Shown here piece by piece: positions 1 through 44,823 of a DNA stretch of 44,823 nt. Under the pieces are notes generated by a model that ran no database searches, was not told where the DNA came from, and worked only from the letters and a program-made list of their open reading frames with translations. The first letter of the stretch is position 1. Each line of letters begins with the position of its first letter. A program made the translations under genes and the position numbers. This stretch comes from a virus: IMG/VR virus record IMGVR_UViG_3300042888_000786, positions 1 through 44,823 of that record. One strand, given 5' to 3'.

Positions 1-198
1 GACAGGGATTCTTGCTTTTAGTTGACCTACGCCCTCGATGGCTCTTGCAGCGTTCGAATGACCATAGATGGCCGTCTGCTTAGCGTCAGACTTAGCCTTG
101 ATTTCTTGTTGATTCCAACCGAAACGAAGTTCCCTCTCAACCTCCTTGCGGAGATTGGAGGGAATCACGTCAGCCAGACTTTGAATAAAGTCCGACAC
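1..198 (-). CDS. Partial second allele of the 123-aa capsid-adjacent protein
   Basis: This is the first 66 codons of the gene present in full at 44378-44749, cut by the window edge. The start codon at 198 corresponds to 44749. Twelve of the 13 differences from the right-hand copy fall at third codon positions. The only second-position change, at base 44, turns Lys (AAA, right copy) into Arg (AGA, here). The reading frame is therefore under purifying selection and the two copies are natural alleles rather than assembly noise. It lies five bases downstream of the capsid gene in the late operon. Function unknown; see the full copy. Confidence 0.85.
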   Translation of the reverse strand, partial: MSDFIQSLADVIPSNLRKEVERELRFGWNQQEIKAKSDAKQTAIYGHSNAARAIEGVGQLKARIPV

Positions 199-272
199 CT
201 CGCTTACGAGAGGTCCAACTTACCGAAGGCAAGCGGGTTGTGGACAACGAGGCCAGCGACGGCTTCGATGAG
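1..272. repeat. Left copy of the contig terminal overlap
   Basis: These 272 bases align without gaps to the last 272 bases (44552-44823). I count 13 mismatches, all within positions 1-145, and an exact match from 146 to 272. This is best read as the overlap of a circular or circularly permuted genome whose two ends were assembled from two close strains. A biological terminal repeat is less likely because the copies differ. Confidence 0.9.
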
Positions 273-1274
273 GCGAGCAGGGCCACCACCGTTATCGGGG
301 AGGTTGGTCACTTCGGCAACATTGCCACCGTAGCGAACTTCCACCATGTCAAACGGAATGATGTAACCGACCTTATGGTTCTTGAGGAACAGGGACGGAT
401 GCAGTCTCAGACCACCGAAATCGCCTTCGAAGAGGTCAATCGAGGAGGTGTAAGACGAATCAGCAGCGTTACGATTGAACGTTCTGTTCGACTCCAGCGG
501 GTTAGTAGCACCAGATTCCTTCGTGGTATAGACGAGGTTCGTGAACGCTCTCTTCAGCAGGGGGCCACCGAGGAGGTCGTAGGTTCTGAACTGACCAGTC
601 TGCTTATAGATGGACGTAAGGACGTTCTGAATCTGAGTCTCGGAGAGGTCAGCAAGAGCACCTTCGGCAATCGAAGAGTTGGTAGCGTCAACAGCGTCAT
701 AGGGAACGCAGAACTCGTCCGGAACGATTGTGGCATTCTCGTTCGTGTCCTTATCAGCAGCCTTGACAATCCACTTATCCAGACCACGGGTCTTGTAAGG
801 GACAACAGAGCCACCGACAGTCTTTTCGGCCTGAGAAACGTTATCGGAGCAGAACGTCTTTTCCATGTCACGCTTCAGCATCGTAATAGCCTTGGCGACA
901 TTGTTGGCGAGTTCATCCTTCACACCAGCGATGTTCGTGACAGAAGACTGGGTGAGTTTGGAAACTCGGGTCTGTCTGCGGAAAATCTGGATGAAAGCGG
1001 CGAGTTCGTTACGATACTGCTTGGTGTCAGTCTTGACGAAGTTCTCGAAGTCAGCGTTGGTCACGTCCGTGCCATCGACAACACCATCTGTCTTCGGTTC
1101 GGGGAGAGAGTCAACCTGCCAGCGGAACAGGGTTTGTTGGGGCTGGGAACCCTTCTTCGCCATAGAGGTAAAGGGGGTGTCCTTCGCATCAACGAGGGAG
1201 ATAAGGTTAGCAATTTCTTCACGGCGACCAAGTTTGTTGGCGGCGGAAAGACTGCGTTCTGTGAGCATAGCCAT
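204..1274 (-). CDS. Major capsid protein, SU10 type
   Basis: A 356-aa protein that would form the icosahedral shell. The N-terminal third carries the pattern I know from the SU10/DUF5309 capsid family: 'RREEIANLISLVDAKDTPF' at residues 18-36, a W-containing strand with 'DSLPEP', an acidic 'VVDGTDV' loop, and later a helix with 'LKRDMEKTF'. It follows the scaffold-like gene and portal in transcription order, the usual podovirus head order. The start ATG has no Shine-Dalgarno; the leader instead contains CCCCTAA-type runs. A second ATG lies two codons downstream (MAM), so the exact start could be either. The family call is firm; no other function seems plausible. Confidence 0.9.
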   Translation of the reverse strand: MAMLTERSLSAANKLGRREEIANLISLVDAKDTPFTSMAKKGSQPQQTLFRWQVDSLPEPKTDGVVDGTDVTNADFENFVKTDTKQYRNELAAFIQIFRRQTRVSKLTQSSVTNIAGVKDELANNVAKAITMLKRDMEKTFCSDNVSQAEKTVGGSVVPYKTRGLDKWIVKAADKDTNENATIVPDEFCVPYDAVDATNSSIAEGALADLSETQIQNVLTSIYKQTGQFRTYDLLGGPLLKRAFTNLVYTTKESGATNPLESNRTFNRNAADSSYTSSIDLFEGDFGGLRLHPSLFLKNHKVGYIIPFDMVEVRYGGNVAEVTNLPDNGGGPARLIEAVAGLVVHNPLAFGKLDLS

Positions 1275-1303
1275 AGTAGTGGATATTTAGGGGTTAGGGG
1301 GGG

Positions 1304-2308
1304 TTAGAGGTATTTTGATACCACTCTCTTCAGGTCTTCACGGCTTCCAGTTTTTGCAAATCTGGATTCAACACTTCTTGCAGAGGCATCATTTCTGCTT
1401 GATTGTGTTTGTGTAGAGGTAGGCTTAACCGAAAGTTGCGGGGACTGCTTGATAGCAACACCCTTCTTTCCGATTTGACTGGTTCTGGCTGTATAGCCAC
1501 GAACGTAGTCGCCAATGAACAATTCGAAATCCGGGAAACGCTTAAACTGGGGGAACGTCTTCAGAACCTGCTGGGCTAACTTGTATTCGCTCGATTCCTT
1601 GTTTTTAAGCCAAGGATACGATTCGACTGCAACAGGCTTCCATTGTTCTCTTGCCTTGACAAACTCCAATTGCTTGGGGAGGTGAACCTCCATCGCTTGC
1701 ATGGCATTGAGTTTCATATTTCTGACTTGTTCAGAGTCAAAGTATGTTTCTCCAATCTGGAAACCCTCTGGGTTCGCTTCGCACTTATATCTGATTTGTC
1801 TCGCCTGTTCATACTCGCCCTTGATAGCATCGTGTGTAGTGAGGTCCGCAAAGGGGCTATCAGCCGTAGGCTGCACCGCTTCACTAGTCTTCTCAAACTC
1901 GCTAATCTTGGTCTTGTATTCCTCGACTTCTTGCTTCATCGCTTCAACTTGCTCTTCAGCAGTCTTACGCAACGCAGTAAGTTTGTCGATACGCTTCTGA
2001 ACACCGGTCTGTTCTTGTTCATTATCATCCGTCTCTACTTGTGAAAGAACATCTTCGCCATCCTCTGCCGTGGGGGTGCTTTCGGTATCTTCAACTAGGC
2101 CGTCACCCAGTTCGTCAACTTGTTCACCCTTGTCTTCCGTTTGGACTTCTCCCTCTTGTTCAACAGGCTCGGGATTGCCTTCATCTTGTTCGTCGGAGAA
2201 CAGTATGCCTCGTAATTGGCTCACAAGGGTTTCTTCAGTTTGAGTGCTTCCGATAGCACTTTCCACGGGATTTATTGCCTCTCCGTTATCGGCATTGGTT
2301 GTAGTCAT
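1304..2308 (-). CDS. Scaffolding-like acidic coiled-coil protein
   Basis: A 334-aa protein directly upstream of the capsid gene (29-bp gap), where capsid scaffolds normally lie. The first 110 residues are very acidic and rich in E, Q and D. Residues about 105-150 look like a coiled coil (heptad-like 'KTAEEQVEAMKQEVEEYKTK'). The C-terminal 60 residues are basic, with a 'SRFAKTGSREDLKRVVSKYL' tail of the kind that docks capsid subunits. Acidic N-terminus, coiled coil and basic C-terminus together match phage scaffolds in general, though I recognise no named family. Scaffold is inferred from composition and position. Confidence 0.7.
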   Translation of the reverse strand: MTTTNADNGEAINPVESAIGSTQTEETLVSQLRGILFSDEQDEGNPEPVEQEGEVQTEDKGEQVDELGDGLVEDTESTPTAEDGEDVLSQVETDDNEQEQTGVQKRIDKLTALRKTAEEQVEAMKQEVEEYKTKISEFEKTSEAVQPTADSPFADLTTHDAIKGEYEQARQIRYKCEANPEGFQIGETYFDSEQVRNMKLNAMQAMEVHLPKQLEFVKAREQWKPVAVESYPWLKNKESSEYKLAQQVLKTFPQFKRFPDFELFIGDYVRGYTARTSQIGKKGVAIKQSPQLSVKPTSTQTQSSRNDASARSVESRFAKTGSREDLKRVVSKYL

Positions 2309-2346
2309 CAGTCAGCGTTTAGAGTTCGCAGAAACTTAATTTGTAA

Positions 2347-2363
2347 GTTAATCATTGATTAAC
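2347..2363. repeat. Perfect 17-bp inverted repeat upstream of the scaffold gene
   Basis: GTTAATCA, one base, TGATTAAC: 8-bp arms with a single central base, in the 60-bp gap between the 86-aa gene and the scaffold gene. It has no following U-run. The symmetry is operator-like, or it may be a small hairpin that adjusts expression of scaffold and capsid relative to portal. Role inferred. Confidence 0.55.
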
Positions 2364-2368
2364 ACTTG

Positions 2369-2629
2369 TCAAGAACCTTTTCTGTTAGACAAGCGAAGTG
2401 CTTCCTCCCTTGTCTGTTCAAGCAGGTCTTTAATATACACAAGTCCGTCAGCACGACCGGATTGGTGTGCTCGCTTTGACTCGTCGATAGATTGACTAAT
2501 GGCAGTTTCGCTTTCTTGCTTAATTGCTTCATCGAGTATCCACATAACCGAGTTCCACAGTTCGCTCTCTGAAAAGAGAAGCGAGCGTTGAACCTTGTTC
2601 TTGATTTCCGTCTTCTGTTGTTCGGTCAT
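2369..2629 (-). CDS. Small helical protein between portal and scaffold
   Basis: An 86-aa, charged, probably all-helical protein ('DEAIKQESETAISQSIDESKRAHQSG'), encoded three bases downstream of the portal stop and upstream of the scaffold-like gene. I recognise no family. Small helical proteins at this place in podovirus late operons are often head or connector accessory proteins, but that is position only. No signal peptide, membrane segment or cysteine. Confidence 0.7.
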   Translation of the reverse strand: MTEQQKTEIKNKVQRSLLFSESELWNSVMWILDEAIKQESETAISQSIDESKRAHQSGRADGLVYIKDLLEQTREEALRLSNRKGS

Positions 2630-2632
2630 AGA

Positions 2633-4834
2633 TTATTGAGGCTGTTGACCCATGCCGACAGGATTGATGGCCTGTTGCATCTCTGCGGGCTCTATAAGTT
2701 CTTGCTGCTCACCGGCTTGCGCTTGTTGAGCGAACTGGTTGCCGACCGGAGAAACGCCAGTTCTGCCAATTTGAGCATTTTGTTGCTGGCTAATTGACAT
2801 CTGGAGGTTCTTGGAATAATTCTGGAGAAGGGCTTGGAACACAGGGTCACCCTGCGAGGCCTGTTGAGCCTTCGGGTTCTTGGACATGATATCCTGCATC
2901 GCTTGCATCTTCTGATTCGCTTGCGGGTCATTCTCGGTGTATTGAGCCTCAAGACCTAGCATCATCATTCCAAGGTCATTCTGAACTTCCTTATATTGCT
3001 TCTGGGTAGCAGTCTTCTGGTCAACGAGAATGTCCTTGGCTGTTTCGGGGGCGATAGCCTCTGCCATAGCCTTAATCAACTTGGCTCTGTCGATTGCACC
3101 AACCGAGTCCATCGGAAGGACGAACTGGTTAAGCGTCTTCAACTTCTCGAGGACGTAATCAGTATCGTGCTCTCTAATGTCGAACTTAACCATGAAGTCG
3201 AACTGTCCGTGATTGTCGGTAAAGTTGGTATCAATCGGGATGCCGGCAATTCTCTCGATTTCCTCGGGCAGAAGATACTGCATCGAAAGAGAGAACAACT
3301 GCTTATAGACAACGCTCCAGCAAAGGAAGAAGTTGTTGACCATAAACTGCTGGGTCATTTGAGTCTGTGTCGGAACAACCTCCGGGTGGTAAAGGCCGAA
3401 CTCTTGAGCAACCTTGAGTTCAATCTTCTCCATCAGTGCAAAAGCAGTAGCAGGTGTTCCGCTTGGGCCAGAAAGATACTGATACTCGTCAGGCTGTCTG
3501 ACAGGGAGTAGTTGACCAGGACCGATGCGTGTCTGATTGGCAAGGCGGTTCTTGACCATCAGCGGAGGGCTGACCTCGATTGCGGTTCTGTCTCTGATGG
3601 CATCCTTTTGAGCCTTCAGTTCTTCCTGTTCGGTGTAAAGGAGTTCCGGAACGCCTCTGGACTCGACGATAGAGCGTCGGAGTCTTTCTCTTCTGAACTC
3701 AACAAAGGGATACTCGCCGTGGGCATAGTCGAGAATCTCGTGCTTGCCGTAAAGGTGTTCTTCGACTGTCGGGCAAAAGACTGTGTAATAGATAGCGGAG
3801 TTGTTATTCTTGTCCAATTGCTTGGCGTATGAATACACGACTTCTATGAGGTTATTGGCCTTTTCGATGGCATTCGGGACAGTGTTGATAAGCGGGATAA
3901 TCTGCGAATCCTGCAGGTATCCAGTCTTGCCAGCGGTATTAACCGCAGCGTCCATAAAGTCTTCATCCCAGTTCTCGGACTTTCCGATGCTTCTGAACTG
4001 AACCTCGGACATAAACACTCTTCGGAAGATAACTCTGGCATCTTGAATGTCCACAGTCTCGGGCGGGAAGGAGATTTCATCAAACGGCTTGAGGGCAGCG
4101 ACCACAGGCAGGTTTTTGGAAATATAGGGCTGTTGGTATTCGGACCAGCCTTGAGTGGCAAGGTTGCGACAAATCTTCTTTGCATCAGACTCTTCACACA
4201 TCAGAGCCTGTTGAATAATCATTCTACCAAGGTCAGAGTCCGGGTCGGACTGGATTGACTGAATCGCTTGCATCATCATACCATCGCCCTGTTGGGCTGT
4301 CTGGAGCAGGTCTTCAATCTTGATGATTTCGTTTCTCTTGGAAATCTTTCTGTCCCAGCCGATATGGACGGCAGACCAACCAAATTGCATCGTGTATTGA
4401 ACCCAGAGTTCAGCCTCTCTTGTAAGTTCGGCTCTAATCTTGTTCTCTACAATCCACTGCATCAGCGTCTGGGCTGCGGAGGCAATCTGAGCATCTCTCA
4501 TCTCAACGCCGGAAACTCTGATGTTGGCACGGCTCCAACTGGTCATGAGCAGGATTACAAGTTGATTAATGGTGTCGTCAATAAGTCTGACTCTGACATC
4601 AGACGCACCCTCGAAAGGAAACGGCTCAAAGCCAAGAGCGTCTTCGTGCTTTCTGCCATCGTCGGACTGGCCTTCCCAGCGACACATTCGCTGGTCGTCA
4701 GAAGTTGTCAGTCTGGACATATTGCCACCATAGAACAGGGAGCGATGCAACTCGTCATTGAGATATTGCACGTCAGGTTCGTCGCTCGCTCGGGTAATCT
4801 TGTCCATCCCGTTCTTCCAAAATTGTTCAGACAT
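2633..4834 (-). CDS. Portal protein
   Basis: A 733-aa protein expected to form the dodecameric portal through which DNA is packaged and ejected. It fits podovirus portals by length, by its position directly after the large terminase, and by its layout: an N-terminal region with 'FEGASDVRVRLIDDTINQLVILLM', a long helical body ('LVQYTMQFGWSAVHIGWDRK'-like segment), and a Gln/Met-rich C-terminal tail from about residue 640 (for example 'AQQAQAGEQQEL'). The start ATG follows a 30-bp leader with no Shine-Dalgarno. Portal is the strong call, although I cannot name the nearest subfamily. Confidence 0.85.
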   Translation of the reverse strand: MSEQFWKNGMDKITRASDEPDVQYLNDELHRSLFYGGNMSRLTTSDDQRMCRWEGQSDDGRKHEDALGFEPFPFEGASDVRVRLIDDTINQLVILLMTSWSRANIRVSGVEMRDAQIASAAQTLMQWIVENKIRAELTREAELWVQYTMQFGWSAVHIGWDRKISKRNEIIKIEDLLQTAQQGDGMMMQAIQSIQSDPDSDLGRMIIQQALMCEESDAKKICRNLATQGWSEYQQPYISKNLPVVAALKPFDEISFPPETVDIQDARVIFRRVFMSEVQFRSIGKSENWDEDFMDAAVNTAGKTGYLQDSQIIPLINTVPNAIEKANNLIEVVYSYAKQLDKNNNSAIYYTVFCPTVEEHLYGKHEILDYAHGEYPFVEFRRERLRRSIVESRGVPELLYTEQEELKAQKDAIRDRTAIEVSPPLMVKNRLANQTRIGPGQLLPVRQPDEYQYLSGPSGTPATAFALMEKIELKVAQEFGLYHPEVVPTQTQMTQQFMVNNFFLCWSVVYKQLFSLSMQYLLPEEIERIAGIPIDTNFTDNHGQFDFMVKFDIREHDTDYVLEKLKTLNQFVLPMDSVGAIDRAKLIKAMAEAIAPETAKDILVDQKTATQKQYKEVQNDLGMMMLGLEAQYTENDPQANQKMQAMQDIMSKNPKAQQASQGDPVFQALLQNYSKNLQMSISQQQNAQIGRTGVSPVGNQFAQQAQAGEQQELIEPAEMQQAINPVGMGQQPQ

Positions 4835-4864
4835 AGTAATTGTTTATCAATAGTTGTGAAAAAA

Positions 4865-6484
4865 TCAATAAGAACCTCCACCATATGGTTTATAGGCATC
4901 TTCTGATTCAAATACAGGATTCATCACTACGATGTAGCGAAGAGCGTCAATCGGGTCTTTCGCAGCACCCTTGTCTCCGTCGCCACCAGTCCACTCTCTC
5001 ATAGAGTAGATAAGGTTTTGACACTTATCGGAGATGAACAACTTCGGCTTGTTGATATATGTGATTGGTTCGGACTGGTCAAAGTATAGCCAGTCGTTGA
5101 TTATTGACACGCCTTGGTCAATCTTGACACCGGCAGCAGGCTTGAAGAACATCGGGTTGTCTCCGTCATTGAGGAGGTCAATGAGTGTGAACCCGCCTTC
5201 TTTTCCGATTGCCTGTGTAGCACCTGCTCTCGGGTCAATGTAACGCTCGGCTATTTCTTCTCCTTGCCCTTCAAAGTCTCGAATAAGTCCTTTATACTCG
5301 TCAATACCGCGACCAGCACTCGAACGCTGTGCAGGGCCTTCTCTGCCATCTGCTTTAGAGTCGGGAAGTGCCCACTCGCCATACGTCTCGTCCGGGAACT
5401 CACGATAGATGTAGAAGTCCCCTTCCTTCGTTGCCCTGCACCAGAGCATGAACCAGTTTCTCGCCCCCGCCGGGTCGCACGACATATAGTTTGTCCCTTC
5501 TTGCGGGATTTTGTCTTCTTTGATGATGTGGGCTTCCGAGAACATCGGGAATTGGGAGCCGACAAGGGCTTGTGCCCATCCATACGCTCTGATTTTCTTT
5601 TCATAGTCGGTTTTGTTGTCCAACTGCTTCACCATCTGGTCAAATGGGGAATATACGTTGAATTTGGAGTGAAACCAAATGATTCCAGAGGTCTTGGAGC
5701 GACCTTCAGCCAAATATGGCATATGACCCCTTGGGCAACCAGAGACGTGTATCAGGGTTTGCGGAAGAATGTCCGCTTTCATTGTTTTCGTGAACTTACA
5801 GCCGTTCACATACTCTTTGACGACCTGCGAAAAGCCACCGATGGGTGTAAATGTGATTAACAATCTGCCACGGCGGGTAAGAATACGATATCTGAGCGTC
5901 TGAACCCAGTCGAGAGGCACAAGTTCATCGCACCAGATGAAATCTGGCTCACCACCTTCGATAACAACCTTGTCCTGTGCATAATTCATGAAAATGCACT
6001 GACTTCCATTGGGGAAAACAAAGGAATTATGCGAAAAGCCATTCTTTAGGCTGTATTGGATATTGGTTATCCTGCCTTTCTTCATTGTTTTGTATTCCGA
6101 AGGGATATATTTCCAGATTACGTTCTGTTGCATCTGAACAGACGACATGGAAGTAGTATGAATACACCATACGATGGAGTTCGGCTTGTTGCATAGGGTA
6201 AATATTGCTCTTTTGGCTGCATATTCCGTCTTTCCGGCTCGGTTTCCTCCCAGAATCAGCAGTTCTTCCTTGTTTTTGAGCATCTCATCGGCATCCCTCC
6301 AGTGGAAAGGCTCATAGCCGTGACGATAAGGGTCTTCTTTTTCAGCAGTAATCTTATCTTCTCGGAGTTGAATGAGTTCTACAACCTTGTCTGCACCATC
6401 TCTCTCTATCATCAGACGCAAGGCTTCCTCCGTCGGCTTGACGAGCAACGGATGGTCGCTCATCTTGTCTAGAATTGAACTCAT
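4865..6484 (-). CDS. terL: Terminase large subunit
   Basis: A 539-aa packaging motor and headful/site nuclease. The N-terminal ATPase shows Walker A 'GGNRAGKT' at residues 79-86, Walker B 'FIWCDE' ending at D186-E187, and a coupling motif 'TFTP' at 211-214. The C-terminal half carries a nuclease-type start, 'MSCDPAGARNWFMLW', and the typical late 'DALRYIVV' near the end, both with the conserved Asp. The start overlaps the preceding stop in an ATGA. No clear small terminase lies next to it. The HTH protein at 17138-17626 or one of the small genes at 7.9-8.8 kb could fill that role. Confidence 0.93.
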   Translation of the reverse strand: MSSILDKMSDHPLLVKPTEEALRLMIERDGADKVVELIQLREDKITAEKEDPYRHGYEPFHWRDADEMLKNKEELLILGGNRAGKTEYAAKRAIFTLCNKPNSIVWCIHTTSMSSVQMQQNVIWKYIPSEYKTMKKGRITNIQYSLKNGFSHNSFVFPNGSQCIFMNYAQDKVVIEGGEPDFIWCDELVPLDWVQTLRYRILTRRGRLLITFTPIGGFSQVVKEYVNGCKFTKTMKADILPQTLIHVSGCPRGHMPYLAEGRSKTSGIIWFHSKFNVYSPFDQMVKQLDNKTDYEKKIRAYGWAQALVGSQFPMFSEAHIIKEDKIPQEGTNYMSCDPAGARNWFMLWCRATKEGDFYIYREFPDETYGEWALPDSKADGREGPAQRSSAGRGIDEYKGLIRDFEGQGEEIAERYIDPRAGATQAIGKEGGFTLIDLLNDGDNPMFFKPAAGVKIDQGVSIINDWLYFDQSEPITYINKPKLFISDKCQNLIYSMREWTGGDGDKGAAKDPIDALRYIVVMNPVFESEDAYKPYGGGSY

Positions 6485-7920
6485 TTAGAGTTGTTCCAGA
6501 AGGGTGAATTGGTGACATTCATCTCAACTTCCTTAGACTTCTTCATTCTTTCACGTAGAATCTTGGCAACTCTGTCTTCTTCTTTTCTAATGCCCGGGAA
6601 ATCCACTTCAAGTTCAGCCATTTGTGCCTTGCTAATTGCATCGACCAACGGCTTGTTGCTACTTCTTCCAGACATTATGTCTTCAACTTCTCTTTTTCTG
6701 TCCCAGTCGCTAGGTGTCATGCTTTTCATCTTTTCTTGGAATGCGTCGTTGCTATTTTTACGCTGTCTTTCAAAGGGGGTCATTCTATCGGGCGAGCGTT
6801 GTCTTATTACTTCATTCGGGTCACGCTCTGGAGCACCAAGTTCTTCGACTGCACCAACAAATCTTTCGTAAAGTGCAAACTTAGCAGCACCGAGAACTAT
6901 ATCGCCAGCAGTTCCGGCAACCGCCTGTGGCAGAGAGTCTCCTTCGTCCATTTTTTGCTTAACCATAACGCCACCAAGTCCAGCAGCAAGAACTCCTGGC
7001 ACTTTTGACTTCAGGCTTTGGTTAACGCTGGCTCTGAAAGGAGCGTCATTAACATACTTGCTCTGAAACATCTTGATTTGGTCAGACTTAATCTTCAAAT
7101 CTCTGGCAGCGTTGTCAGCAATGTCGTCAAGAAATTGACCAGGAAAACCAGAAAGCAAATACGGACCCTTAGGGCCAGCAAATCCTCTACCCTTTAAGTC
7201 TGCATCCCAATTGCCCATTGAGCCTTCAAGCCTGAGTCTGGCAGTTTCTCTTAATGCAAGATTTTCAGCGGTTGGAGGAAGTCTTCCACTTCCAATGCCT
7301 CTGTCTATCATTGCAAAGTCTCTTGAATCCTGTTCAACTATCTCAGCGTCAGCATTTGCGGCAGCGTCGTGTGTTCTCAGATTGTTTATTCCAATTTGTC
7401 TATTATACGCATCCTGCAACTCAATTGATTCTATCTTGAATCCCTCTGCTGCATTTGAATATCTGTGAAATTTATTGCCAAGTTCTTCGATTCCACGTCT
7501 GATTGCATTTCTTGTAGCCTCGCTTGCATTGGGACTATCTGGCATATTTGCAAGCATTTTCCAGTTTTGTTCAACATCATTAGCAAGCATTTCATTTCTA
7601 GCAAACTGAGAGTATGCGTAATTGGGGTCTCTTGCCGAATTTAAGGGAAGAATATTCGTGTCAGAACTTCCATACAACTGGTCAGTTAGTTTTCCAAAAA
7701 ACCACGGCGGGACTTTTGTTGAGTAATGAATTTGGTAAGCAGACGTAGGGTCATTGGGAATGCCCATGTTGATTTTTCGGTATCTGTTATATTGACCGAT
7801 TTCATCCGTTCTGCCTTCCTTTGCTGCGTGCTCAAAGCCACCTTCGTGCATGGCCGACTGATAAGCCGGAGAATACCAATCACTTGAAGGGTCAGTTATG
7901 CTGAAATCTAGATTTGCCAT
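6481..7920 (-). CDS. Unknown 479-aa virion-type protein upstream of terminase
   Basis: I start the gene at the ATG of 'MANLDFSITDPSS' (7920), one base after the stop of the preceding 49-aa gene, rather than at an upstream in-frame start that would overlap that gene out of frame. The protein is hydrophilic, except for a glycine/alanine-rich hydrophobic helix at about residues 325-380 ('PGVLAAGLGGVMV', 'GTAGDIVLGAAKFAL'), followed by a charged coiled-coil-like C-terminus. Such glycine-zipper helices occur in ejected virion proteins that enter membranes, so an internal virion protein is possible. I recognise no family. Its ATGA overlap with terL shows co-translation. Confidence 0.75.
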   Translation of the reverse strand: MANLDFSITDPSSDWYSPAYQSAMHEGGFEHAAKEGRTDEIGQYNRYRKINMGIPNDPTSAYQIHYSTKVPPWFFGKLTDQLYGSSDTNILPLNSARDPNYAYSQFARNEMLANDVEQNWKMLANMPDSPNASEATRNAIRRGIEELGNKFHRYSNAAEGFKIESIELQDAYNRQIGINNLRTHDAAANADAEIVEQDSRDFAMIDRGIGSGRLPPTAENLALRETARLRLEGSMGNWDADLKGRGFAGPKGPYLLSGFPGQFLDDIADNAARDLKIKSDQIKMFQSKYVNDAPFRASVNQSLKSKVPGVLAAGLGGVMVKQKMDEGDSLPQAVAGTAGDIVLGAAKFALYERFVGAVEELGAPERDPNEVIRQRSPDRMTPFERQRKNSNDAFQEKMKSMTPSDWDRKREVEDIMSGRSSNKPLVDAISKAQMAELEVDFPGIRKEEDRVAKILRERMKKSKEVEMNVTNSPFWNNSK

Positions 7921-7921
7921 A

Positions 7922-8071
7922 TTAGCAAGCCCTGCCCTTGTAGTTCTTGCTACGAGAGCCACGAGACTTGCCGTGCATCTTCCCCTCAAGCATCTCCATC
8001 TTGGAGTTAGCCACCTTCTTCTCGGCTGCTTCGTGCTTCTTGGAGTCACTTTCCTTTTTCTCGTTCTTCAT
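7922..8071 (-). CDS. Small basic 49-aa protein in the late operon
   Basis: A short gene: ATG at 8071, stop TAA at 7924-7922. The product begins MKNEKKESDSKKHEAAEK and ends RSKNYKGRAC. It is Lys/Glu-rich and mostly helical, with a basic Arg/Ser/Lys tail. It lies exactly between the 86-aa gene (ends 8092) and the 479-aa gene (starts 7920), fills the gap, and has the A-rich leader of its neighbours. Function unknown. The composition resembles small phage proteins annotated only by position. Coding status is inferred from fit between neighbours, start context and lack of any competing frame. Confidence 0.65.
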   Translation of the reverse strand: MKNEKKESDSKKHEAAEKKVANSKMEMLEGKMHGKSRGSRSKNYKGRAC

Positions 8072-8091
8072 TTGTGATGTAATGTAAATGT

Positions 8092-8352
8092 TTACTTCTT
8101 TTTGTCAACTATTGCCTTCGCTCCGGCCACCGCACAGGCCGAACAGTTATTGAGCAACTTGATATACTCAGAGTCCGCCTCCTTGTTCGTGAAGACCATA
8201 ATGTTGTCGTCATTGTCAGGCATCTTCAGGTATAAAACTCCGCCTATCCCATAATGCTCCAAGTTTAACAGAAACGCTCGGGCATGACCCTCCATCTGTT
8301 CTGCGGCGTGAGCCGCTAGAACTCCATTTTTTTTATTTGGCTTCTTAGGCAT
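8092..8352 (-). CDS. Hypothetical 86-aa protein
   Basis: I take the start as the ATG at 8352 ('MPKKPNKKNG'), which overlaps the upstream gene's stop by eight bases; the longer in-frame version runs far back into that gene. The basic N-terminus is followed by a compact domain ('FLLNLEHYGIGGVLYLKMPDND', 'NIMVFTNK') ending in a Cys/Ala-rich helix and a Lys tail. I recognise no family. Second gene of the late operon. Confidence 0.65.
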   Translation of the reverse strand: MPKKPNKKNGVLAAHAAEQMEGHARAFLLNLEHYGIGGVLYLKMPDNDDNIMVFTNKEADSEYIKLLNNCSACAVAGAKAIVDKKK

Positions 8353-8806
8353 AGATTCGGCCTCGTTCGTCGACTCGGTTGCGGGAGATGAAGCCCTCGG
8401 AGGACTCTTCGACATCGAGAATAAGGTTTAGACGCATATGGGTATTGTCACGGACCTTGACTTTGACCTTCTGACCACGCACCTCACAGTCAACGAGACG
8501 CTTATTGGGATACTTACGCTTGACAACCCCTAGGCATTTCACGATTTGCTTCGGGGCGACCACGGCAGGGGGTGGAGTCACCGGTGCGGAACCACCAGAT
8601 ACGAACTCAGGGGCGGGCTGGAGGCCTTTTGACGACAGTAAGGCTATCACCCCCTTCATCGTCCAGTAAACAGTCGCAGGACGGCTCGAAGATTCAGCCA
8701 CAGTCATCCAGTCAACGCCCACTTGATATGTGTCCGACTTCCGAGCAAGTATCAAATCAACCTTGGTGAACGGATACTCGGCAATAATTTGTTTCTCTTT
8801 GAACAT
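8345..8806 (-). CDS. First gene of the late operon, unknown; possible DNA-binding or regulatory protein
   Basis: The most likely start is the ATG at 8806 ('MFKEKQIIAEYPF'), giving 153 aa. Alternatives are ATG 8830, which adds a CxxC (MCVVC), and GTG 8881. The N-terminal 70 residues look like a small alpha/beta or HTH-like domain ('VDWMTVAESSSRPATVYWTMKGVIALLSSKGL' pattern). A Pro/Ala/Val linker follows, then a basic beta-rich C-terminal domain ('RGQKVKVKVRDNTHMRL'). No family is recognised. It is the first gene after the origin-like element at 8.89-9.00 kb, so it is well placed to be a late regulator. That role is inference from position only. Confidence 0.6.
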   Translation of the reverse strand: MFKEKQIIAEYPFTKVDLILARKSDTYQVGVDWMTVAESSSRPATVYWTMKGVIALLSSKGLQPAPEFVSGGSAPVTPPPAVVAPKQIVKCLGVVKRKYPNKRLVDCEVRGQKVKVKVRDNTHMRLNLILDVEESSEGFISRNRVDERGRIYA

Positions 8807-8885
8807 GGTCGTCCCACAAACTACACACATACCCTCACCTGTCGAATTAAAAATCCATACCCCCCACCTATTTTCTATCACCGCC

Positions 8886-8998
8886 CTGTATCTTTATATA
8901 CTATTACTATCTCTATTACTATATGGTGCCGGAAAACTGGCGGGGGGCCGCCGGAAAACTGGCGGGGGGGGTGCCAGAAAACCGGCGGGGGTAGGGGG
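8886..8998 (-). other. Second origin-like element (inverted copy): three iterons plus AT-rich tract
   Basis: Read on the minus strand, this is a row of iterons, each a C-run followed by a 14-bp near-palindrome, ending in an AT-rich tract. On the plus strand the cores are GCCGGAAAACTGGC at 8928-8941 and 8950-8963 and GCCAGAAAACCGGC at 8973-8986, spaced 22-23 bp and each followed by 5-8 Gs. Next to the first core lies ACCATATAGTAATA (minus strand, 8927-8914), identical to the base sequence that follows the iterons inside the initiator gene. The AT-rich tract continues with matching ATATAAAG. The element lies between the late operon and the plus-strand gene at 9497. It could be a second origin or a regulatory target of the initiator. 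Confidence 0.75.
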
Positions 8999-9097
8999 TA
9001 TTGATACACGATAGTCAAGTCTTTTTACCAAAAATTATGCAAGTGAAGATGATTCGCCGCCTGGCCCTCGTCCGGTAGGATTCGACCCCCTCCACCC

Positions 9098-9119
9098 CAG
9101 TTAGAATTATTCTAAACTG
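9098..9119. repeat. Imperfect inverted repeat
   Basis: CAGTTAGAAT, one base, ATTCTaAACTG: ten paired bases per arm with one extra A in the right arm. It lies between the origin-like element and the direct repeats upstream of the 9497 gene. No U-run follows, so it is operator-like rather than a terminator. Apart from it, bases 8999-9250 hold nothing I can name. Confidence 0.4.
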
Positions 9120-9251
9120 ATTTTCCGACCCCTGCTGGAATCGATTGTAAGGCCTTTTGACTGTCAGCCCTACCTTTCCCCCTAACTGTCAATGCAAGCG
9201 ATTCCTGGGGCAACTGGGATGCCTTTAAGACCCCATCCCGATTGACAGTGG

Positions 9252-9468
9252 GATTGGGGGATTGACTGGACTGGTGAGGGGTTGAAAATAGTTGAAAATA
9301 GGCATTGAAAGGGGCGGGGGATTCGGATTGAGTGCTGGTGTCGTTCATTGACTGGTCTTAATCAATCCTTCGCCCCCGATTCGGGGCGGGAATCCCAAGT
9401 AGCAAGCCCCGCTTGCGAACAGGTTCCAGTAGGTTCCCCCGATTGGGGGAAACTGGTGAAGGGTTGAA
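9252..9468 (+). repeat. Direct repeats and hairpins upstream of the 9497 gene
   Basis: GATTGGGGGA followed shortly by ACTGGTGAGGGGTTGAA occurs at 9252-9286 and again, with one change in the second part (GAA for GAG), at 9441-9468. A smaller tandem TTGAAAATAG repeat follows the first copy. Between them lie two short hairpins: CGCCCC/GGGGCG (9371-9388) and GCAAG/CTTGC (9402-9416). Together they suggest a regulatory leader for the plus-strand gene at 9497; promoter hexamers are not clear. Confidence 0.5.
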
Positions 9469-9496
9469 CCGACCGATTGATAGTGACCCCACAAAA

Positions 9497-9844
9497 ATGG
9501 CGGACTCCAAAAAGAAGGTTCTCTCGCTCGAACAGTATCGAGCAAATCGGGCAAAGGAAGCGAACCCCGAACAGGTTCGACTGGTCGAAGAAATTGACCA
9601 GTATCAAGACAAGGGTGCAGGTAAGATGGCAATCCGTGCCCGACTGGTCATCGGTGGAAAAGTCCTAGGTATCGTGCTGGTCAGGTTCGAGGACTTGGAC
9701 GATTGCAAGGGTCAGTGGACTCCCGCTGTCATTCGCTGGAAAGCGGATTCGGATTCGGTGAAGTCCTTGATTGAGGCAATCGAGGAAAAGGGTTGCGAAC
9801 TCCCGCCCGAACAGCGGACGGAAAAGGAAGAATCCTCCGAATAA
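9497..9844 (+). CDS. Hypothetical 115-aa protein, isolated gene with its own terminator
   Basis: Starts at ATG 9497 ('MADSKKKVLSLEQYRANRAK') after an ACAAAA leader. An upstream in-frame start at 9413 would place codons across the repeats and is less likely. The product has a charged N-terminal helix, a beta-rich middle ('MAIRARLVIGGKVLGIVLVRFEDL') and an acidic tail ('RTEKEESSE'). I recognise no family. It is the only plus-strand gene in the control region, runs toward a strong terminator 14 bases after its stop, and lies close to the inverted origin-like element. That suggests an independently controlled, perhaps early, regulatory or anti-host gene. Function not known. Confidence 0.7.
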   Translation: MADSKKKVLSLEQYRANRAKEANPEQVRLVEEIDQYQDKGAGKMAIRARLVIGGKVLGIVLVRFEDLDDCKGQWTPAVIRWKADSDSVKSLIEAIEEKGCELPPEQRTEKEESSE

Positions 9845-9857
9845 TCGGATTCAAGCA

Positions 9858-9885
9858 AGACCCCTAGAAATAGGGGTCTTTTTTT
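9858..9885 (+). terminator. Intrinsic terminator after the 9497 gene
   Basis: A perfect 9-bp stem AGACCCCTA/TAGGGGTCT closed by a GAAA tetraloop and followed by a run of Ts. It lies 14 bases after the stop of the plus-strand gene, the standard place for a rho-independent terminator. Confidence 0.9.
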
Positions 9886-10043
9886 GTGCCTATTTCCTGG
9901 CCGTCCGGCGCCGAGGGGATTGCTCAATTTCGATCAACCCGGCTTGACTGGAATCCCAGTGGCCCCGGAATCCTGGATTTGCCCCAGTCCGACTGTCATT
10001 CATCTTCCTCCGGCACTAGTAATACTGTAAAAGCGTTACTACT

Positions 10044-10136
10044 ATTAATTCATTAAATGCATTAAATCATTAAGTGCATTAGTTCATTAAATACATTAAC
10101 TCATTAAATGCATTAGTTCAGTAATTGCATTAAATG
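10044..10136. repeat. Array of 17-bp tandem repeats, about 5.5 copies
   Basis: Successive units start at 10044, 10061, 10078, 10095 and 10112, with a partial unit at 10129. The first is ATTAATTCATTAAATGC, and later units vary at a few positions (for example ATTAGTTCATTAAATAC). The exact 17-bp phase across five units and the AT-rich content resemble plasmid iterons or a partition-type binding array. The rest of 9886-10300 holds no gene I can support. Confidence 0.85.
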
Positions 10137-10300
10137 GTAGTGTTGATTGGGTTATTTGATCACTGTCAATGCTTGTAAATGGTTCATTTAATCAGTCTTT
10201 CCCTTTAAAACCAATAGTGGAATGATGCCGGCACATCCAGGATTAGGAACCGCGTATTTTGACAGATACTACATATCAAGGATAACAAGCAGGCACAAAA

Positions 10301-10337
10301 AAGGGGCATTCCTAGTGCCCCTTGTGTTTTTATTTTT
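10301..10337. terminator. Bidirectional intrinsic terminator
   Basis: Stem AAGGGGCA (10301-10308) / TGCCCCTT (10316-10323) with a 7-base loop. T-rich sequence follows on the plus strand, and a run of As precedes the stem, giving Us on the minus strand. It can stop rightward transcription from the control region and leftward transcription leaving the gene at 10465. Confidence 0.8.
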
Positions 10338-10339
10338 TT

Positions 10340-10366
10340 ATTATTGGTATAATCAATACCAATAAT
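10340..10366. repeat. 27-bp inverted repeat with perfect 11-bp arms
   Basis: ATTATTGGTAT, five bases, ATACCAATAAT. Arms are perfect. It lies directly next to the bidirectional terminator and about 100 bases beyond the stop of the minus-strand gene at 10465. No T-run flanks it, so it looks like a protein-binding site or an extra 3'-end hairpin. The rest of 10367-10464 holds nothing I can name. Confidence 0.65.
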
Positions 10367-10464
10367 TGTATTCGAGTTCTGCTTCTCCTCGTAGAATTAG
10401 ACACTCAAGCCAATGCTGGTAGATGTAGTAACTCCGGATATGCTCATCCAGTTGAACTGAATTA

Positions 10465-10854
10465 TCAGGGTAATTCATTGAATGGATTGACTTTAGCCTT
10501 TGTTAGTTTCAAGTAACGCTTGGCATTATACTGTTTCATGTATTGCTTTCGTTTGAAGTAATACTCCTTTTTATCTTTTGCTTTAGTTAGACGTTTTCCT
10601 GCCGGACCACCAAGTGAAGCAAGAATAGAACTCTCCAATTTAGGCTTTTTCCGTTTTGCTTCAACTCGATCGTTTTCAGCCTTCTTCGACTGCTGCTGTT
10701 TGTTCCAATCTTCAGTAGAAATCATTTTATACATCACTACTGGTTTACCCAACACTTCAATTGCTTTAAACTTAGGCTTCATTGACTTCTTCAAAGTCAA
10801 CTTACACACGGCATCTAGCATTTGAATTGGGACGTGTAATCGTTTCGGGGTCAT
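10465..10854 (-). CDS. Hypothetical basic 129-aa protein
   Basis: Lys-rich (many KK pairs), with an N-terminal ordered segment ('RLHVPIQMLDAVCKLTL') and a strongly basic C-terminal half ('KAKDKKEYYFKRKQYMKQYNAKRYLKL'). This suggests nucleic-acid binding, but no family is recognised. It is the last gene of the accessory block, separated from the amidoligase gene by a hairpin and ending near a bidirectional terminator. The start ATG at 10854 has an AACTAAT leader with no Shine-Dalgarno. Confidence 0.65.
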   Translation of the reverse strand: MTPKRLHVPIQMLDAVCKLTLKKSMKPKFKAIEVLGKPVVMYKMISTEDWNKQQQSKKAENDRVEAKRKKPKLESSILASLGGPAGKRLTKAKDKKEYYFKRKQYMKQYNAKRYLKLTKAKVNPFNELP

Positions 10855-10877
10855 ATTAGTTGGATTTGTAGGGTTTA

Positions 10878-10903
10878 GGTAGCCACCGGAATTGATGGCT
10901 ACC
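10878..10903 (-). other. Intergenic hairpin between the amidoligase gene and the 129-aa gene
   Basis: Perfect 8-bp stem GGTAGCCA/TGGCTACC with a 10-base loop, 15 bases after the amidoligase stop. There is no U-tract. It may be a weak terminator, an RNA-processing site or a 3'-end protector. Confidence 0.6.
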
Positions 10904-10917
10904 CTTGCCCAGTTGAA

Positions 10918-12387
10918 TTACTCTACTCCGTTATCAATGGACTGAAAAGCCTTTGCGTAATTAGCGAAATTAGGCAAAGACTGGACACTGTGGGATAGGT
11001 AGGTGGACTCGAATTTGAGGATTCGCTTAAACACGTAATGCTTCAAACCAATGTCGGCATCGGATTCCATGAACTCTTCAAGGCTACCAACACTAGTGTA
11101 AGGTTTAGCCAAGTATTGCATGAACGCACACCAATACTTCAACTTGTAGAAGTTGAGTGTTGGCATACCCAGTCGCACTTCGACAGTTTGATGCTCCGAG
11201 ATACATTGAGTATTTACAGCAGTGTAGCGATTCCCCTGATGCTCTCGGTCGATGCCACAGTAGGTATTGTGTGCTCGGGTAAACGATACGGTTCGATGAG
11301 CCCAGGTATTAAGAGCATCACGGATTTTGCTAGCAGTTCGCATGGCAGATTGAGTCGTGCGGTGACGCATATCAATATGCACATGATTTCCACAACTGTT
11401 ATTAACACCGGCACCATTAGAAGTCATGGACTTCAGCACTTGCTCCATGTTCTTCCAATCGTTGTTTGACGAGCCATTGATGAACCACGTCAATTCCTGG
11501 TATTGGGCGAGTTGTTCAGAATCGCGATTAGGACGAATGCTACCATCACCCTTAAAATACAACCACGGGTGAACAGGGTAATCCTCGTGGTCCCATGAAA
11601 CAATATCACTACCAGCACTAGCAACAAACTCCAACTCGATTCCTAGGCATTCACCGGAAGGACGAAGACGATGAGCGATAGTGGCCTGAGGAACAGTCAA
11701 ACTGTTGTTCCAGCGGTGCGGTCGAACACTAGTAATGTTCTGAAGCATATGATTGAAGCGTTGACCCAGCGTCATATTCCCAGTGGAACGAGAATCACGG
11801 GTTCGCTCCTGATTACGGCGATGGTGGATTCGGCTAAACCAGCGACAGATTTGAATGATGTTGCCGTGCAAATCAAGGATTTCTTGACCCACAGTCTTTA
11901 CATCAAACGTGTTTTGCTGTTGATACTCGACTTCGTTAAACGTGAAACTGTTCTGTTTCATGCGGTCCACCATAAGGTAGCGGTCATAGGTAAAGCAGTC
12001 TTGAATCATCTTATGATGCTTACCGATATAAGAAAGCAGGTTATTCGACGAATCGTCGGACAACTTGATTTTGATCAATTGCGTAAGCATAGCACAGCGA
12101 CTGTTGAGGGTATCAACAGAAATGCTTGCACGATGGCCACGCTCGAAATACTGGTGTCCACCAAGTGCTACCTTGATGAGAACCGGATTGTTTCGATAGG
12201 CAACAGGAATGCTATTCCATGCCGAGATACGGGACTGGTTGAATTCCTCACGGCGAGGAATATTCATACCGATATTAGTCCCATGAACCATCATTCCATA
12301 CACTTCCAACTGTTTCTGCCGGAGCGTAGGTTTGCTCGAAAGGAGCAGTTCTACTGGTGCCGGGTTTAGGGTTTCTTCTTGACTCAT
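10918..12387 (-). CDS. Amidoligase (Amidoligase_2 / COOH-NH2 ligase family)
   Basis: A 489-aa protein whose C-terminal half carries the motif string of the putative amidoligase family. This family is related to glutamine synthetase and glutamate-cysteine ligase and forms amide bonds using ATP. Visible motifs are 'GIELEF' 249-254, 'KGDGSI' 279-284, E298, 'NSCGNHVHID' 330-339, 'RY' 387-388 with N392, and 'TVEVRLG' 401-407 containing E403 and R405. All positions expected for ATP/metal binding appear intact. The first 240 residues match nothing I know and may recognise the substrate. The next gene upstream (12570-13631) is a class II glutamine amidotransferase, the partner expected to supply ammonia. 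The substrate cannot be read from sequence. Confidence 0.82.
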   Translation of the reverse strand: MSQEETLNPAPVELLLSSKPTLRQKQLEVYGMMVHGTNIGMNIPRREEFNQSRISAWNSIPVAYRNNPVLIKVALGGHQYFERGHRASISVDTLNSRCAMLTQLIKIKLSDDSSNNLLSYIGKHHKMIQDCFTYDRYLMVDRMKQNSFTFNEVEYQQQNTFDVKTVGQEILDLHGNIIQICRWFSRIHHRRNQERTRDSRSTGNMTLGQRFNHMLQNITSVRPHRWNNSLTVPQATIAHRLRPSGECLGIELEFVASAGSDIVSWDHEDYPVHPWLYFKGDGSIRPNRDSEQLAQYQELTWFINGSSNNDWKNMEQVLKSMTSNGAGVNNSCGNHVHIDMRHRTTQSAMRTASKIRDALNTWAHRTVSFTRAHNTYCGIDREHQGNRYTAVNTQCISEHQTVEVRLGMPTLNFYKLKYWCAFMQYLAKPYTSVGSLEEFMESDADIGLKHYVFKRILKFESTYLSHSVQSLPNFANYAKAFQSIDNGVE

Positions 12388-12470
12388 GTTTTTGTTTTAT
12401 TTTGGGTTTTCGTCTCTTCCGGGTTCCACGAAGTTGTGGGATTGTCCGAATTCAACAGAAAGGAGGGAAA

Positions 12471-12505
12471 GTTTTACATCACTATTTCTAGTGATGCTTT
12501 AAAAC
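12471..12505 (-). other. Intergenic hairpin between the amidotransferase and amidoligase genes
   Basis: Core CATCACTA/TAGTGATG, a perfect 8-bp stem with a GAAA loop on the minus strand, extended by GTTTTA/TAAAAC across a 3-base bulge. The loop and its closing pairs are the same as in the terminator at 9858 (CTAGAAATAG). It may attenuate transcription between the two genes. The remaining bases of 12388-12569 are an A/C-rich leader. Confidence 0.65.
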
Positions 12506-12569
12506 TCAATTTAGTTCTGTTTTTGAACTATGGTAATTGATGAATTAAAGATTTGTGAGAAGGCCAGGA

Positions 12570-13631
12570 TTAGTAGCCGTAGTCCGAATCCTTCCAAGGC
12601 TTGACTTGCTTCCGTTGATTCTTTTTCGATCGTTCCTTGGATTGCTCCATATAAGCATCTAGTATGGCTTGTTCTTCCGCATCAACTACATCGGAAGGAG
12701 TAGCAGGAGGAGTGCTAGTAACGACAGAAGGAATAGGAGTAGCAGGTTTAGAGTAACTCCCATAACCACCATATCCATGCACTCCGGCAGAACCAAGGCT
12801 TCGATAAATACCAGCAGTTGAAGCATAAGACATTTTGTTGTCGAACTTGGGAAACTCCACGGAGGAGATTTCACCATTATCATAAAACACATGCTTTACG
12901 TAATCTGCTAGCATCATAGGAGTGCTAATGTTAGCGTTTTTGATCGAATTAAAGTCGCACAACATCTTCGTCAATTCCTCGCAATGCGACTTATCAGTGC
13001 AAATGACGTAGGAATCGAGTTCGACGATATAGGACATATATAGCGGTGCTTTGTTATCACGAAGCACAAACATATTACCTAATGGGTCAATTCCGATAAC
13101 AGCAGCATAACCGGAAATCCCGTCCTTGAAGGATTGCTCGCCGTCAAGGTGAAGGAAGCAATTCAACAGATGCTCGGAATCACAGGTCGTATGAAGCGGT
13201 AGTTTTACACCGGACCACTCAACGATACCATTATGAGCGATCGTCCAAGTGCCGTGTTCGTTCATTCCAGTGAACGGATGCGTATTCTCAATTGTCTTAC
13301 CACAAGTAGCAGTGCGACCATGAGCAATGAAGCATCCCTGGATTGCACCTTTCTTGGGTTTTACCCCGGCAGTATCAAAATCGATTCCCTCGATTAGTTT
13401 GGTTCGGATATTGCTCTTAAGCATATCAACGCTTTCTTTTAGGGTGCCAAGACCAGCGACATAATCCGCCGAAAGGTAGCGTTCGGAGTATTGACCGCTT
13501 TGGTGCTTTAGGGAAAAGCCGAAACCGTCCTTTTGGGAGGCTCCGAGCAATTCACTTGACCGCTTAACTAGAAGCGATGCTTGCTTGCTGTTTTTAGTCG
13601 AAACACGACTGATTGCGATTAACTTACACAT
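12570..13631 (-). CDS. Class II glutamine amidotransferase (Ntn hydrolase)
   Basis: A 353-aa protein that would release ammonia from glutamine. It begins MCKLIAIS, so Cys2 becomes the N-terminal nucleophile after Met removal. The other glutaminase residues are visible: 'HGRTA' with R106, 'NTHPF' 117-121, 'AHNG' 132-135 with the oxyanion N134-G135, and 'CDSEHLL' with D151. The glutaminase domain ends at about residue 230, and no synthase domain follows. Instead there is a Gly/Tyr/Ser-rich and Pro/Thr-rich low-complexity stretch (270-325) and a basic tail. It therefore needs a partner, and the neighbouring amidoligase is the obvious one. The leader is A-rich without Shine-Dalgarno. Confidence 0.85.
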   Translation of the reverse strand: MCKLIAISRVSTKNSKQASLLVKRSSELLGASQKDGFGFSLKHQSGQYSERYLSADYVAGLGTLKESVDMLKSNIRTKLIEGIDFDTAGVKPKKGAIQGCFIAHGRTATCGKTIENTHPFTGMNEHGTWTIAHNGIVEWSGVKLPLHTTCDSEHLLNCFLHLDGEQSFKDGISGYAAVIGIDPLGNMFVLRDNKAPLYMSYIVELDSYVICTDKSHCEELTKMLCDFNSIKNANISTPMMLADYVKHVFYDNGEISSVEFPKFDNKMSYASTAGIYRSLGSAGVHGYGGYGSYSKPATPIPSVVTSTPPATPSDVVDAEEQAILDAYMEQSKERSKKNQRKQVKPWKDSDYGY

Positions 13632-13663
13632 ATGTTTTTGTTGTTTTGTTGGTTTCCACCTTT

Positions 13664-13695
13664 ACTGGGTCCGGCAGGATTGCCGGATTACCAGT
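13664..13695 (-). other. Intergenic hairpin upstream of the amidotransferase gene
   Basis: ACTGG and CCGGCA pair with TGCCGG and CCAGT around a 4-base loop, with a small internal loop. It lies between the stop of the 91-aa gene and the leader of the amidotransferase gene, and no U-run follows. It is the third gap in this block to hold a strong hairpin. Confidence 0.55.
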
Positions 13696-13710
13696 TCTAG
13701 CGGGAAAGGA

Positions 13711-13986
13711 TTACTTGGTAGAGTTAGAGGATTTGCCGTTGAGCAGGAAAACGATCTTTTGCCAGATAGAAACCTTTTTGACGTAAGAATCAATTTCGGT
13801 TTTCAACTCTTCGATGTATTCACGCAGTTCCTGGTTCTCGGAACAGATGAATTCGTTGGTTTCCTTCAAGTCGATGAAGTCCCGCTTCAGTTGAATATGG
13901 TTTTTGACATATTCCTTGATACGCTCGGGACTCATCTCATAGATGGATTTCCGCTTTTTGATGTTGATGGATTTGCAGTTACACAT
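13711..13986 (-). CDS. Hypothetical 91-aa coiled-coil protein
   Basis: Start taken at ATG 13986 ('MCNCKSINIKKRK') after an AAAACAAAAAAC leader like its neighbours; the longer frame would begin before that leader. The N-terminus is basic with a CxC. Residues 20-75 are a probable coiled coil ('LRDFIDLKETNEFI', 'QELREYIEELKTEID'), followed by a short hydrophobic stretch 'IWQKIVFLL' near the end that could touch a membrane. No family recognised. First gene downstream of the tRNA/14.3-kb segment in the accessory block. Confidence 0.65.
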   Translation of the reverse strand: MCNCKSINIKKRKSIYEMSPERIKEYVKNHIQLKRDFIDLKETNEFICSENQELREYIEELKTEIDSYVKKVSIWQKIVFLLNGKSSNSTK

Positions 13987-14150
13987 GTTTTTTGTTTTTT
14001 GTTTTTTGGGTGGAACTTCTACCATTTGCATTAATACAATACTTCGATCATTGCACGACTTGTGCTAATGCACCCGGAGCATTTAATATAAGCATAGGTT
14101 TGATTCACCTCTCTAATGTATCAATTCTTTTGAAACACTCAATCACATAA

Positions 14151-14254
14151 TCATCTTTTTTCTACCTGATACTTGAATTCTACTAATTCGACTATTTTCC
14201 ACCAAGGGATATTTTCATCTTTTTTCTACCTAATACTTTTACTTCTAGTAATTG
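14151..14254. repeat. Imperfect direct repeat of about 40 bp
   Basis: TCATCTTTTTTCTACC plus a following RATACTT and TACTAATT/TAGTAATT-like stretch occurs at 14151 and again at 14215, 64 bp apart. The segment is AT-rich and lies between the 77-aa gene and the 91-aa gene. A duplicated regulatory site is possible. The rest of 13987-14150 contains only short dyads such as GTGC-TAAT-GCAC and no gene. Confidence 0.5.
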
Positions 14255-14256
14255 CA

Positions 14257-14490
14257 TTAATCCAGGATACGCTTACAACTATCATTTGCATCAATCAAGA
14301 ACCCTACTGATTCATCATTTGAATCTGAAAGGCAAAACACTTCTAGTTTGCGAGATGATAGCAAGTCAAAGATTGCTTGCGATTTATTCAATGCTTCTGA
14401 GATCAAAAATGCACCTTTATCCTGGATTGGTTCCGGGGCCGGCATCACTTGCATTTCTGACGTTGCTTTTGTTTGTGAGATTGCTTGCAT
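14257..14490 (-). CDS. Hypothetical 77-aa protein
   Basis: Start taken at ATG 14490 after 'CAAAACACCAA', the A/C-rich context typical of this genome; a TTG start at 14538 is possible but less convincing. The C-terminal 50 residues look globular ('GAFLISEALNKSQAIFDLL', 'LEVFCLSDSNDESVGFLID') and the N-terminus is Gln/Thr/Pro-rich. No family recognised. It lies just downstream of the three-tRNA cluster. Confidence 0.5.
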   Translation of the reverse strand: MQAISQTKATSEMQVMPAPEPIQDKGAFLISEALNKSQAIFDLLSSRKLEVFCLSDSNDESVGFLIDANDSCKRILD

Positions 14491-14639
14491 TTGGTGTTTT
14501 GTGGAATTGCTTGGCCGGAGTTTTTTGTTTTCCGGCAACTGTTTATGTTTTTCGTCCGCTGGCGTAGGCCGGCAGTTGTTGTTTTAGTTATAGCGTTACA
14601 ACTCAACTTTCATTTTTCTAGTTCCTCTAGTAAAACTGG

Positions 14640-14711
14640 AGCATCGGGCGGGACTCGAACCCGCAACATCCTGCTTACAAAGTAGGTGTTCTACCATTGA
14701 ACTACCGATGC
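14640..14711 (-). tRNA. tRNA-Thr (anticodon UGU)
   Basis: Acceptor GCATCGG/CCGATGC, D-arm GTTC/GAAC, loop TTTGTAA giving anticodon TGT, and T-arm GCGGG-TTCGAGT-CCCGC. 72 nt including discriminator T, no encoded CCA. The anticodon stem has one A-C mismatch. It reads ACA. Confidence 0.93.
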
Positions 14712-14717
14712 AAAGTG

Positions 14718-14790
14718 TAGGCGTGAGGGGATTCGAACCCCCGACTTAAGCCTTATAAAGACTCCACTCTAACCACTGAGTTACACGCCT
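14718..14790 (-). tRNA. tRNA-Ile (anticodon UAU)
   Basis: Acceptor AGGCGTG/CACGCCT, D-arm ACTC/GAGT, loop TTTATAA giving anticodon TAT, and T-arm GGGGG-TTCGAAT-CCCCT. 73 nt, no encoded CCA. The anticodon stem uses two G-U pairs. It reads the usually rare Ile codon AUA. Confidence 0.92.
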
Positions 14791-14795
14791 GTAAA

Positions 14796-14866
14796 TACTC
14801 CAACTAGGATTTGAACCTAGACTAGAAGGACCAAAACCTTCCGTGCTACCATTACACTATTGGAGT
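14796..14866 (-). tRNA. tRNA-Gln (anticodon UUG)
   Basis: Acceptor ACTCCAA/TTGGAGT, anticodon stem GAAGG/CCTTC, loop TTTTGGT giving anticodon TTG, and T-arm CTAGG-TTCAAAT-CCTAG. 71 nt, no encoded CCA. It reads CAA. Confidence 0.92.
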
Positions 14867-14940
14867 GAGAGGGACGGCCCTCGGGCGATTGCTATCAGTT
14901 ATAGCCCTCTTGGCCTTGGGTTAATTACTCCCCATTATAA

Positions 14941-15447
14941 TCAAGGCTGGCGTTTGCTATATTGCATTACGACTTCCTTACCACCTACATACACCACTTC
15001 GAATTCTTCCCACAGTTCGAACTCATTTGTTGAAACCAGTTCGAACATAATGTCCGGATACTGATTGGAGATTTCCTTCAGCCAAGCGATGGGGGGCTTA
15101 CTGCGAGTTTTGAACTCATATGAGACAGTGGTATCATCCTGCATCACGATATTGACATCAGTAGCATCAGAGATGCAACCCCAGTTCTTCATAGTGTATT
15201 CGTATAGGCTACGGCAACCAGTGACTTTAGCGCATTGCTCGATGGTGTATTCATCATCCTGCCCCAGAGTATCAACAAGCATATCGGGGATAGGAGCGTG
15301 AGTATAGAAGGTAAGAGGAGACATATCATCTGGGTCTTCCAATTCCTGGACGATTTCAAGTAGCGAGATGAGGTCTTGCTTCTCATCGTTGATAGTGCAG
15401 ATGGACAGGTTGTTGTATGCCCACTCGATATTGATTTTGTTGCTCAT
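14941..15447 (-). CDS. Api92-like (YubB/DUF1281-type) ferredoxin-fold protein
   Basis: A 168-aa protein with the pattern of phage and plasmid Api92-like proteins. It has a helical N-terminus and 'NWGCISDATDV' at residues about 87-97, followed by a beta strand with 'VSYEFKTRSKPPIAWLKEISNQYPD' (split here as a pattern, P-P and W-L conserved) and 'FELVSTNEFELWEEF' before a final Gly strand. The 'F.T...PP..W' and 'YP...F.L' spacing is what I recognise. The biochemical role is unknown for the family. It is the first accessory gene upstream of the tRNAs, and its start has an SD-less leader. Confidence 0.6.
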   Translation of the reverse strand: MSNKINIEWAYNNLSICTINDEKQDLISLLEIVQELEDPDDMSPLTFYTHAPIPDMLVDTLGQDDEYTIEQCAKVTGCRSLYEYTMKNWGCISDATDVNIVMQDDTTVSYEFKTRSKPPIAWLKEISNQYPDIMFELVSTNEFELWEEFEVVYVGGKEVVMQYSKRQP

Positions 15448-15490
15448 AGTAATGTTGTTAGGTTGTTGAGTTGATTTGTTGAGTTGAATT

Positions 15491-15700
15491 TTAGTATCCG
15501 TTCATGTTGTATTGCATGAAATCATCTTCGTCCGTCCAGCCCTGCTTATTGAACATGGAGGTTTCGTAGATTAGTTTCAGTGCTTGCTGGCGGGACTTTT
15601 CAGTAGGGACTTCTCCCTTGAAATACTTGTTAAGGACTTCCTTGAACACTGCGTTCTCTTGTTCGTAGTGTTGGTTTTCCGGCAGTTCTTCATTACTCAT
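15491..15700 (-). CDS. Hypothetical 69-aa acidic protein
   Basis: A small acidic protein ('MSNEELPENQHYEQEN'), helical in the first half, ending in 'GWTDEDDFMQYNMNGY'. The leader AATACAACACT before ATG 15700 matches the style of neighbouring genes. No family recognised and no membrane or signal segment. It lies downstream of a hairpin-rich gap. Confidence 0.6.
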   Translation of the reverse strand: MSNEELPENQHYEQENAVFKEVLNKYFKGEVPTEKSRQQALKLIYETSMFNKQGWTDEDDFMQYNMNGY

Positions 15701-15761
15701 AGTGTTGTATTATTGGTAGAAGGGAAACTGTAAAGGGGCTTGCTTATGCAACTTGCGTCAT

Positions 15762-15858
15762 TGGTCAATCGACCTCCGAACCCCCTCGTCAGTCAACCGC
15801 AGTTTCAACGTGCGGTTCGTTACGAAACTAAAGGATACCTGCCATCTCCGAACTGGCA
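15762..15858 (-). ncRNA. Candidate structured RNA element in a 172-bp gene gap
   Basis: Four local hairpins stand in a row: GGTC/GACC (15763-15774), AACCGCA/TGCGGTT (15795-15817, 9-base loop), TTCGT/ACGAA (15816-15826) and TGCCA/TGGCA (15840-15858). They fill most of the gap between the 154-aa gene stop and the 69-aa gene start. No ORF or tRNA fits. It may be a structured leader, a processing site or a small RNA; this is inferred from dyads only. Confidence 0.4.
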
Positions 15859-15872
15859 AGTAAAATTAAGGA

Positions 15873-16337
15873 TTAATTTGTCGGATTCGTCGTGCTGATG
15901 TAGCGAAGAATATGCTGAAGGACAAACATACGATATGTCATATTGTTCGGGATGTTATCAGCATACGGATTGGCTTGAATCATCAGATTGTCGACTTCAT
16001 CAGACTTGAGATGGCGAAGTTCCTTCAACTTAAGGTAAGCCTTACGTTGCTTTTCATAAGCCATAACGAGTTTCGAGCGAGACACAGAAACAGTGTCCGG
16101 CTCGGTTCCTGGGATTGCAGTAAGGAACATGGACTTATTAATCTTGGGTTCCTTGCAGAACTCGAGATACGAAATCGTGATGGTCTTACCGAATTCCTTA
16201 GTTGTGATATTCAAGAAGTCCGCTTCGGACGTGAACAGAGAGTTGAAGCGAGATGCTTCACGGCTGTTGAGTCCCTTGACCTTTGCGAAAAGGAACATAG
16301 GGGACGACTTGATTTCCGGCGTTAGTTGCTTGCTCAT
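15873..16337 (-). CDS. Hypothetical 154-aa protein
   Basis: Start at ATG 16337 ('MSKQLTPEIKSSPMF'), one base after the stop of the preceding gene, the same TAA-T-ATG arrangement seen at 7922. The protein has a mixed N-terminal domain ('MFLFAKVKGLNSREASRF', 'EFGKTITISYLEF') and a Lys/Glu-rich helix ('SKLVMAYEKQRKAYLKLKEL'). I recognise no family. It probably shares a transcript with the genes at 16339-17626. Confidence 0.65.
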   Translation of the reverse strand: MSKQLTPEIKSSPMFLFAKVKGLNSREASRFNSLFTSEADFLNITTKEFGKTITISYLEFCKEPKINKSMFLTAIPGTEPDTVSVSRSKLVMAYEKQRKAYLKLKELRHLKSDEVDNLMIQANPYADNIPNNMTYRMFVLQHILRYISTTNPTN

Positions 16338-16338
16338 A

Positions 16339-16779
16339 TTAGTTTTTGTTTTTGTTGGTGGGAAGGGGCTTCTTCTTTGTTTTACCATTCTTGGAAGACT
16401 TGTCAACAGGGTTCTTTACGGAAACCTTGGCTTTCTTCTTAAGAGTCTGGGAGAGTTCTTCAAAGAGTTTCTTTTCAATTTCGTCGTCGATGATGCCTTC
16501 GTGACGAAGCATATCGCAACCTTGGTCATACAGTTTTCGGAACTGTTCAATATCCTTAGATAGAGAAAACACAGTCATGATACCATACTGCGGAAGACCG
16601 CATTTGAGTTCTTCGTCGTGAATCAGTCGCAGGATTTGCCAAGCGTTAAAGCGAGAAATCACACCTTGATTAATCGCATGAAGGATACCAATCGGTTCTT
16701 TCTCTACCAGAACATTGCTGGTAAATACGAACGGAGGAATACCCATGTCCGAATCTGTTTCTTCTTTGTTATTTGTCAT
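16339..16779 (-). CDS. Hypothetical 146-aa protein with basic tail
   Basis: N-terminal 110 residues appear folded ('GILHAINQGVISRFNAWQIL', 'IMTVFSLSKDIEQFRKLY'), followed by a Lys-rich tail of about 40 residues ('KKKAKVSVKNPVDKSSKNGK'). Basic tails of this kind often bind nucleic acid, but no family is recognised. Fourth gene of the leftward accessory block. Confidence 0.65.
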   Translation of the reverse strand: MTNNKEETDSDMGIPPFVFTSNVLVEKEPIGILHAINQGVISRFNAWQILRLIHDEELKCGLPQYGIMTVFSLSKDIEQFRKLYDQGCDMLRHEGIIDDEIEKKLFEELSQTLKKKAKVSVKNPVDKSSKNGKTKKKPLPTNKNKN

Positions 16780-16794
16780 ATGTGTTTGGGGAAA

Positions 16795-17157
16795 TTATTT
16801 GTTCTCGTGCTTGAAGAACTGTTCCATTACGGACTCAAGAGCGTGCTTAGTGTTCTGCATCATATTGAGAGTGTCAATGCTTTGTTTCGAGCAGTCGGAG
16901 AACTCTTGCTTCCAATGAGCGACAGTCTTGTTGAGGTTGATGTTCTCAACAGTAAGGTCGGTGATTACCTTTTGAGATGCCTTCCACAGCGATTCATGTG
17001 CGTCCAACTTGACCTTGGCATCCTTGAGTTCGGCATCGAGGCGGGCGACAACTCGCTCAGCCGCATCAAGCATCTTGATTGCGTTAGGTCCGGTAAGGGT
17101 TTCTTCCTTTTTCGGGAAGATAAACTGATTGAGTTCGTTACTGTTGTTTTGGGTCAT
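16795..17157 (-). CDS. Hypothetical 120-aa coiled-coil protein
   Basis: Almost all helical: residues 30-115 form a likely coiled coil ('MLDAAERVVARLDAELKDAK', 'DLTVENINLNKTVAHWKQEF'). The start overlaps the end of the HTH gene by 20 bases, so the two are translated together. A partner or oligomerisation protein for the HTH protein is possible but not shown. Confidence 0.65.
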   Translation of the reverse strand: MTQNNSNELNQFIFPKKEETLTGPNAIKMLDAAERVVARLDAELKDAKVKLDAHESLWKASQKVITDLTVENINLNKTVAHWKQEFSDCSKQSIDTLNMMQNTKHALESVMEQFFKHENK

Positions 17158-17626
17158 TTTCGTTGGTTAGGGTTGGTGTTGCATCTACCAACTTACTAAC
17201 CTTTGCTTCCGTGTCAATGTCGAAAGCACGATTAAGTTCGTCCTGCGTAATCTTCAGTCGAGTCTCGATACGAACAGTCGGAGCGTCAGCCAAGTCTCTA
17301 ACCTTGTCGATGGCGATAGCGATAGCCATAGGCAGTTGCCCGATAGGGATGCTTTCTACGTTCTCTGATAGTCTGGCCGCCCCCTTGGAAACAAAGTCAC
17401 CCAGAAGCCCTGCCACCTCTCGCTTCCACGAACCCAGTTCCAGTTTTCCGTCGCCTTCCATCTGTTGTCTTACGGAAACAATTGTTGACTTCCTGACGCT
17501 TACTATCTTTGCAGTCTCCTCACAACTCTTCCCATCCAGGATTAGTTTCTCTGCAATCTTTCTTACCGGAGCCGGAAGACTCTTGGTAGGGTCATTAAGT
17601 GATTCGTTATTTGCTTGATATTCCAT
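17138..17626 (-). CDS. HTH DNA-binding protein, candidate regulator or small terminase
   Basis: 162 aa from ATG 17626 ('MEYQANNES'); a TTG start at 17665 would overlap the divergent RusA gene. Residues about 22-60 form a helix-turn-helix of the TerS/Sigma-like type ('CEETAKIVSVRKSTIVSVRQQM'). Next comes a conserved-looking helix pair 'IPIGQLPMAIAIAIDKVRDLAD' with 'APTVRIE', a pattern often seen in phage small terminase-like proteins. It is the first gene of the leftward block and starts only 23 bp from the rightward operon, a good position for a divergent regulator. It is also a candidate for the missing small terminase. Confidence 0.65.
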   Translation of the reverse strand: MEYQANNESLNDPTKSLPAPVRKIAEKLILDGKSCEETAKIVSVRKSTIVSVRQQMEGDGKLELGSWKREVAGLLGDFVSKGAARLSENVESIPIGQLPMAIAIAIDKVRDLADAPTVRIETRLKITQDELNRAFDIDTEAKVSKLVDATPTLTNENDPKQQ

Positions 17627-17649
17627 GATGCTTGATTTAGTAGGATAAC

Positions 17650-18081
17650 ATGAGCGAAATAGCAATGGAAGTCAATATGATTCCCACGAAGGCCACACAC
17701 CAGTCTTCCTTGAGAATAATGAAAAGCAAATCTGGTCGGATGTTTGTTGGCAAGTTTGCGAAGAGCAGCATAAACTCCTGGATTCAAGAATTCGAGTTAA
17801 ACATTAAACGCTATCGTCCGGAGAATCCTTGGGATGGTCCGGTTCAAGTATTTATAGAATGGAGATTCCCATACAACAAGTCAACTCCGAAGAAGTATCT
17901 TCATCGAGACGAATGGAAGACAACTAGACCCGACTTGGATAACATGGAAAAGGTGATTTTGGACTCCCTTACCAGAACTGGGTTTATTGTTGATGATTCA
18001 ATTATATGCAGCAAGACAACTACTAAAAAGCACTCAAGCAACCCAGGAATCTCCATAAGATTAATCAAGATTCCCGCTTGA
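17650..18081 (+). CDS. RusA-family Holliday junction resolvase
   Basis: A 143-aa endonuclease that cuts four-way junctions during recombination and before packaging. The RusA signature is clear: 'TRPDLDNMEKVILDSL' with D95 and D97, and 'VDDSII' with D115-D116, followed by 'KTTTKKHSSNPGISI'. Length is near the family norm of about 120-140. The first gene of the rightward recombination operon; its start faces the HTH gene across 23 bp. An internal ATG at 17665 is an alternative start. Confidence 0.9.
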   Translation: MSEIAMEVNMIPTKATHQSSLRIMKSKSGRMFVGKFAKSSINSWIQEFELNIKRYRPENPWDGPVQVFIEWRFPYNKSTPKKYLHRDEWKTTRPDLDNMEKVILDSLTRTGFIVDDSIICSKTTTKKHSSNPGISIRLIKIPA

Positions 18082-18125
18082 CCCAGTGGGTTAAATATGG
18101 ATACTGCGTGCTCATCCCTACATAC

Positions 18126-18938
18126 ATGAGCACCCCTAACGGACAGTTAATCAACAATATCCATCAAGTAACCTATGACGGATGGACGGGCATCAACGCT
18201 TCTTCGTTGAAAAAGTTTATGGTCAGCCCTATGCACTACAAGGATTGGGTTGATAAGAAAGATAGCGAACCCACTAGCGATGCCTTCCGATTCGGCACGG
18301 CTTTCCATATGGCAGTCCTTGAACCAGACCGCTTCGCAAAGCACTTCATTCAAGCACCAGAAGTCGACCGACGCACGACTGTTGGTAAGGCTACTTGGGC
18401 AGAGTTCCAGAGTAAGTTGAATTTCTCCGGCGACAACTATCTAACCAAGTCTGAATACGACTCGCTTGCCAGTATGATTTTCTGCGTCAACGCCAACAAG
18501 TTCTGGAATGAAATCAAGTCTGACAAGGAAAGCGAGTATCGTGAAGCAGGCTTTGAATGTGAGTATCTCGGTGTCGAAATGAAGGGACGCATTGATTACT
18601 TCAATAAGGACAAGAACGTAATCATTGACTGGAAGACTATCAACGATACTCCCACCAAGCGAACTGTTAAGAACGAGATTTACTCTAAAGGTTATGACGT
18701 GCAGAACTTCATTTACCAGAAGGGTGTTGAAATCGTCACCGGCGTTAAGCCGAAGTTCTACTTTGCTTTCATCGAAAAGAAGGCTCCTCATTCTATCGCT
18801 TTCTACGAACTGCCGGAATGGCGAATGAATGAAGTGAAGGAAATGGTGGACGTCGAGTTGGTCCGAATGGAGAATGCAAAGAAAACCAATTTCTACGCTG
18901 GACTCCCCAGCGAGAATTGTCCTATGATGCTTGAATGA
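18126..18938 (+). CDS. RecE-like PD-(D/E)XK exonuclease
   Basis: 270 aa from ATG 18126 ('MSTPNGQLINN'); a TTG start at 18078 is less likely. Residues about 54-63 'AFRFGTAFHMAV' and 152-171 'MKGRIDYF...VIIDWKT' give the nuclease core, with D157, D168 and K170 as the metal-binding set. The 'YDVQNFIYQKG' helix (Q193, Y197) follows, as in phage exodeoxyribonuclease VIII-type enzymes. It should resect double-stranded ends to make single strands for the ERF protein at 20341. Its stop overlaps the initiator start in an ATGA. Confidence 0.88.
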   Translation: MSTPNGQLINNIHQVTYDGWTGINASSLKKFMVSPMHYKDWVDKKDSEPTSDAFRFGTAFHMAVLEPDRFAKHFIQAPEVDRRTTVGKATWAEFQSKLNFSGDNYLTKSEYDSLASMIFCVNANKFWNEIKSDKESEYREAGFECEYLGVEMKGRIDYFNKDKNVIIDWKTINDTPTKRTVKNEIYSKGYDVQNFIYQKGVEIVTGVKPKFYFAFIEKKAPHSIAFYELPEWRMNEVKEMVDVELVRMENAKKTNFYAGLPSENCPMMLE

Positions 18939-19621
18939 GCGACAAGCAACCAATGTTTTCAGGGGTATTCATTCCTCGTGAAGTCTTACTGGACGCAGAC
19001 ATTTCTGCGTCTGGTAAGATTATCTTTGCCGTAATCCAGTCTCTAGACAACGAGAAAGGGTGCTTTGCGAGTAATGCGTATATCGGCCATATGCTCGGAC
19101 TGTCGGAATCTTCAGTTCGTGCAAGCATCGGGGACTTAGTTAAGAAGAATTACATTAGCCGTGTGGTCAACGAATGTGGCCTACGCACCATTCGCACCTG
19201 TTCGACGGCTTCCTTCTTACCCCCCCAGCAGATTTCTAGCACCCCCCGCCAGATTTCTAGCACCCCCCCGCCAGAAAACAATCGCCCCCCCGCCGGAAAA
19301 CTGGCACCATATAGTAATAAAGATATTAATAAGGATATAAAGACACTGATGTTGCCCCCTCTGCCTCATTCTGATTCCTTCCACAAGGTCTGGGATGATT
19401 GGGTAGAGTATCGCAAGGAACGCAAGAAACCCCTCACTCCAACAACAATCAAACAACAACTCGAATTCCTCTCCAACCAAAACGAACATGACGCAACCCA
19501 ATCAATTATTCTCAGCATCCGCAACGGATGGCTTGGTATCTTCCCTCCTAGCGGGACTACCAGTAAACAAGCAAAGTATCAATCAAAGCCCCTCACAGCC
19601 GAAGACCATAATGCGTTCTAA
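18935..19621 (+). CDS. O-like replication initiator with internal origin
   Basis: A 228-aa protein with a winged-helix N-terminus (residues 1-85; 'NAYIGHMLGLSESSVRASIG' then 'LVKKNYISRV'), typical of phage replisome organisers. A Pro/Ser-rich linker at about 90-125, with repeated 'QISSTP', is encoded by the iteron array. A 'SNKDINKDIKT' stretch is encoded by the AT-rich tract. The C-terminal domain ('FHKVWDDWVEYRKERKKPLTPTT') probably binds the helicase loader. This architecture, origin inside the initiator gene, is that of lambda O. The next gene is a DnaC-like loader, as O is followed by P. It should bind the iterons and recruit the host helicase. Confidence 0.85.
   Translation: MSDKQPMFSGVFIPREVLLDADISASGKIIFAVIQSLDNEKGCFASNAYIGHMLGLSESSVRASIGDLVKKNYISRVVNECGLRTIRTCSTASFLPPQQISSTPRQISSTPPPENNRPPAGKLAPYSNKDINKDIKTLMLPPLPHSDSFHKVWDDWVEYRKERKKPLTPTTIKQQLEFLSNQNEHDATQSIILSIRNGWLGIFPPSGTTSKQAKYQSKPLTAEDHNAF
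19219..19345 (+). other. Predicted replication origin: four iterons plus AT-rich unwinding tract
   Basis: Iterons start at 19219, 19241, 19262 and 19284 (21-22 bp apart). Each has 6-7 Cs followed by a 14-bp core: AGCAGATTTCTAGC, GCCAGATTTCTAGC, GCCAGAAAACAATC and GCCGGAAAACTGGC. The last core abuts ACCATATAGTAATA and an AT-rich stretch to about 19345. Iterons then AT-rich DNA inside the initiator gene is the known lambda-type layout. A homologous inverted copy lies at 8886-8998. Confidence 0.85.
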
Positions 19622-20294
19622 CAAGTGTGAATGCGGTGGCAGTCGTATTCCTATGACTGACGGCTCCAAGATTATCTGGCCGGACTACTTCTGTTTCTTC
19701 TGCAAGGACAAGTATGATATCAGCCGTGACGCACGATATCGTGAACTCAACTGGGCGGTGGAACCCATCGGTATGCCAGTAGTGTTCCAAGAAACAGTCA
19801 TTGAACAGATTCCCTGCCCCAAGATGCGTGATATCGCATCCAACTGGAATTCCTGGGGTAATCGTTCCTTGTTACTTCACGGAACTACCCGACTTGGTAA
19901 GTCCCGAGCCGCATACGAAGTAGCACGTCGCTACTGGAAGTCTCAATACAAGAAGCAACAGTTCATCACGATGCGTAAGTTCGAACAGAACATCGAGGAA
20001 GGCTTCTCCAAGTTTAACCACAACCAACTGGTTTCCGGTATGATTAACATCCCATTCCTGTTCATTGACGACTTGGGCAAGGAAAAGATGACTGCCCGAA
20101 TCGCTTGCGACCTGTTTGCCGTCATTGACGAGCGAACCATCAATCACCGCCCGACCATCATTACGACTAACTTTACGTCCGCTGGACTGTTGAGCCGTTT
20201 CGATGATGTCGAACTTGGCAAAGCACTGATGGGTCGCTTTAAGGACTTCTTCGACCTTGTGGGGGCGACGAAGAAAGATGAAAATATCTCTTGA
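19611..20294 (+). CDS. DnaC-like AAA+ helicase loader with zinc-binding N-terminus
   Basis: 227 aa from ATG 19611, which overlaps the initiator's last codons by 11 bases; a start at 19488 would overlap by 134 and is unlikely. The N-terminus has CxC and CxxC (C6, C8, C28, C31), a probable zinc knuckle. The AAA+ core has Walker A 'GTTRLGKS' 91-98, Walker B 'FLFIDDLG' with D153-D154, and sensor I 'TIITTNF' (N187). It should load the host DnaB-type helicase at the origin bound by the initiator. The phage has no helicase or polymerase of its own in this window. Confidence 0.88.
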   Translation: MRSNKCECGGSRIPMTDGSKIIWPDYFCFFCKDKYDISRDARYRELNWAVEPIGMPVVFQETVIEQIPCPKMRDIASNWNSWGNRSLLLHGTTRLGKSRAAYEVARRYWKSQYKKQQFITMRKFEQNIEEGFSKFNHNQLVSGMINIPFLFIDDLGKEKMTARIACDLFAVIDERTINHRPTIITTNFTSAGLLSRFDDVELGKALMGRFKDFFDLVGATKKDENIS

Positions 20295-20340
20295 CCCAGC
20301 CAATAACTTAAGCATATATACCTACTCACCCATCCATAAC

Positions 20341-21102
20341 ATGACCCAAGATAATCCTACCAACGACTACTACGAACTTGCTCTGGCTGAACGCACCAAG
20401 CAACACGTGGCTTTGCAGAACGCTCTCGTTTCTGCTATCGCAGAGACTACCGACGTTCACGCAGACAGCAACAATCCGTTCCACAAGAGCAAGTATGCTT
20501 CCCTCAACGCCCACCTTGCGTTGATTAAGCCTATCTTCGCCAAGTATGGTCTGGCTATTGTCCAGTTCCCTATTGGTTCTGAAAACTCTGTCGGCATCAA
20601 TACTGTCATTATCCATAAGGATGGTGGTCGCTTTGAAGAGTCTGCCTACATTCCGTGTCCCGCTGGAATTGATGGTCAGAAGGCTGGCTCCATCTACTCC
20701 TATCTCCGTCGTTACGCTCTGGCTGCTGTTGCCGGTGTTGCTACTGAAGATGATGATGCCAACATTGTAAGTGTCACTAGTGCCCCTACCAAGTCTTACG
20801 CTTCGGCTCCTACTGCTGGTAAGTTCATTCCCAACCCGAAGGCTTCTACTGCCCCCACTGGTGAGGTTGACTTCTCCCTTCCTGTTCCGTTCGGCAAGGC
20901 AAAGGGCACGGCTCTGCAAGACCTCCCGCTTAATGACCTCAACTACTGGGCGAATACGTGGGAACCCAAGCCTTGGGAAAAGACCGGCAAGGTAGGAGCC
21001 AAGGACTTGTCGCTCAAGTCGTCTGCACAGGCTCTGTGGGCCATTAAGAATGGTGGCGGTGAAGCCGAGTCTGAACCCACCGAAGACGCTATTCCGTTCT
21101 AA
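20341..21102 (+). CDS. erf: ERF-family single-strand annealing protein with SSB-like tail
   Basis: 253 aa from ATG 20341 ('MTQDNPTNDYYEL'), after an SD-less leader. The ERF core is seen as 'YASLNAHLALIKPIFAKYGLA' and 'GSIYSYLRRYALAAVAGVAT'. It would anneal single strands made by the RecE-like nuclease. After a Ser/Ala/Pro linker comes a second small domain, 'VPFGKAKGTALQDLPLNDLNYW', which resembles the 'FGKYKG..L.DLP..YL.W' pattern of DUF3820 proteins. The chain ends EPTEDAIPF, very like the acidic DDIPF tip of bacterial SSB. No separate SSB gene is visible, so this protein may also recruit SSB partners. Confidence 0.87.
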   Translation: MTQDNPTNDYYELALAERTKQHVALQNALVSAIAETTDVHADSNNPFHKSKYASLNAHLALIKPIFAKYGLAIVQFPIGSENSVGINTVIIHKDGGRFEESAYIPCPAGIDGQKAGSIYSYLRRYALAAVAGVATEDDDANIVSVTSAPTKSYASAPTAGKFIPNPKASTAPTGEVDFSLPVPFGKAKGTALQDLPLNDLNYWANTWEPKPWEKTGKVGAKDLSLKSSAQALWAIKNGGGEAESEPTEDAIPF

Positions 21103-21116
21103 CGAATAATTGATAC

Positions 21117-21188
21117 AGCCCCGTAGTTCAACGGATAGAACACCCGCCTTCTAAGCGGGTTATCTTGGTTCGATTCCAAGCGGGGCTA
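21117..21188 (+). tRNA. tRNA-Arg (anticodon UCU)
   Basis: Acceptor AGCCCCG/CGGGGCT, D-arm GTTC/GAAC, anticodon stem CCCGC/GCGGG, loop CTTCTAA giving anticodon TCT, and T-arm CTTGG-TTCGATT-CCAAG. 72 nt, no encoded CCA. It lies in the rightward operon, away from the other three tRNAs, and reads AGA, a codon I see often in the late genes. Confidence 0.95.
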
Positions 21189-21207
21189 GTTTCAATACAC
21201 CAACACA

Positions 21208-21408
21208 ATGACTAAACGAAACTGCAAACACATTGAAAAGTTCAATCCTCGTGTATTTGGCCCATATATCACAGTATCCTACGCTGATGGTGATAATAAA
21301 GATTTCATTGGATATACCTGTGAGTATTGTCCTAAATGCGGTCAACGCATTCATCCTGACCTAACCAAACACGCTAAAGACTTCGACGATGAGCAAGAAA
21401 CCGAATAG
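21208..21408 (+). CDS. Small zinc-ribbon-like protein
   Basis: 66 aa starting 20 bases after tRNA-Arg (leader ACCAACACA). Cysteines and histidines are spaced like a small metal-binding fold: C6-x-H8, C39-x2-C42-x2-C45, and H50. 'CEYCPKCGQRIHPD' is the core. Role unknown; such proteins in phages often bind nucleic acid or host enzymes. Its last 20 bases overlap the next gene. Confidence 0.65.
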   Translation: MTKRNCKHIEKFNPRVFGPYITVSYADGDNKDFIGYTCEYCPKCGQRIHPDLTKHAKDFDDEQETE

Positions 21409-21580
21409 TTCTATCAAGGTTGCGGCTATGTCATTAAACATGACAGTCGAACAAGTTGAGCAAATGCTTGATGTCAATATGGCCCTGTCCGTATGTCAGC
21501 ATGAGAAGCGTCAGATAGCCGAAATGTATAAGAAACTCCTGGCCGAGCACGAAGAACTTTTGCTTAAACAATCTAAATAA
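21389..21580 (+). CDS. Hypothetical 63-aa helical protein
   Basis: Starts inside the end of the previous gene (20-base overlap). 'AAMSLNMTVEQVEQMLDVN' could be a short HTH-like turn, followed by a Lys/Glu coiled-coil helix to the end. No family recognised. Coding status rests on its place in the tightly packed operon and on the one-base gap to the next start. Confidence 0.55.
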   Translation: MSKKPNSSIKVAAMSLNMTVEQVEQMLDVNMALSVCQHEKRQIAEMYKKLLAEHEELLLKQSK

Positions 21581-21581
21581 C

Positions 21582-21848
21582 ATGAAGAACGAACAATCAA
21601 TAACTTCAAATCTCGCCGCCAACGTTCTTAGACTTGGAAACGAGGTCAGAGACTTGTCCAACGAGAACAAGCAGTTGAAGAAGGACAATGACGCATTAGC
21701 AAAGTTCTGCAAGGCCTTTGCGTTCATCATGCCGGAGCCTCACAAGGATATACAGGATTCATTGACACACACCGAACTGTATCGAATCCAGCACAAGATG
21801 GCTAAAGCACAGTGGCTCGAATGGTTTAACAGCAATCCTCAGAAATGA
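21582..21848 (+). CDS. Hypothetical 88-aa protein with N-terminal coiled coil
   Basis: Residues 10-45 are a probable coiled coil ('LGNEVRDLSNENKQLKKDND'), followed by 'KFCKAFAFIMPEPHKDIQD' and a Trp-rich end ('KAQWLEWFNSNPQK'). Its stop overlaps the methyltransferase-like gene start in an ATGA. No family recognised. Confidence 0.6.
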   Translation: MKNEQSITSNLAANVLRLGNEVRDLSNENKQLKKDNDALAKFCKAFAFIMPEPHKDIQDSLTHTELYRIQHKMAKAQWLEWFNSNPQK

Positions 21849-22465
21849 GAGTATTAGTCGCTTGCGAGTTTTCTGGGACTGTTCGTGATGCCTTCACGAA
21901 GCAGGGCCATTATGCAATGTCTTGCGACCTACTTCCGACTGAAAAGCCCGGAGAGCACTATACTGGAAGTGTCTTCGATATCATTGACAATGACTGGGAC
22001 TTGATGATATGCCATCCGCCTTGCACCTATCTTACCATTAGTGGTAATCGTTGGTTTAAGCCAGAATACAAGGACAGATATCCCGACCGCCCGCAGCAAC
22101 GCCTGGATGCTATCGCGTTTGCTACTAACCTTTTTAATGCGAAGATTGACAAGGTGTGCATGGAGAATCCGGCAGGAGTCCTTACGACTCAGTTTCGACC
22201 GCCCGACCAGTATGTTCAACCTTACCAGTTCGGAGAGCCTCACGCCAAACGAACTGGCCTATGGCTAAAGAATTTGCCTTTACTTGTTCCGACTAACCTA
22301 GTAAAACCTGAATACTATGTATATAAAGACGGCACAAAAGACCCGATGTGGCATTACCAATCATTCCGTTATAACAAAGAAGAACGTGCTAAAATGCGTT
22401 CTCGCACATTCCAAGGCATAGCCGACGCTATGGCCGACCAATGGGGCAAACAGATTTTACTATGA
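21845..22465 (+). CDS. Short C5-cytosine methyltransferase-like protein
   Basis: 206 aa with the Rossmann methyltransferase pattern of cytosine-C5 enzymes. Motif I is 'ACEFSGTVRDAF' (6-17), motif IV 'CHPPCTYLT' with C60 as the would-be nucleophile, and motif VI 'MENPAG' with E108. True C5 methyltransferases are usually over 300 aa and have a target-recognition domain; here that part is very short or missing. It may be a minimal DNA methyltransferase or a related enzyme acting on nucleotides. It overlaps the next gene by four bases. Confidence 0.65.
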   Translation: MRVLVACEFSGTVRDAFTKQGHYAMSCDLLPTEKPGEHYTGSVFDIIDNDWDLMICHPPCTYLTISGNRWFKPEYKDRYPDRPQQRLDAIAFATNLFNAKIDKVCMENPAGVLTTQFRPPDQYVQPYQFGEPHAKRTGLWLKNLPLLVPTNLVKPEYYVYKDGTKDPMWHYQSFRYNKEERAKMRSRTFQGIADAMADQWGKQILL

Positions 22466-23232
22466 AAAAATACCAGACCTTTCTTTGTGTAGGAGATAAC
22501 CACGGCGATATGTGCGACCCTGTTGCGTTCGGGGGCCTAAAGGAGTTCATCAAGGACTTCAAACCCGACCATCGCATTCACCTTGGAGATTGCTTCGACT
22601 TCCGTTCTATCCGACGAGGAGTCTCTAACTCGGATAACGAATCACATGAGTCATTGATAGATGACGTTGAATGTGGTTTTGAATTCATCGAAGCAATGAA
22701 GCCTACCGCATTCTTGTATGGCAATCATGAAGACCGCCTTCACCAAATGATGGTTGGAAGCAGCAGCGGTGTTATTCGAGACTATGCGTTTGAACTTGAT
22801 AACAAGATTAAGTCAACGCTCCGCCAGAACAAGTGTAAGACCATTCTTCCTTACCATGCCGACAAGGGCGTGTATCGACTGGGGCCTATTACTGCTGTGC
22901 ATGGATACACTTGCGGAACTCGAGCAGTTCAAGAACACGCCATACACTACGGAGAGGTTGGAGGCGCTGTGATTATGGGACACATCCATAGCATCCAACA
23001 GACCAACGCCAAGCGTCACGGAGGTGTGGTTGGATTCTCCGGTGGCTGTATGTGTAAGAAAGGCGAAATGGACTACGCCAAGAACCGACTGGCTACCTCT
23101 ATGTGGGGTCTTGGCTGGACTTACGGAGTCATTGAAGGCAAGGAATGGAAGGTCTGGCAGGCTCACCGATTCAATGACGGCTGGATTTGGACAAAGGACG
23201 TTCGCACTTGGACTCACAAAAATGGGAAATAA
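22462..23232 (+). CDS. Calcineurin-like metallophosphoesterase
   Basis: 256 aa from ATG 22462 ('MKKYQTFLCVGDNHG'). The five metallophosphoesterase blocks are present: 'GDNHGD' 11-16 (a DxH variant), 'GDCFD' 42-46, 'GNHED' 87-91, a His in 'AVHGYTCG', and 'MGHIHS'. Phage relatives act on DNA ends, cyclic nucleotides or ADP-ribose derivatives, so the substrate is open. It follows the methyltransferase-like gene with a 4-bp overlap. Confidence 0.82.
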   Translation: MKKYQTFLCVGDNHGDMCDPVAFGGLKEFIKDFKPDHRIHLGDCFDFRSIRRGVSNSDNESHESLIDDVECGFEFIEAMKPTAFLYGNHEDRLHQMMVGSSSGVIRDYAFELDNKIKSTLRQNKCKTILPYHADKGVYRLGPITAVHGYTCGTRAVQEHAIHYGEVGGAVIMGHIHSIQQTNAKRHGGVVGFSGGCMCKKGEMDYAKNRLATSMWGLGWTYGVIEGKEWKVWQAHRFNDGWIWTKDVRTWTHKNGK

Positions 23233-23644
23233 TCACAAGATGGTCATGTTTAACGGCAACCTCATATCAGAGGTTTTGCTGTCTAGACTCATGAAGATTG
23301 AGGATACTATCAAAGACCTCAACGATAACAAGCGAATGAATGCTCCGGATATGTCAGCACATCTCCAAATGCCAGAACTCACCTTAAAGAAGTATATCAA
23401 GTTACTCGGCATCAAGATGCACAACAAGAAGCCTTGGTCGATTGCGGATAAGTCCAAGTGGCGTAAGATTATCCTTCCAATGGTGAAGAAAGGTATGCTA
23501 TATAAAGACATAGCCAAAGCGGTCGGCTCATCTACATCTGTCGTATATCTATGGTGCGTCAGAAACGAAATAGACCGCAAAACCATTCTAGCAAACTGCT
23601 GGACCAACAACAAAACAAATGAAAAAAACAAACGACCTGCTTAA
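23222..23644 (+). CDS. Hypothetical HTH protein
   Basis: 140 aa from ATG 23222 ('MGNNHKMVMFNG'); ATG 23240 is an equal alternative. It has two HTH-like segments: 'MPELTLKKYIKLLGIKMH' and 'YKDIAKAVGSSTSVVYLWCVRN', the latter a convincing helix-turn-helix at about residues 98-120. A regulator of early or middle genes is plausible. It overlaps both neighbours slightly. Confidence 0.6.
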   Translation: MGNNHKMVMFNGNLISEVLLSRLMKIEDTIKDLNDNKRMNAPDMSAHLQMPELTLKKYIKLLGIKMHNKKPWSIADKSKWRKIILPMVKKGMLYKDIAKAVGSSTSVVYLWCVRNEIDRKTILANCWTNNKTNEKNKRPA

Positions 23645-23867
23645 ATACTTAATTGCCGAACTTCAAATGACCAAGGTGGACGAAATCCCAAAGGGTTTCT
23701 TCTCCGTTCACCAATGTGCAAAAGAAATGGACCGAAGCCTATGGACTGTGCGTCAGAAACTTCAAGCGATGGCAAAGGCCGGAAAACTTGAGCGTAAGTT
23801 GTTTCGAGTTAAGTCTGCAAATGGCTCAATCATCAGCGTCCCTTTCTACAAAACCATCAAGAAGTAA
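23619..23867 (+). CDS. Small winged-helix-like protein
   Basis: 82 aa. 'SVHQCAKEMDRSLWTVRQKLQAMAKAGKLERK' reads as a winged-helix (HTH plus wing 'LFRVKSANGSIISVPFY'). Start after 'AACAAAACAA', overlapping the end of the previous gene by 26 bases. Transcription regulator inferred; target unknown. Confidence 0.65.
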   Translation: MKKTNDLLKYLIAELQMTKVDEIPKGFFSVHQCAKEMDRSLWTVRQKLQAMAKAGKLERKLFRVKSANGSIISVPFYKTIKK

Positions 23868-24181
23868 TGGCCTCACTCGTTGAAGTCTATCGCCTAGCGG
23901 TCATAGAGAACCTCACAGCCCGAGACGCTGGCATCAAGTATGGCGTGTGCCGTCGCTCTCTCGCCAAGATGAAGGGTAAGCATAACCTTCCGTCCCTCCG
24001 TAGTGAGATTACCAAGAAGGTAGATGGACAACTATCTCGCCTTAACGACACGCAGTTAAAGTCCTACTGGGAGGCACTCCAACTGCCGAAGAACGCCAAC
24101 ACCAGCAAGACCGAAAAGGAACTAGTCCGACTCGAACTGGTAAAACGCTCCCTGTCCGTTCGTGCAGGAGTAACGGATTAA
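23867..24181 (+). CDS. Hypothetical HTH-like 104-aa protein, last gene of the rightward operon
   Basis: 'NLTARDAGIKYGVCRRSLAKMKGKH' at residues 15-40 resembles a simple HTH (psq/Fis-like). The rest is helical and charged. The start ATG overlaps the previous stop by one base (TAATG). It converges with the lipoprotein gene at 24261. Between them, 24182-24260 holds no gene and only a weak hairpin (CTGAA/TTCAG, 24250-24264). Confidence 0.6.
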   Translation: MASLVEVYRLAVIENLTARDAGIKYGVCRRSLAKMKGKHNLPSLRSEITKKVDGQLSRLNDTQLKSYWEALQLPKNANTSKTEKELVRLELVKRSLSVRAGVTD

Positions 24182-24260
24182 AGGGAGGCTTCGGAAAGTT
24201 CAGCACCCAACGGATAACAACGAAACATGAGCAACAATCCTCTGCACGGCTGAACTAACT

Positions 24261-24995
24261 TCAGTTATTAGATTGCTCGCCATTCTCGTCTTGTCCAGTT
24301 CTTTTCGCCCTCAGATAGTCGAAAGTCTTTTTACTTACCAATATAACAATATGTCCAACAACAAGACCGAAACCAAGTCCGGCAATCCAGCCGAACCACT
24401 TAGTGTCAAAGACCCAAGAGACGGACGTAGCCAAGGCCCCGAATACACATATGATTCCTCCGCTTACCTTCTTGGGTGTGAACGCTACTACGAATGCTCC
24501 TATCGCAAACATCGCAATTCCTACGCAAGTTATCATATACAGATGTTCGCTTTTGACCGCCCTGTTCTCCGCTTCGATGGCAAGTTCTTTGGCAAGGTTT
24601 GCTTCGGCAAGTTCACTGTCAAGCGCAACAACTTTGGCGTAGAGGACGGAGGTTTCCTTGTCAACTTTCTCGGCTTCAACCTTATCTTTCGCAACCGCCT
24701 TAGTATCGTTGTTCTTAATGATAAGTCTTTTTTCAGCCAGTTTAGCAACTGTGGGGGGCTTTATACCCCCTAATCTTGCGTTCTCAGCCTCTAGGGTAGA
24801 GTAGGCGATGGAAGGCCTAGGGGTAACCTCCAAGACGGCTGTAATGCCAGCCCCAGCGTCGGAAACTATGCCCTCCAGTTTATCTATGTAGAGGTCTTTC
24901 TCCTTGTTATCCTTAATGACAACTATGGGTTCTGGCCTGGATGTGCACCCGGATACTATAATCAGGAATCCTGCTATGCACATTGACTTATTCAT
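24261..24995 (-). CDS. Lysis-cassette lipoprotein with coiled coil and three C-terminal membrane segments
   Basis: 244 aa. It starts with a signal peptide and lipobox ending 'IIVSGC' (C17). A long periplasmic coiled-coil region follows (about 80-145, 'KAVAKDKVEAEKVDKETS'), then three hydrophobic segments at about 152-170, 175-190 and 197-220, and a charged tail. It is the last gene after holin and lysozyme, where spanins lie. A lipid anchor plus coiled coil fits a spanin-like role, but three transmembrane segments are unusual for one. It could be a single-gene envelope-fusion protein. The family is not known to me. Confidence 0.6.
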   Translation of the reverse strand: MNKSMCIAGFLIIVSGCTSRPEPIVVIKDNKEKDLYIDKLEGIVSDAGAGITAVLEVTPRPSIAYSTLEAENARLGGIKPPTVAKLAEKRLIIKNNDTKAVAKDKVEAEKVDKETSVLYAKVVALDSELAEANLAKELAIEAENRAVKSEHLYMITCVGIAMFAIGAFVVAFTPKKVSGGIICVFGALATSVSWVFDTKWFGWIAGLGFGLVVGHIVILVSKKTFDYLRAKRTGQDENGEQSNN

Positions 24996-25717
24996 TTAAC
25001 GTCAAGATAGTCTGTTAGGTCTTGGTCTATAAGGTTCGCTCTCTCTTCTGCGTTATACGGCTTATTAAACAGTTTAACCAAGTCTTGCTGTCTGGCATCA
25101 ACTCCATCTTGCATCTTTTGATTGCTCATCTTTAAGGCAAGCATAGCCTTCGGGATTTCGGTTTGCCAGTTTTTGCTTTTTAAAGCATCAACATACATTT
25201 GCTTTTTAAGTCGTGGATTTGTTTTTGAAATCTTTTGAGTTCCAATATGGGAACCTGTTTGATACATATAAGAAATCATAGCAGCCTGCTGATTGGGGTT
25301 TTTCTTATCCCAGTTTGGGTCTAGTTTTTTAAGAGCAGGAATGAACTCAGTTCTGATTCTCCCCCTTGCAATCTTGTCGGCTTCATCTCTTGAAAGAACT
25401 TCGCCTTCCTTAATCTTGACTGTATATTCACCAGTTGCGTCTGGCTTAAGTTTAGAACCCCATCCGGCCGTGTAATCTGTTTCTGCCCCAATCTTCATTC
25501 CCTTCTTGTGCCAAGTTTCCAGTCTTTTCAATCTATCAAACGCAATGTCTTCGGCAGCACTTACATAGTTAGGACTATTGTTTGGAGTAGCAGTAGGAAT
25601 TGTAATGTTAGGGGTAAGCGTCTCAACAGGCTGTGACTTACTCACAGGTGTCTTAAGACCAGGAGTTGCAGTCTTGACAGGCTTATCTTCGCCAAATAGG
25701 TAATCTAGGAGTCCCAT
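24992..25717 (-). CDS. Phage lysozyme (T4-lysozyme-like endolysin)
   Basis: 241 aa from ATG 25717 ('MGLLDYLFGEDK'), which agrees with the adjacent holin stop. After a Pro/Thr-rich linker (15-50) comes the muramidase core. E67 in 'RLETWHKKG' is the likely catalytic acid, 'TAGWGSKL' 83-90 matches the family's T-x-G-x-G loop, and 'NQQAAMISYMYQTGS' matches the later 'F-x-YN-G' helix. It should cut host peptidoglycan. There is no signal peptide, so it depends on the holin. It overlaps the lipoprotein gene by four bases. Confidence 0.8.
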   Translation of the reverse strand: MGLLDYLFGEDKPVKTATPGLKTPVSKSQPVETLTPNITIPTATPNNSPNYVSAAEDIAFDRLKRLETWHKKGMKIGAETDYTAGWGSKLKPDATGEYTVKIKEGEVLSRDEADKIARGRIRTEFIPALKKLDPNWDKKNPNQQAAMISYMYQTGSHIGTQKISKTNPRLKKQMYVDALKSKNWQTEIPKAMLALKMSNQKMQDGVDARQQDLVKLFNKPYNAEERANLIDQDLTDYLDVK

Positions 25718-25718
25718 G

Positions 25719-26033
25719 TTATTCTGATTTAGAGAACATATTTTTAGCACGACTACTGATAAAGTCAAACAACTCAGGAGCAATAGCCCCAGAGATTGAA
25801 TAAAGGATACCTTTGTAGATTGGCAGTATGTCAATGTAGTAGAGGGCGAAGTATGTTATAACACCCACACAGGCTCCGGCAAACACCTTTCTTCCCCAAA
25901 CAAACACGTGATACTTTTCGTTCTTCATTACCAGACCAACGAAGGCACCAATTGCTCCAAGGATTATAACAACCCATCCGCCAGACTTAAAGTCCGCTAT
26001 GACTGCCTTCATTGACTGGTCATGCTCATTCAT
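25719..26033 (-). CDS. Holin
   Basis: 104 aa with three predicted membrane segments (about 19-36, 49-68 and 73-86), a charged N-terminus and a basic C-terminal tail ('SSRAKNMFSKSE'). Size, topology and place directly before the lysozyme gene fit a class I-type holin that makes the membrane hole. Its start overlaps the giant gene's stop by four bases (ATGA). Confidence 0.8.
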   Translation of the reverse strand: MNEHDQSMKAVIADFKSGGWVVIILGAIGAFVGLVMKNEKYHVFVWGRKVFAGACVGVITYFALYYIDILPIYKGILYSISGAIAPELFDFISSRAKNMFSKSE

Positions 26034-29000
26034 CGTTGTGCAGGCCTGTCATAGCGGTTGGCGGGAACTCTGGTCGGGACAGGGTTCTGGTTCTTGGGGA
26101 CGGCACTTCTTCTCAGCCTCATAGCCTCTTCGTTAGTGAAGCCTAGGTTCAGTTCAGGGTTATTGGTGACGAAGTTCTTAAGCCACTGCGGTTCACTATT
26201 CTTGTATGCTTCCTCGACAGCCTCTTCTCTGCTCTTCGCACGGAGGATGATTTGACCACCCGGAGCATACAAGATGTAGTTAGCCTGTTTGACATCAGCC
26301 CTCTTGTCGCCAAGGACGAGAAGTTTGTTGTGGGAAATCTCCATACCGAACGCAGGTCTGTCAGCCTTATACATCAATTGTTGAATGATATACCCGGAGT
26401 TCTCGACATACCAGATGGACTCGCCAGCGACTCTGGCATCAGCCATTGCATTTCTAGCGAGTGTCAAAGCATCAATCGGGCCTTCTGCTCTAGCAGCGGC
26501 AAAGCCCTTGTTAGACAATGCTCCACCAAGGGTTGCAAGTCTCAAGAACTCATCAGTTCTGGTCTTTAGACTCTTCGAGTATTCCAACATGAAGTTAACT
26601 TCACCTTCGCTCAATGGCATCTCATCAACGGCCTTTTGATGCTTTGTCCAAGCAATAGACTCTTCGTTAAACTTAGCCATAGCCTTGTTAAACTTCTCAA
26701 TATCCTTACTGCTCGCACCGGCCTTGGGCTTGTTGGGTTCAACAGGCTTGGTCCAAGTGAGTTGCTCTCCGTGTCTTAATGCGGAAAGTTCTCTCTCGGT
26801 TCTGTTGACATCCTCGAGTTCAAGTCTGGCATCGGAAGACGCTCTTTCAGCCATCTGTCTCAATTGGTCGGAATGCCAACTGTGAGTCCAGTCCTCAACC
26901 CATCTAATAACCGCCTGTGAGTCTGTGGCTACAACGTCGTCGCCAAGAGCCTTACGCATTTCCTTGGTGATTTCGTTTACCTTCTTCCAGCCAAGGACTT
27001 CAGCAAACCTTCTTCTCACGTCATAATACACAGGGTTGCCACTGGCAAAGAATACCTGCTTTTTCTTGCCGTCTTGATGGATGATAGTCCAGTCAGACAG
27101 GCCTCTGGTTTCTTTAATCTTGGCCTGGAATGCTTCGCTCATCTTTAACTTGACCGTTCCACCTGCAACAGCAGCCTCAACCGCTGCATTCAAGTCTTCA
27201 ACCATCGGAGTCTTTCTGTCAGACCTCAGACCAAGTTTGATGCCTTCGGCCACGACAATGCCGGACTTAACGTCAATAAGGTCATAGCCCTTGGCATCGC
27301 CAGCATACTGTCTTTCGGCTCTCCACTGTCCGTCGGCAGAGACGAATGTGCTTCTGATTCTGCCAGCAAAGTTGATGCCCTTGGGGTTCCAGCCAGCCTC
27401 CTTCAACGCAATCTCAATAGAGTTAGCCGTTTCGGGGGGCAGGGTAGCACCCTGTGCGTGTTCTTCAGCAGCATCTAGTGCGGTATCCTTGTTTCTGTAT
27501 CCTCTACCAACCAGTTTTCTGTTGGGGTCTAGCAGGAAGTATTCAGAGTTGGGCTTCTTGTTCGGGTCGGCAGGTTGCGGGTCTTCCATCTTGAAGAGGG
27601 AATAGCCGGACTTGTGGGTCATGCCTTCAACAATAGTTCTGTGACCAGTGTTGTAACCAGTGCCAGTGTCAGCCAACTGCTTGGGGGCCATCGGCACCCA
27701 GTTCTGGGAAGCGTAATTTGCATTACCCCAGCCCTGCGTGAATTGATTCCATCTGACTTTATGGGGCTGTCCTGCGTCATTGACGTGGGCAACCGCTTCG
27801 CCAGTGAATCTGTCTGCTCTGAACAGGGAGATGGGGGACTGGGTGTCTCTCATCGGGCTTTGTCCGTAAAGGTTAGGACGCTCTCCGTAAAACGCAGCCA
27901 TTTGTCTTTCCTTGATGCCAATCTTTTCCAGAGGGCTTACGCCATTGTCGTCAGCGTTCTCTTCGTCAAACTTCTCACGAAGGTCTTCAAGTCTCTGTTC
28001 CTTCTTGCCGGACAGACCCCTGCCTTTACTCTTGATAAGTTGTTGCTCAAGAGCATTGAGTTCCATGAAGTCAGTCTGCTGGAAGCCAAGGATTCTATTG
28101 ACCATAGAAGCCATCTTCTTTGCTTCGCCAGGATTTCCGTCAGCCAAGTCAAGCAACACTTCCCAGGATTCTTGCGGAGGTCTTTCTGTGGACTTTCTGG
28201 AAATGGAACCACCTTGTTGATAGTTCTCAAGAACCAAATCACAAGCAGCCTTAAGGTTCTTCTTGGAATCGCCAAACATCTTACGAATCTGATTTTCGCT
28301 CCAGTATCTGCTACCGCCAGCATCAAACAGGTTGCCATTCCATGCATTCTCTCTGGCGGTATTGCCAGCAACAGGGTCATACATCTCGAAATACATTTCG
28401 GGCATACCCGGCATTTCTCCGCTTTCTTCGTTCGGGGTCTTCTTCTTGCCGATAGCATCAAGATTGGAATCTCTGATAATGACTCTCAATGGAACAAGCA
28501 TTCTCTGCTGGGGTGCGGTTCCGCCAACCTTTGTCTTCTTGGTCGTTCCGACTCCCTTGCCTTGCCAGACACCAGAGTATTCTGCGATAAACACTTGAGT
28601 CCAACCCGGAGCACCGCCCTCACTGACAGGCTTGGCGTTCGGGTCTTTCCAGTTTCCATCCGCAATGGCTTCAAGGAAGATGGCAATGTTCTTCATAACG
28701 ACTTCATTGCCTTCCGAATACTGACCAAAGTTCTCCTTGATATGTTGAATGATTCGCTTTGTCTGGGCAGCGTTAGGTGCACCGATAAGAACAGTCTTGC
28801 CGTCAACAGTCTTCTTGACCTTCATGCCGGACCATTCGCCATCTTCTCCGACTCTGGGCGTGATGATTCTTTGAATAAGGGAACCAAGAGGTTGCCATTC
28901 AGCGTGCATCATTTCGGCAAGAGACGCTCTGAATTGACCAGTCTCTGGGTTGATAAACTTCTTTCGGCCAGATGCAAGTGCCCACATCAGTCTTCTACGC

Positions 29001-32000
29001 TTGGCACCATCGCTAGTGTCTTCTCTTTCATTGAATACGGACTCAAGGTCGGTAAGCGAATCAACATCTTGAGAACTGCCTCTGTTTCTTGTGTGGGCAA
29101 TCATCTGTTCAGCCCAACCCATAAGGGCGGGGTCAATGTCCAGAAGTTCACCGCTAACAGGATGGCGAATCTTGCCGTGTTCCCAGAACTTGGTGTAGTC
29201 CTTGGAATTGTTGCCACTCTTGATGAATCCCATCATGGTCAATCTTTCCTCACTGAGTGCTCTCCACATCTGCTCAAGTTTGCCACCAGCACCGAAGGCA
29301 AGGATGAACTGGGCAGCATCCCTGATGCCACCGCCATCACCGAACTTTGCATTGGTGTGCTTTCCGTCAAGGTCAACATCAGTAGCATTGATGGGATTGC
29401 CGTCGTTAACTATGTCCTCAACTCTCAAGTCTCCCATGATGAGTTTGCTCATCAGTCTGGAGCCGGAAGTCATCTTCTTAAGAACAGTCTCTCTGTCTTC
29501 GCCAGAAATTTGCTTTTGTCTAATTGGGGTGCTTCCCATCTCAATAGAACCTTCGGCGGAAGAGCCTTGCTGTCCGCTTCTTCCAATATGGGGTCCAGCA
29601 AGTTCCATTCTGGCCTGATACAGTCTGCCAGCAAACTCAACAAACACGGACTGCATTAGTCTGGTGTCGTCAGCATTTCTTTCAAAGTTCTTCTTACCCC
29701 TGTTCCATGTAGCCTTGAACCAGACAGCATCGCTCTCGGAAAGCGTAGATGCGTGTGCGTCCACAAACTTATCCATAAGAGCCAAAGACTTCTCAATTGT
29801 AGGTGCAATAACAGGGGGAGCCTTGACTTGTCTTGTGCCGTTGGCATCGACAGTAATCTCACCAAGAATCATGTTTCTGAGTTGTGCTCTAGAATCCTTC
29901 ATGTTCTCCGTGTAGAAGATGGCGTGAGCGATTTCCTCTCTTGCATCAGCAACAGAGAACTTGTCTTCATCTACGAATACTGTAGTTCTTCCGTCCTTTT
30001 CCCAGACAGTAATACCATTTTTGTGGGATGTGAAGGAAGAGTTATCAAGCGGGTTGATTGTGGTCTGTCCTTCTCTGAACGGAGCAACACGCTTGGTTCT
30101 TCCAAGTTGACCAGCCTCGTCAGCAAGTGCGGTAAGTTGTTCATTGATAGATTTGATTTGGTTGTTGTTCTCAACTTCAATGTTCTTGATTCTTTTGAAC
30201 TCAACTCTGAACGCCTTGAGTTTTTCAATGACAGGGCCAGTCATTCCGCTTGTATCAACGCCACCGATGATTTCCGGCATCGGTGTATCAGTGCCACCGA
30301 ACGGAGCAGGGCGAGCCTTACCCTTGTGCGGGATGCCGTATGAGGTAGTATCTACGTTTTCGGGCTGAGTTACATTAGTATGGAATCCATCAGAAAACAG
30401 TTGCTCGACATTAAGACCCGCTTCTCTGGCTAGAATCTCAGCACCAGCAACAAGCGTTCTGGACTCTTCCCCAACCGTTTCAATCAGTCTCTGCTTTTTG
30501 GCCTCAAGCAGTCCTCTTTCCTTACCGATTGTTCCGCTTCTGACAGTGGCAGCGTTGCTCTCAGTAACCGCATTAAGCATTTGCTTTGCGTATGCAGTAG
30601 CAGCCTCACCCTTCATGCCCATCTTGTGGGCCGTGTTGAGATAATGAGTCTTCATCTCTTCAACAAAGTCCGGGTCTTGCATCTGAAGGCCTTCCATCAG
30701 TGCAACAAGTCCCTGTCTTACGTCAGCATTTGTAATCTGAATATCTGCGTTAGTTCTGTAAAGGTTTGCGATAGTTGCAATCTCTCTGGCAAAGAATACC
30801 TCAGAGGCTTTCTCTCCCTTGGTCTGTGCAATAACGTCAGCCTTATCCCTAGCAGCCATCATTACCTTCAGAAGTTTCATTCTCTGAACGTCTCCTGCAG
30901 GGTCGTGACCCATATCATTAAGCCTGTTTCTCAGTTCGTGGAAATCGTGATTTGTTCTTTCACGCATAATCTTCTGTCTTCCGAAATGAGCAGTCCAGCC
31001 AGATGTAATTGCATTAGTTGTGCTACCAAATCCAGCATAGGCAGTGCCACCGCCAAATCCAGCAAAGTTGTCAGTCACGCCCAGTAGCAATTCGTTGCTT
31101 GAAGACGAAACCATTCCGTCTCTGAATAACTTGGTCGCACCAGCGAAAACGCCATTTGCTCCAATTGCATGAAGGTTTTTAGCCCAAAGGGACTTCTCTT
31201 CAAGAAGGGCTATCTTTGAGTCAATCTGGATTACTTCCTTTTCAGCATTAAACGATGAACTAATAAGTTGCGGTTCATCAAGGGCTACTGTTTCGCCCTT
31301 CTCGATAAGTCTCTTTCTGATGGCCTCCCAGTCTCCACCCTTCATCGCTGCTCGTCTAACAAGCAGTTTTCGAATCTCTTGATTATACACATTACGCATA
31401 CCAAGAAGTGTGGAATTGAAATCGTGACCAAGTGCTCTCTGGTTCATTGTTTCAAACTCTTGAAGGAACTCGCCAACTTCACCAAGCGTTCCCATGAATC
31501 TAAGACCAGGAATGATGGCATTAGCCATAGCAAATCTAAACAGTCCATTTCCATTAGCCTGAAGTGTGCTTGCTGAAACACCGGGAGCACTGGAAACCTT
31601 TCCGATAGCATTCATACCGCTTCTGGGATTGCCATAAGTCTTCTCAAGTTCATCAATCCAGTTAGCAAATCTGCTGCCGGTCTTTAGTGAACCAGTAAGG
31701 AAGTTAACCGCAAAGTTGTCATACAGCCAATTGACTTGGATTGGCAGTGCTTGACCTCTCTCATATCCTGCAAGGTCTTTTGCGTCCACTCTTCTCCAAG
31801 TTCTACCGACCTCTTGGGACATGGCTCTAGCCTCATTTTGGCTGATAGTCTCAACGCCCTTTGTAAGAGGAATCGAGTTGTTTCTGATTCTTTCGTAAAT
31901 AACGCTATCAGGAACAACATTCCAATCAACGTCGGGATTTGCTTCCTGCAACGCCTTTCTGCCCCTGTTAATTATCTCCATTGTCTTCGGGGTGTAAACG

Positions 32001-34069
32001 ACCTTCTTGCCCTCTCTGGCCGCTAGGAGAATTGCGTCACGCATCTCAAGATGTATGCCGGCCTTTTGGGAAATAATACCACTGAGTCTATTAAGAACCT
32101 CTTCCGGAGCCTTAACCATTCGAAGGGGGTCACGCTTGTGAGGAACTCTGCCCCTGCCTTCGTAGGCTCTCTTAATGGCCTCGTAATCGTCAATTGTTTC
32201 TCCGTTAATCTTTCCTTGTGCTTTGATGTCGTCAATCATTGCCTTGATTTCAAGGTCAGCCATTCCTTCGGCAAACGGAACGCCTTGGCTGGACAGGGTA
32301 TTCAGTCTTTCGAGTGTAACGTCTAGACTTTCCTGAAGACCAATTCTTTCAAGGAAGTTCTTAGATACGCCAACACCTCTGGCACCTCTGAGGGTAAGAG
32401 CCTTGCCCATTCTGAATCCGCCAGCAATAAGGGCTGCACCTTCGAACGGAGTAAGCCAATGGCTACCATTTTCGTGGTATCTTGTATCCATCACTGAAGA
32501 GCCAAAGATGCCTTCCTTTGAAAGATGGTGGTGCCAAGCAGCGTAGTCAGCACCAGTGTTCATGCCTTGCATCTGCAACTGTTCGTAAATCTGACCGACT
32601 GGAAGGGATGAATCCGGGTCAGCGGGGCTGAAGTCGGCACCAATCCAAACTCTGCCAGTATGGAAGCCGTTGATGACTCTCATCGAATAAGAGTTAGGGT
32701 CAGAATTGACCGCCATCATTCCAAGTCCAATACCACCTGTAACCATGGAAGACAGGACTGTTAGGGCCGACGACAGGCCTCTGATGTCCTTTTTGAACGC
32801 ACCCTTTGCATCAAGTTCCTTTACTTCCTTGGCAACTTGAATGAGCAAGTCAGGCATCTTTTTCTTTGCATCTTCGTCAAACAAGTCCATATCAACGGCA
32901 CCTGTTTCACCAAACTTCTTTTCTACCATGTGAAGTGCGGTGTCCTCTGTAAATCCGTCAAGGACTTCTCCGTTCGCTCTGGCAGAGGCAAGAATTAGCA
33001 ACTTGTCCGTAAGGGACTTCTTTGCATCTTCGTCTTGGAAGTCGGGGCTCCAGTCGATTTCCGGGTCGCCAACAGACGAAACGGACGTGTAAACTGTCTT
33101 TATTACGGAGTCCACCAGCATCTTCCCGACAGAACTAAAGTTCTGAGAAAACCTATCAACAAGCGGTGTAAGGTCTGGGTGCTTTTCGACCCAGGCATTA
33201 TACTCTCTGAACATCTTTTGGTGTTCTGTGTTCTTGGGATTAATGCGGAATCCACTTTCGTCCATGTTAATCTTCAACTGGGACGGATGCATGGTTCCCT
33301 TGTATTTAGCCATGAACTTCTTTTGAAGAAGATGGAAAGGGCTGGTTTCATACTTGCCAGCATACTTACTGCCATAACCAGCCTTGAAGAACTCTTCCTC
33401 TGTCTTGTTTGCAAACATCCCTGGAATGTTCTTCATCGCATCAAACAGTGCTTCTGGGGCGGAAAGTAGAGAATCGTCAGACTCTATGAGTTTAGAAAAG
33501 CCAGCCTTTTCATACTTATCGGCATACGACTGTGCTCTGAGTTGTGCTCTGGCAAGGCCGCTTACAACCTCAACGTCAGTCTTGCCAAACGAAGTAAGGT
33601 AACTGGAGAAAGGATGCAAAACCGGCTCCGCCTTATCGTGAGAAATGTCCTCTGGCTTGTGAATGTTTAAAAGTTTATCAGTAAGGCCTCCGGGCGGAGG
33701 GACTCCTCCCATCATTCCCGACCTATTAATAGTCCATCTTCTATGTCTATCCGCAACGGACTCCTTATCCTTTAGTGCATACTTAACCTTGTTGTGAATA
33801 ACGACACCCTGCGGATTGCTCCCGTCGGTAATGTTGGCAAAGGCCTGTGAGTTGGCTTCAGTTCCGACAATGGTAAAGGCAGGTTCAATGAACGTGTCTT
33901 CACCCTCTTGAATCGGAATAAAAGACGGCTTAACCTCCCTGTTTTTCGCAGCCTCAACAGCAGTTCTTACTGTCAAATCTGCCGGAGGTGCATCAACTTT
34001 AGAAGGTTCGTTGGGATTTCTGACTTCAACAGGCAACTTTGTCGGAGTCTTTTTAATCGGTTCAGCCAT
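26030..34069 (-). CDS. Giant internal virion (ejection-type) protein
   Basis: About 2,679 aa from ATG 34069 ('MAEPIKKTPTKLP'); an ATG 24 bases upstream is possible. It alone takes 18 percent of the genome. Mostly hydrophilic and helical, with Pro-rich ends and one Gly-rich hydrophobic stretch near residue 450 ('SSMVTGGIGLGMMAV'). At about residue 1380, 'REEIAHAIFYTE' resembles the zinc-peptidase HExxH motif but has Glu for the first His. Giant proteins between the tail genes and the lysis cassette in podoviruses are usually ejected with the DNA. I see no RNA-polymerase motifs of the N4 type. No named family. Confidence 0.75.
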   Translation of the reverse strand: MAEPIKKTPTKLPVEVRNPNEPSKVDAPPADLTVRTAVEAAKNREVKPSFIPIQEGEDTFIEPAFTIVGTEANSQAFANITDGSNPQGVVIHNKVKYALKDKESVADRHRRWTINRSGMMGGVPPPGGLTDKLLNIHKPEDISHDKAEPVLHPFSSYLTSFGKTDVEVVSGLARAQLRAQSYADKYEKAGFSKLIESDDSLLSAPEALFDAMKNIPGMFANKTEEEFFKAGYGSKYAGKYETSPFHLLQKKFMAKYKGTMHPSQLKINMDESGFRINPKNTEHQKMFREYNAWVEKHPDLTPLVDRFSQNFSSVGKMLVDSVIKTVYTSVSSVGDPEIDWSPDFQDEDAKKSLTDKLLILASARANGEVLDGFTEDTALHMVEKKFGETGAVDMDLFDEDAKKKMPDLLIQVAKEVKELDAKGAFKKDIRGLSSALTVLSSMVTGGIGLGMMAVNSDPNSYSMRVINGFHTGRVWIGADFSPADPDSSLPVGQIYEQLQMQGMNTGADYAAWHHHLSKEGIFGSSVMDTRYHENGSHWLTPFEGAALIAGGFRMGKALTLRGARGVGVSKNFLERIGLQESLDVTLERLNTLSSQGVPFAEGMADLEIKAMIDDIKAQGKINGETIDDYEAIKRAYEGRGRVPHKRDPLRMVKAPEEVLNRLSGIISQKAGIHLEMRDAILLAAREGKKVVYTPKTMEIINRGRKALQEANPDVDWNVVPDSVIYERIRNNSIPLTKGVETISQNEARAMSQEVGRTWRRVDAKDLAGYERGQALPIQVNWLYDNFAVNFLTGSLKTGSRFANWIDELEKTYGNPRSGMNAIGKVSSAPGVSASTLQANGNGLFRFAMANAIIPGLRFMGTLGEVGEFLQEFETMNQRALGHDFNSTLLGMRNVYNQEIRKLLVRRAAMKGGDWEAIRKRLIEKGETVALDEPQLISSSFNAEKEVIQIDSKIALLEEKSLWAKNLHAIGANGVFAGATKLFRDGMVSSSSNELLLGVTDNFAGFGGGTAYAGFGSTTNAITSGWTAHFGRQKIMRERTNHDFHELRNRLNDMGHDPAGDVQRMKLLKVMMAARDKADVIAQTKGEKASEVFFAREIATIANLYRTNADIQITNADVRQGLVALMEGLQMQDPDFVEEMKTHYLNTAHKMGMKGEAATAYAKQMLNAVTESNAATVRSGTIGKERGLLEAKKQRLIETVGEESRTLVAGAEILAREAGLNVEQLFSDGFHTNVTQPENVDTTSYGIPHKGKARPAPFGGTDTPMPEIIGGVDTSGMTGPVIEKLKAFRVEFKRIKNIEVENNNQIKSINEQLTALADEAGQLGRTKRVAPFREGQTTINPLDNSSFTSHKNGITVWEKDGRTTVFVDEDKFSVADAREEIAHAIFYTENMKDSRAQLRNMILGEITVDANGTRQVKAPPVIAPTIEKSLALMDKFVDAHASTLSESDAVWFKATWNRGKKNFERNADDTRLMQSVFVEFAGRLYQARMELAGPHIGRSGQQGSSAEGSIEMGSTPIRQKQISGEDRETVLKKMTSGSRLMSKLIMGDLRVEDIVNDGNPINATDVDLDGKHTNAKFGDGGGIRDAAQFILAFGAGGKLEQMWRALSEERLTMMGFIKSGNNSKDYTKFWEHGKIRHPVSGELLDIDPALMGWAEQMIAHTRNRGSSQDVDSLTDLESVFNEREDTSDGAKRRRLMWALASGRKKFINPETGQFRASLAEMMHAEWQPLGSLIQRIITPRVGEDGEWSGMKVKKTVDGKTVLIGAPNAAQTKRIIQHIKENFGQYSEGNEVVMKNIAIFLEAIADGNWKDPNAKPVSEGGAPGWTQVFIAEYSGVWQGKGVGTTKKTKVGGTAPQQRMLVPLRVIIRDSNLDAIGKKKTPNEESGEMPGMPEMYFEMYDPVAGNTARENAWNGNLFDAGGSRYWSENQIRKMFGDSKKNLKAACDLVLENYQQGGSISRKSTERPPQESWEVLLDLADGNPGEAKKMASMVNRILGFQQTDFMELNALEQQLIKSKGRGLSGKKEQRLEDLREKFDEENADDNGVSPLEKIGIKERQMAAFYGERPNLYGQSPMRDTQSPISLFRADRFTGEAVAHVNDAGQPHKVRWNQFTQGWGNANYASQNWVPMAPKQLADTGTGYNTGHRTIVEGMTHKSGYSLFKMEDPQPADPNKKPNSEYFLLDPNRKLVGRGYRNKDTALDAAEEHAQGATLPPETANSIEIALKEAGWNPKGINFAGRIRSTFVSADGQWRAERQYAGDAKGYDLIDVKSGIVVAEGIKLGLRSDRKTPMVEDLNAAVEAAVAGGTVKLKMSEAFQAKIKETRGLSDWTIIHQDGKKKQVFFASGNPVYYDVRRRFAEVLGWKKVNEITKEMRKALGDDVVATDSQAVIRWVEDWTHSWHSDQLRQMAERASSDARLELEDVNRTERELSALRHGEQLTWTKPVEPNKPKAGASSKDIEKFNKAMAKFNEESIAWTKHQKAVDEMPLSEGEVNFMLEYSKSLKTRTDEFLRLATLGGALSNKGFAAARAEGPIDALTLARNAMADARVAGESIWYVENSGYIIQQLMYKADRPAFGMEISHNKLLVLGDKRADVKQANYILYAPGGQIILRAKSREEAVEEAYKNSEPQWLKNFVTNNPELNLGFTNEEAMRLRRSAVPKNQNPVPTRVPANRYDRPAQR

Positions 34070-34113
34070 TTGCTTATAGTCCTTATTTGTCAATAAATAG
34101 CAAGGATTTAATG

Positions 34114-36906
34114 CTACTTCTTGGCAGGGGTCTTAGCAGGTGCACCTCTAGCCTCAAGGGTGTCAAGTAGTCTATTAGCGTAGTCGGTAGCAATGGACTT
34201 GTTCTCGTTGCCGATAGCCTCATTGTTGGCATACACCTGTCTGGACTTGGTGTAATCGTTTCTCATACCAGTAAAGAACTCCTCGGTAACAGGGAATCCA
34301 AGAACATCGCCAAGTTGTTCGCTATACATTTTGAACGTTTCTGGCGTGGACTCAAGTTTGTTAGCAAGCATTCGGTTGTAGTGATTAAGGATTGCAATAG
34401 CAGCAAGTGCCTTGATTCTAGCCTTCTGTCTTTCGGGTCTTGTAAGAACGTCAGTAGGGTTGGGAACGATGGAGGCAATAACCTCCTGTTCATAGTTGGA
34501 AGGATTGCCCGGACCGACAATCGCTTCTCTAATCTTACCAATGAGCGTCTTTTGATATGTGGTGCCAGCAGCGTCAGAAGCCTCATACCACATTCTGTTC
34601 CAGTAGGACTTGGCCTCACCAGTCAAACCACTAGCAGCCAGTGCAACATACTTGTCGTTCATTGACTTCAGTTCACGGATAGGCTTAAGGGCTTCGTTAT
34701 ACTTAAACTGTGCATCAAGAATGCCAGTCTTAGGATTAGCAATGTTATCGGCATTAGGCATACCGGAAGACAGGGTGGTAATTATGTCATAACGCTTTGT
34801 CTTTAGCAGGTGTGCCATAAGTTCAGGTGCGTCCAATCTGTCTTGGTAGGTCTTCTGAACCCTATTGCCAAATCTATCAACTGTCATTATAGGCTGTCCA
34901 TCCTTATCGACCATAGGAATTGCACCAGTCTTGTTTTTAATGGTCTTAAGTTTGCTGGCAATAAATCCATTTGTCATAGCAGCGTGTTCTGGTTCAGTTC
35001 CAATCCAACCTTCCCTAATAACACTGACTGCCTTGGACTGTTCGACTCTGCCGGTTGCAAGGTCTTGAGCAAGTTTATCAACCTTAAGTTCTTGCTCAAC
35101 GGCATTACGCTTAGACTCATAGGCCTTAAGGTCTATGTCGTAATTAGAACTCATAATCTGATTCTGCTGTGCCTTCGCTTGAATCACAGTCAATTTCTTC
35201 ATTTCAGAACTAAGTTGATTCTTGTATGCGGTTTCCGTGTCAGAGCCTGCAATGAGAGGATTGGCTAGCCACTTGGACAGTTTTGCGATTGTCTGTTCTG
35301 TGTCGAGAAGTTGCTTGCCGACGTTATCAATTGATTCCTGCAAGCCGATAGGCTTCTGAGGTGCACTGCCAATGCTTTCAAATCTGCTAGCAAGTCTGGC
35401 TGTGGCGGTAGCCTCAAGAGCCACATTTGCATCAGCAATAATCTCTTCTTGGTTAGCCTGTTCTCCATTCACAAGGAATTGAGACGGATACATTCCAAAT
35501 GTCTGCTGGAACGACATAGAGAAGTTGTTGGCGGTAGGGTCGAAGCCCTTGTAGGTCTGGTCTGTGTTTCTCTTTACGACAGCCCAAGCAGCGGAAATCT
35601 CGGGAAGGTCAAAGGCGTTTTCGGGAACTCCGAACAAGTCTCTAGCACTGTCACGTTCTTCCTGAGAAGGCTTGACCAGTTTGTGGCTTCCTCCCTTTAG
35701 GACTTCATTAATAAGAGCCAGTTGTCTCTGGGTTCTGTAACCAGTTTCATTCGGCGTTCCGTCTGCATTCACCAGAGTCCTGCTGTTAAACATGATTCTC
35801 GGTGTCTTGGTAACGGTTCCGGCAGAATCGGTTGTTTTCTCAAAAATGATTGTTCCGTTCACAGGAACGCTGGCGGTCATGGAACTTTCAATAGCCTTCA
35901 TAGGCTCAATCTCGACCATCTTGTTTCCAAGAGGGCCAGGAACTTCCGTTCTTTCTAGAGTAGTCGGAGCAGCAGGTTCCTCAGTTGTAGTCTGAGGTAA
36001 CGGATGCGGGTCTTCGGTGTCAGAAGCATCATAGGACGCTTCAGCAAACTCAGTAGCACCATCAAGGTGCTCCTCAGGCAGAAAACTCCCGATTACCGTT
36101 TTCTTGCCCGTCGGTGAAGTTACGGAAGAAACCCTTCCGCCCACCAGTTCGACTTTTTTTGCGGAACCTCCATATGCTACTGTTTTTGTAACACCCTGTT
36201 TTTCGCCAGTAACAGATGCGGGATTGTAGAACGGAGATGTGTAATAAGAGGTAGAGCCATCTTCGGGCTTTGCAGAATTGGGGAGCGTCTTTGGGTCTTG
36301 CATCATGTTTCTGTCGCCATTGGGATGTCTCAAGATTCCGGGTCTATCAGCACCAGCCTTCTTTCGGTCAGTAAGGAAGGTTTCGTAAGACGGAGGAACG
36401 TTAGACAGGTATCTGGCAAGGCCTTCCATTGCCTTTGTCTTAAGCGGAGTAAGTTCGAGGATTTTCTTACCTGCTGCCTCCTTGTCGGCAGGAGATGCAG
36501 TTGCGTCACCTTGCACATTTTTGTAATACTGGATTTGAGCATCAATCGCCTTGCTGCTCGATTCGGCTCTCTTGTATCCGGCTTCATCAGCAGCAAGAAC
36601 TGCAGTGTAAGCCTTGTAAGTAGCCTCGGTGTCTGCTTGACCTTCCTTAATGACGTTGGCTCGCTCAGCAGCGGCTACCTTTCGTTCATTGATTGCATTC
36701 TCGCCTGTTTTGAGGGTGTTAGTCTTAGTGTTCTGCTCTTCTGCTCTGTTCTGAGCCATCATGTTGGCAATATTGCTACCAAGACTTTGGGCAGCGCGAC
36801 CCCAGGAGGACATACCCTCAACATAACCAGCGGGGATTTGATTAATAGATTCACCTTGGTATCTGGAAAACATACCACCGGGATTGGGTTGATTTTGGGC
36901 GGGCAT
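34114..36906 (-). CDS. Large internal virion protein, unknown family
   Basis: 930 aa, hydrophilic, with coiled-coil-like segments (about 55-110, 'ANVIKEGQADTEATYKAY') and a Thr/Glu/Pro-rich stretch near 290-320. No signal peptide or enzyme motif. It is followed by the giant protein and preceded by the PP-loop enzyme. Position and composition suggest a second ejection or internal core protein (like T7 gp15/gp16 in placement). Confidence 0.7.
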   Translation of the reverse strand: MPAQNQPNPGGMFSRYQGESINQIPAGYVEGMSSWGRAAQSLGSNIANMMAQNRAEEQNTKTNTLKTGENAINERKVAAAERANVIKEGQADTEATYKAYTAVLAADEAGYKRAESSSKAIDAQIQYYKNVQGDATASPADKEAAGKKILELTPLKTKAMEGLARYLSNVPPSYETFLTDRKKAGADRPGILRHPNGDRNMMQDPKTLPNSAKPEDGSTSYYTSPFYNPASVTGEKQGVTKTVAYGGSAKKVELVGGRVSSVTSPTGKKTVIGSFLPEEHLDGATEFAEASYDASDTEDPHPLPQTTTEEPAAPTTLERTEVPGPLGNKMVEIEPMKAIESSMTASVPVNGTIIFEKTTDSAGTVTKTPRIMFNSRTLVNADGTPNETGYRTQRQLALINEVLKGGSHKLVKPSQEERDSARDLFGVPENAFDLPEISAAWAVVKRNTDQTYKGFDPTANNFSMSFQQTFGMYPSQFLVNGEQANQEEIIADANVALEATATARLASRFESIGSAPQKPIGLQESIDNVGKQLLDTEQTIAKLSKWLANPLIAGSDTETAYKNQLSSEMKKLTVIQAKAQQNQIMSSNYDIDLKAYESKRNAVEQELKVDKLAQDLATGRVEQSKAVSVIREGWIGTEPEHAAMTNGFIASKLKTIKNKTGAIPMVDKDGQPIMTVDRFGNRVQKTYQDRLDAPELMAHLLKTKRYDIITTLSSGMPNADNIANPKTGILDAQFKYNEALKPIRELKSMNDKYVALAASGLTGEAKSYWNRMWYEASDAAGTTYQKTLIGKIREAIVGPGNPSNYEQEVIASIVPNPTDVLTRPERQKARIKALAAIAILNHYNRMLANKLESTPETFKMYSEQLGDVLGFPVTEEFFTGMRNDYTKSRQVYANNEAIGNENKSIATDYANRLLDTLEARGAPAKTPAKK

Positions 36907-36923
36907 ATAAGTGTAGGTTTAAA

Positions 36924-37724
36924 TTAGTCTTTCATATAGGAAGGAATTGTCTGGTTAAACCAAGGAAGTTTGTCTGAGCAGTTTTCGACCACTCCGTTAT
37001 ACTTCGGACAATATACGAACTTGTTAGCCGTATTTCTTCTATCAATACAAGATGTGCAGGCGTGAACATAGTCAACATTGGTTAATTTGTCAACTTTCTC
37101 ACCCCATTTTCCATCAACCTGTTCATATCTATCAAGGTCAATCGGAATGTTATTGGCTACAGTGTAGTCCCAGATGTCTTGATGCGTCCAGTCTCGCAGA
37201 GGGAACATCATGGTCGCTTGACCCGGAACCACTCTGACTTCCGTTCTGGTGCCAGCATCGCCACCATAGATAGGGTCGCTGTCGCAAGCCTTGTGGCCGA
37301 CCCAGACCATATCCCAGCCAGCCATAAGATTCATCTGCTTGGGACGCTTAAGCATATCAATGGCACAAACCCAAGGTTTGCCTTCCACTGGCTTGGTTAT
37401 GCCACTCGGACAGGTAACGATTGTAGTGTCAAATGAGTATACGTTCTGAACCTCAAACTCGTCATTAGTCTGCTGGAACGAGGAGGACTGGGGGTGCCAA
37501 GTGTATGACTCCAAGCCATACTCTTGTATAATTCTGTCTTGAAACTTATACTTCCAAGGCTGCCACGGCTCTCTAAAAAAGATGACAGGGAATCTACGGC
37601 CAGTCTTTAGCATCAGATGCAAAAGAACCATAGAGTCCTTGCCACCAGACCAAGCAACAGCAGAGTTATTTGACAGGGATAGGCCTCGTTGAATTATCTC
37701 AAGGCTTCTTTCTTCTTTTGTCAT
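36924..37724 (-). CDS. PP-loop ATPase of the PAPS-reductase/DndC superfamily
   Basis: 266 aa. The PP-loop 'SGGKDS' lies at 26-31, 'FPLRDWTHQDIWDY' at 174-187 matches the conserved 'PL.DWT..D.W.Y' of the superfamily, and a C-terminal cysteine set (C223, C226, C239, C249) could hold a zinc or Fe-S cluster. The 'ECGLH' motif of true PAPS reductase is absent, so an adenylating sulfurtransferase-like or DndC-like role is as likely as sulfate reduction. It lies among virion genes, overlapping its upstream neighbour by one base (TAATG). It looks like an inserted metabolic gene. Confidence 0.8.
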   Translation of the reverse strand: MTKEERSLEIIQRGLSLSNNSAVAWSGGKDSMVLLHLMLKTGRRFPVIFFREPWQPWKYKFQDRIIQEYGLESYTWHPQSSSFQQTNDEFEVQNVYSFDTTIVTCPSGITKPVEGKPWVCAIDMLKRPKQMNLMAGWDMVWVGHKACDSDPIYGGDAGTRTEVRVVPGQATMMFPLRDWTHQDIWDYTVANNIPIDLDRYEQVDGKWGEKVDKLTNVDYVHACTSCIDRRNTANKFVYCPKYNGVVENCSDKLPWFNQTIPSYMKD

Positions 37725-38527
37725 TAAATGAAGTATGCAGCGGCCACAGTTGCAACACCGCCGACAATGCCAGATTGATTCTGAGCCTTAGCAGCCTTAT
37801 CAGCATTTTCCTGCTGAATTCGGTTGGCACGGATGTTAGCAAGATACTGGGATTCCGGCTGAATGATTTGAGGACCAAGATTCTGGAAAGAGCCTTGAGT
37901 GGCATCATAAAGATTGCCAAGTCCGTAAACCTGCTGACTTTGTTGCATCGCAGGAGAGAGATAGGCTTGCTGACCAAACTGCTGTTGGCCTTGGGCCATC
38001 TGCATCGCTTGAAGACCTGTTTGCTGTCTCTGAAGCATTCTCTGGTTTCCAAGTTGGTAAGAGTTGAGAACTTCCTGGCCCACAGCCTGATTGCCTGTCA
38101 AACCTCTCGCAGCCATTGCTGACCTAGCAGCCTGTTGCGATGCCTCTTCTTCTTCTGGGCTAAGTCTTGAACCCATGCTAAGACCCATGTTGGCCTGTTG
38201 CATAAATTGATTATATGCATTTTGTCCACCAGCACCTAGGCCTTGAATGGCGTAATTGGTAGCCATGCCACCAGCACCGCCATACATACCAAGAAGTTGT
38301 CCTTGATATTGGCTCTGACCTTGATTCGCAGCACCCTGCATATCGCCATACTGACCAAGCAGGTTTTGATACTGACTACTTGTTCTTTCTCGCTGGTATT
38401 GCTGAAGTCCGGGTAGCATTCCTCTTTCTGCTTCAATAGCGGAAGGGACGATTCTTTTTTGGGCAGCGATTGCCCCAGCACTCTCATTGTAATACTGCTG
38501 GGCATCTTTTGTTAGAAATTCACTCAT
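37724..38527 (-). CDS. Gln/Ala-rich internal virion protein (ejection type)
   Basis: 267 aa from ATG 38527 ('MSEFLTKDAQQYY'); longer in-frame starts run into the fibre gene. Very rich in Gln, Ala, Gly and Met with tandem 'QYQ', 'QQAA' and 'MAQGQQQFGQQA' stretches. The C-terminus ends in a short hydrophobic segment 'SGIVGGVATVAAAYFI'. T7 gp14 and related ejected proteins share this composition and a membrane-inserting end, so an ejection protein is likely. Confidence 0.7.
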   Translation of the reverse strand: MSEFLTKDAQQYYNESAGAIAAQKRIVPSAIEAERGMLPGLQQYQRERTSSQYQNLLGQYGDMQGAANQGQSQYQGQLLGMYGGAGGMATNYAIQGLGAGGQNAYNQFMQQANMGLSMGSRLSPEEEEASQQAARSAMAARGLTGNQAVGQEVLNSYQLGNQRMLQRQQTGLQAMQMAQGQQQFGQQAYLSPAMQQSQQVYGLGNLYDATQGSFQNLGPQIIQPESQYLANIRANRIQQENADKAAKAQNQSGIVGGVATVAAAYFI

Positions 38528-38531
38528 AGTA

Positions 38532-39743
38532 TTAAAGGATTTGATTGAGGCCAGAGCCAGATTGACCAGGAATAGTGTTGGTCTTTTGTCTATAAAGAGT
38601 GATATTAATTCGGCCTGGGTCATTCCATTTATGTCTTCCCGGCAAAGTTCTCCAGTTGAGGGCCATAACTCCGTCATACACAAATGTGCCTGTCGGTGTA
38701 GTTATTGTGTGCATAGTGCCAGTGGTTCCTTCGTTTCTAATAGTAACTTGACCTTGGCACCAAGAAGCACCGCCTCTGACTCCAGTAGCAACGTAAACTG
38801 TATCAAAACTAGGATTGCTTCCAGAAACGGCACCTTGGTTTGGCGTGATTTGCCAGCCGTAAGCCCATTCTGCTCTTGTATTGCCAGAGTCAAACATGGC
38901 TTGAGTCATCGTAGTCCAGACAAACGTGTATGTTTCTCCGGGCGGAACTGTAAAAGAAGTGGTTGAGTAGTCAATCACACCCCAACCAGTATTTGGAGGA
39001 AGGATTGCAGTTCTAGAATTAACGCTAAATCCTGCATTCTCTCTTGTCAGAGGAGTCTGTCCTCCAATCTTTAGGGAACCAACGTTAACTGCACCGCTAA
39101 TGTTTGCATTACCGGCAATAAAAGTATTGCCAGCAACACGAAGGTCTTCGTTAATTACGATATTTCCATCAACATTGACTGTGGCTGCTTTCTTGTATGA
39201 CAGAGTTCCGGCTCCGGCTGCGGTTGCCACACTAAGTCCGTTGTTGTAAGTAAAAGTGTCTGCAGTAAGTGCTGTAATTTGAAACCTTCCATTATGTCCA
39301 GAGTGGGTCGCAATATAGAACTCAATGAGCGTTCCTGTCTCAAGGTTGTGGCCCGTGGAAGTGACTGTTACATTAAGTCCGTCAGAAGAATAATAGTTAA
39401 CTCCAGCGACCATAAGTCCCGGCTCTGGAGACATAAAAATGTCAGACTCATCGTCTGCATTTATTACAGAAGTTTTAATATAGCCAGCAACTACTGGGGC
39501 ACCAGTTCCCATTAGGCTTCCAACGCTTACCTGTCTAAGTCTATTTGTGGTGGACTCGGACTCGTCGTAAACAACAAGGGTGTCCTGTGCGTCAACGGAA
39601 GGAACTATGGACGAAGAAATCGGAACCTGCTCCGTGATTGACCCATTTTGGAGAGTTGCCTCTTTGACATGGCTATTGAAAGCGTAAGCGTTGATAGGGT
39701 CGCCATCGCTATATTCGAGAGGGGGTGAGATTTGAGAAGGCAT
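38532..39743 (-). CDS. Tail fibre or spike protein
   Basis: 403 aa. The N-terminal 100 residues probably join the virion. A beta-rich region follows with Gly/Ala/Asn repeats ('VNVDGNIVINEDLRVAGNTF', 'ANISGAVNVGSL'), a pattern of trimeric fibre shafts. The C-terminal domain ('PNTGWGVIDYSTTSFTVPPG', Trp and Thr-rich) is a likely receptor-binding tip. It follows the tail nozzle gene. The call rests on composition and order. Confidence 0.75.
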   Translation of the reverse strand: MPSQISPPLEYSDGDPINAYAFNSHVKEATLQNGSITEQVPISSSIVPSVDAQDTLVVYDESESTTNRLRQVSVGSLMGTGAPVVAGYIKTSVINADDESDIFMSPEPGLMVAGVNYYSSDGLNVTVTSTGHNLETGTLIEFYIATHSGHNGRFQITALTADTFTYNNGLSVATAAGAGTLSYKKAATVNVDGNIVINEDLRVAGNTFIAGNANISGAVNVGSLKIGGQTPLTRENAGFSVNSRTAILPPNTGWGVIDYSTTSFTVPPGETYTFVWTTMTQAMFDSGNTRAEWAYGWQITPNQGAVSGSNPSFDTVYVATGVRGGASWCQGQVTIRNEGTTGTMHTITTPTGTFVYDGVMALNWRTLPGRHKWNDPGRINITLYRQKTNTIPGQSGSGLNQIL

Positions 39744-39744
39744 T

Positions 39745-41337
39745 TTAAGAAGAGCGAATGTTGGTTCCTGTCTTCATCGCAGTAATGGCTAAAGACCTAA
39801 TATTGGCCTCTCCATTAAAGGACTGAACTTTGATTATACAAGATGAGGCAATTTTGCGAATAGGCAAGTCTCTTACGCTGGCGTAATTGTCGGGGGCACC
39901 AAACTCGTCAATCTGAACCTCAATGTCAGGGTTTAGGGCAATATATGAGGTCTTTGTATAAGTGGCTAGTGGCAGTCTCATATCTACCTCAACCTGCGAA
40001 TAACGCTTATCTTCGCTCGTGCCAAAGTTGTAAGAGCGAGTATGAATCTTGCTATCAATCGGGTAAATGCTCCATCTGATTTCATCTCTGAGGAAGAATC
40101 GGAGAATCACCGGCAGGACATTATTAATTGTAGAGTGGTTGTAATTGTCTCCCTCTTGCAGTTCCTCGGCCAGATACACACCAAAGTCCTTGTCTGTCAA
40201 GAACAGACGCTTCTTGCCACCGAAGTTGGCGGTAAACATATCCTGTATGTCAAACCCTGGAGGGAAGGTGTCAACGGACTCCCATTGCTTATTAATGAAG
40301 TTAAAGACCAACACCACGTTATTGACAGTAGAGTCGTCAAGTGGGACTGCTAGATAGTATCTGTTGTTGTAGTAGGCAGAGCAAGACTTGCTGACGTGGT
40401 TCTGGTTAATTCTGTATATAATATCCTCAATCGGGGCAGAGATAGGCTCACCAAGAACACCTGCTCTCATACCTTCTGGGGTAGTAGCCTGTTGAGGGGC
40501 GAACGCATAAACGCCAGAGTCAGACAGGAACATCATACCGCCACCAGCCTGAGTAATACTCTTTCTGGCAACGCAACCAATGTCTGTGGCAAGCACCTTA
40601 ACGTAAGAGTCTCCCGCCACAGGCAAGTCTCCTGCGTTGTATGCACCGGCACCAACGGATGCGTAGTAAATGCGGTTACGCATGAACACAACCCATTCGT
40701 TTAGAACCCAAGGGGCAATAGCCGTAATAGCGTCATTAGAGCCATCGTTAATCTTAAATACATCCATCAACTCAAACTTATCAAGGTTTAGGTAGTGGGA
40801 CACGGCAAGTTCGTCAGTTCCATTCTGAACGATTGCTCTGTTGTTGATGTAGATGCCCTGTTCGGAATTAGGCATAAACTTAGACTGTGTTCCTACTTGG
40901 GTAATCGCAGCAACACCATCCCAGATAAGAGGCTTCTTGTCAAAGCCTCGAAGAATGACCAGTTTGCCCATTGCTTGGAATGCGTCAATCTTGTCGCCTT
41001 CTTCAATGGTGCCAAAACTGTTGTATAGGACAGGTCCGGCAAGAACCCCTGTGTTCAGAGTAAACGTATATAGTCCAAGCCTACAAATAAGAACAACAAT
41101 GTCAGTTCCGTCTGTCTTTCTAAATACAGTAACGAGTCTAATTCCATAAGTAGAGGTGTTTACGTTGATAAGTTTCCGGACTCCCTTTCTTGCAGAGGCA
41201 ATGCCTCTGTTTAGTCGGAAGTTCTGGCTCAAAGAGAGCGTTCCCTTCCCAAGCACAGTCGGGTTATCTCTAGAATTGAAACCAGTAAAACCCTGGTCCC
41301 CATCCTCAAGTTGCCCAGACTGTGCCTGTTGAGCCAT
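39745..41337 (-). CDS. Tail nozzle / tail hub protein
   Basis: 530 aa. The N-terminus 'DQGFTGFNSRDNPTVLGKG' followed by 'LSQNFRLNRGIASARKGV' is a pattern I associate with podovirus tail-nozzle proteins (P22 gp10 / T7 gp12-like beta-propeller group). Repeated 'YNNRYYLAVPLDD'-like blades support a propeller fold. It is directly followed by the fibre gene, and its stop abuts the small TM gene on the other side by one base. Confidence 0.75.
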   Translation of the reverse strand: MAQQAQSGQLEDGDQGFTGFNSRDNPTVLGKGTLSLSQNFRLNRGIASARKGVRKLINVNTSTYGIRLVTVFRKTDGTDIVVLICRLGLYTFTLNTGVLAGPVLYNSFGTIEEGDKIDAFQAMGKLVILRGFDKKPLIWDGVAAITQVGTQSKFMPNSEQGIYINNRAIVQNGTDELAVSHYLNLDKFELMDVFKINDGSNDAITAIAPWVLNEWVVFMRNRIYYASVGAGAYNAGDLPVAGDSYVKVLATDIGCVARKSITQAGGGMMFLSDSGVYAFAPQQATTPEGMRAGVLGEPISAPIEDIIYRINQNHVSKSCSAYYNNRYYLAVPLDDSTVNNVVLVFNFINKQWESVDTFPPGFDIQDMFTANFGGKKRLFLTDKDFGVYLAEELQEGDNYNHSTINNVLPVILRFFLRDEIRWSIYPIDSKIHTRSYNFGTSEDKRYSQVEVDMRLPLATYTKTSYIALNPDIEVQIDEFGAPDNYASVRDLPIRKIASSCIIKVQSFNGEANIRSLAITAMKTGTNIRSS

Positions 41338-41462
41338 TACTTACCAGAGATTTCGTCAAGAAGGCTCTTGGCCTTCTCAACCTTGGCAGACTTGGCGTTC
41401 TTCAGTCCGGCCCAAAAGCCACCGACGAAGCCAACAATAAGGGAGATGAGTGCGATAATCAT
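41337..41462 (-). CDS. 41-aa single-pass membrane protein
   Basis: Start ATG 41462, just after the stop of the 64-aa gene. Residues 1-20 'MIIALISLIVGFVGGFWAG' are one clear membrane helix, followed by a Lys/Ala helix 'LKNAKSAKVEKAKSLLDEI'. The stop overlaps the nozzle start by one base (TAATG). It could be a small lysis regulator, antiholin-like, or a membrane-active virion part; no family is known. Confidence 0.7.
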   Translation of the reverse strand: MIIALISLIVGFVGGFWAGLKNAKSAKVEKAKSLLDEISGK

Positions 41463-41463
41463 G

Positions 41464-41658
41464 TTATGTGGTGATAGAGATGTTTCTGGAAGCGAGTTCG
41501 GCTTCCACTTCAGCCTTGGTAGGCTTGGCGATAACCTCAAGGATAGTCTCGGCAGAACCGCCCAACTTGAACTCCTTGATGCCGACGAACTTGCCATCCT
41601 TCACGAAGGCAGCCCATCCCTTTTCGATTGTGATTTTGACTTTAGGTTTAGTTTCCAT
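41464..41658 (-). CDS. Hypothetical 64-aa protein
   Basis: A compact mixed domain ('KITIEKGWAAFVKDGKFVGIKEF', then 'TILEVIAKPTKAEVEAELA'). It lies between the adhesin and the small membrane protein. No family recognised; the tightly packed start and stop support coding. Confidence 0.65.
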   Translation of the reverse strand: METKPKVKITIEKGWAAFVKDGKFVGIKEFKLGGSAETILEVIAKPTKAEVEAELASRNISITT

Positions 41659-41663
41659 AGTGT

Positions 41664-43235
41664 TTAAGAAGTAATTTCGACAAAATATCCGTCAAATCCA
41701 TCGGAGTAAACGATATAGTAGGCTTGCATATTCCAACCGCTATCGTAGAACTCGCCAGAGTAAATCTGGTCGTTGTAAGCAAGTTGCCAACTCCAAGAGT
41801 TATAGATGCTTCCACCGCTTCCGTCAGCGTAATAACCATCTCCGTTAGAAGCCCAAGTGAACGAATCGTATGCTACAAGGTTAGTAGACGAGTCATAGAC
41901 ATACCACGTAGAGTATGACGGATAGTCATTGTAACTCGTCCAATAACCATATGGATAGTAGCAGCCGTATATATTGTCTCCTTGGTAGTAGTAAACAGTC
42001 CCGCAAGAACCATCTGCGTATGCGTCTTGGGCGACCCAGTAGCCAGTATAATTACTTCCGCTTGCATCGCTTCCTTCTGCGTATGTGCATTGAGTGCCAT
42101 ACGAAGTGCCTTCAGAGTCGCAACCACCGCCACCATTATATGTGCTTCCAATAGTGCCATCACCATTCCAGTAAAGGGAATACGGACCGCTTCCATTCAT
42201 GTCATAAAAATCACCTTCTGCGACACTCGTATATTGAGGGTAATACTCTCCCGCTGTATAAGTCGAGGAATACGTGAAGTTTCCAGCCCCGTCCCAGATT
42301 CTGTCAACTCTCTCAGATGTTCCGTTATTAAACGAATAACCTTCCCACGAAGAAGTATTAGGAACGTCACTATACGTATAGACAACAACTCCGTAATCAA
42401 AGTAAGAACCAGCAATAATAGCGTCAGTAAAGTAACTTCCAGAACCATTAGACTTGGCTACATAATCAGTGTATTGCCCATTGTCATAGTAGGAATCGTT
42501 GCTACTGTCGTAGGACTGGCTGTTAGTTGTGTTGATTACAACGATTACCTCTCCATTTTGCATCCAACTAACGTAAGTAGTAATCTGGTATACGCCACCA
42601 TAGCCGTCAGCAAAATTGTCGTTTTGGGCTTCACCGGCTCTTTCATAGGTATCAGTCTCTGAAATGTAGATAAGTTGGTCGTCGTAGGTTACGCCAGTAA
42701 ACGTTCCGTATGTCGGATACATAGTATAGTCAGCAAAACTAGTGCCAAGTCCATTTCTGGTTACTCTCCATCTTACAGAATTACCATCATTGTAAGAGTC
42801 AAGTGTTGCTCCGTCGGGAACATAGTCACCGCCCATTACGTTAACCCTATAGTTTATTCCAGTTCCGTCTTCCCTGTCTTGCCATGCCTGCCAAGAAATA
42901 AGAGCATTACCTGTAATATTCTGTAAATCTGATGTAGTGTAATTCCAATCAACGTCAATATTATCTGTTCCAGTGTTGGTCACCCAACCAGCGGGAAGAT
43001 ACTCAAGACCCCAAACTTCGTTGGAAGTCTCTCCACAACTACCATTAGTATAGACATATGTAGTATATGGTATAAAAAATGAGTTGCCAGCAAAGTCTAA
43101 TTCATTTCTGCTTGTATCTACAGTTCTGAGAAGAATGCCAGCATCGGGGCAATTAACAGGCGGAATACCCCCGAACGACAAACTTTCAAAAACAGAATTG
43201 CCGATACCGCTTAACTTTTTAAGCCTATTAAACAT
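41664..43235 (-). CDS. Tyr/Gly/Ser/Asp-rich repeat adhesin (receptor-binding candidate)
   Basis: 523 aa from ATG 43235 ('MFNRLKKLSGIGNSV'), overlapping the previous gene by eight bases. After an N-terminal anchor, the chain is extremely rich in Tyr, Gly, Ser, Asp, Asn and Trp, with imperfect repeats of the type 'YADGS-GG/CG-xxYxx' (for example 'GYYADGSGGSIYNS' and 'AYADGSCGTVYYYQ') and 'DTYERAGEAQND'-like turns. It has scattered cysteines ('GGGGCDSEGTSYGTQC'). Such Tyr-rich beta-repeat proteins usually bind surface glycans. Its place before the nozzle and fibre fits a receptor-binding or head-decoration role. No named family. Confidence 0.7.
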   Translation of the reverse strand: MFNRLKKLSGIGNSVFESLSFGGIPPVNCPDAGILLRTVDTSRNELDFAGNSFFIPYTTYVYTNGSCGETSNEVWGLEYLPAGWVTNTGTDNIDVDWNYTTSDLQNITGNALISWQAWQDREDGTGINYRVNVMGGDYVPDGATLDSYNDGNSVRWRVTRNGLGTSFADYTMYPTYGTFTGVTYDDQLIYISETDTYERAGEAQNDNFADGYGGVYQITTYVSWMQNGEVIVVINTTNSQSYDSSNDSYYDNGQYTDYVAKSNGSGSYFTDAIIAGSYFDYGVVVYTYSDVPNTSSWEGYSFNNGTSERVDRIWDGAGNFTYSSTYTAGEYYPQYTSVAEGDFYDMNGSGPYSLYWNGDGTIGSTYNGGGGCDSEGTSYGTQCTYAEGSDASGSNYTGYWVAQDAYADGSCGTVYYYQGDNIYGCYYPYGYWTSYNDYPSYSTWYVYDSSTNLVAYDSFTWASNGDGYYADGSGGSIYNSWSWQLAYNDQIYSGEFYDSGWNMQAYYIVYSDGFDGYFVEITS

Positions 43236-43530
43236 TAGCGTGGGCCACATGAACAAGGCTACCAGCACCGGCAGACTTGATACGAAGGGGGCCACTGTAA
43301 TTGTCAAAAGAAATCAGTTGGTCGGGCTGGACAGTGATACCAGAGGTAACAGCAACATCTCCATTGAGAATGACAGTAATCACACTGGCAGACTGATTCT
43401 GGACAACAAGGAGGATTCTCTTTTCACCGGGCTTGACAGCAGTAAGGACGCTCGAAACAGCGGTGCCAATGGTTGCGTCTTGGTGGGTAAGTTTAGAGAA
43501 AAACGGAGAGGAAATCTGAATGTTAGACAT
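43228..43530 (-). CDS. Small structural protein, beta-rich
   Basis: 100 aa, mostly beta strands and turns ('KRILLVVQNQSASVITVILNGD', 'VQPDQLISFDNYSGPLRI'), no signal peptide. Between the tail adaptor and the adhesin. It resembles small capsid-decoration or adhesin-base folds in composition; function inferred from position only. Confidence 0.65.
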   Translation of the reverse strand: MSNIQISSPFFSKLTHQDATIGTAVSSVLTAVKPGEKRILLVVQNQSASVITVILNGDVAVTSGITVQPDQLISFDNYSGPLRIKSAGAGSLVHVAHANV

Positions 43531-43532
43531 AA

Positions 43533-44381
43533 TTAGTATATTTTGTTAAATTTCATTCTGGGCTGAATACCTTGCTGGACAATACACTTCTGAATCTCGA
43601 AGTCAAGCAAAGCGTTTGCTTCCTTATCGACGGCCATACCGAACTCAATCTGCATCTCAGACTTAAGCCAATCACTATGAATCCCCTTGATGATGTATTG
43701 ACCAAAGATGGCGGGAATCTTTACCCTTTCCCACCTGTCTCCAGTGGTCGGATTATTGAGATTTCCCAGGTTGGGAACAGTATTCGTCTCAACAATGTTC
43801 TTCCAGAAGTTGCCTTTTTTGGAGCCAGCAGCAGCACCACTGTTGGGTGCAAAATACTTAAGACTTTGATATGCCCAATATGCGACCTGTCCGGGGTAAT
43901 ACGTCTGTTCGGCCCAAAGTTCACCAATGAGTTCTGGGCAGTTAATTCTGTATGTCAAATAGACTTCAGAATAGTTGGCATTGTCAATGATAAGTCGTCT
44001 GGAGGTCGTATAGACATCGCCAGCCACAAGGACATCCTGCTCGTCGCCAGAGAAGCCGATTTCCTTGACCCTGCCAGTCGTTCTGGGGTCTTCTGCGGTC
44101 ACTTGGAACACATCGCCAACATCGACCTTGAAAGTGCCCTGTGAGTTAACTACGACCCCATTAGAGGGTATATTTACGGAGTAGATAGTTCCGTTCTTGG
44201 TAACGGGAAACAGTGTGGTTCGAACTAGGTCCGGCCAAACGTCATACTCCCAAGCGAACTTGAGTCGGAAGTTGGCGAAGTCTCTAATCTGTCTGAAAGA
44301 TTGGGCTGTCAGATTCTCTCTGTCAAGGCCGGTAATCTGCAGTGATTGAGCGAGGATAGTCTCGAAGTCAATGGTTCTCAT
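43533..44381 (-). CDS. Head-tail adaptor / tail tubular-type protein
   Basis: 282 aa. The N-terminus 'DFETILAQSLQITGL' and 'FRQIRDFANFRLKFAWEYDVWPDL' is the helix pattern of podovirus adaptor proteins (gp11/P22 gp4-like group). A beta-rich middle and 'TYYPGQVAYWAYQSLKYF' follow. It comes two genes after capsid in transcription order. Its start overlaps the previous gene's stop in ATGA. Confidence 0.7.
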   Translation of the reverse strand: MRTIDFETILAQSLQITGLDRENLTAQSFRQIRDFANFRLKFAWEYDVWPDLVRTTLFPVTKNGTIYSVNIPSNGVVVNSQGTFKVDVGDVFQVTAEDPRTTGRVKEIGFSGDEQDVLVAGDVYTTSRRLIIDNANYSEVYLTYRINCPELIGELWAEQTYYPGQVAYWAYQSLKYFAPNSGAAAGSKKGNFWKNIVETNTVPNLGNLNNPTTGDRWERVKIPAIFGQYIIKGIHSDWLKSEMQIEFGMAVDKEANALLDFEIQKCIVQQGIQPRMKFNKIY

Positions 44382-44749
44382 TTAATAAGTGTTCCAGAGG
44401 AGTCAAAGATGCCGGAGGCACCATTGACCATTGTTCTTTTCATTCTATTACGGACGGCTACCTCTGGGTTGTCCCTAATGAACTCGTTGACAAATTGTTT
44501 GTCTTCCCAGCATTCATAGCCGAGTCGATGTCCCCAGTAGTGAAAAGCACTCACCGGGATTCTTGCCTTTAGTTGGCCTACGCCCTCAATGGCTTTTGCA
44601 GCGTTTGAGTGACCATAGATTGCAGTCTGTTTAGCGTCAGACTTCGCCTTGATTTCTTGTTGATTCCAACCGAAACGAAGTTCCCTCTCAACCTCTTTGC
44701 GGAGATTGGAGGGAATCACGTCAGCCAGACTTTGAATAAAGTCCGACAC
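44378..44749 (-). CDS. Capsid-adjacent hypothetical protein (123 aa), complete copy
   Basis: 'IPVSAFHYWGHRLGYECWEDKQF' with 'RDNPEVAVRNR' is a motif I have seen in small proteins next to SU10-type capsids. It may be a head-completion or decoration protein. Its first 66 codons recur at 1-198 with mainly synonymous changes. It ends in an ATGA overlap with the adaptor gene. Confidence 0.75.
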   Translation of the reverse strand: MSDFIQSLADVIPSNLRKEVERELRFGWNQQEIKAKSDAKQTAIYGHSNAAKAIEGVGQLKARIPVSAFHYWGHRLGYECWEDKQFVNEFIRDNPEVAVRNRMKRTMVNGASGIFDSSGTLIK

Positions 44750-44823
44750 CTCGCTTACGAGAGGTCCAACTTACCGAAGGCAAGCGGGTTGTGGACAACG
44801 AGGCCAGCGACGGCTTCGATGAG
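44552..44823. repeat. Right copy of the contig terminal overlap
   Basis: Partner of bases 1-272, offset 44,551. It covers the start of the 123-aa minus-strand gene and the last codons of the capsid gene. Removing one copy gives a circular unit of 44,551 bp. Confidence 0.9.

Follow-up and report, generated by a model that had tools for sequence, protein, structure and literature searches.

A second, co-evolving origin-like element upstream of the late operon in a phage lineage with a lambda-type intragenic origin

Why would a phage keep, directly upstream of its late operon, a second copy of the origin-like element that lies inside its replication initiator gene? The question is raised by the window, by which we mean the whole stretch of DNA that was analyzed, a 44,823-base phage record from IMG/VR, whose records may be incomplete. 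A sequence-only reading of this DNA had described two homologous lambda-type elements in inverted orientation, one within an O-like gene and one near 8.9 kb, and had offered three roles for the latter, namely a second origin, a switch for the late genes or a pairing site for recombination. Here, the second origin fits best, late-gene control is a possible role, and the recombination pairing site is unlikely.

The gene that holds the first element (18935-19621, plus strand) encodes an O-like replication initiator of 228 aa (phrog_678 'replication initiation O-like', E 2e-23; Pfam HTH_36). In its AlphaFold model a wHTH at about residues 25-88 is joined by a low-confidence linker (91-138) to a C-terminal helical domain made of helices at 147-197, and the linker, which is predicted to be disordered, is the part of the protein encoded by the iterons and the AT-rich tract. 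The top Foldseek matches of the model were winged-helix regulators and the DnaD N-terminal domain, all of them weak, and a search of solved structures by sequence returned no close relative of the initiator. The gene adjoins that of a DnaC-like helicase loader (19488-20294, plus strand; phrog_50, E 8e-21; Pfam IstB_IS21). Also on the plus strand are a RusA-family Holliday junction resolvase (17650-18081; Pfam RusA, E 5e-20), a DUF3799/ExoVIII-like PD-(D/E)XK exonuclease (18120-18938; Pfam DUF3799, E 4e-30; phrog_412, E 2e-41) and an Erf-family single-strand annealing recombinase (20257-21102; Pfam ERF, E 1e-16; phrog_2324). No replicative helicase gene was recognized among the window proteins scanned, which is a point of difference from the phage SPP1 discussed below.

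The intragenic element, origin 1, contains four iterons on the plus strand (19220-19305), with cores starting at 19226, 19248, 19270 and 19292, a spacing of 22 bp and a C-run before each core. The core is a dyad with 5-bp arms around a 4-bp spacer. The fourth core is GCCGGAAAACTGGC, and the other three are AGCAGATTTCTAGC, GCCAGATTTCTAGC and GCCAGAAAACAATC; thus the four iterons of the earlier description are present, and only the last matches the 8.9-kb cores in full. The array is followed by an AT-rich tract of low duplex stability, ACCATATAGTAATAAAGATATTAATAAGGATATAAAG (19306-19346, plus strand), which is the probable unwinding element. Its least stable 40-mer, at 19308, belongs to the lowest 0.02% in the window and is the third least stable spot overall. 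With dyad iterons inside the O-like gene, an AT tract of about 40 bp next to them and a loader gene adjoining the initiator gene, the lambda-like layout that had been proposed for this gene is borne out.

The second element lies on the minus strand and consists of three dyad iterons (8928-8998; cores at 8928-8941, 8950-8963 and 8973-8986) with C-runs that appear as G-runs on the plus strand, followed by the AT-rich tract ACCATATAGTAATAGAGATAGTAATAGTATATAAAGATACAG (8886-8927), the least stable 40-bp stretch in the whole window. The three iterons are as reported earlier, and the cores need restating: in the element's own direction they are GCCGGTTTTCTGGC, GCCAGTTTTCCGGC and GCCAGTTTTCCGGC, with an AAAA/TTTT polarity opposite to that of the last O-gene core. 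On the late-gene side of the tract there is a degenerate iteron-like sequence (8860-8884, minus strand), at the place where G009 and G004 have a clear iteron. In these two relatives, and in G005, G007 and G008, the second site has an iteron beyond the AT tract too, which puts iterons on either side of it. The first gene of the late operon (8345-8806, minus strand) encodes a 153 aa protein of no known family, and conservation of its start, MFKEKQII..., makes 8806 the most likely start codon. The second element is therefore taken to be non-coding and directly upstream of the first late gene, in line with the earlier remark that this copy serves no coding need.

Could the likeness of the two elements be due to chance in C-run and AT-rich DNA? 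Local alignment of the O-gene element (19243-19346, plus strand) with the minus strand of the 8.9-kb element gave a score of 91, whereas the best of 1000 dinucleotide shuffles reached 30 (mean 18.5, sd 2.8), which rules out a chance match and confirms two homologous, inverted elements at these positions. Moreover, a blast search of 8886-8998 against the whole record gave no matches other than the O-gene array (E 5e-18) and the element itself. The 14-mer ACCATATAGTAATA common to both sites was rejected as evidence in its own right, for the window holds 11 inverted 14-mer pairs and a single one is at chance level. The significance of the pair comes from the iterons, the spacing and the AT tract taken together. 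The geometry of the window is alike at both sites, with cores that start 16, 38 and 60/61 bp before CATATA and an AT tract of about 40 bp next to it. Nearest-neighbour calculations for 11 genomes placed the AT tracts of both sites within the least stable 0.00-0.72% of 40-mers in every one. As in phage SPP1, there is thus a similarly organized, distant and non-coding site in the late region, with a candidate unwinding element at both sites. GC skew had been suggested as a way to map replication starts. It does not switch clearly at either of the sites, and gene direction confounds it; it gives no sign of two origins and was counted against the second-origin reading.

If the second element matters to the phage, relatives should be informative. 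These were uncultured phages found by searches with the terminase and the O protein, and more than 20 whole or near-whole records were read. The second copy is present in ten genomes, the window included (with G001, G002, G003, G004, G005, G007, G008, G009 and G051), whose O proteins are 52-100% identical to that of the window, and also in the distant relative G019. On the circular map, it and the O gene are 8-12 kb apart, and the late genes lie downstream of it. Four late-region fragments (L031, L036, L039 and L043) carry it as well, and in two of them the elements are the same, letter for letter, as in G005 and G008. All close relatives that cover the region have both copies, as the proposed search for paired copies had asked, with the exception of G053, a moderately close relative with a diverged initiator. 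Its O-gene core has changed to GCAGAAAACTGC, and at its late head no matching second array was found, the C-run/AT/G-run block alone being kept. By blastn no second copy was found in the distant relatives G010, G011, G013-G017, G022, G023, G026 and G028 (O identity roughly 30-42%). G010, G011, G016 and G026 have C/G-run blocks at the late head that were considered as second copies and set aside, as their cores mismatch those of their own O genes. Where the element is lacking in distant relatives, the same place is occupied by other repeats and by AT-rich palindromes. On the O-protein tree, two changes are needed to account for the two-copy state. A search of viral contigs for GGCACCATATAGTAAT returned 24 stretches, about the chance expectation, two of which are the paired sites of G001; in the other 22 records no relative of the window O protein was detected at E 0.01.

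The sequences of the two sites are linked within each genome. Own-genome pairs of O-gene and second elements outscored permuted pairs: their diagonal sum was 729, while permutation gave a mean of 536 (sd 40), and p was about 1e-5 for 11 genomes, 2.4e-4 for 8 representatives and 0.002 when G019 is left out. Had the sites diverged independently after an old duplication, own-genome pairing should be no better than pairing across genomes; it is better, and so the two sites evolve in concert. Thus, G002 and G003 have ACCATATAAGACTA at both sites, and G019 has TTCCTACATATAGAA with AGAGGATAG repeats at both of its sites, a core unrelated to those of the other genomes. The distance from core to AT tract is 16 bp at both sites in the window, G001, G002 and G009, and 15 bp at both in G007 and G008. 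Given that the second copy is conserved and co-evolves with the first, the absence of an 8.9-kb copy from relatives, which the sequence-only reading had named as grounds for abandoning it, is not what is seen.

Concerted evolution might come from recombination itself. The second site would then serve for pairing, or would be a duplicate held similar by gene conversion, and the initiator would have no role there; the phage does encode Erf and RusA, and within a genome the two copies resemble each other. However, the similarity is confined to the iterons, the junction and the AT tract, and G019 has a wholly different core at both sites. In addition, the polarity of the core (AAAA or TTTT relative to the AT tract/CATATA) differs between the sites in the window, G001, G002 and G007, so that the match is not simply a gene-converted block, and block conversion is ruled out as the whole explanation. 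In G005, G007 and G008 the short element has the opposite orientation, yet the late genes point the same way relative to the O gene as elsewhere, which makes a pairing site unlikely. None of the genomes read showed the intervening 10 kb inverted or deleted between breakpoints in the elements. We regard an explanation by recombination or conversion as very improbable. Selection for a common DNA-binding site would explain the match better than block conversion, and the fact that relatives keep both sites matched suggests that the initiator uses both.

A site used by the initiator need not be an origin. The second array could be a copy-number or titration locus, comparable to the extra iteron loci of plasmids, which soaks up or handcuffs the initiator and so limits the intragenic origin, its AT tract being a relic. 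Arrays about 10 kb apart could indeed pair. Yet a decoy needs iterons alone, whereas no genome that has the element has lost the AT tract, and the spacing of the tract is kept as well in the genomes measured; furthermore, a lytic phage would presumably gain little from limiting its own replication. This reading appears quite unlikely.

More weight falls on transcription control. Here the element would mainly serve the bound initiator as a switch that turns the late operon on (or holds it off) in response to replication or the amount of initiator, with the AT tract aiding promoter opening. The second element is directly upstream of the first late gene, and on its late side the window has a candidate late promoter by consensus match, TCGACA - 16 bp - TAGTTT (8818-8845, minus strand). 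Like sequences directly follow the element in most relatives that have it, sigma70-like with the same 16-bp spacing, and in most of them the -10 lies about 5-11 nt before the late ATG. The spot may also be a regulatory hub, given the other repeats and palindromes that distant relatives have there. The candidate promoter of the window is weak by consensus (8/12) and was not flagged by a default promoter scan. In G007 the consensus comparison gave no clear match, which speaks against this role. The gap between the AT tract and the -35 varies from about 12 to 45 bp among genomes and, together with the flips in G005, G007 and G008, fits poorly with a fixed activator contact. Moreover, a regulator site needs neither full origin geometry nor the weakest duplex of the genome. 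As the chief function of the element, transcription control seems doubtful to us, although late-gene control stays a serious rival, or a second role, because promoter-like sequence abuts the site in most relatives.

At the level of sequence, both elements exist, are conserved, have the same phasing, evolve in concert and contain the weakest, or nearly the weakest, duplexes in their genomes. We consider it probable, with some reserve, that the 8.9-kb element is a second genuine site of initiator binding and opening, a late origin and/or fork block of the SPP1 oriR type that is paired with the intragenic origin. It is taken as oriR-like because of the SPP1 layout and because the window encodes analogous functions in RusA, Erf and the DUF3799/ExoVIII-like exonuclease. 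The changed iterons of G053, which have no matching second array, and the more distant relatives with no second copy are observations that stand against this reading. From the paired arrangement we infer initiator binding, opening, firing or fork arrest, and their order, as follows. The initiator would be made early and would bind the iterons in its own gene, open the AT tract there and, with the DnaC-like loader, start theta replication. Accumulating initiator would also load the second array, which may either fire as an origin or hold a nucleoprotein barrier that stalls the fork. A stalled fork could then be processed by RusA, the exonuclease and Erf, leading to concatemer replication beside the late operon that supplies packaging. 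We also put forward, as an unlikely elaboration, that the initiator couples replication to late expression, an origin-type complex at the late promoter both stalling or starting forks and switching the late operon on. It would mean that packaging proteins are made only at the switch to concatemers, with an orientation-flipping, co-evolving second origin as the hallmark.

The closest precedent is SPP1. In that phage, gp38 (G38P) has two binding sites 12-13 kb apart, oriL within gene 38 and oriR in late intergenic DNA. Theta replication begins at oriL, and a fork is thought to stall at gp38-bound oriR; in the proposed model the Holliday junction is then cleaved, an exonuclease resects the DNA, and annealing leads on to the synthesis of concatemers (PMC6316719, PMC3485210). 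The second copy had been called unusual, which it is, although with SPP1 oriL/oriR it has a precedent, and SPP1 was the only described phage case of this layout found in a literature search that covered mainly open-access papers. Judged by the published descriptions of its layout, SPP1 resembles the window in having an origin in the initiator gene and a similarly organized second site, of repeats and an AT-rich unwinding element, in late intergenic DNA, at 12-13 kb on the circular map compared with 10.3 kb here. Both have an initiator gene followed by a helicase loader, and a RusA-type resolvase, an annealing recombinase and an exonuclease (5'-3' in SPP1). Unlike in SPP1, the loader of the window is DnaC-like, the elements are inverted, and the second flips among relatives and abuts the first late gene. 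No paired element was found by the same test in the SPP1-related phage PM1. The best annotated-phage matches of the window terminase and initiator are distant, at about 32-33% identity over full length. The purpose of SPP1 oriR so far rests on one phage and a proposed model. The family of the window is a separate lineage with many natural variants, including matched core changes, flips and, in G053, the lack of a recognizable matching array, and it offers comparative evidence that points to selection on a second initiator site. The role of a second phage origin, be it late origin, fork block or late-gene switch, is thereby made directly testable.

In lambda, gene O contains the origin, in which four dyad iterons precede an AT-rich tract of about 40 bp, and the initiator gene adjoins the helicase-loader gene (PMC5043065). 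Origin 1 of the window is alike in all three respects, whereas its initiator is a diverged O-like protein with a different iteron core, and the same test found no second copy in lambda. Thirteen annotated phages with O-like initiators were examined alongside lambda, and only Lysinibacillus phage vB_LspM-01 (MF893271) had a convincing second iteron site; in Fusobacterium phage FNU4, a weak second match was dismissed as noise from AT-rich DNA. Our literature search found no description of a function for the second site of vB_LspM-01. This phage is unrelated to the window, and the genes downstream of its second site are not clearly late genes. As in the window, its initiator-like gene holds iterons (core TATTCAGGAAACTGAATA), and a second site at 27.4 kb, inverted and non-coding, lies 6.5 kb away in AT-rich intergenic DNA. 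As an isolated phage with a named host, vB_LspM-01 provides a workable laboratory system.

At the position of the second origin-like site, upstream of the late operon, the related uncultured phage genomes G010, G011, G015 and G016 carry a different AT-rich palindromic repeat of the TATAATATTTCTTGTAGAGAATATAATA type, which is the least stable DNA of each of these genomes. In these four genomes the repeat possibly represents a different kind of site in the same position. In another relative, G053, this position is occupied by a C-run/AT/G-run block (5134-5262) containing CATATAGTAAT and the 13-mer ATAACTTCGTATA but lacking iterons that match those of G053's own O gene. In the window (8818-8845) and in relatives, the candidate late promoter has its -10-like hexamer only 5-11 nt upstream of the first late ATG, and with this spacing the late transcript may have almost no leader.

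In the interval separating the two origin-like sites, the minus strand of the window encodes an Amidoligase_2 protein and an adjoining class-II glutamine amidotransferase (10921-13631). The window also has four genes for tRNAs, specific for Thr, Ile, Gln and Arg, at 14637-14866 and 21117-21188. A protein with a PAPS-reductase domain is encoded inside the structural gene region (36924-37724), and the product of a single open reading frame of 2687 residues (26030-34093) is probably a giant virion protein.

In the unrelated Lysinibacillus phage vB_LspM-01, an unannotated, inverted and non-coding second iteron site was observed at MF893271 27428-27459 (about 1029-1060 of L267, a stretch of that record), and it matches the iterons within that phage's initiator gene.
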